From assembly GCF_018446385.1 (NCBI RefSeq), contig NC_056001.1:8327600-8391599 (forward strand): a DNA stretch of 64,000 nucleotides, written 5' to 3'. The notes beneath the pieces are model-generated. The model saw only the letters and a list, made by a program, of their open reading frames with translations, was not told the DNA's origin and made no database searches. Of this stretch, positions 1-64,000 are shown one piece after another. This DNA is from Zingiber officinale. Its lineage: Eukaryota; Streptophyta; Magnoliopsida; Zingiberales; Zingiberaceae. Made by a program: the position numbers and the translations under genes. The first letter of the stretch is position 1. Each line of letters starts with the position of its first letter.

Positions 1-675
1 GCAAACACCAGAAGTGCAAATGTTATACGGTCACATTGGCACAATACAATCCAAAAGAAGGTATATTGATTCAACGCAAATTACAATAGTATTTATAGTT
101 CATATCGAAGTGGTTACAATGATGAAGATATATTGAGGTTTGCGTACGAAAAATATCTATCCGAAAACAATGGTGTTGCTTTCAATCTCGAACATGTGTG
201 GAGAATTGTCAAAGATCGTCCAATGTTTACTCCACAGTCCGCTGATCACTTTGTGGCCACAAAGAAGACGAGGACCTCAGAGTCGGGAGCAAGCGACACC
301 TCCTCCAACCAAGATGTGAGTATAGACCTGGATTATGAAGATACTCGTCCAATGGGGCAAAAGGCAGCAAAAAGAAAGGGAAAAGACAAAGTAAAATCGA
401 CCATGGAGGATCTGACAGTAAACTACAACAATATTATCACAAAGTTCACTGAGTACACAAGCGTGAATAAGTCCGAAGTCGATTTGAAACAAAAACAACT
501 CGAAGTAGAGGAGATTAAGGCAAAAGCTGCATTGTCCAAATCTAAAGCTAAGAATCGTCGCTTGAAGTTGAAGGAGTACGAAATATTGAACAAAGACACC
601 TCGTAGATGACAAAGGAGCAGCTTATCATACATGAATGCCTATGCAAGGATATTAGGTCAAGATGGAATATCTGA
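1..675 (+). pseudogene. Harbinger ORF1 (Myb/SANT-like, NAM-associated C-terminal part), broken
   Basis: One reading frame runs from the window edge to a TGA at 673-675 and encodes the C-terminal part of the Myb/SANT-like protein that accompanies Harbinger transposases. Recognisable pieces are a DEDILRFAYEKY helix, the HVWRIVKDRPMF segment, a Ser/Asp-rich linker, a basic KRKGKDK stretch and a long charged coiled-coil tail. In known family members this protein binds element DNA and helps bring the transposase to the nucleus. The frame is interrupted by TGA at 67-69 and TAG at 604-606, with clear coding similarity on both sides of each, so this is a pseudogene. The SANT domain proper lies upstream of the window. 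Confidence 0.7.
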
Positions 676-811
676 ATTGTTTACTTAACGTTCATTTTCT
701 AGTATTATTATATTTTCGAGTGATTGTAATTTTTAATTATTGTATTTGTCATTTCGATTAATGTGATTTTTAATTATTATAATATTGTAAAATAGTCGTT
801 ATAAATAAGTC

Positions 812-968
812 GTTGGAAACTAGCTGTTACAACTAGCAGTTGCAAACTAGCTGTTACATCTAGCCATTGCAAACTAGGCGTTACAACTAGCCGTTGAAAA
901 CTTACCGTTGCAAATTAGCCGTTGCAACGCGACGTTGCATACTAGTCATTGCAAACTAGCCGTTGCAT
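812..968 (+). repeat. 13-14 bp tandem repeat (GTTGCAAACTAGCC type)
   Basis: About 12 imperfect head-to-tail units alternate GTTGCAAACTAGCC and GTTACAACTAGC forms. They lie in the spacer between Harbinger ORF1 and ORF2, probably in an untranslated leader or promoter of the transposase gene. Short arrays like this could hold binding sites for the Myb-like ORF1 protein, but that is only a guess. Confidence 0.75.
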
Positions 969-1043
969 GAGAAAAACAATATATATATACCATCATACCA
1001 TTTCTCAAACACATATACTAAAACATGTTTCCTCTAAAATTTT

Positions 1044-2351
1044 TTGTCTCATTCTACAGGCAGCTCTAGCTCAAGTTCCAGCTCGACAAACGAAGATGAA
1101 GTCCATGTTGAAATCGATGAGCAAGCTTATGATCCGGGTGAAGAACTGATGTTATTGGTTCTTCAACAACACCAACAACTTATGGAAGTATATCAGAGGA
1201 GGGGCATGCGCAGAAGAAGGTTCGTCCAAAGAAATCGTGAAGCTGGGCATGAGAGACTCTTCAATGATTATTTCTCTATAATCCCGGTGTATCACGATGA
1301 AATATTTCGAAGACGATTTCGAATGCGAAGAGAGTTATTCCTCCGCATAGTGAATGCATTAGAGAATCATTCAACATTTTTTCAACAAAGGGACGATGCT
1401 GTACGAAGAAAAGGGTTATCACCACTACAAAAATACACCGCTGCGATTCGCCAACTGGCTTATGGAGTCCCCACCGATCATCTTGACGAGTACCTACGTA
1501 TGGGTGAATCAACTGCCATCAGGTGCTTTTTCAAGTTCTGCGAATACGTTGTTGAAATATTTGGTGATAAGTACTTGAGAAGGCCAAATGCTGATGATGC
1601 TCAACGTCTTCTGCAAATGCATGATGAGAGACATGGCTTTCCTGGCATGTTAGGTAGCATTGATTGTATGCACTGGAAATGGAAAAATTGTCCAGTTGCT
1701 TGGAAAGGTCAATTTACAAGGGGACATGGGTCACCAACAATCATACTTGAAGCAGTCGCGTCTCATGACTTATGGATATGACATGTATTTTTTGGGATCG
1801 CCGGTTCACGTAACAATATTAACGTGTTATATGAATCTCCCATATTCAACGACGTCTTGCAAGGAAATATACCGGAGATTAATTTCACGGTGAACGTCAC
1901 TGTATATACGAAGGGCTATTATCTAACAGATGGAATATATTCCGAGTGGGCTACTTTTGTTAAGGCTTTTCCTTGCCCGGAGGATCCCAAGAGGAAATTG
2001 TTTAAGGAAAGACAGGAGTCTGCAAGAAAAGATGTTGAACGGGCATTTAGGGTGCTCCAATCTCGATGGGCGATTGTCAGAGGTCCAACTCGGTATTGGT
2101 ATAAGAAAAAGTTAAAACAAACCATGTTAGCATGCATTATTTTGTATAATATGATTGTTGAGGATGAGGGAGGTCATGTGATAAATTGGTACAACGAAGA
2201 AGGTGACAACCCGCACAACCTATCCATGGCTCAAACCGAGGATTTCGGGATTATCTTGAACAAATTCGAGTTACGTGACACTCAAGTTCATCACCAACTT
2301 CGCGCCGACTTAGTTGAGCATATCACGGGGCAATACAACAACAATCCGTGA
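1044..2351 (+). pseudogene. HARBI1-like DDE transposase (Harbinger ORF2) with one in-frame stop
   Basis: A single frame of about 435 codons encodes a plant nuclease HARBI1-like protein (DDE_Tnp_4 family) that would cut and join element ends. The DDE triad can be placed: the first Asp in GSIDCMHW, the second in YYLTDGIY, and the Glu in RKDVERAF. A Ser-rich start, a basic RRGMRRRRF patch and the YLRMGEST helix-turn-helix-like region precede the core. The frame is broken once, by TGA at 1779-1781 directly after ASHDLWI. The same frame then continues with HVFFGI and runs open to the TGA at 2349-2351, so one nonsense change, not a frameshift, separates this copy from an open ORF. The frame opens without an ATG at 1044. 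An acceptor-like CTACAG just inside it suggests an upstream exon, so the true start is unknown. Confidence 0.85.
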
Positions 2352-2372
2352 ATTAATATTTAAAATAAATTT

Positions 2373-2545
2373 TATTTTCCCAACTTTGTAATTTTAGGTG
2401 TAATTTCATTTTCCCAACTTTATAATTTTAGGTGTTAAGTTGTAATTTCATTTTCCCAACTTTATAATTTTAGGTGTTCAGTTGTAATTTTGTTTTCTCA
2501 ACTTTATAATTTCATTTTCCTAACATTGTAATTTCGCTTTCTCAC
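2373..2545 (+). repeat. AT-rich tandem repeat 3' of the Harbinger transposase
   Basis: Four to five imperfect copies of a ~45 bp unit built around TTTCCCAACTTTATAATTTT and AGGTGT follow the transposase stop. They probably belong to the element's 3' untranslated region. From 2546 to about 2900 the DNA is simple AT-rich sequence with no gene visible. Confidence 0.7.
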
Positions 2546-3052
2546 AAACATCTATTTTATTTAATAAATATATTTTAAAAATTAATATTATTTTTGAAAA
2601 ATAATAATAATAATTTAAAATATTTTATTATAATTAATAATAAAATAAGATTATTAAATGTTTATTTTTTGAACAAACGTAAGATTATTATTTAAAATAA
2701 TAATAATAATTTAAATATTTTAAAACATATATAAAGCATATTTATTTAATATGTTATAATGTTAAAATGAGTGAGTGGATGATGCGCTCCATGAATAATG
2801 AGTATTAACGTTAAAAAGATTATGGGTGAAAGAAGGATATTGTTATAATGAGTATGTGATAGTGGACTCCATACTTTTGATGAGATGATAAATATTATAA
2901 TAATAACGTTGCAGAATGCAGATGCTATTAGGGAGAAGAAAATGATTTAGTGGTTTTTATTTGTTACGATAAAAGAGATGGACGTTTTTTTTTTAAAACA
3001 AAAAAAGTGGCGCTCTGGAGTCTGAAACCTCCTCAAAAAAAGTGGTGCTTAA

Positions 3053-6633
<3,581 letters not shown>

Positions 6634-8200
6634 CTGATGTTGAGAGTTAGGTGTTTTATGTTTCTCATACTCATCTTCTAAGGTTAACACATTTTGCCTT
6701 CTACCTTTTATCTTATAAATTTGGGGATATGGTCTTAATTTGATGCATATCAAGAGTTGAGAAATTCAGTAGTCATGACAGCTTCAAAACTCCAGATTAG
6801 CCAGCAGATCTCCTTCATGAAAGTTGAACCTTCTGAACAGAATTATTTGGAAAACCTTTGGTACTCGTCCGCCACTTGATCTTGATATGTACCCGTTGAA
6901 TCATGATTTATATCTATAAACTTCTTGTGGGTAGACATTCTTTACTGCCAACTTTTAAATGTCTGATAAATTTTTAAATGCCACTGGTCAGAGCAATCCA
7001 GCAAGTTTGCACAAGCGAGAAACAGAAACCTTGATTAAGCAAGCAGGTGCTGCCAATACCTGGCATCAACATAACATCACGTCATGAACAATTTCTCGTA
7101 TTTTGGAACGTAAAGATCTGGTCGGGTTCAACCATTGTCAAAGGGTCTCGATCTTGCTCTTGGCAACATTCAGGTTTAGCTGAGATGGTGGAGGGAACAT
7201 GCCTCTGCTAGTTGAATGCGTTCTTCTGGATTTCCAGAGCTTTTTCCTGTACTCAGTAGATTCTATCACCCCATTTATCTTCTTCCATGCAGTGTTGTAC
7301 GGCCTCATCATCTTTGACCTGTTAATAGAATCACTGATGCTGCAATTTAATGCTATTTATCAAGATTTTGTCATTATTGGAGCACGCATCAGATGTTCTC
7401 AAATTTCTCTTCAGATTTCCGTTTATTGTGGTGAGTTAGCTGACTGATACTGGTATACCGTTTGTTTTTTTCAACTTCTATCATTATTCTTATACATGTT
7501 AAGCAGGTTAACTACTAATCTAGCATAAGGATTTTCACACCAGTAAAAATGCAAGTTTACAACTAATGCAATGATTTTTTTTTTAAAAAAAATCTAGCTA
7601 TATCAAATAATATGGTGGCTTGAACAAAGTCATTTCATCTTTAAATTATCTAAGTAGGCCAATGAGTTAGAACTATCAGATTGCTTCCATTGGGTTCATG
7701 GACTATTACTACAATGAATCGTGAAATGTAAAATTTAACAACCTTCTCAACCTAATGATCTTAATATATTATCGCATGCACTCATTTCTAACTGTCACTG
7801 CCTAACCATGTTTCTGAAATGTTCACTCTTTTTTTTTTCTTACACGTCAACTCTGTACAGGAATTACTTAATCAACATGTTTTCGTTAGATTGCGTTCAA
7901 TTCACTTGCATGTTCTTATTTGTTTGCCTAGGTTCACCTGCTCCAACTAGCAGTAGTTGCATAAGTTCTTATCAATTAACTATGCCTGGCATATGATTAC
8001 TTACCCTCTCGAAATTATCATTTCAACTAGACGCATCCCTTTGAGTAATCTAGTTACTCTTTCAACTAGACGCACTACTTTAGATAATATAGACACTCCT
8101 TCGATAGATACATTCTAAATCTAGAGACCTAGGGAACATTCAATATACCTTATAACTGAGAAGAAGAGCGAAATCGTAAGAGGTTTCTTTTATATGAATT
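6634..8200. other. Intergenic DNA downstream of WDR5, no gene recognised
   Basis: This holds the WDR5 3' untranslated region and AT-rich spacer. Open frames here are short, lack recognisable domains and have no supporting context. Poly-T and poly-A runs occur near 7570 and 7828. I see no transposon boundary. Confidence 0.6.
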
Positions 8201-8221
8201 GAGAGGTGGCGTAAACAAGGA

Positions 8222-8580
8222 TTGCACCCCTCAGTCTCAAATTCAAAATTTTTTAGAAGGAATCAATCCACCTCTACATATAATTCCATTGCCCCAAGGG
8301 GACGTAATCAAAGGATGCTGGGTTTTTGGGCTGACCGTCACGTACGCTTCCTGATTTATCCTGGTGACCGATGGAAAACTTCTGTAAAACTGAGTCGGTC
8401 AACCCCAGAGATAGTCAATGAGGTTAACTGGGATTATCATTTTTTTTTTATTGCCCCAAGGGCTTTTGGGCCGCTCGTTATGAGCTCTTTCCGATTTATC
8501 TTGGCGACATGTGGAAAACTTCTGTGGGGTCAGGCCGATTACCCTAGGTTTGACATTACTTGGCCTGGTTAATTATTTTT
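8222..8580 (+). repeat. Dispersed repeat module, two tandem copies
   Basis: Two adjacent diverged copies (about 8285-8425 and 8450-8580) share the order ATTGCCCCAAGG, TTTTGGGC, CGATTTATC and GTGGAAAACTTCTG. Related stretches lie near 20470-20530, 21535-21600, 23200-23290, 23480-23560, 40915-41020 and 41180-41240. It is an old dispersed family, possibly SINE-derived. No coding potential is apparent. Confidence 0.6.
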
Positions 8581-8589
8581 TCTATTGCC

Positions 8590-8760
8590 CCTAAGGTATA
8601 GTCGAGTTGGTTATCACATGATAGGTTTACAAAATTGAGTAAGGGTTGAATCTCGACAAAGACCGAGGAATTATCCTTCTATGTGATGACTAACTTCGAT
8701 TTCCTAATTTACTCCCTCTCACTGGGGTAGGATAGTCGTGGACGAGGAGGGTGCGCCAGG
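8590..8760 (+). mobile_element. tRNA-derived SINE-like sequence
   Basis: An A-box-like TAGTCGAGTTGG (about 8599-8610) and a B-box-like GGGTTGAATCTC (8643-8654) are spaced as in an internal RNA polymerase III promoter. No acceptor stem or full cloverleaf can be folded by eye, so a SINE head is favoured over a tRNA gene. The 3' end is not defined. Confidence 0.4.
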
Positions 8761-9152
8761 GTGACGGATTTCACCTTTTACAAAATCTATTATATTAAAA
8801 TGGCTAGCTTCAGTTTCCTAATTACTCTCTTTTAATGGTATGAGGTAGTTGTGGAGGGTCACCAAGTCATGGGTCACCAAGATGGCTGATTTCACCTTTT
8901 ATAGAATCTATTAGGTTAAAATAGAGGCCCAGACAAAAAGCTATATATATACACATTAACTTCTGGCCTAAAATTTTAAATATGCATTTAAGAATTTATT
9001 TCTTAGAGATAAAAATAATACAATAAATGGTTAGTTTCAGTCCTCGTGCATTTATTTTTAATTTGATCATGCCAGATTTTGTATAATTATTTTCATCGAT
9101 AAAAAAAAAGAGAGTATATAGTGACTCACATTGGGTAGATTATAATTAAAGT

Positions 9153-10735
9153 TATTGGTGCAATATTTCCTAGGTCAAAGTTGACTTGGTTGACTGAGCT
9201 TGAATTGGTTTAAGCTCGAGTCTTGATGTTTGACAATACATGGAGATTGCAGGTGCAATTGTTCATGTGGGAGATGTTGAAGGAGAGTCAAGTAGGTCAA
9301 GGTTAACTGGATACTTGATTGGAAATCCTGGTGAGTGAAGTCAGGTGAAAGTCCTAACTGGGAGGTTAGGCAGAGTGGAGAATCCTGGTGAGTGAAGCCA
9401 GGTGAAAGTCCTGGTGAGTGAAGCCAGACAGTTGTGGAAAGTCCTGGTGAGTGAAGCCAGACAGTTGTGGAAAGTCCTAGTGAGTGAAGCTAGGCAGAAG
9501 GAAAATCCTCGTGAGTGAAGCCAGGCAGATGAGAAGTCCTAGTGAGAGGAGTTAGGCAGAAGGGAAGTTTTGGTGAGTGAAACCAGGCAGATGAGAAGTT
9601 CTAGTGAGTGAAGGTAGGTAGAATGAAAGTCCTGGTGAGTGAAGCCAGACAGATGTGAAGTCCTAGTGAGTGAAGCTAGGCAGAAGGGAAGCCCTGGTGA
9701 GTGAAGCCAGACAAAGGAAATCCAGATGAGTCAAGGTTGACCAAACATCTGGTGAATGTCCAAGTAGGTCAAAGGGATTGACCGGACACTTGGCACAAGG
9801 AGAAAAGTCCAAGTGGGTCAAAGGGATTGACCAGACACTTGGTGAGGGAGTCCTGGCAGGTCAAGGGTGACCAGATGCTAGCCATGATGTACCAACAGGT
9901 CATGGTTGACCGGATGTTGGTTTAGGGGACTTTGGACTTATTTTTGGGTAAAAACCTGGAGCTAGATCGATCAGTCGATCGATTGACTCATGCCCAATTG
10001 ATCGGCTGATCGATTGGGCGAGCCCCCGCGACAAGCCTCATCCCAATCGATCAGTGGATCGATTGGGAGAAGCTCGCGATCACAAAGAATGTCTCTGGAT
10101 CGATCGGTCGATCGATTCAGAGCCTCCAATCAATCGGGAGATCGATCCAAGCAATTCCCGAGAGCACAGAGGCGCGCTGGATCGATCGGCCGATCGATCC
10201 AAAGCCTCCCCAATCGATTGGGAGTAATCCAATCGATTAGGATTCGACCGTTGGCGCAGATATTAGCCGTTGGCGAGCGTTTCTTTGGCACTTCTTCGAT
10301 TCCACTCTACGGGTGATCACGGCACAGCTCCACAACGATCTTTTCTTCCTCACCGCCAGTTCTTGGAGGCTCATCCAAGTCAAGAGGTGAGTTGCAATAA
10401 GAAGAAGAAGAAGCTAGGATGTTCATTGTAATCTTGTAAGATTCATTTGTATTTTGCTTCTTTCTTTCTCATTGTTATATTGTGAGGTTGTAGCGCTTCT
10501 CCGCCTTCGGTAGTTACCGAAAAGGAGCGTTTACATAGTGGAGGGTGCGTGAGTGTGTAGATCCTTGGACTAGTCACCTCTTCTTGAGGTAGATACCAAG
10601 TAAATCCCTAGAGTTAGTGTTGTTATGTTGTTTCTTGTATTTTTCGCTGCTATCATCTTGAATAAACAAGCAACGACGAGCACGAGATCGCGCCGAGCTA
10701 TTCACCCCCCTCTAGGTACATTTTCGGTCCCAACA
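9153..10735 (+). repeat. 5' LTR of the gag-only element
   Basis: It begins TATTGGTGCAAT (TGTTGGTGCAAT in the 3' LTR) and ends GGTCCCAACA. From about 9325 to 9720 it is a ~30-bp tandem array of CCTGGTGAGTGAAGCCAGG and CCTAGTGAGTGAAGCTAGG units. Compound inverted repeats follow (9722-9920), then ATCGATC palindromes (9961-10230), and a U5 with CTATTCACCCCCC near 10698-10715. At 1583 bp it is shorter than its partner because it holds fewer array units. Confidence 0.93.
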
Positions 10736-10736
10736 A

Positions 10737-10752
10737 GTGGTATCAGAGCATG
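10737..10752 (+). promoter_or_regulatory. Primer-binding site (initiator tRNA-Met type)
   Basis: GTGGTATCAGAGCATG starts one base after the 5' LTR. TGGTATCAGAGC is the complement of the plant initiator tRNA-Met 3' end, which primes minus-strand DNA synthesis. Confidence 0.9.
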
Positions 10753-10858
10753 GTTGCTCTTCACCGGAATCATCGCCGGAAGGGCCAAAAAGCTAGAGGG
10801 TGAAGAAGTTGCAGCAATTCTACAAGTCGAAGATTTCATTCAACAAGCTCAATTTCAA

Positions 10859-11863
10859 ATGGAATTTCAAGATGGACTTGAATTCGATACAAGGGTGCCT
10901 TCACCGTTCACAATGACAAGCTTCGATTCTTGGAAATCAAGAATCGAGAATTTTCTTATGATGGAGATAGAGCAATGGTTTGTTCTCATGGAAGGTTTCA
11001 AGGCTCCAAGAAATTCAAAGGGCAAAATCCTCAAAAAGAGTAAATGGAGCCAAGATCAAACTCAAAGGTGCGAGGTGAATGACAAGGTAACCAAATTATT
11101 GGTTAATTTATTGCCAAGCACCATTCTTTGCAAAATTGGAGAATTTGAAGATGCAAAGGAATTGTGGAGCAAGTTGGCCAAACTTCATGAAGAACCCTCC
11201 ATTGTACCGAATCAAGATAAATCCAAAGAGGGCAACTCATTGGAGCGAGACCAAGAGCAAGAGGACTCCGAAGTTGAGAGATGCTCAACTTCCGAAGAAG
11301 AAGAAGAAGTCCAAAAAGTCTCATCTTCAAATGAATACAATGAAAAAGGCAAAGAGGGAGCATACTCTTTGTTCCATATACAAGATGAAGATGAAGAAGC
11401 CTCCTCTAGGATTGAGGGGAAGCGACTTTCGGTGACATCGGATCAAGAAGAAGGAGAAGCCTCCACATCCGGGTTAAGAGAAGAAGACGATGAAGAAGCT
11501 TCCACCTCCACAAGTCAGGTCAAATATGTTGGAGGAGTATCAATGTCGAATCAAGAGGAAGCCTCTACCTCCGGATCCAAAGGAGAAAGTGCCATCCCTA
11601 CACATGAAGGTATAACTAGTTCAATTAAAAATAAAAATCACATTATATGTTTTGAGTGTAGGGAACATGGGCACTACAAGAGCAAGTGCCCTATATTGGC
11701 CAAGAAGAAGGGCCAAGTAGCACCTAAGGGCAAGGAGAAACCCAAGGAGACCATCCCTATTATAAAGAAGAGCAAGGAGCACATTGTGTGCTTCTCTTGC
11801 AATCAAAAGAGACACTATCGTAGTCAATGTCCCAAGAGGAAGAAAGCGGTCAAGGTTCAATGA
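10859..11863 (+). CDS. Intact Gag with two CCHC zinc knuckles
   Basis: An open frame of 334 codons from the chosen ATG. The frame is open further upstream but runs back into the LTR, and this ATG precedes the first Gag-like residues. The N-terminal part (SFDSWKSRIENFL, then a KLLVNLLPSTI...ELWSKLAKLHE segment) matches the copia Gag capsid family (UBN2-like). Residues about 120-255 are a very acidic, Ser-rich linker with repeated EASTS motifs. Two CX2CX4HX4C knuckles follow at about 264-277 (CFECREHGHYKSKC) and 311-324 (CFSCNQKRHYRSQC). Gag would assemble virus-like particles in the cytoplasm and package element RNA. No stop or frameshift is present, unlike the gag copies near 54.5 kb and 62.7 kb, so this copy is younger or better preserved. 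Confidence 0.85.
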   Translation: MEFQDGLEFDTRVPSPFTMTSFDSWKSRIENFLMMEIEQWFVLMEGFKAPRNSKGKILKKSKWSQDQTQRCEVNDKVTKLLVNLLPSTILCKIGEFEDAKELWSKLAKLHEEPSIVPNQDKSKEGNSLERDQEQEDSEVERCSTSEEEEEVQKVSSSNEYNEKGKEGAYSLFHIQDEDEEASSRIEGKRLSVTSDQEEGEASTSGLREEDDEEASTSTSQVKYVGGVSMSNQEEASTSGSKGESAIPTHEGITSSIKNKNHIICFECREHGHYKSKCPILAKKKGQVAPKGKEKPKETIPIIKKSKEHIVCFSCNQKRHYRSQCPKRKKAVKVQ

Positions 11864-13769
11864 GGAAGCACAACTCAAGGGGGAGCCTCTAAGGTAAAAC
11901 GCAAGGTATCATTTATTGAGCCTATCCCTTTAAACAATGGTAAAAAGCATGGTAATTCAAATTTTTATCATTTTAATGCTATTTACCATAAAAATAGGAA
12001 GTATGATGCCATTCAAGAAAAACATGTGGTTCTACATGCTAAAACTACCATACCTAGGGTTAGGAAGGTAGATGAAAATCTAGGCAAGGAAACTAAGAAT
12101 TTTAGTTATAGGTCTAGAAATAAAAATGCTCATGGATTCATTGAAAAATAAAAAACTAAGGATTTAATGATGAAAAATCAAGTCTTGAGGTCAAGACTTG
12201 ATAAATTAGAAAAGATCCTAAAAATGATGGAAAGTATCCTAAAGGGCAAAATGAGCAAAACTTAGATTTAGGACATCAAAGTTCATCCAAGGGTAATAGA
12301 GGTTTGGGATACAAATCTAAAACAAAAAAGGATGTGCCGTCTTACCATAGAGTTCCATATAGCTATGGAACTAATCCTAGGCTAGTAGTCAAGTCAAAAA
12401 TACAAGGAAAATTATCCTTAGAAGTATTTTTGCAACAACAAACATGACTAAGACTTCTAAGAAGTCTAAGAAAGTCACTAGGAAGGTCACAAGGGAAGCA
12501 ATCCCTAGAGTTGACCTAGAAAAAGTGACCAAGGCTTCTAAGAAGCCTACCAAGGTCATTAGGAAGGTATCTAGGGAGGCTATCCCTAGTGAGTACCTAG
12601 AGCATCCAAGGAGCACCAATAGGTTTTGGGTTCCTAGGAGCATTTTCTCTATCCCATAGATGAGTTAGAGAGTGTCAACTTCGATTAGAAGGGTAGTTAA
12701 CCCAACTTTGATGAAGTTGACACTCGGAGGGTATTAACCTTTGAAAATGAAAAGAATAAACGGTTACTCTTGAAGAGACTAAAATGTGTCATATTTTGAG
12801 AAATTGGATGTAATCTTAAGTGACACAAATTGGGAAAATCATAAGAACTACCAAGTTGAGATTTTGGTATGTTCTTAGGGAATTAAAGGCAATCTAGGCC
12901 TTAACTCAAACTGTTACTCTTTTGGAAGAGTAAATTGTGTCAAAATTTGAGGAATATGCTTAATTTAAATTGACACAAAATTTATAAAAGAAAAAGAAAT
13001 GTCAAATTAGGTTTTGGCATTTTCTTGGGAAATATTGGGCAATCAAGGTTTAAACTTTAAGTTAGCTAAGGTTTAAGGATACTTAGATAGTTAATCTAGG
13101 TATTCTATTTATGCTAATTTGTTATGCTTTGTTTGTCCATCATATGTCATGACATCATATTTATTTTTGTATTCATGTTTTATTATGAAAAATATAAAAA
13201 TACCATCTTATGTCATACATACATCATGTAGTTATAGGAAATTTTCTTTTGAGAATTATTCATCTTTGATGTATGTTATAACGCATCATGCATTATTTTA
13301 ATTCTTTGCAAATTAAGAACAAATAACATTCATTAGCAAGTAATATTCTTGGTGGATGTTCCTAACCTCAAAATACCTAGATAGATATGCATGATCCCTA
13401 TATTAGAGCAAAACTAAAGTTTACATCTCACTAAAGAACTATAAGGTGACTTGTATGTGTTTTTGTACACATTAGATGCAAGTGAGATGTTAGGATGATG
13501 AACAAAACTCAAGATGTTGATTCATTGCATTTTTATGAGTTTTAGATTCATCAAAACACATAGTTATGTGTTTTCCAATCATTGGGAAAGCTAATGTACA
13601 AGTCATGTGCATTGAGCTCAAAGAATATGGTTGGATATTGGTTTTGAAAATGATTTTAAATATGCTTTGGAAAACCTTGATGAAGACTATCTTTTGATAG
13701 TAATCATCATTGAATAGTTGAGTACAAACTTGGAAGAAAACACTAAACTTTTTACAAGTTTCCAAGTTT
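11864..13769 (+). other. Non-coding internal DNA replacing pol, with a Gag-tail relic
   Basis: Directly after gag the sequence still resembles the C-terminal Gag extension of larger copia elements. The frame at 12444-12659, with Lys-rich TKxSKK repeats ending in EHPRSTNRFWVPRS, is such a relic. Further right are AT-rich stretches with loose repeats (TGTTACTCTT...GAGTAAATTGTGTCA near 12730-12990) and no RT, integrase or RNase H motif. Confidence 0.7.
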
Positions 13770-13774
13770 GTGTC

Positions 13775-15193
13775 TGATCCTGTCTGAGAAGCCTGACAAA
13801 ATGGAAAGCTGGGAGAAAACCTACTGCTGATGAAGAATAATACCTGTAGAATACTGATCCGAGAAACCCAAAGCGGATCTGGGAGAATGAAGTCAAAGAA
13901 TGCCCTCCTTATGCGAAGATCTAAAGACGAAAGGAAAGCTTTGATGAAGAAAATCGAGATCTGGAGCTTCCAAGGCTTCCTACGCACAAGAGACCAACCA
14001 GCACTATTGTCAGTGACCTAAGACCGAGGTGGGAATCCCTGGCTAGGCCCTCCGACGCTCAAGTCAGTGATCTCTCCTTTTTGTGTGGAAAAAACCAGGA
14101 AGAAGAAGAAGATGAACAATAGTTGAAAACTAGGGTTGTGAGTGTGAGCATCAACGTGAACATACCTGGCCAACAGAGAGGATTCCCCCTTTTATACCAC
14201 TTCATATAACCTCCGTAGTCATGAAGTGGACCCCGGTTTGTTAGAGTTTGTTATGAGATGACGTAAGCCACGTACTTGCAGAAAATGGCTTTTAAGAAAT
14301 CTTTTTTGTACCCCAGATGTACCTTTTTTGTCGTCTAGTACCTGCAGAAGAGTTTAGAAACATTATTTCGGCCGAGTTAGTCAACTTGTTATACGATTAC
14401 ATAAAGCAAATATTTTCATAAGCTATTCATAAATATCCTTAAAATGTTTATTCCCGTCCTGTCCTATAAGTTATATTTTATCACCCTTGTTTGGTTATCC
14501 TATCTCCACTATGTTGTGGACAACCCGATATTATACTATGTTTTGTATCGGTCGGGATTGACTCTAGATTTCGTACAGGCGGGTTATTATTTTTATTTAA
14601 CACATGTCCTCTTCGTCTGATAATATATTATAAATCCTGTACTGTCTTGTAGTTGCTCATTCTCGGACAATCATATACATCCGCCTGATATTAGTCTATA
14701 TTCGCATGTGCTAGCTCAGACAATCCTGGCCGATATTGGTCTTTCTTTCTTAAGTTATATCCCGGCCGATATTAGCCTAGCCTTTCTTTAAGATATTGTC
14801 CCGGCCGATGTTGACCTATATTTTCTTAAGTGTGTTACCTCGTTCGAGATTTGCCTATATTTCCTTAAGCATGTTGTCTCGGACGATATTAGCCTACCCT
14901 TCTCAAGATGTACTCCGACCGGTATTAGCCTATCTTTTCTTTAAGGTATTATCCCGACCGGTGTTGGCCTATCTTTTCTTTAAGGTATTATCCCGGCCGG
15001 TGTTGGCCTATATTTTCTTAAGCGTGTTATCTCGTCCGATATTTGCCTATATTTCCTTAAGCATGTTGTCCCAGACGATATTAGCCTACATTTTCTTAAG
15101 CCCGATATCCCGACCGATATTTACATTGCTTAATTCTGCTATCTCTTTTCTTTCCCCTTTTCTCCGGGGACCTACTAAACCTAACCCATATCA
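13775..15193 (-). mobile_element. Solo LTR (gypsy-like), reverse orientation, TSD GTGTC
   Basis: The 1419-bp block starts TGATCCTG and ends CATATCA, flanked by GTGTC at 13770-13774 and 15194-15198. Removing it rejoins the internal region of the surrounding element. On the - strand, a TATAAAAGGGGG promoter motif near 14190-14200 shows the LTR faces left. The CAGTGACCTAAGACCGAGG block resembles R/U5 sequence of gypsy LTRs. Only one LTR and no internal region is present, so it probably arose by LTR-LTR recombination. About 14735-15130 is a ~47-bp tandem array (CCCGGCCGATATTAGCCTA). Confidence 0.88.
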
Positions 15194-15354
15194 GTGTCAA
15201 TCGTTGAAAATAGAAAGTATTTTCATAGAAAACTATTTTCCCTTGATAGTATATGCCCTAAGGAATGTCTACATGAATTTTTATGATTTTTCGATTTTTG
15301 TAGAATTTTAGGGGAGTTTCTGAAATTCACTGAAATAAATTTTCAGTTTTTCAG

Positions 15355-15535
15355 AGCTCCAATTGATCACCCGATCGATTGGAGTGCCTCAATCGATCGG
15401 GCGATCGATTGAGAAGAGTTTTCCCGCAAGCAGAAGCTCGCTGGATCGATCAGTCGATCGAACCACGCAGTCTGAATCGATCAGTGGATCGATTCAGATG
15501 AGTTCAATCGATTGGAACCCAACTCCAATCGATTG
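15355..15535 (+). repeat. GATCGAT palindrome cluster in the internal 3' region
   Basis: Repeated ATCGATC...GATCGAT inverted motifs (for example CAATCGATCGG and CGATCGATTG near 15391-15412) resemble the palindrome array inside the element's LTRs but lie well upstream of the 3' LTR. Confidence 0.75.
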
Positions 15536-15851
15536 AGGATGCTGATTTTGGTTGGGAAAGTCTGATTTCAGCTTTTTGAACTACCTTTAGTCTAGGTAAC
15601 CATTCCTTACCCCTCAAAACATATTTATATATATTTAGGTGGAGTTTTCATGATGAAAACAAGGATAGATTGGTTAAGGAAGACTAAGTAGAGGTTCGGT
15701 TTCAATATTGAATTTTTGAACTTCAAAACTTCTAAATTTGGGTTTCCTATATGTTTAGGGATTTCAAGTCATTGTTGGTACAATGACAGAAGTAACGTGC
15801 ATGTCTTTAGGGGGAGTTACTCTTTAAGGACATGAAAATCTATTTTTCATA

Positions 15852-16094
15852 CACCTTGGAAGGTGGTTAATCTTCTTTAGCGAAAATGCTCAAGGTTGGG
15901 CATTTGAATATAATGGAGAGTGAATATCTTCATTATTCAAATGGTGTATGCTCACGGATGAGCATTTGATGACAATGAAAGGTATGAGACTTTCATTTGA
16001 ATCGTGTGTGAATATACCAAGTGGTATATGCTCAAGGATGAGCGTTAAGAAGAATAAAGGGTATGAGACCTTCGTTATTGTGTTGTGAATAACG
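15852..16094 (+). other. Chain of stem-loops upstream of the 3' LTR
   Basis: Consecutive inverted repeats occupy this stretch. Examples are CACCTT/AAGGTG (15852-15865), CATTTGAATA (15901-15910) with TATTCAAATG (15934-15943), TGCTCA/TGAGCA (15949-15964), AATGAAAG/CTTTCATT around the loop GTATGAGA (15974-15997), ATATACCA/TGGTATAT (16012-16029), and CGTTATT/AATAACG (16073-16094). Two successive units share the same loop with differing stems. The position, 240-480 bp before the polypurine tract, would place it in the genomic RNA. Confidence 0.7.
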
Positions 16095-16316
16095 AGTGAA
16101 GTTGTAAACAACGTTGGGTAACTCTTCAGGGAGAGAGTTTTTTGATGTGTGCAAATAGGGGGAGAATGTAGGGTTTAAGTTAGACCTTCATTACCTAAGA
16201 GGGAGTTTGCCCTCTAGGAAAGGAGGAGAATGAAGAGAATCCTCATTCATATATTGACATGAAGGAGGTTGAGACTATGAGATTAGCCTAACTTAAAGGA
16301 GGTATTGTCAAACATC

Positions 16317-16330
16317 AAAAAAGGGGAGAT
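16317..16330 (+). promoter_or_regulatory. Polypurine tract of the gag-only element
   Basis: An A-run followed by GGGGAGAT abuts the 3' LTR start at 16331, the expected plus-strand primer position. Confidence 0.85.
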
Positions 16331-18108
16331 TGTTGGTGCAATATTCCTTAGGTCAAAGTTGACCTGGTTGACTGAGCTTGAATTGGTTCAAGCTCGAGTC
16401 TTGATGTTTGACAATACATGTAGACAATACATGGAGATTGCAGGTGCAATTGTTCATGTGGGGAGATGTTGAAGGAGAGTCAAGTAGGTCAAGGTTGACT
16501 GTATACTTGACTGGAAAATCCTGGTTAGTGAAGTAAGGTGAAAGTCCTAACTGGGAGGTTAGGCAGAGTGGAGAATCCTGATGAGTGAAGCCAGGTGAAA
16601 GTCCTGGTGAGTGAAGCCAGGTAGTTGTGGAAAGTCCTAGTGAGTGAAGCTAGGCTGAAGGAAAGTCCTGGTGAGTGAAGTCAGGCAGATGAGAAGTCCT
16701 AGTGAGTGGAGCTAGGCAGAAGGGAAGTCCTGATGAGTGGAGCTAGGCAAAAGGGTAGTCCTGGTGAGTGAAGCCAGACAGATGAGAAGTCCTAGTTAGT
16801 AAAGCTAGACAGTTGTGGAAAGTCTAGGTGAAAGTCCTGGTGAGTGAAGCCAGGCAGTTGTGGAAAGTCCTAGTGAGTGAAGCTAGGCAGAAGGAAAGTC
16901 CTGGTGAGTGAAGTCAGGCAGATGAGAAGTCTTAGTGAGTGGAGGTAGGCAGAAGGGAAGTCTTGGTGAGTGAAGCCAAACAGATGAGAAGTCCTAGTGA
17001 GTGAAGCTAGGCAGAAGGAAAGTCCTGGTGAGTGAAGTCAGACAGATGTGAAGTCCTAGTGAGTGAAGCTAGGCAGAAGAGAAGCCCTGGTGAGTGAAGC
17101 CAGGTAAAGGAAATCCAGATGGGTCAAGGTTGACTAGACATCTGGTGAAAGTCCAAGTAGGTCAAAGGGATTGACCGGATACTTGGCACGAGGAGAAAAG
17201 TCCAAGTGTGTCAAAGGGATTGACCGAACACTTGGTGTGGGAGTCCTAGCAGGTCAAGGGTGGCCGAATGCTAGGCATGATGTACCAACAGGTCATGATT
17301 GACCGGATATTGGTTTAGGAGACTTTGGACTTGGTTTTGGGCAAAAACCATGAGCTGGATCGATCAGCCGATCGATTGGTTCATGCCAATTGATCGGCTG
17401 ATCGATTGGGTGAGTCCCCGCGAAAAGCCTCCTCCCAATCGATCAGTGGATCGATTGGGAGAAGCTCGCGATCGCACAGAATAGCTTTGGATCGATCGAG
17501 CCGATCGATCCAAGCAATTCCCGAGAGCACAGAGGCGCTCTGGATCGATCGACCGATCGATCCAAAGCTTCCCCAATCGATTGGGAGCAATCCAATCGAT
17601 TGGGATCCGACCGTTGGTGCAGATATTAGCCGTCGGTGAGCGTTTCTTCGGCACTTCTTCGATTCCACTCTACGGGCGATCACAGCACAGCTCCACAGCG
17701 ATCTTTTCTTCCTCACCGTCAGTTCTTGAAGGTTCTTGGAGGCTCATCCAAGTTAAGAGGCGAGTTGCAATAAGAAGAAGAAGAAGCTAGGGTGTTCATT
17801 GTAATCTTGTAAGATTCATTTGTATTTTGCTTTTTTCTTTCTCATTGTTGTATTGTGAGGTTGTAGGGCTTCTCTGCCTTCGGTAGTTACCGAAAAAAAG
17901 TGTTTACATAGTGGAGGGTGCGTGAGTGTGTGGATCCTTGGACTAGTCACCTCTTCTTGAGGTGGATACCAAGTAAATTCCTAGAGTTAGCGTTATTATG
18001 TTGTTTCTTGTATTTTCCGCTGCTATCATCTTGAAGAAACAAGTAACGACGAGCACGAGATCGTGCCGAGCTATTCACCCCCTTATAGTTACATTTTTGG
18101 TCCCAACA
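16331..18108 (+). repeat. 3' LTR of the gag-only element
   Basis: Starts TGTTGGTGCAAT and ends TTGGTCCCAACA. It has the same order of parts as the 5' LTR: the ~30-bp array (about 16505-17115), compound inverted repeats (17113-17310), ATCGATC palindromes (about 17350-17610), and U5 with CTATTCACCCCC. Extra array units account for most of its greater length (1778 bp). Confidence 0.93.
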
Positions 18109-18425
18109 AAAGTATGATCCACACTATTAAATGATCAACAATAACTAAAGCAATGCTCATACGTTAACCAATAAATCCAACAAACTTGCTCAATTCTTCA
18201 AGAAGACTTGGTGTTTAGTTGTATCTAATCAAAAGAGTATTACAAAAATCTAAATATATAAGTAAGTTTTCTTGCTGCCTTACATTTCGTTCGATAATAT
18301 TAACAAACTTTCATTTAACAAACTGCTGATCTTAAATTTCAAATAATAATAATGGCTTATATTTCCTAGATTGCATCCTCTTGATATCTCAATTCTCAAC
18401 TACTTAATCTTCTTAGATTCTTTAA

Positions 18426-19473
18426 CTAAGCATAGGTCTTGACGATCTCCGAGATGATCCGGCTCAGTTCCTCCGGCGTCGACAACATGGGCATGTGGTC
18501 CGCCTCCTCAATCACCTTCACCTCATTCACCGGATTATTCTCGATCATCCACTGTTGGTAAGTCGCCAATAGCCCAATGTCTTTCTCGCATTTGATGTAC
18601 ACCTTCGCCGTCGACGCATATCCCGACTTAGATAACGGCGGTGATGCCAACAACTCATCGGCGAACATGGAAATAGGCCTCAGAAGCGTCATGGCCAAAG
18701 TCAAGTCCTTGATAAAGAAGACGCTCGGTTTGTTAGAATTTAGACGTCATCGTAAAGCATTTCAAGCAGTGGAACTGCCAAGTGATTAAGCTATTCGGAT
18801 ATAAAGTCCCGTGTATAAGGTGTAGATCCGCCATTAGACAAAAGGACAGGAAGGTAAACGTAATAACCTACCTGCACCGGAGAGTGATCGTAGAAGTTGG
18901 CCATCATATTCGGTCCAAATAGCATGGAGACAGGACCATTCTCCTCGTTCCTAACAGATCCGAATTGAGTATCCAACCAAAATGGATTGCTTGGATCATC
19001 CAAATTATGCTTGAAAACAATAAAGACTAATCAAACACAGATTTTACTGATCTAAATTATTAGCGTAATGTTTAAAGCAAATACGCTACCCTTTTATAAA
19101 CGTGACCAGGGGGATGGTCGGAATCGGGCATGAAGGCGGTGATGAAGACTCCAACGGCGACTTTGGCAGGGAACTTGTCCATGGCGAAGGATATATTGAT
19201 GCCGCCGAGGCTGTGACCGACGAGGACAGCGCGCTCGCCCGATGGAAGTGACTCGAGGAAGTCAAGCAGCGGCCGGTTGTAGTCTGTGAAGCTTCGGATG
19301 TCAACGAAGCGGCGCTCATCGATGCCAGAGGCGGCAAGGTCGAGCGCAGCGACGCGGTGGCCAGCTGAGCGGAGCAGGGTGGTGAGCTTGTGCCACGACC
19401 AGGCTCCGTGGCAGGCACCGTGCACCAGGACGATGTGTAGGTTTGTGCTGTTGCTCGCGGCATCGTCAGCCAT
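18426..19473 (-). CDS. MES: Methylesterase / SABP2-type alpha/beta hydrolase (3 exons)
   Basis: Exons on the - strand are 19473-19090, 19009-18872 and 18707-18426. All are phase 0 with GT/AG introns of 80 and 164 bp, joining to 267 residues (plant MES proteins are about 260). Family marks are VLVHGACHGAWSWHKL (oxyanion region, residues 14-30), the nucleophile elbow GHSLGG with Ser88, Asp217 in CEKDIGL and His245 in EADHMPML, so the Ser-Asp-His triad is complete. Relatives hydrolyse methyl salicylate, methyl jasmonate or methyl-IAA in the cytosol to free the active hormone; the substrate here cannot be told. The ATG at 19473 is preferred because a TATA-like box at 19585-19593 lies too close to the in-frame ATG at 19566. 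The gene sits between an LTR retrotransposon and a repeat array and appears intact. Confidence 0.88.
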
Positions 19474-19584
19474 GGCCTTGAATCGATTTTGTTTTGGTCT
19501 TCCAGAAACTTGGCTTGGCTGTGGATTCCGATTTGTGAAGGAACGAGTACTTAGCTTGTTTTTCATTTACGCCATTATAGTGAG

Positions 19585-19593
19585 TTAAATATA
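19585..19593 (-). promoter_or_regulatory. TATA-like box of the methylesterase gene
   Basis: TATATTTAA on the - strand lies about 112 bp upstream of the chosen ATG. Transcription starting about 30 bp downstream would exclude the in-frame ATG at 19566 from the mRNA. Confidence 0.45.
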
Positions 19594-21078
19594 GGGCCTG
19601 AAGTTTGAAAAATAATCAAACAAAATTAATTTTAAAAGGGAAGTTTTGGATCGACGTTAAAGTAGACCCTTCTCTCATATTGCATCAATGATGACTATTA
19701 GGAGTCTTTTAATGGAGGCATTATCTAACTACTATTTATCTAATGGTTTAAATTTACACGTACCGCACTTCATGCGGAAAGGAAAAGATACAAAAGAAGG
19801 GTTCAAATATAAAATTAGATAATTTCTGATAAATAAAAACTGATTTTAAATAGTAATTCGATTAAATCGTACGTGGCACGCTCATGATTAAAAAAAAAAA
19901 TTAAAATTAAGATTAAGATTAAAAATAAATATATTATTCACACATGGCATATAATTTAATGTGATAAAAAAGAGTAAAATTAAATAAGATTAAAATTAAA
20001 GTTGTTCTTCGCACATGGCATGGCATGTGATTTAATAATACTTATAATAAATTTCCCATAATAAAATATAACACTGTTTAAAATGTAATTTGATAGCCTT
20101 TACAACATAGATAAATTTAATATTATTGTACAATAGTCAAGATATAGGTCCAAATAAGATAATTAGATGATTCGTTCAGTGTCATATGTTAATACAAAGG
20201 AGGTAAATTATATGCATATCAAATTTTGACCCTAAAATTTCATGTGACAACACCTCATGTCTTAACCATCGTTATCCTTTTTTCTACATGCTTCATGATA
20301 AATTGTTAAATGAGTATATTGTGATCAAATATAAGGTACGTAAATGTAAAATTGATGCTCGAGATAATGGTGTAACTGTAGAGTGTCTTTTTAATTTTTC
20401 ATATATCTAAAAATTGAGGCTCAACTTTAATAAATTAATAGATCAATTTCTTTTAATAGATAGTTATCTAAAAATGTTGGGTTAATACATCATCTGTTGT
20501 GAATATTTTTTGATTTATTTTGATAGTTGATGATTTTTTTTTATAAAATTAGACCAATGAACTTCAAAATTAATCAAAATAAGTTGAATACTTGAGAAGA
20601 AGTAAATGCAAGATGACTATTAGGAGTCTTTTAATAGAGGCATTACCGTCTTACTACTATTTATCTAATGTTTTAAATTTATACATTGTGTATTTCATGC
20701 AGGAAGGGAAAGATGAAGGGTTTAAACACAAAATTAGATAATTTCTGATAAATAAAAACTGATTTTAAATATAATTCGACTAAAATCGTGGCACGCTCAA
20801 AATGTGATTAAAAAAAACTAAGATTAAGATTAAAAATAAATATATTATTTACACATGGCATATAATTTAATGTGATAAAAAAACGTAGAATTAAATAAGA
20901 TTAAAAACAAAGTTGTTCTTCACACATGGCATGTAATTTAATAATACTTATAATAAAATATAACACCTGTTTAAAATATAATTTGATAGCCCTTACCGTA
21001 TAGATAAATTTCATATTATTGTACAATGTCAAGGATATAGGTGGGAATAAGATAATTATCCTCTTCTTTAGATATATG

Positions 21079-21152
21079 GTAAGACGATTCACTTGACATA
21101 GGTGGGAATAAGATAATTATCCTCTTCTTTAGATATATGGTAAGACGATTCA
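21079..21152 (+). repeat. Short local direct duplication
   Basis: The stretch ATAGGTGGGAATAAGATAAT and the following TCCTC...GGTAAGACGATTCAC occurs twice in a row around 21037-21093 and 21099-21153, inside the second copy of the 0.9 kb unit. Confidence 0.7.
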
Positions 21153-21870
21153 CTGCTTCTAGTATTTTCATCAATATATCTCTAAATCAACATAGAGAAA
21201 ATAAATTACGGATGACTATTAATTATTAGTACAAGTGATCGAGACATGAAGGAAAGTATACTCAGACGTACCGAATTTTAACTGCAAGACCTCATATGAT
21301 AACACTCCATATCTTAACCACCATTATCCTATTTTCTACATACTTTATGATATACTATTAAATGAGTATATTGTGATCAAATATAAGCTACGTAAATGTA
21401 AGATTGGTGTTCAGGGGTAATGGTACAACTATAGAGTGTCTTTTTAGTTTTTCATATATATAAAAATTGAGGCTCAATTTTGATAAATTAACAGATGAAT
21501 TTTTCTTAATAGTTGGTTACCTAAAAATGCTGAGCTAATGGGTCGTCTGTTGTGAACGTTTCCTGATTTATCCTGATGACGGGTGGAAAACTTATGTGAA
21601 ATTACACCAATGATCTCTAAAATTAATTGACATAAGTTAGATATCTGATAGGATGGTTACCTGAGAATTGGTCAACATAAACAAAAAAGTAAATGCAAAA
21701 TGACTATTAGGAGTCTTTTAATGGAGGCATTACCGTCTTACTACTATTTATCTAATGTTTTAAATTTACACATACCGCACTTCATACGGGAGGAAAAGAT
21801 GAACGGTTCAAACATAAAATTAGATAATTTATGATAAATAAAAACTGATTTTAAATAATAATTCTACTAA

Positions 21871-22521
21871 TAGGGTATTTACATTGGTTTACATTATAAC
21901 ATCCATTATCTTATAAAAAATATAAAAAATATATGATCCATATGCTGCATATGCATTATATTAACATCTTCATTTTTTCATATTTATTTTAACATTAACC
22001 CTCATTCTTATAGAGTCCACATATCATATACATATTATATTAATATATTTATTTTCTCACGTTGATTTTAACATTAATATTACTATTTCTATGTATTTTA
22101 ACCTCATCAAAAATATATCACCAATTTAATTTAATTTTTTGATTTTAAATTTTAATTTTTTTAATAAACTCACCTGTGCATGCACCAGGTGAGATATATA
22201 TTTTTTAATAAATAATATTTTATTTTTATAAAGAAAGGCATTGAACGCGTACAATTGCTTGAATATGTTCATTGCTACGGTGACAATAACACCCACCAGT
22301 ATTAGTTTTATTACATGAAACCAGTTATAAGGGCTTTCATAATAACGTTAATACTAACATAGAATGCTTCTAGCACTACGGTAATATTAACACGTTCAAT
22401 TCTTTTAACGTATTAATGGGTATATATATATATATATATATATTTTGTCATTAACAGGTGAACGTGCTAATGGAAATATGGATGTTCTAACTTTCTTAAA
22501 ACTAACTAATGTGGAAGCCCT
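21871..22521. mobile_element. Non-autonomous TIR element (MITE-like) inside repeat copy 3
   Basis: Copies 1, 2 and 4 of the surrounding repeat lack this 651-bp block, which defines the insertion. Its ends are inverted: AGGGTATTTACATTGGTT at the left pairs with the complement of the right end, which reads AGGGCTTCCACATTAGTT. It contains a (TA)n run near 22420-22443 and no coding frame. The target duplication is not clean; the end type suggests PIF/Harbinger. Confidence 0.65.
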
Positions 22522-23365
22522 CATGACACGCTCAAAATGTGATTAAAAGAAACTAAGATTAAGATTAAAAATAAATATATTATTCACACATGACATATCA
22601 TTTAATGCGATAATAAAGAGTAAAATTAAATAAGATTAAAAACAAAGTTGTTCTTCACATGACATATCATTTAATGCGATAATAAAGAGTAAAATTAAAT
22701 AAGATTAAAAACAAAGTTGTTCTTCACATGTGGCATGTAATTTAATAATATTTATAATAAAATATAATACCTATTTAAAATATAATTACATAGCCCTTAC
22801 AATATAGATAAATTTAATATTATTGTACAATAATAGAATATAGGTCCAAACAAGATAATTATCCTTTTTCTATATTGACAAAAAAACAATTCACTCGCCT
22901 CTAGACCTTACGTGGCAACATCTCATTTTCTATGTTGGGACATGCCAAGTTTTGATCTCAAAATCTCATATAGCAACACCTCATGTCTTAACCACCGTTA
23001 TCCTTTTTACTACGTGCTTCATGATAAAATGTTAAATGAGTATATTCTGATCAAATATAAGGTACGTAGATGCAAGATTCGTGCCCGAGGTAATGGTGAA
23101 GCTGTAGAGTGTCATTTTAGTTTTTCATATATCTAAAAATTGAGGCTCAACTTTGACAAATTAACAAATGAATTTCTATTAATAAGTAGTTACCTAAAAA
23201 TGCTAGGCTAATGTGTCGTCAACTGCGAATGTTTCTCGATTTACCCTGGTGGTTGGTGGAAAATTTCAGTGGGGTCGGACCGATGATCTCTAAAATTAGT
23301 TGGCGTAAGCTAGCTACCTGGTGGGCTGGTTACCCCTAGAATTGGTTAGCATAAAAAAAAGTAAA

Positions 23366-24045
23366 TGCAAGATTGGTGCGCTAGGTTATGGTGCAACGAC
23401 AATGCACCCATGTAGTCTTCTAAGCCTCATGGTTTGATTCTCAATCATGGCTCATTGCATGATATTTTCCCCTAATATGATAATAAATCTAGGATGTTGG
23501 ACTGTTGGGTCGTTCGTTATGAATATTTCTAGAATTACCTAATGGTAGGTGGAAAAATCAAGATTCGTGTTGCGTCATAGCCTTCGAGTATCAGTATAAC
23601 GACTTATATGCTAGGTAGCTAGTGTCTCCAGACCATAATAAAGGCTAATGTGCCAATTATTATTACTCAAACAGCCTCCGAACATTGATATAACGACATA
23701 TGTGTCAAGTCGCTAGTGCCTCTGGGCCATAATAACGGTCAATGGGCTAGGTATTATTACTCTAATAATTCTCGTACATAATCGTAATGAGTAATACCAT
23801 AGGTATCTGTAAAATACATAGTCCTGGTCACATTTGCTCTTAAGCAAAAACAATTTCTTCCGTCTTTCTATATTCTTTATATATTATATGGGATCGGATT
23901 TTTCTAGATATCAACAAAATACATCTCCAGGTAACCTCACAAAATGTTGAACATCTTCTCGGTGGTATCCATAGGTAAAAAGCCTTTGTGCCTTAATGTT
24001 ATTCCGAGAGAAAAACTCTTTTATTAGTTTTTCCAAACTCATGTA
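23366..24045. other. Old repeat-derived spacer
   Basis: Contains a further relic of the dispersed module (23480-23560) and a tRNA-like pair of boxes (GGTTATGGTGCAACG near 23383 and GGTTTGATTCTC near 23430), suggesting a decayed SINE. From 23590 to 23770 two diverged copies of a CAGCCTCCGA/GCTAGTGCCTC segment repeat. No gene is seen. Confidence 0.45.
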
Positions 24046-24687
24046 TCAGTGATACAGGAGGTAATTAGAAGGTGCCACGTGGTTAAGGAGAAGTCAATAA
24101 TCTTGCTGAGGATTGAGGTGGAGGTCAAAGCCAACTGAAGATCCAGGCCGCCCCCGATTTCAAGATCATCCTTGACTCCATGCTATTCTTGATTCCTCAT
24201 CAACCTCGACTTCAAGACCGTCCCCAACTCTATGTTATTCCCAACTCCGCATCGGCCCAAACTCCATGCTACACTTGGCTCTGTGTCGGCCCTGACTCCA
24301 CACTACTTCTGGCTCTCGACAGACTCCATATCTGTACCTTTGCTCCCAGAAGATACAGATAACAACGCTGTTTTCTTCAGAGAAAATGGAAAAATATAGC
24401 CATTTATTTTAATAAATGTGGGTAACATAAGTCGAAATCTCAAAACACACAGAGAACGTAAGGGCATAGTCACAACTCTATAAAAAGTCATCCACTCCTA
24501 TGGATGCAAGTACACACACATACAAATAGACATCCAGAAACTCTAAACTACTATTTCATCTTCTCTTTCATTCTCTCCTATTGGAGACTTTCTTGAGCAT
24601 CAGAGTGACTACGCTGCGGAACCCCCAGCTGTCATTCTTACTCTCTTTTTCTAATGTTCTCTCCCCATGCTCTAGCAGGTCTCTTTA
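24046..24687 (+). repeat. LTR-like sequence, copy 1
   Basis: This shares the full order of sequence with 31958-32577: GGTGCCACGTGGTTAAGGAG, then Pro/Ser-like GACTCC repeats, CTCTATAAAAAGTC (a TATA box), CATACAAATA and CTCTCCCCATGCTC. The promoter-like TATA box and direct orientation indicate LTRs of one family. Whether the pair belongs to one element cannot be settled because other insertions lie between them. Confidence 0.6.
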
Positions 24688-25705
24688 CTGTTGGAAGCAA
24701 TCTTGAGGGTCTGGTGTGACTGTGAGTTTTAATGTTTGGGCAAAAAATTTAAGTTAGGTTTACCCATGTATTTGAGTTATGCAGGTTTGTAGGATACACA
24801 TATAATTTAGCTTGATGACTTCAGATCAGGTGAAGGATGACTATGCTCGTGAGGATTCGTAAAGAATTTAGACCAAGTTGGGATAAGGGAATATGAAAAT
24901 ACTGTGACACTTCGGAGAAGAAGGCTAGGATGGGAAAACAAAGTCTATTCAATAAGTGACTTTATAAAAAAGTCACGAAGCTAGGAAGAGGGCGATCACT
25001 ACACTTTGAGATCACTATGCAATGATTAGCAGGAATCCTATAGGTCACCCTTATTCGTTCTGACTCATCGCCATTAAAATCCAATTCAATGGACTACCAA
25101 GCAGTAGAAGACAACTACGCCACCATCGAGAGATACAATACAGGGCAATAAAAGCTACAACTCGGGGCTAGATGACTGACAGTTGATTGAAGCAGAAGCT
25201 GCAGATGAAGAACAAGACAACTTACTAAAAGGTGGGACATGGAGCACTAGAAGACAAAGAAGATGAAAATGGCAGAAACAGAAATAAGGATTACACGATA
25301 AAGGCAACGACATTACTCTGTAACGTAATATAGCTTTGCTCACTCGACTATGACTATCGGATCCCTGCAATCATAAAGGTGGGATAGACTTCCAGTCGCT
25401 CGATTGAGCACATGGATCAAACTAAATATCGATAATCATTGCGATATAGATAATGTTTCACCTTTTATACAGATGATCACATCACCTTAATGAGATGCAA
25501 AATAAGAGGTATACTAGCGCATTTCAAATTTAAAGATTGAGATAGATTGTGCATGGTACATATTCAATAAGCATAGTCGCATTTATTGCAGATGTCGTCT
25601 AAAACACACATGATATTCGTCACGTTGCAGGAATAACCAGCATACTTGACTAACACAACAGTTCAGTCCGTCGGACTCATGCCTCCTTCGACCAGACTTA
25701 AAAGA
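24688..25705 (+). repeat. Degenerate LTR fragment
   Basis: Starts TGTTGGAAGCAATCTTGAGG and shares TGTTTGGGCAAA..TTTAAGTTAGGTTTA with the LTR at 63247. The right boundary is lost before the solo LTR at 25711. No coding frame of interest lies here. Confidence 0.5.
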
Positions 25706-26242
25706 GAGACTATTAAGACCGGTTGAGCTAGAGGGGGGTGAATGACTCACTTCGATTTCTTGGTTAACTTGATGTTGCACAACAGAAATTTGAAGGTAAT
25801 GCTAACTCCTTGTATTTACTTGGTATCCACCTCCTTGAGGTGACTAATCCAAAGGTCCACACTAGGGATGCAAACGAATCGAGCCGGCTCGCGAGCTTTT
25901 CGAGCCGGTTCGAATAATATTTGATTCGTATTCGAAATTATCGAGCTCGAGCCGAACTCGAACATGTTCAATAATGTTTTCGAGCTGAATTCGAATACTT
26001 AATAATTTGTTCGAGTGTTCGCGAGCCGCTTGCGAGCTTTTATTTAATTTATTATATATATATATTTTTTAGATAACTGAAAAATGAATAATGATTAATG
26101 GGTTATATTTTAATATGTTATTGGGTTAATGGGTTAAAGGGTTAAGTGATTACCTATCCATTAGTATTTGTACATTTCCACTACCAGTATATAATCTAAC
26201 TAATAACCCTAATGTTTACAAAACCTAGCCCCGCTTCGAGTT

Positions 26243-26520
26243 TTTTTTCCCTTCGACGCCGCCGCTGCCCGCTGCAAACATCAACGAGTGGATATGTGGA
26301 AGGAGATAGCCCTGCTTCTAGTTTTTTCCCTTCGACGCCGCCGCTGCCCGCTGCAAACATCAACGAGTGGATCAGTGGAAGAAGATAACCCTGCTTCCAA
26401 TTTTTTCCCTTCGACACCGCCGCTGCCCGCTGCAAACATCAAAGAGTGGATTAGTGGAAGGAGATAGCCATGCTTCCAGTTTTTTCCCTTCGACGCCGCC
26501 GCTGTAAACATCAACGACTG
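26243..26520 (+). repeat. 79-bp minisatellite in the hAT 5' region
   Basis: Units begin with a T-run and CCCTTCGACGCCGCCGCTG at about 26243, 26322, 26401 and 26480, an exact 79-bp period. The fourth copy is shortened. The reverse strand gives open but repetitive frames that are not genes. Confidence 0.9.
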
Positions 26521-27262
26521 GAAGGAGGTTGAAGGCGACGAGTCGACCATAGAAAGTTGAGAGTAGAATCACATTGAGGACTCGAGGTCGTGTGATCGTG
26601 CTTCTAGTGGTCGGGAACTCGAGATCTAAAGAGTGGAGATCATACGAAAGCTTCTTTTCTACTTCAACGTTCTTCATCAACGAAAATTTGAAATGTAAGT
26701 TCCTTTTTTTCTCTTCACAATCTCTATTTTATTTACTGTTTGTTTTAATCTGAATATTCATTTTATTTCGTGATGAAATAGAAGCTGCTCGTGTGAACAT
26801 GCTTCTAGTGGCCGGTAACTTGGGATCTAAAGAGTGGAGACCACACATGAGTTTCTTTCTCTACCTCAAGCCCTCAACATTCTAATCAGAGGAAATCTAA
26901 AAAGTAAGTCTCTTTTTTCTTTTCTCAACATTTCTTTGTTTTTTTTTTGTTGAAGCATAGAATTACTCTAGTTCTGTAAGAATCTGTATCATTCTTAGTT
27001 TTTTTTTTTAATTTTCTTTTAGAAGAAATTACTTCTTGTTGTTTTAATCTGCCTGCTCATTTTATTTCTCGAAGAAACAGAAGCTATTAGATATTGTTTT
27101 CAATGGAATAGTATTGATTTTGATAAGTTTTCAAGTTTATAGTTTTGCACATTTAAGTAGAGTAATGTTTGTTTCCATGAAATTTATTTGAGAAAATTTA
27201 TTCCTTGATCTTGAAGATATGTTAATTTCATAGGATAATTTCTCTTTCAATCTTCAAAGAAT

Positions 27263-29321
27263 ATGGCTGATTTTGCTCCAGCGACAAATTCAGCTATTCA
27301 AGTTTCGTTAGATTCAAATGAAATCCCAGAACAGATAAGGGATAAAGGGGATAGTGTGAATAATAATGCGACTGGGGATAATAATTTAAGTCCTAAGTTA
27401 AAAAACAAAAGAGATCTCTTGTATGGTCAGAAATGATTGAGGTTGAGGATCCAAAAGGTGATAAGTATAAGTGCAAACACTGTCAACTATTCCTTGCAAA
27501 AATGAAGACAGGTACTACAACATACTTAAAACGACACTTGGATCATTATGCTAAACACTTAGAGTCTAAAAAGAAACTTAAAGATAAACTCAAACAACAA
27601 CAACTATTGTTAGGATTTGAAAGTGTTGATACAACTATGCCACCTTTGTTACATGATGGAAAATTTTATATGGAACGCATGAAAGAAGCAGCTGCCTCAT
27701 GAATTTTAATGCATGAACATCCATTTACATTATTAGAAGAAGAAGGTTTTAATATGTTTTGTAGACGTGGAATGCCTGAGTGGACTCGTATATCACGAAC
27801 AACAGGAAAAAAGAGTTGTTTTGCAATATATGAAGCCGAGACGAAAAAATTACATAGTTTGCTGAAAAATGTAACAAAGATCAGTCTCACAACAGATTTG
27901 TGGAAGTTAAAAAATCAAAAAATAGAGTACATGGTTATCACTGGTCATTGGATTGACTCTTCTTGGAAATTGAATAAACGTGTTCTCAATTTTTTTAATA
28001 TACCTCCTCCACGTGGTGGTCCTCAAATTTCAGATACCCTTCTTAAGTGTGCAAGGACATGGGAGATTGAAAATAAAATATATACTGTTTCTGTTGATAA
28101 TGCGAGTGCTAATGATGCTGCAATTAAATATATGAAGGAAGATTTCTTGAAATAAATAACAATCTGATTTATGGGGGAAAATTATTCCATGTTCGATGTT
28201 GTGCACATATTTTAAATCTTATAGCTCAGGATGGTCTCAATGAAATTAAGGATATTATTCATGTCATTCATCAAAGTGTGGATTTCATTAGAAGAACAGA
28301 TGCTAGACTCATTCAATTTGCTGATATTGTGAAGCAATTGAAGTTACAAGAAAGAAAATTGGTTGATGATTGTAAAACAAGATGGAATTCAACTTATGAG
28401 ATGTTGAGAACAACAATTGCTTTCAAAGAAGTTTTTCCAAGATTTAAAGATCGGGAACCTAACTATGTTCATTGTCCAACAGAATCTGATTGAGAGAAAT
28501 TGCTTAAAGTATTTTCAGTTTTGAAAGTTTTTTATCAAGCAACCAAAATTATTTCTGGAAGTGAGTATCCTACTACCAACCTTTTTCTAAATGAAGTTTA
28601 TCGAGTAAAATTAATCTTGGATGAGAAATCTTGTGATGAAGAAGAGTTTATTAGAAAAATGGTGCAAAAAATGAAGGAAAAGTTTGATAAATATTGGGGT
28701 GAATGCAATTTATTAATGGCTGTTGGTTCAGTTTTGGATCCTAGATGCAAAATGCGATTACTTGAATTCACTTTTCCTAAACTTTATAACACATTTGAAT
28801 CAGAGAGTAATATTAGAGAGTTCCAAAAGCATTTGTATGCAATTTATAAAGAATATGCAGATGCAGGAATTGAAAATCTTCAAGGATCGAAATCCAATTC
28901 TGAATCTCAATCTAGCAACATCTCAACTCAAAATATTAGAGAGCAAGCTACCTTTTCTTCTGGATGGTCGGAGTTCTCATCTTATTTAAAAGAAATTGAA
29001 ATGGTACAACCTGAAAAATCTAAGCTAGATGTGTATTTAGAGGAAGGGTGTCATAGGCATAATCCAAATGATGCATTTGATGCTCTTGGTTGGTGGAAGC
29101 TTAATACATACAAATTTCCAGTGTTGTCAACTTTGGCTAGAGATATATTAGCAATACCCATTACAACAGTAGCTTCAGAGGTAACCTTTAGTGCTGGAGG
29201 TCGTGTCATTGACAAGTATCGTACTTCTTTAGCTCCTGCAACAGTAGAAATGCTAATGTGTGGTGGAGATTGGTGTCGAAAACGACATGGAGTGACTAAA
29301 AAGACTAAGGTATGCCACTGA
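27263..29321 (+). pseudogene. hAT transposase (BED finger, RNase H-like core, hATC), broken
   Basis: The gene reads as a plant ZBED/RICESLEEPER-type hAT transposase. It has an ATG at 27263, a BED finger (CKHC...YLKRHLDH, about 27470-27550), a catalytic-region segment with SLTTDLW and SVDNASAND, CKTRWNSTYEM, and a C-terminal hAT dimerisation domain (YKFPVLSTLARDILAIP to AGGRVIDKYRTSL, about 29110-29280). Breaks are a frameshift just before 27433, TGA at 27700-27702, a frameshift near 28153, and TGA at 28491-28493. Both TGA codons sit where the family usually has Trp. It cannot encode a working transposase. Confidence 0.9.
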
Positions 29322-30239
29322 GATATTTTGCTTCTGTTTTTAGCTTCCAATCAGAAAGTTTATTTTAAAAAATAAATGATACATTTTATTCTTATTGTTG
29401 TAGGTTGAAAAACAACTTTTGACAATTGATTTGCCCATAGATTAAATGAATCATTTTAGGTTGAAATTTGAAAAATTAGTCATGCCACTAAGGTACAAGT
29501 TCAGTTTAATTTTTAGCCTTTTATATTTGAGTTTACTAACATGTGTTATATTTTATCTTAAGATGTTTTGCCAGATTGAAGAGGTGGAAGTATCAAACTT
29601 TTTTATTTTATGAAGCTTTTGTATATTTTGCTGAACTGAAATTGTTGGTTGCTGAACTGGGAAGGGATAGAAATACGAACTGTGAGTGTTAGTGTCTCAA
29701 TTCTCAAATGTAGTTTCTTATAATTGATGAAGTAGATAGAATATTATTGGAGGCTAACTTTGTGGAAGACATGAAGTAGATATTTAAACATTTACCAAAG
29801 GTATGCTATTTAGTTTCCTGGGCAGTCCTTACAAAAATGGCGCAAAGTTTGCATAAGATTTTTTTTAACATTACATGCATTGTTTGCTCATTCTTTAATA
29901 GAATATTTAGTCTCCAGCTAACACCAACTTAACATATAATAATAATATGCAGACAATGCAAATTTCTATATTTACAGTCACCGAGACTAAGCAGATTCTA
30001 TCTGCTTCAAACAATTGGTAGAAGTATTAGTTTTTGCTTGTTTTTATAATGACAGGTTGAAGATGGTAGATTGAAGCAGGGGTAGCAGCATGAACTTTTG
30101 TATTTTCATTAGTTTTGTATGTTTTTTAAACTGGGAAATGTAAGGGTGGAATGAAGATACAGAATGCAGATTGAAGCTGGGATAGATTGACTGACTGTAT
30201 GAACTTGTTATCTTCAGTTTTTGTTTGTTTTTCAAAACT

Positions 30240-30412
30240 CTGAAATTGATGTTGGGTGTTCTATGTTGGGTGTTGTATTTAAAACTTGTAATATGCAAAC
30301 GTGTGTTGGGTGTTGTATTTAAAACTTGTAATCTGCTAATGTTGGATGTTCTATGTTGGGTGTTGTATTTAAAACTTGTAATCTGCTAAATTTGGATGTT
30401 GGGTGTTGTATG
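30240..30412 (+). repeat. ~50-bp tandem repeat in the hAT 3' region
   Basis: Three units share TGTTGGGTGTTGTATTTAAA and ACTTGTAAT, with a shorter flanking repeat TGTTGGATGTTCTATG. Confidence 0.8.
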
Positions 30413-31957
30413 TTTCAAAACATAAGAACATCTTATATTTTATTATAAATTATTGAACTATCATTTTGTTTATTGGCCTTAGTTTTATGTTTATTGGCCT
30501 TAGTTTTTATTTCTCTATATTTATTTTATTTCTGTCCAAATTATTATTGGAATGGAAAATGGTGTTATATTAAATTTTTATTCTGTTTTTATATTTTTTT
30601 GATGTATTTATCATTTTATTTATTTTTTTTCTATTGCATTATAGTTTTAGTGTAAATGAAGCTATTTTGAATCATTGGAATAGCTCGAATTCAAGACATT
30701 TTAAGCTAAAGTTCGATTTAGTTCGAAACGAAGTTCGAATAATTCGAATCGAATTCGAATTCGAATTCATTTCGAATCGAGCTCGAGTCATGGTAATTAG
30801 TATTTTCGAACTTCGAATCGAATTCGAATAGTATACATATATTTCGAGCTCGAATCCGAATATTAATATTTTTATAATATTCGACTCGATTCGATTCGTT
30901 TGCACCCCTAGTCCACACTATGGTCACACTTTACACTATGAAACTTCTCCTTCTCAGATCAACACCGAAGGTGGAGAAATCTTATATAATAATCTACAAA
31001 TCTTCCTCTCAAAAGAACACTTCACAAGGAAGAAGAAGACAGGAGATTAGGATTTTGAGTACACCTTCTTTTTCTTTGAGTAACTTAAGATTGCAGCACT
31101 AGTGAGAGCTTGAGCACTGGTGAGAGCTTGAGCTTAAGCACTGGTGAGCAATGGAGAAAAATTGATCGCAATGGAACAGTGTCTAAAAACAAGATCCGAG
31201 AGCGTTCTTAAACTCTGCGAGAAGGAGTGTTTTTCTTGTCGTTTGTGAGTCTTAATCGATTAAGAAGTGATCTTAATCGATTACCCGATATTAATCGATT
31301 AGAGTAGTCAATTTGATGCATGTTTCATTTATGTGACTCCTCCAAATCACCTACCTAATTGATTAAGAGTAGGATAATCGACTAGATCATTCGATTAGGT
31401 ATTATTCTGTTTCGAGAAGAATGTCCCATAAGTGACTGAGCTAATTACTTAAGCTTCGAACAGAAGCATTCTGTTTGAAGCAAAAAGACACCGTAAGCGA
31501 TTGATCCAGTCGCTTACGGTGCCCTAATCGATTACCGTAATCAATTTGGAAACCTTCTGTTTCAAACAAAAGGTTGTTAAGCGATTGACCCACTCACTTA
31601 ACACTCTCTTAATCAATTAAGCATTTTTCTTAATCAATTAACATGCATTGCTTGTGCTGATTATCAATTACCTTGCCAAGAATCTTGTTCTCGACTTTCC
31701 TTGACTTCTTATGTCTTACATCCGGTCTTCCGACCTGCAAGGGCTTCTCCTGTGCCAAAGATCTGGTCCCCTGACCTCCTTAAACTTCTCTTGCCGTGCA
31801 TCCGACCTACAAGAGCTTCTCTTCCTAGGAATTCAATTCTCAACCTTCTTGGTCCTGCAAACTTGAACTCATATTAGATCCAATGTATTAGGCTAAACTT
31901 AAATAATCATCAATCATCAAAATTTCTTCCTTAGGGCATGATTGCACCAACAGAGAC

Positions 31958-32577
31958 TAGTGATATCAGAGATAATTAGAGGGTGCTACGTGGTTAAGGA
32001 GAAGTCAATAGTCTTGCTGAGGTGGAGGTCAAAGTCAATTGAAAGTCCAGGCCACCCCGACCTCGGGACCATCTCCGACTCCATGATGGCCCATACTCCA
32101 AGACCATCCCCGACTCCATGGTATTCCTAACACAGCGTCGGCCCCAACTCTGCGTCAGCCCCGACTCCATGCTACTCCCGACTCTGCGTCGTCCCCGACT
32201 TTGCACCACTCTTGGGTCTGAACAGGTTCTGTATCTGTATAGTTGCTTGTGGAAGATACGAACAATATAGTCATTTTATTCGGAGGAAGTGGGAAAATGT
32301 AGCCATTTATATCAAGAAACATGGGTAATATAAGCGGGAACACTGAGAACGTGAGGCATACTCACAACTCTATAAAAGGTCACCCGCTCCTACGGGCACA
32401 AGTATGCGCACATACAAATAAGCTTCTAGAAACCCTAAACTAATGTTCATCTTCTCCTTCATTCTCCCCTGTCAGAGAGTTAAGTATCTGAGTGGCTGCA
32501 CTGGGGAACTCCTGGTCGTCATTCTAACCCTCTCTTTCTGGTGTTCTCTCCCCATGCTCTGGCGGGTCTCTCTACAA
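31958..32577 (+). repeat. LTR-like sequence, copy 2
   Basis: Partner of 24046-24687: TGATATCAGAGATAATTAGA, GGTGCTACGTGGTTAAGGAG, CTCTATAAAAGGTC (TATA box), CATACAAATAAG and CTCTCCCCATGCTC. The left end abuts the GAGAC duplication of the solo LTR. Confidence 0.6.
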
Positions 32578-34317
32578 GTCCTTGCTATGTCAAGCTGAAC
32601 AATGACAAAGTTAGCATTAACACCAACTCACTGATGGCTCGTTCTTTGGTAATCTCAGACAGGATCTATCAGAATTCAAGAAAAGATGAAGCTGGTTGGA
32701 GTTTGTCTTCTTATTAATGACCACTTCTTCTTGTCCCAAAAGGATATGATCCTTTAATATCTCACTACATTTGAAAAATATTCTGAAGAAAGGTTTATAT
32801 ATCTCTTAAAAACTTCCAATTAAGATTCTATTGTCATTAATAAACTAGGTTTTTTACGTACTCTAGTATTTCAAAAAGGTTCGACATGAAGGAGGAACAT
32901 CTAATGAGATCCAGGTTTCTTGAGAAATATGAAGAAGGGGCACAAATCAATCAGACTTTATTCGATTACACTCCTCAATCTGACTTAAATGAGATATTTG
33001 ATGGGATCCAAGTTTCCTCAATCTCACGGATCCAGGTTTCCCAAGCAATATGAAGAAGAGGAGACTTCACCATTAATCAGATTTCTTTCGATTACACTCC
33101 TTAGTCCGACTTTGATCAAGAGACATCTGATGGGTTCCAAGTTTCCCAAGTAATATTAAGAAGTGGAGACTTAACCATTTGATTACACTGTTCATACTGA
33201 CTTGAAGGAGGGACATCTGATATGATTTAGATTTTTCGAGCAATATAGTCGACGTCCATTGGGCAATATGACCAAGTCCTCCTAAGCAATATAGTTGAGG
33301 CCTGCAGAGCAATATAGCTAAGCCCACCAAGCAATATGGCCAAATCCTCCCGAGCAATATGGCTAAGGATCGCCGAGCATTATGGCAAAGTCTTGCTAAG
33401 TAACATGGCTAAGTCCTCCGGAGCAATATGGTTGAGGTATGCTGGCCAATATGGCTAAGCCCCACCGAGCAATATGGCCAAGTCCTATCGAGCAATATAG
33501 CCAAATCCTCCTGAGCAATATAGCTAAGGTACGTTGAGCAATATGATTAAGCTTCGCAGAGTAATATGGCCAAGTCCTCCCGGGTAATATGGTCGAGGAC
33601 CGTAGAGCAATATGGTCAAGTCCTGCCGAGCAATATAGCTAAGTTCCACCTAGTATCGGAGATATCTTCTATCGAGCATTAGAGGCTTCAAAGTTTCTAG
33701 TTGAAAATATGTGGCGACCAATGAATGGAGAAGTGAGTAGTGGGTGTCAGATCTGGTTCCCTTGATGTCTTTCTCCCCATACGTGGTGATCAATGAATAG
33801 AGAAATGAGTAGTGGGTGTCAAATCTGATTCCATTGATGTCTTCCTCCCATATGTGATGATCAATGAATGGAGAAGTGAGTAATGAGTGTCAAATTTGGT
33901 TCCTTTGTTGCATTCCTCCTGATACATGGTAATCAATAAATGAAGAAGCGAGTATTGGTTTGTTAGAAGTCTTGTCTCCACTGACTCATGCAGGAAGAAG
34001 TGAAAAGCACAAAAAAATCCTATATGAAGATGCTTTTTTGACGACTATATAAACATTAGGTGAGGTAAGTCATGAGATAGGTTGGTTCTCTTATTCCTTC
34101 AGGCGGAGGGATTCTTCTCCCCTAAACTCTCTTATTCTTCTTTTACTTTTTCCTCCTTCCGTATTAGCGACTGATTTAAATATCAGAGGGGCATGCCGAT
34201 AAGCCGACCTAAGCCTTAACTTATGTTATCTCTCAGGGTATTAGATTTTCCGAGTTGAAAGCTAATATAACTTTCTAGAAAAGAGAAATCCGAGCTGAAA
34301 AAGAAACCATCAAAAGT
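32578..34317 (+). repeat. Probable gypsy-type LTR with minisatellites, boundaries unclear
   Basis: The 3' part (about 34040-34280) has GACTATATAAAC (TATA), a pyrimidine-rich leader and GAGGGGCATGCCGATAAGCC, the look of R/U5 in gypsy LTRs. Upstream are about 20 degenerate ~24-bp units of GAGCAATATGGCCAAGTCC (33240-33660) and four ~75-bp units containing GATCAATGAATGGAGAAGTG (33700-33960). No internal coding sequence is attached. Confidence 0.5.
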
Positions 34318-34778
34318 AATTAGGAGTTTTTTTAATGGAGGCATTGTCGTCTTACTATTATTTATCTAATGTGTTAAATTTATACATCCCGCACTTCATG
34401 CGGTAGGAAAAGATTAAAAACCAAGGGTTCAAACACAAAATTTGTTAATTTATGATCAATCAAAACTGATTTTAGATGAGTAATCCAACTAAAAAAAAAA
34501 CTAAAATTATGATTGAAAATAAATATATTCTTCACACATGATATAAATTTAATGTGAAAAAAAGAGTAAAATTAAATAAGATTAAATACAAAGATGTTCT
34601 TCACCCATGACATATAATCTAATAATACTTATAATAAAATTTAATACTTGTTTAAAATGTAATTGATAGCCTTTACAATATAAATAAATTTAATATTCTT
34701 ATATGGTAGTCAAGGATATAGGTCCAAATAAGATAATTATCCTGGTTAATGATAAATTGTTAAATGTGTATATTATGA
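34318..34778 (+). repeat. Fourth copy of the 0.9 kb repeat, left part
   Basis: It matches the tandem units at 19691-23365 from ATTAGGAGTTTTTTTAATGG to TAAATGTGTATATTATGA, where the CACTA element begins. The sequence resumes at 40871 with TGATCAAATATAAAG. Confidence 0.88.
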
Positions 34779-35119
34779 CACTATAAAAATTTTCTAGTTT
34801 ATCGATGGAAGATACTGATGGAATGATATTACTCGGTATATATTCGATATTACCGACGGAAATTGATTTTGGTTGGAAATCAAATTTCTTTTTCGTTGTT
34901 ACCGATCGAATCATATTTTCGTCGATAATTACTGATCGAATTCTAAATTCCATTGGTAATTACCGACGAAAATAGAATTCTGTCGATAACCCCGAAATTA
35001 TTAGGGCACGGGTGCCCTTCCTCTCGCTCGTGCGTCTATGTCTCTCCGGCGGCATTTCTTCTCTCTGGTGACGATTTCTCCATGTAATCTTCTTCTGTCA
35101 TTTTTTACCTATTTTCCCG

Positions 35120-35840
35120 ATCTTCGACGCCTGCCATTGTACCCGCCGCCAGGTGTGGCGGAGTTTTCTCCTGCTAGCAATTGACTGCGGCATGTCTGGC
35201 TGCCAGCAAATGGTTAGCGGCCTGAAACACCGCCAGCATGAGGTTAGAGGTCAGAAACGCCGCTAGCACATGACTGGAGGCCTGCATAATCACCAGCATG
35301 CGGCTGGCAGCCGGAAACGACTAGCAGTGTTTCTGGTCGCCAGCTGCATGCTGGTAGTTGTGCAGGCGGCCAGCCACGTGCTGGCGACATTTCATATCGC
35401 CAGCTACGTGCTAGCGGTGTTTCCGATCGCCAACTGCGTACTGGAGGCGTTTTCGGCTGCCAGTTGCTTGCTGGCGGCTGTGCAGGTCACCAGCACATGG
35501 CTGACGGCGTGTTTAGCTGCCAGGTATGTGCTAGCAGCTGTCCAGCTGCCAACCACATGCTAGAGGTTGTCCGGCCGCTAGCCGTGTGCTAGTGGAATGT
35601 CCGACCGCCAATCGAGTGCCCGGCTGCCAGCCGTGTGCTAGCAGTTGTACCGCCCGCCAGCACGCGGGTGGTGGCTGTGCCGACCGCTAACTGTTGGTTG
35701 GCTGTCAACCGCTAACTGTTGGCCGCGCCACCTATTGGCAGCGTGGTTGCCCACCACTTGTTGGATGCAGTTGGTCGCGTGGCCATCCACCACCTGTTAG
35801 ATGTGGCTGACTGCGTGCTCATCCGTTAGCTTGTGGCCGT
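35120..35840. repeat. GC-rich array of inverted CAGC/GCTG motifs in the CACTA element
   Basis: About 20 degenerate units of 30-38 bp combine CGCCAGC and (after 5-8 bases) GCTGGCGG or GCTAGCGG, with TGTTTCCGG or TGTGCAGG spacers. Composition contrasts sharply with the AT-rich element around it. The open frame at 35270-35563 merely reflects the repeat. Confidence 0.75.
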
Positions 35841-36558
35841 GAGCATGTACGATCATCAACCTTTTGCAAAATTTCAAACTAATTTTAGTTAAATTTTTGT
35901 TGTAATTGTTTCTATTTAATTTTAGCTAATTCTTATTTTTTTTTTTGTAGTGTACTGTATCTGCTACTCTTTTCCGGTTAGACTACTCTCTTCATGTATA
36001 ATTTTTAAACAATACATTTACATATATGCTATATTAAATAGTTGACATCTTGATGGTGATTCGTAGGTTAGCAGTACATATATGTTTTATGGTGATTGTT
36101 ATGCTTTATGGTAATTGTTATGTTTGTGTAAATTTATGCTTTAGATAGTTGACATCTTGATTTTAATAATATGAGTATTAAACATGTTAAGTGATTGAGT
36201 TACATAGTTCTCAACATATTACCCAATTTGGAGATGCACATACTTGTGTAAGGGATGTAACTAAGTGCGATCACCCTAGGACAAGTGTTCTATTGAAATT
36301 TTAAATGGACAAGAATATTTAATATCTTCTGAAAGAACTAAAGTTTTCTTAATTTATATTTTATATTTGATTGCTTTATTTAAGCTTAAATCAAATTGTA
36401 CAAGTTTAATAGTGTTATAAATTGTATTCTTATTAGGTGACATTGTTTATGATCAACATGTTTCAATGCAATCAATGGTTCACGATGCGATGAATGATAT
36501 AGTTGAATATTCCAATATAGATTAAATACTAACACTTGAATATCAATAACTATCTGAA

Positions 36559-38660
36559 ATGTTAAAGGCTAGTGAAAGAGAAGTGTGGGAAGACATTCAC
36601 TCTGGTCATTCTCAACTATCAGCTACTGCAAGACTATTGAATATGAAAGCTAAACATCATTTTTCAGAAAAATATTATAATGACATATGTCAATTGATGT
36701 CAGAGTTGCTTCCTGCTAATAAAATATTGACTGTTAGTTTTTACAGTTCAAAGAAATTGATTAGAGGTTTGGGTTTATCTGTAGAAAAGATTGATTGTTG
36801 TATAAATAACTACATGATATTTTGGAATGAAGACAACGATTTGATTGAATGCAAAATTTGTACTCACCCTCGTTATAAGCATCGTACTCACTTATCAAGA
36901 AAAGAAAAAATATTGCTTGGAATGTAATGTATTACTTTTCTTTAACTGCTATACTTTAATGTTTATATTCATCTCCCGCTATAGCTTGCCACATGATGTG
37001 ACATCATGAACATGAGCATGGAGGTATTATGTGTCATCCTTGTGATTCTTCTGCATGGAAACATCTTGATACTGTATTTTCTTCCTTTGCAATGAAACCA
37101 CATAATATCAGAATAAGACTTTCTGCAGATGGAGTTCAGCCATTTGGTCAGTCAGGACAACAATATTCATTTTGGCTAGTTATATTAACACCGTACAATT
37201 TACTACCATGGATGTGCATGAAAGATGAGTTTATGGATGTGCATGAAAGATGAATTTATGTTCCTTACTGTGCTAATTCCTGGTCCCACCAATCCCAAAG
37301 AGAAGATTGATGTTTTCTTACAACCTTTGATTGCCGAGTTGAATGAACTATAGAATGTATGTTTGGTCACTTATCATATTGCAAGTAAAGATAATTTTAG
37401 ATTGCAAGCTGCATTATTATGAATGATTAGTGATTTTTCAGCATACTCAATGTTGCCGGGATTGAGCATACTTGGTAAATTAGCATACCCACACTGTATG
37501 ACAAATTTTGATGCATTTTCATTACCTTGCAGTGGAAAGGTATCTTGTTTTGATAATCACAGTAAATTTTACCTGTTAATTATCCTTTTAGAAGAAATAA
37601 AAAAAATCCTAAAAAATATTGTAGTAAGAAAACCTCCTCCAATAATCCATGCTTCAGGAGAAGAAATCATTGAACAAATAAATAGTTATGAATTTCTACC
37701 AGTATCTCAACTTGGTTTTGATGAGTTAAATAAATATATTGTTAGGATGTACAAGTGTAGTTGGAAGAAAAGGAGCATTTTTTGGGAGTTGTCATATTGG
37801 AAGTATCTACTTATTCGACATAATTTAGATGTCATGCATATTGAGAAAAATTTATTTAATAATATTTTTAACACTATGATGAATGTGTTTGAAAGAACTA
37901 AAGACACTGCAAAATCATGTGAGGAATTAAAAGAACTAATTAACATACCAGAGTTGCATTAGGATGAAATAACCTATAGATTTCCAAAGACATATTATAC
38001 ATTGGATAAAGATGGCAAGCAAGTTTTATGTAATTGGTTGAAAGAATTTAAATTTCTAGATGAGTATGTCTCAAATATAGCTCGATACGTATGTATTAAT
38101 GCAAAGACTTATTCCAGTAGCTTTCTATGATTTACTTCATTATAATGTTTGGTAAGCACTCACAGAATTGAGTCTATTTTTTAAATATTTGACATCACAG
38201 TGTATTATGATGGATGATATGCTTCAACTAGAAACAGACATTTCTCTCATATTATGTAAGCTGGAGCACATATTTCCACCCAGTTTCTTTAATTTAATGG
38301 AACATCTACTAGTACATTTACCATACGAGACACAAATAACAGGTCCTGTGAGGTATAGATGGATGTATCCATTTGAATGGTTTTTAAGGAAATTAAAGAA
38401 TAATGTTCATAATAAAGAAAGAGTTGATGAGCACATATTTACCACGTGGCTACAAGGTTCTTAAAGTTGTCAGATATTCGTAAGTATGTTTTGTTATTAG
38501 TAATTCAAGTGCATATATTTCTTTAATAATTTTCATACCTTAATATTTTTTCTTACAGATTTGTTCCTGATGGCCACCGAGTTTCCTCTTATATCATTGA
38601 AAAGTTTAAAGAACGAGTATGTACTTCTAGTACTACATGGAGGCATGTAGATCAGAAGAT
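36559..38660 (+). pseudogene. CACTA TNP2-like transposase with DUF4218 region, broken
   Basis: Blocks in order match the plant CACTA TNP2 family: SEREVWEDIHSGHSQLSATA and SSKKLIRGLGLSVEKIDCC (36559-36927); HPCDSSAWKHLDTVF and LSADGVQPFGQSG..YNLLPWMCM (37029-37253); RHNLDVMHIEKNLFNNIFNT (within 37423-37962); and a DUF4218-like segment, CKLEHIFPPSFFNLMEHLLV with GPVRYRWMYPFEWFLRKLKN (38168-38464). The blocks lie in different frames with intervening stops, and the part between 37400 and 37600 is shortened. TNP2 proteins bind and cleave element ends. Confidence 0.85.
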
Positions 38661-38768
38661 GAAGACATTTTAATATAATGAATTTGTAGTTAGTAAATTT
38701 AATATATTTGGTATTCCATAATAATTATCCTTTCATATACTAAATTCTCAACTTATAATTGCAGAAAC

Positions 38769-39820
38769 GATATACATGGAAAAAAAGGTCAGGAAGAACA
38801 ATTTAAAGCAATATATGGAATAGCTACCGTGCCAAACTTTATAGAGACCTTATGTACTATATAAGAAAAAAAGGCAGTAGTTTAATGTATGTTTCTGAGA
38901 CAACATGGAGTACATGGACAACCACCTCGGCTGTAGAAAGGTGGCGAAAAAAATGCTGAAAAGGCTTGATCTAACAAAAATATAGAGCCAGGTGGCTCAA
39001 GCACCGAAACCGCTCAGCATACGTCAGGATCAAAATCTATGGTTGAGCATGCTATGGATTTGGTGAGTTTAATTTAAAATGATATTTTCTAACAAATTTT
39101 GTATTTATTACCAAACTTGTATAATTATGTCCCAAATTATTTGTGTATGCGGGAGCATGATCTTACTCGACAACTCACATATATGGAGGTCTTTCTGAAT
39201 ACTCACAAGAAGAAAGATGTGTGATTTATCGATTCTCAATCCCAGGCTCTACACATAAGATTTTTAACTTTAGTAATTGCAAACAAATTAGATATTAATT
39301 AATATTATATTTTTTCACATAAGAGTAAATGACAGAAAGAGTGCCTCAGGTTTCTCAGCCACAATCAGAGAGGGGGGAGTCACAGTTTCTATTCACTGAC
39401 ATGCTAAATGAGATATATTATGATGTTGCTGGTGGAAGAACAAAAAACTCCACCCTCTATGGCCTTGGCCAGGATAAAGTGATATTTGATCATTTGAGGA
39501 CTCCTAGGGGATGTGCTAGTTCCTCTTTTTCTATTAAGATGTAATCTTTAAGACGCGAAAATAAAGAACTGCGCACTCAACTGAAGTCAATGGATGAGAC
39601 GATGGTCTCTATGGACCAGTGGAGGGCCGTTGAGCAGTAGAGGATGATCGCTGAGGAGCATAGGAGAGCCGAGGAGAATTGAATTAGAGCCGCACATGAC
39701 GCGGATAATAAAGCTCTCTTTGTCTGTATGCGAGCAATCATGGCTAATTTCACTCACACCCAGACACCACATGGTTTTGAGTTACAGGAGACTCAAGACT
39801 TATCAGACTATGGTGATTAG
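38769..39820 (+). pseudogene. CACTA second gene (Ptta/En/Spm-type protein), broken
   Basis: Fragments such as EQFKAIYGIATVPNF, GGSSTETAQHTSGS, MEVFLNTHKKKDV and the 39329-39544 frame (TDMLNEIYYDVAGGRTKNST, then LYGLG) follow the order of the second plant CACTA gene, whose product is thought to bind subterminal motifs. Stops (for example TAA at 39542-39544) and probable introns break it. Confidence 0.7.
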
Positions 39821-40870
39821 TTTTTCTTTGAGATTTATTCAACTATAATTTAATTTTTTATTTATTATACATCAATCATGCAAAATATATTTGATTGTGA
39901 TATTCTAATATGCTCATTTCTAAGTATTATATTATTATATATTTCAGGTGTCAGAGTTTACATATTTATCACAATCATCATCGTCATTTTCTTTCTATTC
40001 AGGTATCTTTTTTATTACATGTAAAATTCATTATACATATATGCAACATTTCGAATTATACATCAATTTGATCATAATATATTGTATTTGACTTTTTGCA
40101 GGATTTTATATTACTAGTTTTGGTTGGAGTATTTGTTATCATGGTATGGATTTATATATTTGATTATGTACATTTAGATTTATATATTGATATTTGTTTC
40201 TATTATTGTGTTTGTATTTTATTTAGATTTTGTTTTGTTTAGATTATGTTTATTTCTATATGTTTTTCTATCCACAATAATATTTGTTTGTTTGTGATAT
40301 ATAAATTGTTACAATTGTGTTAGTTTGTTTGTATATATGAATTGTCATGATATGTAACATATGATTGTATGTATAGATTATTAGGATGTGTAAAAAATAT
40401 GAATGTATGTATGGATTGTAAATGTGATGTTTATATGTATGAAATGTCATCATCTGTGATGGTTTTATATATAAATTGTAAATAGGGTAGATCCCAAATG
40501 TAAACATTTCCATTTTATTTTTTTTATCGACGGAAACAAGATTTCAATCGATATTCCGACGGAAATAGTATTTCTGTCAGTAATTACCGATGGAAATACT
40601 ATTTTTGTGGGTAATTCTGGCTTTTCATTGCCGACGGAAATTTCCGTTAGTAATCCTGGTTGTGGCAAGCAGTGTTCCCGGTGTGCACTGATGGAGTATT
40701 TATTCAGTTGGAAAAAATACTGGCGGAATTTTGAATTCCATGGAAAACACCAGTTTCGACGAATAATATCCTAACAAATATTTTTTCATTGGTATTCTGT
40801 CAGTAAATGAATATACCAACGGATTGCCTTCCTTCAAATTCCGCCGGTAAACCAGGAAATTTTTGTAGTG

Positions 40871-41245
40871 TGATCAAATATAAAGTACGTAAATGTAACA
40901 TTGGGTTCCTTTAAAAGGGACGTGCAATCAAAGGATGCTGGGTTTCTTGGTCGCCCGTTGCGAACGCTTTTCAATTTACCCTGATGACCGATGGAAAAAT
41001 TCCATGATATCAGGTCGGTCATTCCAGGAATAATCAGATGAATTGGATTTATTGTTTTTTTTATAAATACAAGATTAATACCCAAGGTAGAATGCAACGC
41101 TTAGTGTGCATGTAGTTTTCTAAGTATTCTGAGTTACGACGCACCATATAATATTTTCCTTCAGATGATAAACTCAAGATGTTGGACGGTTGATCTGTCC
41201 ATTACGAACATTTTTATATTTACCTTAACGCGTGGCCGATGTAAA
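40871..41245 (+). repeat. Fourth copy of the 0.9 kb repeat, right part, plus dispersed module
   Basis: TGATCAAATATAAAGTACG restarts the unit after the CACTA element, followed by the dispersed module (GGATGCTGGGTTTCTTGG to GATGACCGATGGAAAAA) and a second decayed module to about 41240. Confidence 0.8.
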
Positions 41246-42039
41246 ACTGATCAACATTAGTGTCCCGTCATCATTTGAGCTTGTTGGTTACTTTTGTTTT
41301 GCAAACAAATTTCAATATGGATTTGAGTCTTTAATTTGATCTGACGTAGTATACTATTTAATTAATGGAGACGCATCTCTGTTTCCTTCTCCGGCATGCG
41401 CAAGTGCGAGCTATGCGAATTGGATGATTGGTGTGGAGGTTTGTGCAGATTCCTGCGATTGATTAGGTTATGTTTGGTTGTGTTAGATGAATAAGTAGGG
41501 TACTCGGTCAGGGTAGGAAAATCTTCCCTATTCCATCCATTATTGTTCTAGTACGATTAGGGTTTTTTTTTTATATTTTAAAATCAGTGATTCAGACATA
41601 TTTTATGTGATTCATGATTTGCAATGGTTAGTATTTGATAATAACATTAACGCAGTTCTAGTCGACAGAGCCTGTGGGTCAGAGATGTCCATTTCAATAT
41701 TTATTGTGCATAACGTAACCTGTTATTTTTTGTTTTCACTGATTATTCCGGCTAAATCCAAGAAACACATATTACTTTTAACCTGATATTCCAATATCAT
41801 TAATAGTTCGAGCATTGGAGATGAGCCTCGTTTGAGATAATGACCGGTGTCTTATCATCGCATAGTGCTCTTAGGGGGGCATGTATTGTAGCCTGTTAAC
41901 GCTCTTTGCTAGGAATGAGTTAGATTCATTGGCGAGCTCAATCGATTCAGTCATCGACCTCAATGATCAAATGAAATATTTATTAACAGGAATGGGAGAA
42001 TTAATGATCACAGAATTCCAATAGTAATTAAGAAAGAGA
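41246..42039. other. Intergenic DNA, no gene recognised
   Basis: No open frame of note, no clear repeat boundary and no RNA gene seen. Confidence 0.6.
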
Positions 42040-42299
42040 GGGTAAGCAAAAGATTAAGAAGAGGATAAGAAAGAATGAGAGTAATAATAAATTTTATTAT
42101 TCATTGATATTTTTTTTAAAGATAGTATAATATATAATGTTTAAAAAATTCTTAGTAAATTGATCAATTAATAAATAACAGAATTATTTTAATAATTATA
42201 ATAGAATTATTTTAATAATCCTAATACTAATTGGATTTATTTTGGTGATCTGATTCTGTCAATCATGATGATTCTCTTTTACCCCCGACAAATTTTACA

Positions 42300-44277
42300 G
42301 AAGATCTTTGACGTTAAGTTTGTTTATTAACTTATTGAAACGTTGTCTGGATAATGACTTAGTAAAGATATTTGTGATTTGATCTTCAGCAGAAATATAA
42401 AAGACGAATAGTTGTTAAGTTGTTACACGTTTATAAACAAAATAAAAATCAATTTCCACATGTTTTGTACGAGCATGAAAAATTGAATTAGTTGTAAGAT
42501 ATGTTGCTCCAATATTGTCACACCAAATTTTTGGTGCAATATTTGATGCAAGATGAAGTTTAGAAAGAAGTTATTAAAGTCAAATAATTTCAGACATTGT
42601 ATTGGCTATAGGTTTATATTCAGTCTCAATGCTTGAACAAGATATCGTAGGTTGCTTTTTCGAATTCCATGAGATAAGATTTCGTCCAAAAAATATTGCA
42701 TATCCACTTGTAGATCGTCTGTCTTCAGGAGAGCTTGCCCAATCCTCATCGCTATATGCATGTAAATCTCAAGACAATTGACGATATAAAAGAAGACTAT
42801 ATAAAATAGTATATTTGAGATAGCGAAGTATTCTCTTTTACATTATCCCAATTTTGTTCAGTTGGAGCATGCATAAATTGACAATCATGATTTACTGTAA
42901 AGGTAATATCAGGTCGTGTGATAGTGACATATTATAATGCTCCGACAATACTTCGATAAATCTGTGGATCAGACAAAACAAGAGAGGATGAAGTTGTAGA
43001 GTTGCTTATAGCAATTGGTGTAGAAACAACACGTACTCCATCCATTTTGGCTCTTTGGAGAATCCCGGTAATGTATTTGCTATGAGAGAGAAGATAATCT
43101 TCCTCATGTGGAATAAGTTCAATACCAAGAAAAAAACGAGCATTATCCAAATCTCAAGTAGGAATTTCTTGATTGAGAAGACTTAATAAAGTTATGATAC
43201 CCTTGTGATCATTGTCGGTTATTACAATGTCATCAATATAAATAAGAAAAAAAATCATAGATCCATCATTATATTTGTGGAATAGAGATGAGTCAGTCTT
43301 TGATCTAGAAAATCATTGAGTTTGTAACCAATTAGATAATCGATGAAACTGTACACGAGGAGCTTATCGAAGATAATATAAGGATTTCTTGTTTTGACAA
43401 ACATGAGATAGAAATTGTGGATGAATGAACTCAGGTGATTGCTCCATAAATACAGTTTTCTCAATATGACCATGAAGAAATGCATTTGAAATGTCCAATT
43501 GTTGTATAAGCTGATTGACACTAACACCTACTGATAATAAAAGTCTGACAGATGTAATTTTGATTACTAGGTTAAAAGTGTTATTGAAGTCCATACCTGG
43601 TTGTTGACTAAATCCTTTGGTTACAAGTCAAACTTTGTGTCATTCAAGAGAACCATCAGCTTAATGCTTAAGACAGAATAACCATTTAGAGCCCATAACA
43701 TTTATAGAGGAAGTGCGCGGAACTAGTCTCCATGTTCCATTACGAAGAAGTGTATCAAATTCTGTAGTCATTGCACTATGCCAATTTGGATCCTTATTTG
43801 CTTGTGTAAAACAAGTTGGTTCAATAGATTTTGAAGAAATCACAAGAGCTCGTGGAAGTGGAAGAGGATGTCAAGTTGTCATTGGTGGACAACGTGTATA
43901 GATGTCACCTAATGGAAGTATGCGACAAGGAGCATTATCATCTGATTCACTTGTTGTTGGTGATGAAGAAGTAGACTGGCATGGTGACTTAGATGACGGA
44001 CTTGTGTTATCTGAGGATCCAGAATTAGATAGCACATTATCTTCGATTGGTGAGGCTTCTGAGATTGGAGCAGTAACTCGAGATGATTCTGATGGTATAG
44101 GGGAGTTATCAGAGTGCTCCGGAGTAGGACATAGGATGACATTACTTCCGACAATGTTAGATGGCATCAAGAAGGTGTTACCTATATCTGGAGGAGATAT
44201 CAAAGATGCTACTGAAAAAGGGAATAGAAACTTATTAAAAGTAACACGTCGTTAAATATAAATTTATCCTATTGGTA
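42300..44277 (-). pseudogene. Copia RT and RNase H remnant
   Basis: Segments on the - strand: the RT entry GTWRLVPRTSSINVMGSKWLF (43661-43843), QLDISNAFLHGHIEKTVFM (43364-43594), the catalytic YIDDIVIT near 43216-43245, DNARFFLGIELIPH to PIAISNSTTSSS (42932-43150), and RNase H pieces with CSSIETEY and HVEIDFYFV near 42450-42640. 43871-44203 encodes the Ser/Pro-rich hinge between integrase and RT. Frameshifts and stops separate the blocks. Confidence 0.85.
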
Positions 44278-44282
44278 TATGT

Positions 44283-46122
44283 TGTTAGGATCCTTCGTAC
44301 GGCTAGAGAGGGGGGTGTGAATAGCCGACCCCAAATCGCTCGCGTTTCTTCCTACACTTCGTTAGCGCAGCGGAAAAATAAACTAGAAACGAAAGGAAGA
44401 ATATCAAACCTTAACACAGCGATGTACGAGGTTCGGAGATGATACTCCTACTCCTCGGCGTGTTCGTAAGGTGGACGAGCCCTGTCAATCCGTCGGTGGA
44501 TGAATCCCCGGAAACCCGGCTAAAATATACTCCTTCTGGGTGGAGAAACCTCGCCACAAAATCTTGCAACAGCAAGCAAAGAGTACACGAGATACAACAA
44601 GAAATACAAGACAATATGAATACAACAACACTAGCTTGCCTTCTCGTTGTCGACTGAAGTCCCAGATGAAGCAACAACTTCACGGACGGATGCCAACAAG
44701 CAACTCAGCAGCAGCTGATCCAGTCGTGGAATGAAGCTCACGCGAAGCTTGCGAAGAAGAGCTCAACGAAGCTCAAGCACCAGAACCTAACAGAAGTAGT
44801 GGAAGAAAAGAAGTGCAGCAGCCTCGACCCCTTTATACCGCGAAGAAGACAATGAAGAAACTAGCCGCTGCGCAACGGCTAGAACCGATCGATCCGTGGA
44901 CCGATCAGCTGATCGGTCCCGCATCGACCGCACGTAGCCTTCAGCGTACTCGATCGGTCTGGACCGATCACCGATCGGTCCACGGACCGATCCCAACTCG
45001 GCTCCCTTCGCGACATCGCCTCTCGATCGGCCGCCACGACCGATCAGGGAAGCTCCTGATCGGTCCACAGACCGATCAGGCGTCTTTCTCGCGGCTACTG
45101 ATCACCTTCTGATCGGTCTGCAGACCGATCAGATAACTAGTGACTTGGTTTTTGCCCAAGCCAAGTCCCAAGCCTTCCAAACCAACATTCGGTCAACCTC
45201 GACCTGTTGGTACTTCATTCCTAGCATCTGGTCACTCCCTTGACCTGCTAGAATTCCCACCAAGTGTCCGGTCAATTCCTTTGACCCACTTGGACTTTCC
45301 TCTTCGTGCCAAGTATCCGGTCACTCCTATGACCTACTTGGACTTCCCATCACCAGATGTCCGATCACCCTTGATCCATCTAGATTTTTCCCTTGCCCGG
45401 CTTCACTCACCAGGACTTTCCATCTGCCTAACATCCCAGTTAGGACTTTCTCACTGCCTGGCTTCACTCACCAGGACTTTCCAACTGCCTAACATCCCAG
45501 TTAGGACTTTCTCACTGCCTGGCTTCACTCACCAGGACTTTCCACACTGCCTAACATCCCAGTTAGGACTTTCCCACTGCCTGGCTTCACTCACCAGGAC
45601 TTTCCAGCTGCCTAACATCCCAGTTAGGACTTTCCCTCGTGCCAAGCTCCCTGCTTGGACTTCTCCGTGCCAAGTCTCCATACTTGGACTTTTCCAGTGC
45701 CAAGTCTCCATACTTGGACTTTTCCCGTGCCAAGTCTCCATACTTGGACTTTTCCCGTGCCAAGTCTCTATACTTGGACTTTTCGCGTGCCAAGCTCCCT
45801 GCTTGGACTTTTCCAGTGCCAAGTCTCCATGCTTGGACTTTTCGCGTGCCAAGCTCCCTGCTTGGACTTTTCCCGAATCAGGTCAACCAGGTCAACCTTG
45901 ACCTAAGGTTGCACCTACAATCTCCCAAACACCTATTCTTGTCAAACATCAAGAATAGAACTCTCTCACGAGTGTCAAACATCAACATGCAACTCAACTA
46001 GGTCAACCTCGACCTAAGGTTGCACCGACAATCTTCCTAAGTCAAACATCAAAATACAACTCGAGTCAAGTCACCTCGAGTCGGGTCAACCAGGTCAACC
46101 TTGACCTAAGGTTGCACCAACA
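44283..46122 (-). mobile_element. Solo copia-type LTR, reverse orientation, TSD TATGT
   Basis: Plus-strand ends TGTTAGGATCC and GCACCAACA, flanked by TATGT at 44278-44282 and 46123-46127, inside the integrase-RT hinge of the copia element. A minus-strand TATAAAGGGG box lies near 44828-44838, GATCGGTC/GACCGATC palindromes at 44885-45132, and tandem units at 45160-45890. The units include CTGCCTGGCTTCACTCACCA, the complement of the array unit in the 9153 element, so the two LTRs are relatives. The 253-codon frame through the array is a repeat artefact. Confidence 0.92.
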
Positions 46123-46127
46123 TATGT

Positions 46128-48066
46128 AAGCAATGATAATAATAGTGTAAACTGCTATAATTAAGGAAAACACATTGTAGTGAATGAGAGTTAAGTTTGT
46201 GTTTAGAGTAGGGGTGTAACCATGGATAACATGCACAACTAAAAATTCGAAGGAAAGTGTAATAAGGAGTTTGATTATAAAATTGTTTAAAAGGACACTT
46301 ATGATTGAGCAATGGAGTAGAAAGTCAATTTATGAGATATACGACAGAGCCAACAACTTCATCCTAAAATTTATACGGAATTGATGCATAATGGAGAAGT
46401 ATCAAAGCAGTTTCAACTATATGTCTATATTTTCTCTTAGCAGAGCCATTTTGCTCCGGAGTATAAGGACAAGAGATACAATGAACAATTCCATAGGAGA
46501 CAATCTGACGATGGAGAACTTGATACTCGCCTCTCCAATCAGAATAAATAGAGATTATTTTATGATTAAAACACCATTAACTTGTTTTTGAAAATGACAA
46601 AATATGTCAAATGTATCATATTTCCTTTCATAGGATAGAGCCAAATATATTTATTAAAATGATTGATGAAGGAAATATAATATAAGAATCCTTGGTTAGA
46701 TAATATAGGTACAAGGCCTCAAACATCAAAATAAATTATTTCAAATGGAAAACTAGAAACTTGATGGGAAGATTAAAAAGGCAACTTATGACTTTTAGCT
46801 TCCATACATGCCCTACATAAATGAAATGGAGAGGAGGTGAAGGAAGTAGGTAAACCATACTTATTGATGATCGTATGAACAATGCGAAGAGAAGGATGAC
46901 CAAGTCGAGCATGCCAAGCTGGTTTATTTGTGCGATAACCAATACAAACTTTGATGGAAGAACTTTAAAGATAATAGAGACCATTTTTATGCCACCATGA
47001 AATAAGATAATATTTGTTCCTATATCTTTTATAAGATAATGATTGTGATGAAATTCAAACACGATATTATTGTCAAAACAAAAATTGACGTGTAGAAAGT
47101 AAATTTTTGGTAATAGATAGAACATGAAAGATATCGCGCATGTGAAAAGTACGATTAGATAAATGAATGTATATATTTCCAAGATTAGCAATTTACAAAC
47201 TTGAACCATCGGCTACTTGAACCGTATCTGAGTCATAATACGACATTACGTCTATAAGGATATTATAATATGATGTGACATGATGTGTTACTCCAGTGTC
47301 AATATATCATTCTGTAGATGAAACTCTAGGGGTTTACCACGAGTAGGCACAGATGAGAGGGCTTTAGGATAGACTTGTGAAGCTGTTGATTGTCTTGAAG
47401 CTGAACCGTTGCCTACTTGTACAGTGTGACCATGATAAGAGGAGGCTTCTATAAGAATGTCATAATCTGATGTAACGTGATGAGTTGCTCCAAAATCTAG
47501 ATGCCATCCTCCAGCAAAATTTGAATCAAATCTCTTATAACATTGATGAGCAAAGTGATTATTCTTGAGACAAATCTGACAACATCCTCGTCCAGGACCT
47601 TGTCCTTGTCCTCGTCCACCTTGATTTCCTTGATTTTGTTGATGATGGGTAGTACTATCAATCTTGTAAGTCGTATGTGCCGAAAGAGCTAGAGAATCTG
47701 AGACCCTTTGAGAGTGTAATTGTAGAAGTATCTCATGCGAAGAGAGCAAGCCATAAAGGGTATCGAGTGACACTTAATCTATGCGAGTAGTTACACTAGG
47801 AATAAAGCTGTCATATTTAGGTCCTACTCCGCAAGAACATATATTAGTAAATCTGGATCTGAAATTGGATGACCAATCGCGGCCAAATCATTGACAATGG
47901 TCTTGATTGATTGCATATATTCATTGATAGACTTGTCTCTTCATTGCACTAATTGTAATTGCATGTGAAGTTAAAGAACATGTGCTTGAGAGTGTGAAGC
48001 AAAGGTTCGAGCAAGAGCTTCCCATATTTGACGAGAGATAACAAGCCCTACAATTGTAGGAAATAT
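46128..48066 (-). pseudogene. Copia gag C-terminus, protease and integrase remnant
   Basis: 47288-47773 holds a Gly-rich linker, one CCHC knuckle (CQICLKNNHFAHQC) and the protease-type block GGWHLDFGATHHVTSD, where the usual active-site DSG reads DFG. 46106-46312 holds the integrase end (TPYYTFLRIFSCACYPWLHPY). The integrase core between them is frameshifted. Confidence 0.75.
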
Positions 48067-48571
48067 TAGGGGTGTAATCGAGCCGAGCCGAGCTGAACTC
48101 TTGGATGTTTGAGTTTGGCTCGTTTTTAATCGAGTCGAGCTCGAGCTTTATTTAACGAATATATTCATGGCTCACGAGCTTATTCAAACTTTTAGCGAGC
48201 CTAAACGAGCTTAATAAATATAAATTATAAATTTAAATATTCATTAAAAATTAAATTATATATTTTTAAAAAATTATAATATTCTTGTTAAAATTTATAA
48301 TTTTATTCTAATAAATAAATTTAATATATTTGTCTATGTTTTTCATAAGTAGAGTATAAAATCTGTAAATTCAATATCAAAACTATTTTTTTTTTATTTA
48401 AAAGTTGATTTATGAGCTTAACGAACATGTTCACGAGCTAACGAGCCGAATATTGTGAAGCTTAAGCTTGGTTTGTTTATCTTAACAAGCCTCATTAAAC
48501 GAGTTCAAACGAGCTTTTATCGAATCGAGCTTCGAATAGCTCACGAGCGGCTTGACTCATTTACACCCCTA
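48067..48571. mobile_element. hAT MITE, TSD GGAAATAT
   Basis: Ends TAGGGGTGTAATCGAGCC and the complement of TAGGGGTGTAAATGAGTC; 8-bp duplication GGAAATAT at 48059-48066 and 48572-48579. The 505-bp element has subterminal CGAGC motifs, an AT-rich middle and no coding. Its ends resemble those of the full hAT element at 25863-30910 in the first ~12 bases (TAGGGGTGyAAa). Confidence 0.95.
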
Positions 48572-48579
48572 GGAAATAT

Positions 48580-48774
48580 AGACTCACTAATTGTTAAAAT
48601 CAACCATGTCATAATTAGTTGATCCTTCTTGCTCCATGTATCATAGTTTGAATTGTCTTCTTGTGGTTTAAGATAAGTACTATCAACAACTCCGAGTAGA
48701 TCATGAATACGAAGTAGCCAAAGACATTGTATTTTCCAAAGCATATAATTATCATTATTAAGTTTGATAGGCAA
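48580..48774 (-). pseudogene. Copia gag N-terminal fragment
   Basis: IKLNNDNYMLWKIQCLWLLR and LLGVVDSTYL are the start of a copia Gag (DUF4219/UBN2 type). The frame is cut by the hAT MITE at 48571. The DNA from 48775 to about 49290 is probably the leader with no gene. Confidence 0.8.
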
Positions 48775-49981
48775 ATAAGATATGACATTCAGTGAAGGCA
48801 GAGAGTTGTGTCACAAAATTTATTTTTATGATGGATGATGGTGAAGGAAATTATGACATTATATATAAAAATAATGAATTGTGTAATGATAACTTATCTG
48901 CGATGGATGGTGAAAAGAGGCAGAAGATTAGGAGTAAAGAAGTAGCAAATTCCTTCTTTGGTCTACGACAACACTTGATCTGGAGGAGTGTTGTCCTGGA
49001 GGTAGGCTGATGCCTACAAATCATCGACGTCGCACGAAGAGAAGAGGTTCTCTTGTTGGATGGTGGTGGCGGAAGAAAGTTTGGTGGTGAAAAATGAGAG
49101 AAGGGAAAATCAGCGGTAGAAGAAAGTTCAACGGTGAAAAATGAGAGAAGGGAAAAATAAGGAGAGAGTGGAGAGGTTAATTACAGAAAACAAGAACAGT
49201 GAGAAATCAGGAGATAGAAAGAAAATAAATAAATAAATAAGAGAAGGAAAATAGGGTGAGAAAGGAAAAGTTGAGAGGAGACAGTAAAAACTTACGGTAA
49301 CGAAAATTTGAACTGTTTCAAGAAATTTAGAATTTCAGTAATTCAAACCTTGAGGTGTGTCTTCAAGAGTGATGTGAAAGAAGAACTTTGACTTTCATAC
49401 TTATAAAAAGAAGGATAAAAAGACAGTAAGGAAGAATATGAGAATAATAATAAATTTTATTATTTATTGATATTTTTTTAAGTAGTTGACTAATTAATAA
49501 ATAATAGAATTATTTTAAAAATTATTTTAATAATTATAAATAGAATTATTTTAATAATTTTAATTACTAATTTAATTTATTTGATGATTTAATCCGATAT
49601 TCTCCCGTAGAGAATTCTTAGTGCGCCCTCCATAATCCGTTGACTGGGACCCAGCGATTTGGGCCATTTGTGCGCTGCCAGTGCCCCCACTAACTCTTCA
49701 CTTCACCCACTCTTGTAGTTCTAAGTTTCTAACGCATCTCGACAAGGACTTCATCCACCTATTCATTCTATCGATTTTAACGAGGGGAAATGCATAAACG
49801 CTGAATTACAAACAATAGTTACAAGCAGAAGAGAATATCAAGAACGTGTATGCTAGAATTTTAGATCAGTACAAAATGGGCCGTTATATCAAAACGCAAA
49901 TCTAAAATGAAGACGGAAGGGAAAAAAAACGCATATTATTAATGGCAGTAGCGCAATATATAACAGCCTTTGAGTTTGAGG

Positions 49982-50431
49982 TCAGTCGGCGTCGCCGGTG
50001 ACGGTGAGGGCGAGGAGGAGGTCAGCGAAGGCTCTCAGGATGTGCTCGTGCACTTGCTTCCGGTTGAGAGCGAGGTAGCAGAGGAGGAGCTCGTGGAGGT
50101 GTGTTGCCCCGGCGTCGAGTCCCAGCGCCGCCACCATCTCCTCCATCGAGCGGCGGAAGTCGCGGTAAGGGTCGGCCGAGTAGGTGGTGACGGCCACCGC
50201 GTCTCCCGCTCTCAACGCGACCGACGCGGAGTCCACGAGGGAGTTGGACCGGCCCGGAGACGCCAGCAGGAGGCGGCGGGAGGCGATGGCGGAGGAAATC
50301 TCATGCTGCGAGGAGGATGAGACATCGGTCGAATCAAAAAGGCGTCCAGAGGAACCGTCCGGGAGAGCGGCGGCGGAATGGGAAGGGCGGCGGCGGGAGG
50401 AGAAGCATCCGTACAAACTCTCTCCCAGCAT
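49982..50431 (-). CDS. OFP: OVATE family protein (transcriptional repressor)
   Basis: A single exon of 149 codons with an ATG at 50431 and TGA at 49982-49984. The C-terminal OVATE domain (about residues 78-140) is clear: YSADPYRDFRRSMEEMVAAL, then HLHELLLCYLALNRK and HILRAFADLLL. The N-terminus is short, Ser-rich and basic (CFSSRRRPSHS). OVATE proteins are nuclear repressors that bind TALE homeodomain and TONNEAU1-recruiting-motif proteins and shape organs and fruits. GC content is much higher than the neighbouring transposons, as usual for this intronless family in monocots. No frame damage is seen. The subgroup (small OFP like OFP6 to OFP8, for instance) cannot be assigned. Confidence 0.9.
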   Translation of the reverse strand: MLGESLYGCFSSRRRPSHSAAALPDGSSGRLFDSTDVSSSSQHEISSAIASRRLLLASPGRSNSLVDSASVALRAGDAVAVTTYSADPYRDFRRSMEEMVAALGLDAGATHLHELLLCYLALNRKQVHEHILRAFADLLLALTVTGDAD

Positions 50432-51542
50432 TGTTCTTTAATGCGCCGGCCTTTGTGCGCTAACGAAACGAACCATTAAATAAGTTCGACGAAATAAAAA
50501 TTTTAAAAAAAATAATGCATTGGAAAAAACATTTTCACTCAAAATTTTCACAGGGAAGAATGCTCTTATTTGGATCTGAGAGACAAAGACATGTGGAGAC
50601 AGCCCGAGACTCCAATTTGGATACAGCAACTTGGCGCTGAAGCCGAATCAAATCAAACACTCACATGAACTAAAAAATCAATGCGTTTTCTATGTCGGAG
50701 ATGTCTGATGAAGCTTGAGTGCTGTTCCACGATGATAGCTAGTGACTGAATCAGTGATCGATCGATGGAGGAGATATACGCATGACGCGTCGCAATATAG
50801 TTATTGCGCCACCAAGGAAAAAGGATGAGTTTTCTTTCCTTCGAGAGATCGAGGATGATTTGTGTAATGGTCAATTTTTGCTGCTTTTTTGCTTCCTTAC
50901 ATCTTATTGCATGATTCACATTAAACCTTACCGGTGATGCAACAATTGGCGATGTCGATTGTCTTGCTAGCTGGCTTCAACATACTTTAACGAGGAAATT
51001 ACAAAAAGAAAATTTTAATGGGATAGATGAATATGTTCCCCAACAGTATGTATATATATATCCTATATAATTAAAGATGCTCACCACAAGGTACAAACCA
51101 TGTTCGCTTGTATAGAAAATGCAATAATCTTTTAATTTCCATATACTCCTCATCGTCACGATTCATGAAACAGCAAGTACGTAGCTTGATCGATTCATTT
51201 GGCAAAACAATAATATAATGTGGAACATGGCACCAAACTTAATGAAACTTCAATTGGATTAGGATGTCCTTGTTAATTAATTAACTAATGCACGATCACT
51301 TTGACGATCGGTTTCGTGCATATAATTTATGATCCAAAGTACCTCAACAAATTATTAAAAATCACTTACTCCAGTACTGATTGATTAGTTAGCATAACAT
51401 TCAGAATGAGATATATATATATATATAGCTACCGGATGAGGTGATGGGCCAGAGTTTTGGAGAATGCTTTAACTGCTGTTTGAAGACGTGGCCCATATAC
51501 CATGTGCAGTCCCGTATACATAGGTACCATGTTGGGATCAAC
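50432..51542. other. Intergenic DNA upstream of the OVATE gene
   Basis: It should contain the OVATE promoter; no unambiguous TATA box was identified. A (TA)n run lies at about 51415-51427. No other gene is seen. Confidence 0.6.
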
Positions 51543-51545
51543 TAA

Positions 51546-51737
51546 GGGGGCGTTTGGTACGCGTATTTTTCATTTTCATTTTTTGGAAAACACGCGTTTT
51601 CTGAAAAACGATATTTGGTTTGCATTTTTCGCGCGCGTTTTCTAAAAAATTGACTATCGTTTTCTAGAAAAACAGAGAATGACAAAAAGTCGTTTTCCAG
51701 AAAATGAAAATGAAAACGGTGCAAACCAAACGCACCC
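51546..51737. mobile_element. Tourist-like MITE, TSD TAA
   Basis: Starts GGGGGCGTTTGGTACGC and ends with the complement of GGGTGCGTTTGGTTTGC; TAA flanks both sides (51543-51545, 51738-51740). The 192-bp body is largely self-complementary (GTTTTC/GAAAAC motifs). TSD and ends fit PIF/Harbinger. Confidence 0.88.
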
Positions 51738-51740
51738 TAA

Positions 51741-52440
51741 TCTTCTTTCCCAAGTACTTGGTGTTCGTTTTGACTCAGGAAAGTCACTCGGGGCATCTGC
51801 TCCCGAGCACTGAATGTTCATCCCATAATGTTCAACTCGAACTCGGGAAGGCCACTTAGGGCCTTCGCTAACCAAGTGCTTGGCTTCACTTCCTGACCAA
51901 CGAGAATCCTCTCTTGAAGTGCTCAGCTTTTGTCCAAAGGAATCCCATTTGAACTCGAGTGGTTTCCCGAGCACTCGATTCTACACTTGACAAGTCTTTG
52001 CACCCGACACTCAGCCTTCGTCTTGCGGCATTCCACTCTGACATCGGACATATATGATTATGATTATCTTTCGGGCTGATAAAAAGGGAGAATTGAGAAG
52101 AAAGTAAGAAGATAAATCATCAAAAAATAAAGAGACATCCGTAATTACCTAGGTTTTGCTAAAAAAGAAAATGTTTTTCAATATATATGATAATCCCTCA
52201 AATACTTATATAGACAAATCCTAACTCATAGATACTCGATATACCAAAAATATCCGAAATATTATAAAAACATAAATTACTAAAAATAGGAAAAAAAATA
52301 TTTGGATCCTCCAAAAAGGTTCTAAATGGTATTTTTTGGACCTGAAACTTAGTAGTTATGGGTTCCCTCATACAAATATAGATCTCTAAATTTTGCACGC
52401 AAGAGCACAGACAGAACCTAATTCTGAGTTTTGAGTCAAA
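51741..52440. other. Repeat-like spacer
   Basis: 51750-52010 has loose repeats of CACTTGG, CCGAGCACT and ACTCGGGAA that look like a decayed LTR U3, but no ends can be defined. The rest is AT-rich with no gene. Confidence 0.4.
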
Positions 52441-52489
52441 AGTTATTATCTGTTGAAGATAGAGTACTCTTTTGTTGGTCCTACATTAG

Positions 52490-53040
52490 TCGCCCCAGGT
52501 TGAAAAAAAACTCTTCCTTTGTAGTACTATTATAAGTATCCATAGAATAAGAAGTCAAGTGCTTCACATTGAAGACATCAGAAGTTTTCAAATGACTAGG
52601 AAGGTTAACCTATAAGCATTATCATTGATCTACTACAATTTCACATGGTCCAATCTTCCGATCTTTTAACTTATTATACTCGCTAATAAAAAAATGATTA
52701 TTAGTTAATACAGCTCAGACAAAATCTCCAACCTCAAAAGTGCCTGACTACGATGACTATCAATCTGAGTCTTGTACTTGGTATTTGTCTTAAGAATTGT
52801 CAGTTTCACCTGCTCATGAATGCCCTAAAGATGTTGTGTCATCTCATTTGTTTTAGGACTAAATCGTCCTATACATGGAATAGGAGCTAAGTTTATAACT
52901 CCGGATGGGTTCTTCCCATAGATAATCTAAAAAGGACTCAAACCTATGGTCTTATTTCTCGATCTGTTATAAGCAAACTTTGCTTGAAGCAACGATAAGT
53001 CATACTGCTTTGGCTTAGTTCATGTTAGACATCTCAGAAG
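52490..53040 (-). pseudogene. Ty3/gypsy integrase C-terminal remnant
   Basis: Read on the - strand: FAYNRSRNKTIGLSPF, IIYGKNPSGVINLAPIP and, after stops, GPCEIV with NLPSHLKTSDVFNVKHLTSY, the C-terminal part of a gypsy integrase. The frame stops at the LTR retrotransposon inserted at 53041 and continues at 59999. Confidence 0.8.
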
Positions 53041-54291
53041 TGTTGGTGCAGGAAGCATCCGACGATCGAACCCGTGTTTTGATAATGGCAAAGGGTTCAA
53101 AGTTAAGTTGTTTTGTGATCTAACAGTTTGAATGAGATTGCAGGAAAGTCCTAAGTGTACTTAGGCAAAAGTCTTAACTGCGGTTAGGCAGGTGGAAAAC
53201 CCTAGGGGGTGGTAACCCTAGGTCATAGGGGGTGGTAACCCTATGTGGAAAGTCTTGGCGGGTCGAGAGCTTCAGGCAAAAGTCCTTTGGGGTGGTAACC
53301 CTAGGTGAAAAGTCCTGGTTTCGCGAACCAGGTGGAAGACTGGAAGGGTCGGGGAGCGGGCGTCCAGCAGAAAGTCCGGAAGCATCGAGCGCCAAGCAAA
53401 AGTCCAGTCGATCTGGAGGATCGTGCTGGCATCAGGTAAATCTCGCGAGTGGAGTAGGTGAGGACGCGTTCCCCGCAGAGGGAACAGTAGGCGTTGGGTT
53501 GACCTAGGGTTTCCGGTAGGAAATCCAAAGTCAGACCCGGACAGTTTGGAGACTGTCAATATTTTATTTATGACTATTATGTGCTAACTTTGTTTTACAG
53601 GGTATGTGTTTGGGACTAACACATTTTGCAGGAACAAAGGAGCAAGTCACACCTCGGATGAACAGTGTCCGAGGCGCCTCCATGGAGCTTGGAGGCGCCT
53701 CGGGTGCAGAGTGTCAGCTGGCTGCGAAGAGGAGCTGGAGGCGCCTCGGACCAGCTCTTGGAGGCACCTTGGGCATGGAGGCGCCTTCAAGTGGATCAGA
53801 GGAGAAAAGTTCAGCGCTGATCCACACGGCTGACTCGACTCGTTGGAGGCGCCCTCAAGGAGCTTTGAGGCGCCTCCAACAGGCTATATAAGGGGATTTC
53901 GAGCAGCAAGTCAGATATTCGATTTAAAAGCAACCTTTCTACATCCTACTGCTCAAGAGACGCCCAAAAGTGTTGTAGCAATACCCTGACAACCCAGAGC
54001 CTTAATTTTGCTAATCTTGTTGTCGGTATAAGTTATTTTTAGTACACTTAATTGTAAACTCTTTATTGTACCAAACTTTCGATATTATAGTTGTTGCCCA
54101 CCGAAAGTGATCAACGATCGCGGGCCTTAGAGTAGGAGTCGCCACAGGCTCCGAACCAAGTAGCCACCTTGTGTTAGCATTCGCTCTTTTCTTTTCCGAT
54201 GCATTTTAATACTCGATACGTTTTAAATCGAACGAAATAGCCACTAGCGCTATTCACCCCCCCCCCCCCTCTAGTGTTTCTCGATCCAATA
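53041..54291 (+). repeat. 5' LTR of the second gag-only element
   Basis: 1251 bp, TGTTGGTGCAGG to CGATCCAATA. Order of parts: inverted-repeat cassettes (53150-53480), GAGGCGCCTC palindromes (53669-53880), TATATAAG at about 53885-53892, and U5 with ATTCACCCC and a C-homopolymer at about 54256-54269. Confidence 0.93.
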
Positions 54292-54547
54292 ATTGGTATC
54301 AGAGCGGGGTCGCTTCGATTTGGTGCAACCACCAATCAAGCACATTTTTTGTGTGGTTATTTTCAGTTTTACGGAGTCAATTAGAATTAGCCTAATAGCT
54401 ACATTCTAATTCTTTTTACGAATCAGTTTTTGCTCGAAATTGGTGCAACACCACTCGAGCTCGCTATTTTAACTTTATTCCCGCACTACTAATCCAAAAC
54501 TTAGTCTTGGAACATCTCGTTCTATTTTTTACGTGCATATTAACTAA

Positions 54548-56195
54548 ATGGCCCAACAAGAAGGATACAACACCGTTCGTCCTCCGCTCTTCACCGGAGA
54601 AGATTTTGGGTACTGGAAGGGACGAATGGAAATCTTCCTAAAGATCCAGTTCGAGATGTGGATGATCGTCAAGACTGGATTCCAACTGACAACTGAAGAA
54701 GACGGTAAACCTATACCCTGCGAGAACTAGGAACCAGCCCTAATCAAGAAGGTGGAAGCCAATGTCAGAGCGACCTGCACCCTCCAATGTGCACTGACCA
54801 AGGAAGAGCTCAATCGAGTTGGTCCGTTTTCAACCACAAAAGAGCTATGGGAGAAATTGATCGAACTGCAAGAGGGCACCTCCGACACCAAGGTAAGCAA
54901 GAGAGATTTATTGTTTAATAAATTCTATAATCTCAAAATGTAGGAAGGAGAAACAGCAAGTCAACTCCACGCAGGCATTCAAGAAATACTCAACTCCCTC
55001 CACGCGATCGGGCAAAAGGTCGAGAACAGAAACATAATAAGGTACGCTCTCAACGCGTTTCCGAGGAGTACATTGTGGGCATCAATGGTAGATGCCTACA
55101 AAGTCTCCAAGGATTTATCTTCTATAAAATTAGACGAGTTATTCTCTGAGTTGAATTACATGAGCAGACTAATGCACAACCATTCGAGAAGGGAATTGCT
55201 TTGGTTGCAGGAACAAGCAAAACACGCGAACCAAGACCAAGGCGTAGAACCGAACTCGAATCGGATGAAGAACCTGACTCAGACGATGAAGACGACGAGC
55301 TAACGGTTGAACTCGTCAACCTTGTAAAGAAGATCTACAAGAAGAAGAAGAAGGGGGTTCAATAAGAAAGACCTCAAGAAGGCAGTTCAGTCTAAGGAAG
55401 CCCAATCAAGCTCGAAGGTAAAATTCGAAGTGACGTGTTATGGTTGTAACTAGAAGGGACACATCAAGGCCAACTGTCCCAACCAAAAGGAGGTAAAAAA
55501 ACAAAGAAAGAAAAAGGTCTTGAAGGCAACATTCAAAGAATCTTCCTCAGAAGACAACGACGACAAACTCGATCAGATGAGTCTCCTTGCACTGATGGCC
55601 TGAGACCATATAAATGTGTCTGAGAGCAAGAGTGAATCAGAAGTTGAATCGGAAAGAAGTCACGGATCCGTATCCATTTTCGAAGAGTCTAACCCCCACT
55701 GCAAGTTCCCTATTCGCCTGTACTCAAGTAGATGATTTAGAAAACTTAGTGTCTTATTTGCTAAAGAAATTGGCCAAATTCAACGTCCGGGTTAAGTCAC
55801 TCCAAAAGGAGGTAACAACCCCTAAGGAAATGACTAACTCGAGTCCCTTAACTGAGCCAGTTCAAATTGAAAATTCAACCCAAGTCCAACAACTTGAGGA
55901 AGAAAATTCCAATTTGAAAACTCAAGTTAAAGAACTCAAGGACACGTTGGAACGATTTACCGTGCGTTCCAAGAATCTGGATCTGATTCTTGGAAAACAG
56001 CGAGCCGTTTACAACAAATCCGGACTTGGATTTAAGACCAAACACAAATATAAGTCCTACTTATCACAGGTAAATAGAAATAATAGAAACTTAGTCCAAG
56101 CATGGGTCCCCAAGTTGAACTTGTTTAATCAAGTTGGATTTGGACAATATTGGGTCCCCAAGGATCAAATTCATTACTTTAATGGACCTTATTGA
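54548..56195 (+). pseudogene. Gag pseudogene of the second gag-only element
   Basis: ATG at 54548 begins a copia-type Gag (PPLFTGEDFGYWKGRMEIFL, then STTKELWEKLIELQEGTSD and AYKVSKDLSSIKLDEL). Stops at 54728-54730, 54941-54943 (TAG) and 55601-55603 (TGA) fall where Trp is expected, and a frameshift lies near 55185. One zinc knuckle (CYGCN, stop at 55451-55453, KGHIKANC) and an open C-terminal coiled-coil frame (55614-56195) ending in WVPK motifs follow. The layout matches the Gag of the first element. Confidence 0.85.
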
Positions 56196-56689
56196 GGCTA
56201 TGATCCAGGGGGAGCCAATAAAAAGACCATTTTTATTATAAAATAGAATTGTTTGATACATGTTTATTTTTTTATGATAAACATGCTTAGACTAGGATAG
56301 ATTAAGGACCTAGGCGTAATTTACACTTGTTTAATTAAACCTAGGGGTTTCAAAAGAAAAATTAAATATATATTTTCTTTGAAAGGCTCTGTCTAGAAGT
56401 GGTAGATGATCTCATATCCAAAAAGACCTAGTGCCTCGCTACAACCTGGGAGCCGATATTTGAAATGTATATTTAATTAACCTATTGAAAAACCTAAATT
56501 TAATTCAAATGTAAATTAATCCTTAGATATAATCTAAATTAAAGATAATCTCACAAAACTACATAGGATTCCATGATTGATACTTAGAATCGAGTGAGAT
56601 GGACCTAGGATGAACTTAGTCAAATATATTTAATCTAATTAATCAACCTTAATCAATCTAATAAATTTAATTTAATTAATTTAAATCCT

Positions 56690-57850
56690 TTAAAAATAAT
56701 TTTAAAAAATACTTTTAAAAAATAATTTTAAAAATCCTTTTAAAAATCATTTTAAAAAATCTTTTAAAAATTTTTTAAAAATATTTTAAAAATCATTTTA
56801 AAAATTTTAAAAAATCATTTTAAAAATTCATTTATAAATCTTTTAAAATATATTTTAAAAATGTTTTAAAAAATCATTTTTAAAATCTTTTGAAAATTAT
56901 TTAAAAAATCCTTTCAAAAACTATTTGAAAATGATTTAAAAATCATTTCAAAAATTATTTCAAAATTATTTTAAATATCCTTTCAAAAACTATTTGAAAA
57001 TTATTTAAAAATCCTTTTAAAAATTATTTAAAAATTATTTCAAAAATTATTTGAAAATTATTTAAAAATCATTTCAAAAATCATTTCAAAAACTATTTGA
57101 AAATTATTTAAAAATACTTTCAAAAATTATTTGAAAATTATTTAAAAATCATATTTGAAACTTATTTTAAAAATCTTTTAAAAATTATTTGAAAATTATT
57201 TAAAAATCATTTCAAAAATTATTTGAAAATTATTTTAAAAACCTTTTAAAAATTATTTTAAAATCATTTCAAAAATTATTTGAAAATTATTTTAAAAACC
57301 TTTTGCTTTCAAAAATTATTTGAAAATTGTTTAAAAAAAACCTTTTAAAAATTATTTGAAAATTATTTAAAAATCGTTTCAAAAATTATTTAAAAATCGT
57401 TTAAAAAATTATTTGAAAATTATTTTAAAAAATTTTAAAAATTAGTTGAAAATTATTTTAAAAACCTTTAAAAATTATTTGAAAATTATTAAAAATTATT
57501 TCAAAAATTATTTGAAAATTATTTAAAAATCCTTTTAAAAAATTATTAAAAAATCATTTCAAAAATTATTTAAAAATTATTAAAAAATAATTTATAAATT
57601 ATTTTAAAATCCTTTCTAAAATTATTTGAAAATTATTTTAAAAACCTTCTAACAATTATTTGAAAATTATTTAAAAATCATTTCAAAAATTATCTGAAAA
57701 TTATTTAAAAATCTTTTCAAAAAGTATTTGAAAATTATTCAAAAATCCTTTCAAAAATTATTTAAAAATCCTTTTAAATATTATTTGAAAATTATTTAAA
57801 AAATTTTTCAAAAATTATTTTAAAAAATTACTTTAAAAATAAAATATTTT
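56690..57850 (+). repeat. ~1.15 kb low-complexity AT array
   Basis: Dozens of degenerate units of AAAATTATTTGAAAATTATT and AAAAATCATTTC alternate with TTTTAAAAATCC forms, spaced about 20-30 bp. It occupies the position where pol would follow gag. No frame is open. Confidence 0.9.
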
Positions 57851-58754
57851 ACAAATCATTATAATTATCAGAATTAATTAGTTAATTTAATTTTCGAAAT
57901 CTTAATCACAATTGGTTTCAATGACTTTCAAAATTTTAATTATTTTAAAATGTCGAGTAATTTTCAAATTATGTTTGATTCGAAATCTTAATAATAATTA
58001 ATTTTTAAATTATATTCAGCGTCTTAATGATAATTAACTTTTAAATCTTAATTCATTTTCAAATCATATTTTCAAATTATAATTTCAAACTCAATTTTCT
58101 AAATACTCATAATTTTAAATGATTACTCATTTGAAATTCAAACTCAAAATTATTTTAAATATCAATTACAATTTAAACAAAGACGGCTCCGTCTCATACA
58201 CACTCACAAGCTGAACTTGCTTGATAACCTACAATAGGTGAGATGGTAAATTAGGAAAATAATCACCTTTAAAGACATGCTTCGACTCTAGGATCCTCAA
58301 AACTTTTATGCCATTAATCAAGGGGGAGTGATGGGAGTCGAACTAAGTTTTTTTTAATATTTCCAAAAAAAAATAATCTATGACAAATATTTTTGACTTA
58401 GCTAAAAGTCTTACAAGAACATTTCTTTTCAAAATACTAAGTATTTTTCAAGGTATTTTTCAAGGTATGTCTAAACTTTTTTTTTCAAAATCTTTTTCAA
58501 ATATACCTAAAGACTCTGGTTATTTTGATGTATGGCAAAGGGGGAGAGTAGCATAAAATTCAAAAGAAGAAAGCTCTAATTAAGGGGGAGCCTTACACTT
58601 TAAAGTTTTAGCTTAAGCTTTGTTTGCGTCTAAAATTGGTTACTTATGCTTGCTTATCCTAAACCTTTAAAAATTGTTACTTATGCATCTGCTTACTTAT
58701 GCCTGTTCTTACTTAACTTTGAATTTCATTTACCATAATCAAAAAGGGGGAGAT

Positions 58755-59993
58755 TGTTGGTGCGGGAAGCATCCGACGATCGAACCCGTGTTTTTGATAA
58801 TGGCAAAGAGTTCAAAGTTAAGTTGTTTTGTAATCTAACAGTTTGAATGAGATTGCAGGAAAATTCCAAGTGTACTTAGGCAAAAGTTCTAACTGCGATT
58901 AGGCAGGTAGAAAACCTTAGGGGGTGGTAACCCTAGGTCATAAGGGGTGGTAACCCTATGTGGAAAGTCTTGGTGGGTCGAGAGCTTCAGGCAAAAGTCC
59001 TAGGGAGTGGTAACTCTAGGTGAAAAGTCCTGGTGTCGCGAACCAGGTGGAAGACTGGAAGGGTCGGGGAGCGGGCGCCCAGTAGAAAGTCCAGAAGCAT
59101 CGAGTGCCAAGCAAAAGTCCAGTCGATCTGGAGGATCATGCTGGCATCAAGTAAATCTCCCGAGTGGAGTAGGTGAGGACGTGTTCCCCGTAGAGGGAAT
59201 AATAGGCATCGGGTCAACTTAGGATTTCCGATTGAAAATCCAAAGTCAGACCCGGACAGTCCGGAGTGTCAATATTTTATTTATGACTATTATGTGCTAA
59301 CTTTGTTTTGCAAGGTATGTGTTTGGGACTAACACATTTTGCAGGAACAAAGGAGCAAGTCACACCTCAGATGAACAGTGTCCGAGGCGCCTCCATGGAG
59401 CTTGGAGGCGCCTCGGGTGCAGAGTGTCAGCTGGCTGCGAAGAGGAGCTAGAGGCGCCTCGGACCAGCGCTTGGAGGCACCTTGGGCATGGAGGCGCCTT
59501 CAAGTGGATCAGAGGAGAAAAGTTCACCACTGATCCACACAGCTGACTCGGCTCGTTGGAGGCGCTCTCAAGGAGCTTTGAGGCGCCTCCAACAGGCTAT
59601 GTAAGAGGGTTTCGAGCAACAAGTCAAATATTCGATTTAAAAGTGACCTTTCTGCATCCTACTGCTCAAGAGACGCCCAGAAGTGAGGTAGCAACACCCC
59701 GACAACCCGGAGCCTTAATTTTGCTAATCTTATTGTCGGTATAAGTTATTTTTAGTACACTTAATTGTACCAAACTTTCGATATTATAGTTGTTGTCCAC
59801 CTGAAGCGAACAACGATCGCGGACCTTGGAGTAGGAGTCGCCACAGGCTCCGAACCAACTAACAACCTTGTGTTAGCATTCGCTCTTTTCTTTTCCGCTG
59901 CGTTTTAATACTCGATATGTTTTCAATCGAACGAAATAGTCACGAGCGCTATTCCCCCCCCCCCCCCCCCCTCTAGCGCTTCTCGATCCAACA
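58755..59993 (+). repeat. 3' LTR of the second gag-only element
   Basis: 1239 bp, TGTTGGTGCGGG to CGATCCAACA, same layout as its partner; GAGGCGCCTC palindromes at about 59384-59590 and a C-homopolymer of about 18 at 59954-59971. Confidence 0.93.
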
Positions 59994-59998
59994 AGAAG

Positions 59999-60558
59999 AT
60001 TACCGAAACTCTAATTTGCCACCTCAGTCTAACCATCTATCTAGGGCTTATAGGTACTGTTAAAATTCAGTTGTGTTCCCACTTTTAAAATATGCCATCT
60101 TTAAAAACTTGTCAACAACAACAAGAATATAATTTGAGGTTCATTGGGTGTAAGGTAATCCCAATATAAAATCTATGCTGACGCCAAACCAAAGAACTTT
60201 AAAAGCAGGTAAGAGAGTGTACAAGTTTGCATTAGCGAGAACCCCATAGACCACTATCACATTTGTCTATAAAGTGAGTCACATCACTTGTCAACTTGGG
60301 TTAACAAAATTAGTAAAAAATAAGGGCCAACGTCTTATCAATCCAAAGCACCCCTCATTGTGAAGCATACTCATAACCTATTGTCTCAGTGAACAATTTG
60401 GGATACACAACTGAATCAATGAAATAAATAATCATTATGCAGAATAAAATCATGACAATAATCATCATGTACCTCCTGGAATATTTTTTCCAATGACAAG
60501 TCGGCAACGAACATAACTATGAAAACCTCAAAGCCTAAAACTTTGGTACTCATGGTGG
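59999..60558 (-). pseudogene. Ty3/gypsy integrase remnant, N-terminal side
   Basis: Continues the gypsy pol remnant on the far side of the 53041 element; coding similarity is weak and interrupted, recognisable mainly by position and by FEVFIVMFVADLSLEKIF near 60480-60540. Confidence 0.55.
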
Positions 60559-60568
60559 TAAGTGATGA

Positions 60569-61545
60569 TTTGCGTTAGACCAGCAAGAGAGGGGTGAATT
60601 GTCTGTAATAGAATATTGCACCTTTCTCGATCTTTGGACTTGAGTTAACACATGCTAATTAAGTAAAAATAATAACGTAAAATATAAAGGAGACAAAACG
60701 AGTTACTTGATTTGTAACCAGAGAGGTTGCTAATCCAATGCAGTAGAAAGTGTACTATCAAATTCCTTCGACAGTGTCGGAGGCAGAATAACCCCTTCCA
60801 ATAGTTAAGTGCAGGAGAAAAATAGAATTGAAATTGAAAGTACAGAGTGTGTATTGTGTTAAATTTCGAGGATTAGGGCTCTATTTATAGCCTATTGATC
60901 GAATTAGCTATTTGTTGATGTAGTAGCTCCCAGGCATCTCGACTCGTTCCGAGTGCTTGGACGTTGTCACCTTGATCCACTCTACAATGACTCTTTGTCA
61001 ACGAAGTTATTGCAGTTCAGGTGCCTAGACCCGGTCTAGGCGCTTGGATCCTTGCTGAGGTGGCCTCCAAGATCCTTGTTAATGTGGCCTCTAGTTTAAT
61101 CCTCACTGGAAAGGGTCGTTGATGTGGTTGGGACATCTCAGGCCCCTGGACCTTATCCGGACACCTAGACCTTGTCTAGGCACTTGGAGTCTGGGCGCCT
61201 GGACGCAGTCAACTCAAGTTGACTTGTTCGGTCACTTGGGTGATCTTCCGGTTGTCTAGAGTTTTGCTCATCTGAATCTAATTCCGACCTTTTTCTCGAA
61301 CAGTCTTCCTCTCAAGCTTCTAATCCTTCAAAAGCACCGCATGCATCTTTCTCGTCCGCCGGTGTACTCTTCCACAACACCTAGTCCCTCAGATGCACCG
61401 AGCTTGTCGACTAACTTTCCATGTCATCCTTCTTGCTAGCTGTGTGTGTTCTTAAGTCCTTGCACACTTAAACACAAGCCATAATAAACTTAGAGCCTAA
61501 CTTAACTCGATTGACCATATCAAAACTCACTCGGGGTATTTATAG
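60569..61545 (-). mobile_element. Solo copia-type LTR, reverse orientation
   Basis: The identical 10-mer TAAGTGATGA lies at 60559-60568 and 61546-61555 on either side; removing one copy rejoins the gypsy RNase H frame. GAGAGGGGTGAATTG near 60586 is the reverse U5 motif, CTATTTATAG near 60888 a TATA-like box, and CCTAGAC/GTCTAGG inverted motifs lie at 61020-61200. The ends lack clean TG/CA, so the true boundaries may differ by a few bases. Confidence 0.75.
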
Positions 61546-61555
61546 TAAGTGATGA

Positions 61556-61674
61556 AGAGCGATGACGCAGAGCATCCGCGACACGATTAAGACTCCTAGC
61601 TTGGTGTCTTAGCATAAAGGTGAACTCTTTCAAATAAGTTGCCCACTTAGCATGCCACCTACTTAATTTATATT
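61556..61674 (-). pseudogene. Ty3/gypsy RNase H remnant
   Basis: Reads KLSRWHAKWATYLKEFTFML, RHQARSLNRVADAL on the - strand, the end of a gypsy RNase H, cut on the right by the LTR at 61675. Confidence 0.85.
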
Positions 61675-63246
61675 TGTTGGAACCCTAAGGTTGTTTTGAT
61701 GTGATTAAACAAGTTAAGTTAGGTCCTGTTTGATTTAACCCTTGTGTCTAAGTGTGCAGGAGCTTAGGAGCACAAGAAGTCGAGCGGAAGACGCGGCTAG
61801 CGAGAAGGACGACACGGGGAAAGAGTCGACGGGCTCGGTGCGCCCGAGGGACGAGGTGCCGCAGAACAGTACACCGGTGAACGAGAAGAATGTATGCGAC
61901 GTTCGAGTGACTAGAAATCGGGGAGGAAAGCTGTTCGAGAAGAAGGTCGGAACTTGGGTTCGGGTGAGCCCTATTCCGGATGGCCTAGATCACTCAAGAA
62001 AGCGGAGCCGGAGCGGAAGACCCGGATCGAGACGAGTTGAACCGGAGCAGAGGGCCCGGACTAAAAAAGTCAACATTGTTGACTTTCTTGGTCCGAGCGC
62101 CTGAAACCAGTCCGGGCGCCTAGACTAGTCCGGGGCGCCCGGAGCAGTCCGGGGCGCCCGGAACCCTTCCAGGCGTCCGAACCTGGATTTTATCCAGATC
62201 GCAGTCAAACGTGATCTATGCGAAAAGGGATAAAATTTTATTCCCTCCCAGGTGTCTGGAACCCTTCCAAGCGCCCCGACCAAAGCTATAAATATAACCT
62301 TGGTCTAAGAAGCTATTACACAACAAGCAATTGCATATTCAACACTTGTGCGCTCCTCTTGTTTAGTTTAGCATCTATTTTCTGTACGTCATTGTTGTAA
62401 GAGGCTTCTCCGCCTGAAGGAGATCTTTAGTGTGTGTTTCATTCCTTAGATTAATAACCACTTTGGTTGTAACCAAGGAAACTCCTTTGCCTCTTCTTTT
62501 TAATTTATTGCTTTTATAATTTATGCAAGTGTTTCTTTAAAAGTTCGAGAAGGGTTGTGTTTTTTTTTTTTTTTGTGCAGGGCAATTCACCCCTCCCCTC
62601 TTGCCGGCCTCCAAAGGGACCAACAAGTGGTATCAGAGTGAGGATGCTTCAGAAGGACTAACTGTCAACCGAAGCAAAGCAACCAATGGCCGGACCAAGT
62701 ATCGTTCCACCAAAATTTGAGGAAAACTCCGCACACTGGAAACGTCGTATGGAGGTATTTCTGAAAACAGATTTTGAAATTTATTTAATAATAAAATATG
62801 ATTTTGTACCTCCTACAAATCAAAATTGAGAGGAAAAAGAAGAAAGTCTTTGGACGAAGAAAGAACAAAACGATCCGTAGCAAATAATCGGGCGAAATAT
62901 CACTTGTTGAGTGTGCTGGCGCCTCAAGAAGTCAACCGCATCGGAAGCTACTCGTCGGCCAAAAAACTCTGGGAAAAATTCCTGGAACTCCACGAAGGCA
63001 CATCCGAAGCCAAACTTGCAAGGAGAGATATACTTCGGAACAAACTGACAAATATCCGTTTGGAAAAGGTGAGAAGGTAGTCAATCTACACGCAAAGGTA
63101 AAAGAACTAATCACCGGACTCGAAAACCTCGGAGATACGGTAACCAACCGGGACACGATACGCTACGCACTCAATGTCTTTCCCAAGATTCCAGAATAGA
63201 CCTCAATATTTGGCGCTTACTACATCTCAAAGGACCTAGAGGTAAG
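61675..63246 (+). mobile_element. Third gag-bearing LTR retrotransposon, 5' part
   Basis: LTR 61675-62625 (TGTTGGAACCC to GGGACCAACA, 951 bp) followed by GTGGTATCAGAG primer site and a gag start. The LTR has GGGGCGCCCGG palindromes at 62100-62280, AGCTATAAATATAA at about 62284-62297 and a U5 CAATTCACCCCTCCCCTC. The gag is interrupted at 63247 by another LTR, and the 3' end lies beyond the window. Confidence 0.85.
62686..63246 (+). pseudogene. Broken gag of the third element
   Basis: ATG at 62686; SAHWKRRMEVFLKTDFEIYL and SSAKKLWEKFLELHEGTSE show a copia-type Gag related to that at 54548. TGA at 62827-62829, a frameshift near 62878 and another near 63065 break it, and an LTR insertion truncates it. 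Confidence 0.8.
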
Positions 63247-64000
63247 TGTTGGAACAATCTAGGTGCCGGAGCAATCTAGGTGCCCTAGGTTTTGATGTTT
63301 GGGCAAATATTTAAGTTAGGTTTATTATTGTATTTGATATGCATTGTGAGTGTGCAGGATATAGGTACAACAAGGAAAGTCTAAGTGTAATCTTGGCAGA
63401 GGAGAAAAGTCCAAGGATGAGTCTTGGGCGTGTAAGTCCAAGTATGTAGTCTTGGCAACGTAAGTCGAAGTGTGACTTGGCAATGGATGAAGTCCCGTAG
63501 GTGAGGAGCCTCTTAGCAAAGGAAGATCCGACAATGAGGACAAGGCCAAAGGAAGCTCCAGAAGGCAAGACGTGAAGGATGGGGAGACATCCGAGGGACG
63601 CGATGCTGATGGAGGAGGCTAGAAGGCTAGGTCTAGGTTGGTTGGGCGAGGACTAGTGCTGAGTGATTGTACTCGGGGAAAAATCCTATGGTTTTAGGAT
63701 TTACTGTAGCAGTACTGTAGTGACACTGTAGCTGTACTGTTGTGACACTGTAGCAGTTGATTGGTACACTGAAGCAGTCAACTGGTACACTGTAGCAGTC
63801 GACTAGTAGTCAACCGTTGGGTAACGGTTAGCTTCACTTAAAGGACTAGTCGACTAGTGCATACACCAGTCGACTGGTAGCGAGAAAACAGCTTAGTGTT
63901 TTCCTCTCGAGCTCTATTTAATAGAGCTCTGGGTGCTTGGACATGGTTGACGAAATATAGGTGGTTAACCCCTATTAGTAGTCTTCCAAAGCTTCCAAGC
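63247..64000 (+). mobile_element. LTR of a fourth copia-type element, cut by window end
   Basis: Starts TGTTGGAACAATC inside the gag of the 61675 element. It has CCAAG..CTTGG cassettes at 63380-63475, ACTAGTCGACTAGT and CCAGTCGACTGG palindromes at about 63840-63880, and TATTTAATAGAGC near 63907. It resembles the fragment at 24688. Confidence 0.75.

Follow-up and report, generated by a model that had tools for sequence, protein, structure and literature searches.

Palindromic arrays in the LTRs of Sireviruses, together with their strong predicted structure and a link to small RNAs, have already been published (PMC2829016; PMC5311732; PMC10760457; cited here and below from excerpts). For maize, the palindromes in the LTRs of these elements have been called hotspots of small RNAs (Bousios et al. 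2016, via PMC5311732), and the question has been raised as to why elements keep structures that possibly expose them to silencing (PMC10760457). The Sirevirus landmarks used in this study are taken from the excerpted account of Bousios et al. 2010 (PMC2829016).

Herein, we examine LTR cassettes in the window, i.e., the whole stretch of 64,000 nucleotides of Zingiber officinale DNA that was analysed. For one of its LTRs, an initial annotation had described an array of inverted-repeat cassettes with stems changing in concert, and had taken this to suggest selection for folded RNA or single-stranded DNA (ssDNA), or for a dimeric binding site. It seems that the cassettes were maintained in foldable form in the active element and that they decay in its dead copies.

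A Sirevirus-like element and related LTRs

As judged from its sequence, element A (Table 1) is Sirevirus-like by its LTR/PBS junction, PPT, inverted repeat, poly-C signal, and palindromic boxes. (i) The junction of LTR A with the PBS reads CA-AGTGG-TATCAGAGC (10734-10749), in keeping with the Sirevirus pattern CA-A[T/G]TGG-TATCAGAGC; element F has ATTGG-TATCAGAGC at 54292-54305, its LTR F1 ending in TA, not CA. (ii) The Sirevirus PPT, i.e., AGGGGGAG followed by AT/TG and with extra copies in the linker, was found in both elements: exact copies lie at 15809 and 16157 in element A, while in element F the PPT is exact at 58745, with more copies at 58321, 58539, and 58583. Two further exact octamers are located elsewhere in the elements (11878 and 56207). 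(iii) An inverted repeat of the Sirevirus kind surrounds the PPT and 3' LTR of element A, with arms read by eye as TATTGTCAAACATCAA (16303-16318) and TTGATGTTTGACAATA (16401-16416); the right arm lies 70 bp inside the LTR, compared to a published Sirevirus mean of 28 (PMC2829016, excerpt). (iv) The poly-C integrase signal CACCCC+ lies near LTR ends at 10703, 18076, and 54255, this being a loose pattern with 22 occurrences in the window when both strands are counted.

The TG with which LTR A started has decayed and is now TA. A 412-aa ORF (10625-11860) matches zf-CCHC above cut-off and Retrotran_gag_2 below cut-off. Downstream of this gag-like ORF, the interval 11864-14795 contains no plus-strand ORF of at least 110 aa (ATG, GTG, or TTG starts); given this gap, element A may be non-autonomous or decayed. 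The linker also has a ~39-bp tandem repeat (CCGGCCGATATT..GCCTA) at 14723-15121, which precedes the GATCGATC boxes.

Table 1. Positions of element A, related LTRs, and their cassettes in the window
Feature	Position	Strand	Details
Element A, Sirevirus-like Ty1/copia	9153-18108	+	TSD AAAGT read at 9148-9152 and 18109-18113
LTR A, 5' LTR of element A	9153-10735	+	86-89% identity to LTR B
Two-tier cassette CAAGTA..TACTTG enclosing GGTCA..TAACT	9289-9317	+	
~31-bp cassette array	9327-9711	+	12 TGAGTGAAG-type units and CCTAAC..GTTAGG (9353-9370)
Five two-tier cassettes (9722, 9760, 9809, 9852, 9892)	9722-9920	+	Variable outer stem round GGTCA..TGACC
Palindromic boxes, GATCGATC / CAATCGATTG type, family-specific	9960-10240	+	Comparable to Sirevirus RM boxes
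More GATCGATC boxes, linker upstream of 3' LTR	15360-15535	+	BLAST and reading
TATTGTCAAACATCAA arm, terminal PPT AAGGGGAG, and AT of attachment site	16303-16330	+	Read in sequence
Terminal PPT of element A, AAGGGGAG-AT-TG	16321	+	One mismatch to AGGGGGAG
LTR B, 3' LTR of element A	16331-18108	+	18 TGAGTGAAG-type units
LTR C, solo, related family	44283-46122	-	TSD ACATA; 17 perfect cassettes followed by CGGTC..GACCG boxes and TATAAA
LTR F1, 5' LTR of element F, third family	53041-54291	+	TSD AGAAG at 53036-53040 and 59994-59998
F1 cassettes	53150-53340	+	Including CCTAGGG..CCCTAGG (53201-53222) and CATAGGG..CCCTATG (53224-53245)
LTR F2, 3' LTR of element F	58755-59993	+	
LTR D cassettes, CCAAG..CTTGG type	63381-63475	+	LTR start 63248 by eye; window end cuts LTR D

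Similar cassettes are found in three more LTR types of the window, namely solo LTR C, element F, and truncated LTR D. The cassette frame in LTR D and element F resembles that of element A, with element F having other stems and loops; LTR C contains four TGAGTGAAG-type units beside CCTAAC, CCAAGT, and CCAAGC cassettes, and its cassette at 45836 is a C.A hybrid between two types. By BLASTN (E up to 1e-3), LTR A matches LTR C only at LTR A positions 3-106 and 167-804, the remainder of the two LTRs giving no mutual match. With similarity thus confined to the 5' part, the hairpin portion behaves as a module common to families whose promoter halves differ. The A-shared part of LTR C ends at LTR position 976 and is followed by other boxes, then by TATAAA at 1286; in LTR F1, cassettes end near 300 and TATATA is at position 845. 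A search for a TATA match in LTRs A, B, D, and F2 found none. Exact cassette patterns gave 0 matches against viral contigs, as did one pattern against a genome contigs collection; a gag query returned 10 pattern matches among viral contigs, with no relative among them.

Several other repeats and ORFs were noted in the window. The sequence in which solo LTR C lies looks, by eye, like a copia pol gene of the same strand, and the ORF at 47288-47773, upstream of LTR C, has Pol_BBD and zinc-knuckle matches, both below cut-off. Two more LTR stretches were seen by eye at 62100-62180 and 63750-63870, each with its own palindromic boxes (CCGGGGCGCCCGG and AGTCGACT-like). Between the LTRs of element F is an AT-rich tandem repeat of 11-bp period (56674-57840; ~1.15 kb), and ORFs 1044-1781 and 28500-29321 match Plant_tran PF04827 and hAT transposase families.

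Cassette frame, abundance, and folding

In each cassette, a purine-rich spacer (such as GGAAAAGT) precedes a stem of 5-7 bp, which usually begins with CC and ends with GG; stems found are CCTGG, CCTAG, CCTAAC, CCAAGT, CCAAGC, CCAGATG, CCTAGC, CCAACA, CCTAAG, and CCTAGGG. The motifs quoted in the initial annotation are all present, i.e., CCTAG at 9476-9480 with CTAGG at 9490-9494, CCTAAC..GTTAGG at 9353-9370, CCAGATG..CATCTGG at 9722-9752, and the two-tier stems CCAAGT..ACTTGG (9760-9793, round GGTCA..TGACC) and CCAACA..TGTTGG (9892-9920). Its division of the array units into CCTGG..CCAGG and CCTAG..CTAGG copies is correct in that both types exist, but only 3 of the 12 LTR A units are perfect, one as CCTGG/CCAGG (9384) and two as CCTAG/CTAGG (9476 and 9662); the remaining nine have one or two non-Watson-Crick pairs each. 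Across 34 TGAGTGAAG-type units (12 in A, 18 in B, and 4 in C), the 170 stem cells comprise 144 Watson-Crick, 12 G-T, 10 A-C, and 4 other cells; T6 does not vary, and G14 is almost invariant. With G-T mismatches about as frequent as A-C ones, there is no strand bias pointing to RNA. GC and AT stem types alternate within a 62-bp higher-order repeat of the 31-bp array, so its copies are not independent; the LTR B array also holds a 233-bp tandem duplication.

The array makes up the 5' part of U3 in Sirevirus-type LTRs, forming a train of short hairpin cassettes. The order in LTRs A, B, and C leads from cassettes to two-tier cassettes and on to family-specific palindromic boxes nearer the promoter.

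To measure abundance, perfect stems running C..G after A[AG]T were counted in chosen array stretches, with 200 dinucleotide shuffles for each. LTR A (9320-9940) has 6 such framed stems against a shuffle mean of 0.245, LTR B has 12 (mean 0.29), and LTR C has 17 (mean 0.185), the shuffle maximum being 2 in all three; LTRs D and F1 have 4 and 3 (shuffle maximum 1 for both), and shuffle means range from 0.085 to 0.29 across all arrays. The 2 framed stems of F2 equal, and do not exceed, its shuffle maximum of 2. By a count of any hairpin with arms of at least 6 in 500-base bins, LTR A is less striking: bins from 9000, 9500, and 10000 hold 3, 10, and 8 hairpins, the second of these just over the window 95th percentile of 9.65 (median 2). 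The LTR C bins hold 14 and 18 such hairpins.

In RNA folding, a check named with the original proposal, the arrays of LTRs A and C outdo 20 shuffles on either strand, with the better z score on the antisense strand (A: sense -3.1, antisense -5.6; C: sense -4.9, antisense -10.2). For individual cassettes picked as intact, 14 predicted RNA foldings (11 sense, 3 antisense) gave -3.5 to -15.0 kcal/mol, with all 11 sense-strand cassettes folding as drawn (-5.2 to -15.0 kcal/mol); DNA foldings (n=6) gave -1.9 to -9.3. The fold of the F1 cassette at 53201 was equalled by 17 of 200 RNA shuffles. On the sense strand, the TGAGTGAAG unit has an extra sixth U.G pair.

Stem changes between cassettes and between the LTRs of dead copies

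Covariation was judged by pair counts relative to shuffles and by column mutual information. For the 30 units of LTRs A and B, the top value (0.79) belongs to a predicted stem pair, L4-R2, with the next column pair at 0.46. For the 17 distinct sequences of the 31-bp array, three quantities exceed most of 500 shuffles, namely cells with two-sided change (7 vs 3.3 +/- 1.7, reached in 7 shuffles), the covariation score (0.356 vs 0.280, reached by 7), and paired cells (88.2% vs 85.0%, reached by 18), with the caveat that related sequences can beat shuffles without any structure. Pairs with two-sided change (2 vs 1.8 +/- 0.9) and pair types (7 vs 7.0) are ordinary. The AT stem type occurs with its own spacer type in 10 of 11 AT units, compared to 3 of 16 GC units (odd stem pairs being found in 3 of the 30 A and B units). 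As the AT stem travels with its spacer, most copies are accounted for by a higher-order unit having been duplicated, and the change from CCTGG/CCAGG to CCTAG/CTAGG in this array is essentially one event multiplied by duplication. This takes away part of the initial claim of concerted stem change; what speaks for the claim is the L4-R2 association, the three quantities that exceed most shuffles, three two-sided cassette pairs, and a permutation of arm matching.

Both-sided differences at one stem pair are displayed by three cassette pairs in three arrays, one per array. The two-tier difference CCAAGTA/TACTTGG vs CCAAGTG/CACTTGG is present in LTRs B and C and no longer in A: units 17153 and 17202 of LTR B have four differences, two of these paired; the LTR C pair with the both-sided difference is 45341 vs 45293; in LTR A, 9760 has lost the paired difference and now differs from 9809 at two sites, unpaired. 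In F1, CCTAGGG/CCCTAGG and CATAGGG/CCCTATG differ at exactly two paired sites. The chance of two random differences falling on one arm pair and still pairing is 0.004-0.010 per cassette pair, for pairs that were chosen by eye and of which the two-tier one has a composite as one member. Two of the three both-sided differences are transitions, which could come from deamination on both arms without selection.

In the permutation, type-level arms were defined from the spacer alone, and each was matched to the sequence downstream of it. The matching sum was 145 compared to 125.0 +/- 4.1 when permuted (0 of 20,000; 32 types, 72 intervals), and 77 compared to 66.2 +/- 3.1 after collapse to 17 types (13 of 20,000 permutations). 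Less striking is the number of types with at least 5/6 paired, at 15 of 32 (permuted mean 6.6, maximum 16) and, when collapsed, 7 of 17 (mean 3.1, maximum 10).

An element has two identical LTRs when it inserts, and differences between them arose later. For LTRs A and B, with cassettes matched by hand and six B units lacking an A partner (16636-16791) excluded, 18 of 106 pair positions in 19 cassettes have changed, 17 on one side and 1 on both sides but unpaired. For F1 and F2, 8 of 33 pair positions in 5 cassettes have changed, all one-sided; this comparison excludes the 53254 / 58969 unit, units beyond 53340, and the third GGTGGTAA copy (53284 / 58999), which has four differences and no compensated pair. 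Across the two LTR comparisons, compensation is seen at 0 of the 26 stem positions that changed. Arms thus mutate independently after insertion, which speaks against the initial interpretation, and complementarity was probably kept before it, in the replicating element.

A second comparison used the two-tier block at columns where A and B agree but differ from C (gapped columns dropped), giving 2/70 for outer arms, 4/52 for inner arms, 7/36 inside, and 16/90 for spacers. Outer arms contrast with spacer plus inside between families (2/70 vs 23/126, p=0.0014); post-insertion between A and B, the values are 5/70 vs 16/126 (p=0.34), and the combined McDonald-Kreitman-style table of these two levels is not significant (p=0.22).

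We consider a structure-level constraint in the active element to be the best reading of the cassettes, and hold it with about even confidence. During replication of the element, the cassettes would have stayed foldable as their stems changed; after insertion, copies decay without compensation. Such constraint may act by selection on folded nucleic acid, either RNA (U3 at the 3' end of genomic transcripts) or the corresponding cDNA, and the inner arms could bind WRKY factors in DNA. Selection for folded RNA or ssDNA, as first suggested, agrees with the foldability apparently kept pre-insertion, but the data also fit repair by template switching. A more far-reaching version, which we put forward only tentatively, is that a train of independent LTR hairpins is selected for shape only, with a fixed spacer and stems near-free in sequence if paired, as a structural RNA/cDNA device rebuilt in each Sirevirus family.

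In template-switch repair, an enzyme would copy one arm from the other in reverse transcription or replication, restoring palindromes without selection. The element goes through reverse transcription each cycle, and the process would leave just such two-sided single-pair differences. We nonetheless deem it unlikely: loops and spacers vary more between families than outer arms do, which would not be predicted from mutation alone, and the lack of repair in dead copies counts against host replication, not against reverse transcriptase. In the first 62% of the LTRs, moreover, the loop words TGAGTGAAG, GGTGGTAA, and AAAGGGATT were counted 27, 5, and 4 times in forward orientation and never in inverted orientation, with shorter words inverted there in loops or elsewhere (TGGGAT 1, ATGGAG 2, AGGGA 1). 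The loop-word argument is tempered by excerpts of PMC8794818, according to which inverted loops are seldom seen even in inferred cases of template switching. Isolated compensatory changes are, in the same paper, called uninformative about process.

The cassettes might instead be DNA-level regulatory repeats, i.e., enhancer units with inverted W-boxes or half-sites, their folding a by-product of dyad symmetry. The GGTCA..TGACC inner arms contain TTGAC, the core of the W-box. TTGACY occurs 15, 14, and 13 times in LTRs A, B, and C, against shuffle means of 2.2-2.7 (maxima 6, 9, and 8; 300 shuffles each), and these LTRs have 6, 5, and 5 inverted W-box pairs, i.e., 16 of the 19 in the window (0-5 in 20 window shuffles). 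The inner arms look like paired W-boxes and, in the two-tier cassettes, are mostly constant while the outer stems vary; published Sirevirus palindromes upstream of the TATA box, too, mainly match stress-related sites (PMC2829016, excerpt). Against this stand LTRs D and F, which carry cassettes without W-box excess (TTGACY 2 in D, 1 in F1, 2 in F2), and the many different outer and 31-bp stems, for which one dimeric factor is insufficient. The single dimeric binding site of the initial annotation was rejected as a candidate for all cassettes because the stem sequences differ, and for regulatory repeats in general we see little likelihood.

Quite improbable, finally, is the absence of any constraint, with two or more ancestral palindromic repeats having been duplicated as higher-order units and drifted, and with concert reflecting shared descent and methylation-driven transitions: the 62-bp period, the 233-bp duplication, the AT stem tied to its spacer, the ordinary number of pairs with two-sided change, the uncompensated post-insertion decay, and a CCTGG/CCAGG to CCTAG/CTAGG change that reads as the same C-to-T on opposite strands in the CAG context, which is methylated in plants, all suit it, but the family F pair is C-to-A with G-to-T and not deamination, the three by-eye pairs each differ on a paired site, and type-level arm matching beats permutation.

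Relationship to known systems

Structure-level constraint, as preferred here, has material for its further study in the locus itself: many different stems in one frame constitute a natural test of structure vs sequence, and the two LTRs of each dead copy are a built-in neutral control. Among the titles and abstract starts listed, mostly from non-subscription literature, none was found on stem covariation in plant LTR cassettes, and five sequence words from the cassettes had no full-text literature match. Stems with compensatory changes are shared with RNA hairpins made by template switching (Monttinen and Loytynoja 2022, PMC8794818, excerpt); those were inferred for microRNA and rRNA genes, whereas no inverted copy of the long loop words was seen here in the first 62% of the LTRs.

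The closest likeness is to the Sirevirus RM palindromes (PMC2829016, excerpt), which are high-copy symmetric boxes in the upper LTR half, upstream of the promoter, with extra linker copies (in env-bearing elements) and with boxes that mostly differ between elements. Their class has at least 8 symmetric boxes, mostly in the upper LTR half, and LTRs A and B have 12 and 18 TGAGTGAAG-type units, many of them imperfect. A CGG-CCG core marks the RM boxes of all elements but Tnd-1, and the TATA box follows a short way downstream of them (PMC2829016, excerpt). In contrast, the cassettes here have CC..GG stems, the CGG-CCG core being absent from all cassette stems examined; they lie 5' of RM-like boxes, not shortly upstream of the TATA box in LTRs C and F1, which bear one; and they comprise several stem types per LTR, two-tier forms included. 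The GATCGATC boxes of element A and the CGGTC..GACCG boxes of LTR C resemble ordinary RM boxes. As with maize Sirevirus palindromes (PMC5311732, PMC10760457, excerpts), the array consists of palindromes in the LTR cis-region, of strong predicted structure and high sequence variability; the maize motif, CACCGGACNNNGTCCGGTG, is unlike the cassette stems found here. Ultimately, its stem core, its position, and the multiplicity of its stems set the array apart from published Sirevirus palindromes, of which it is a variant, not a new kind of system.
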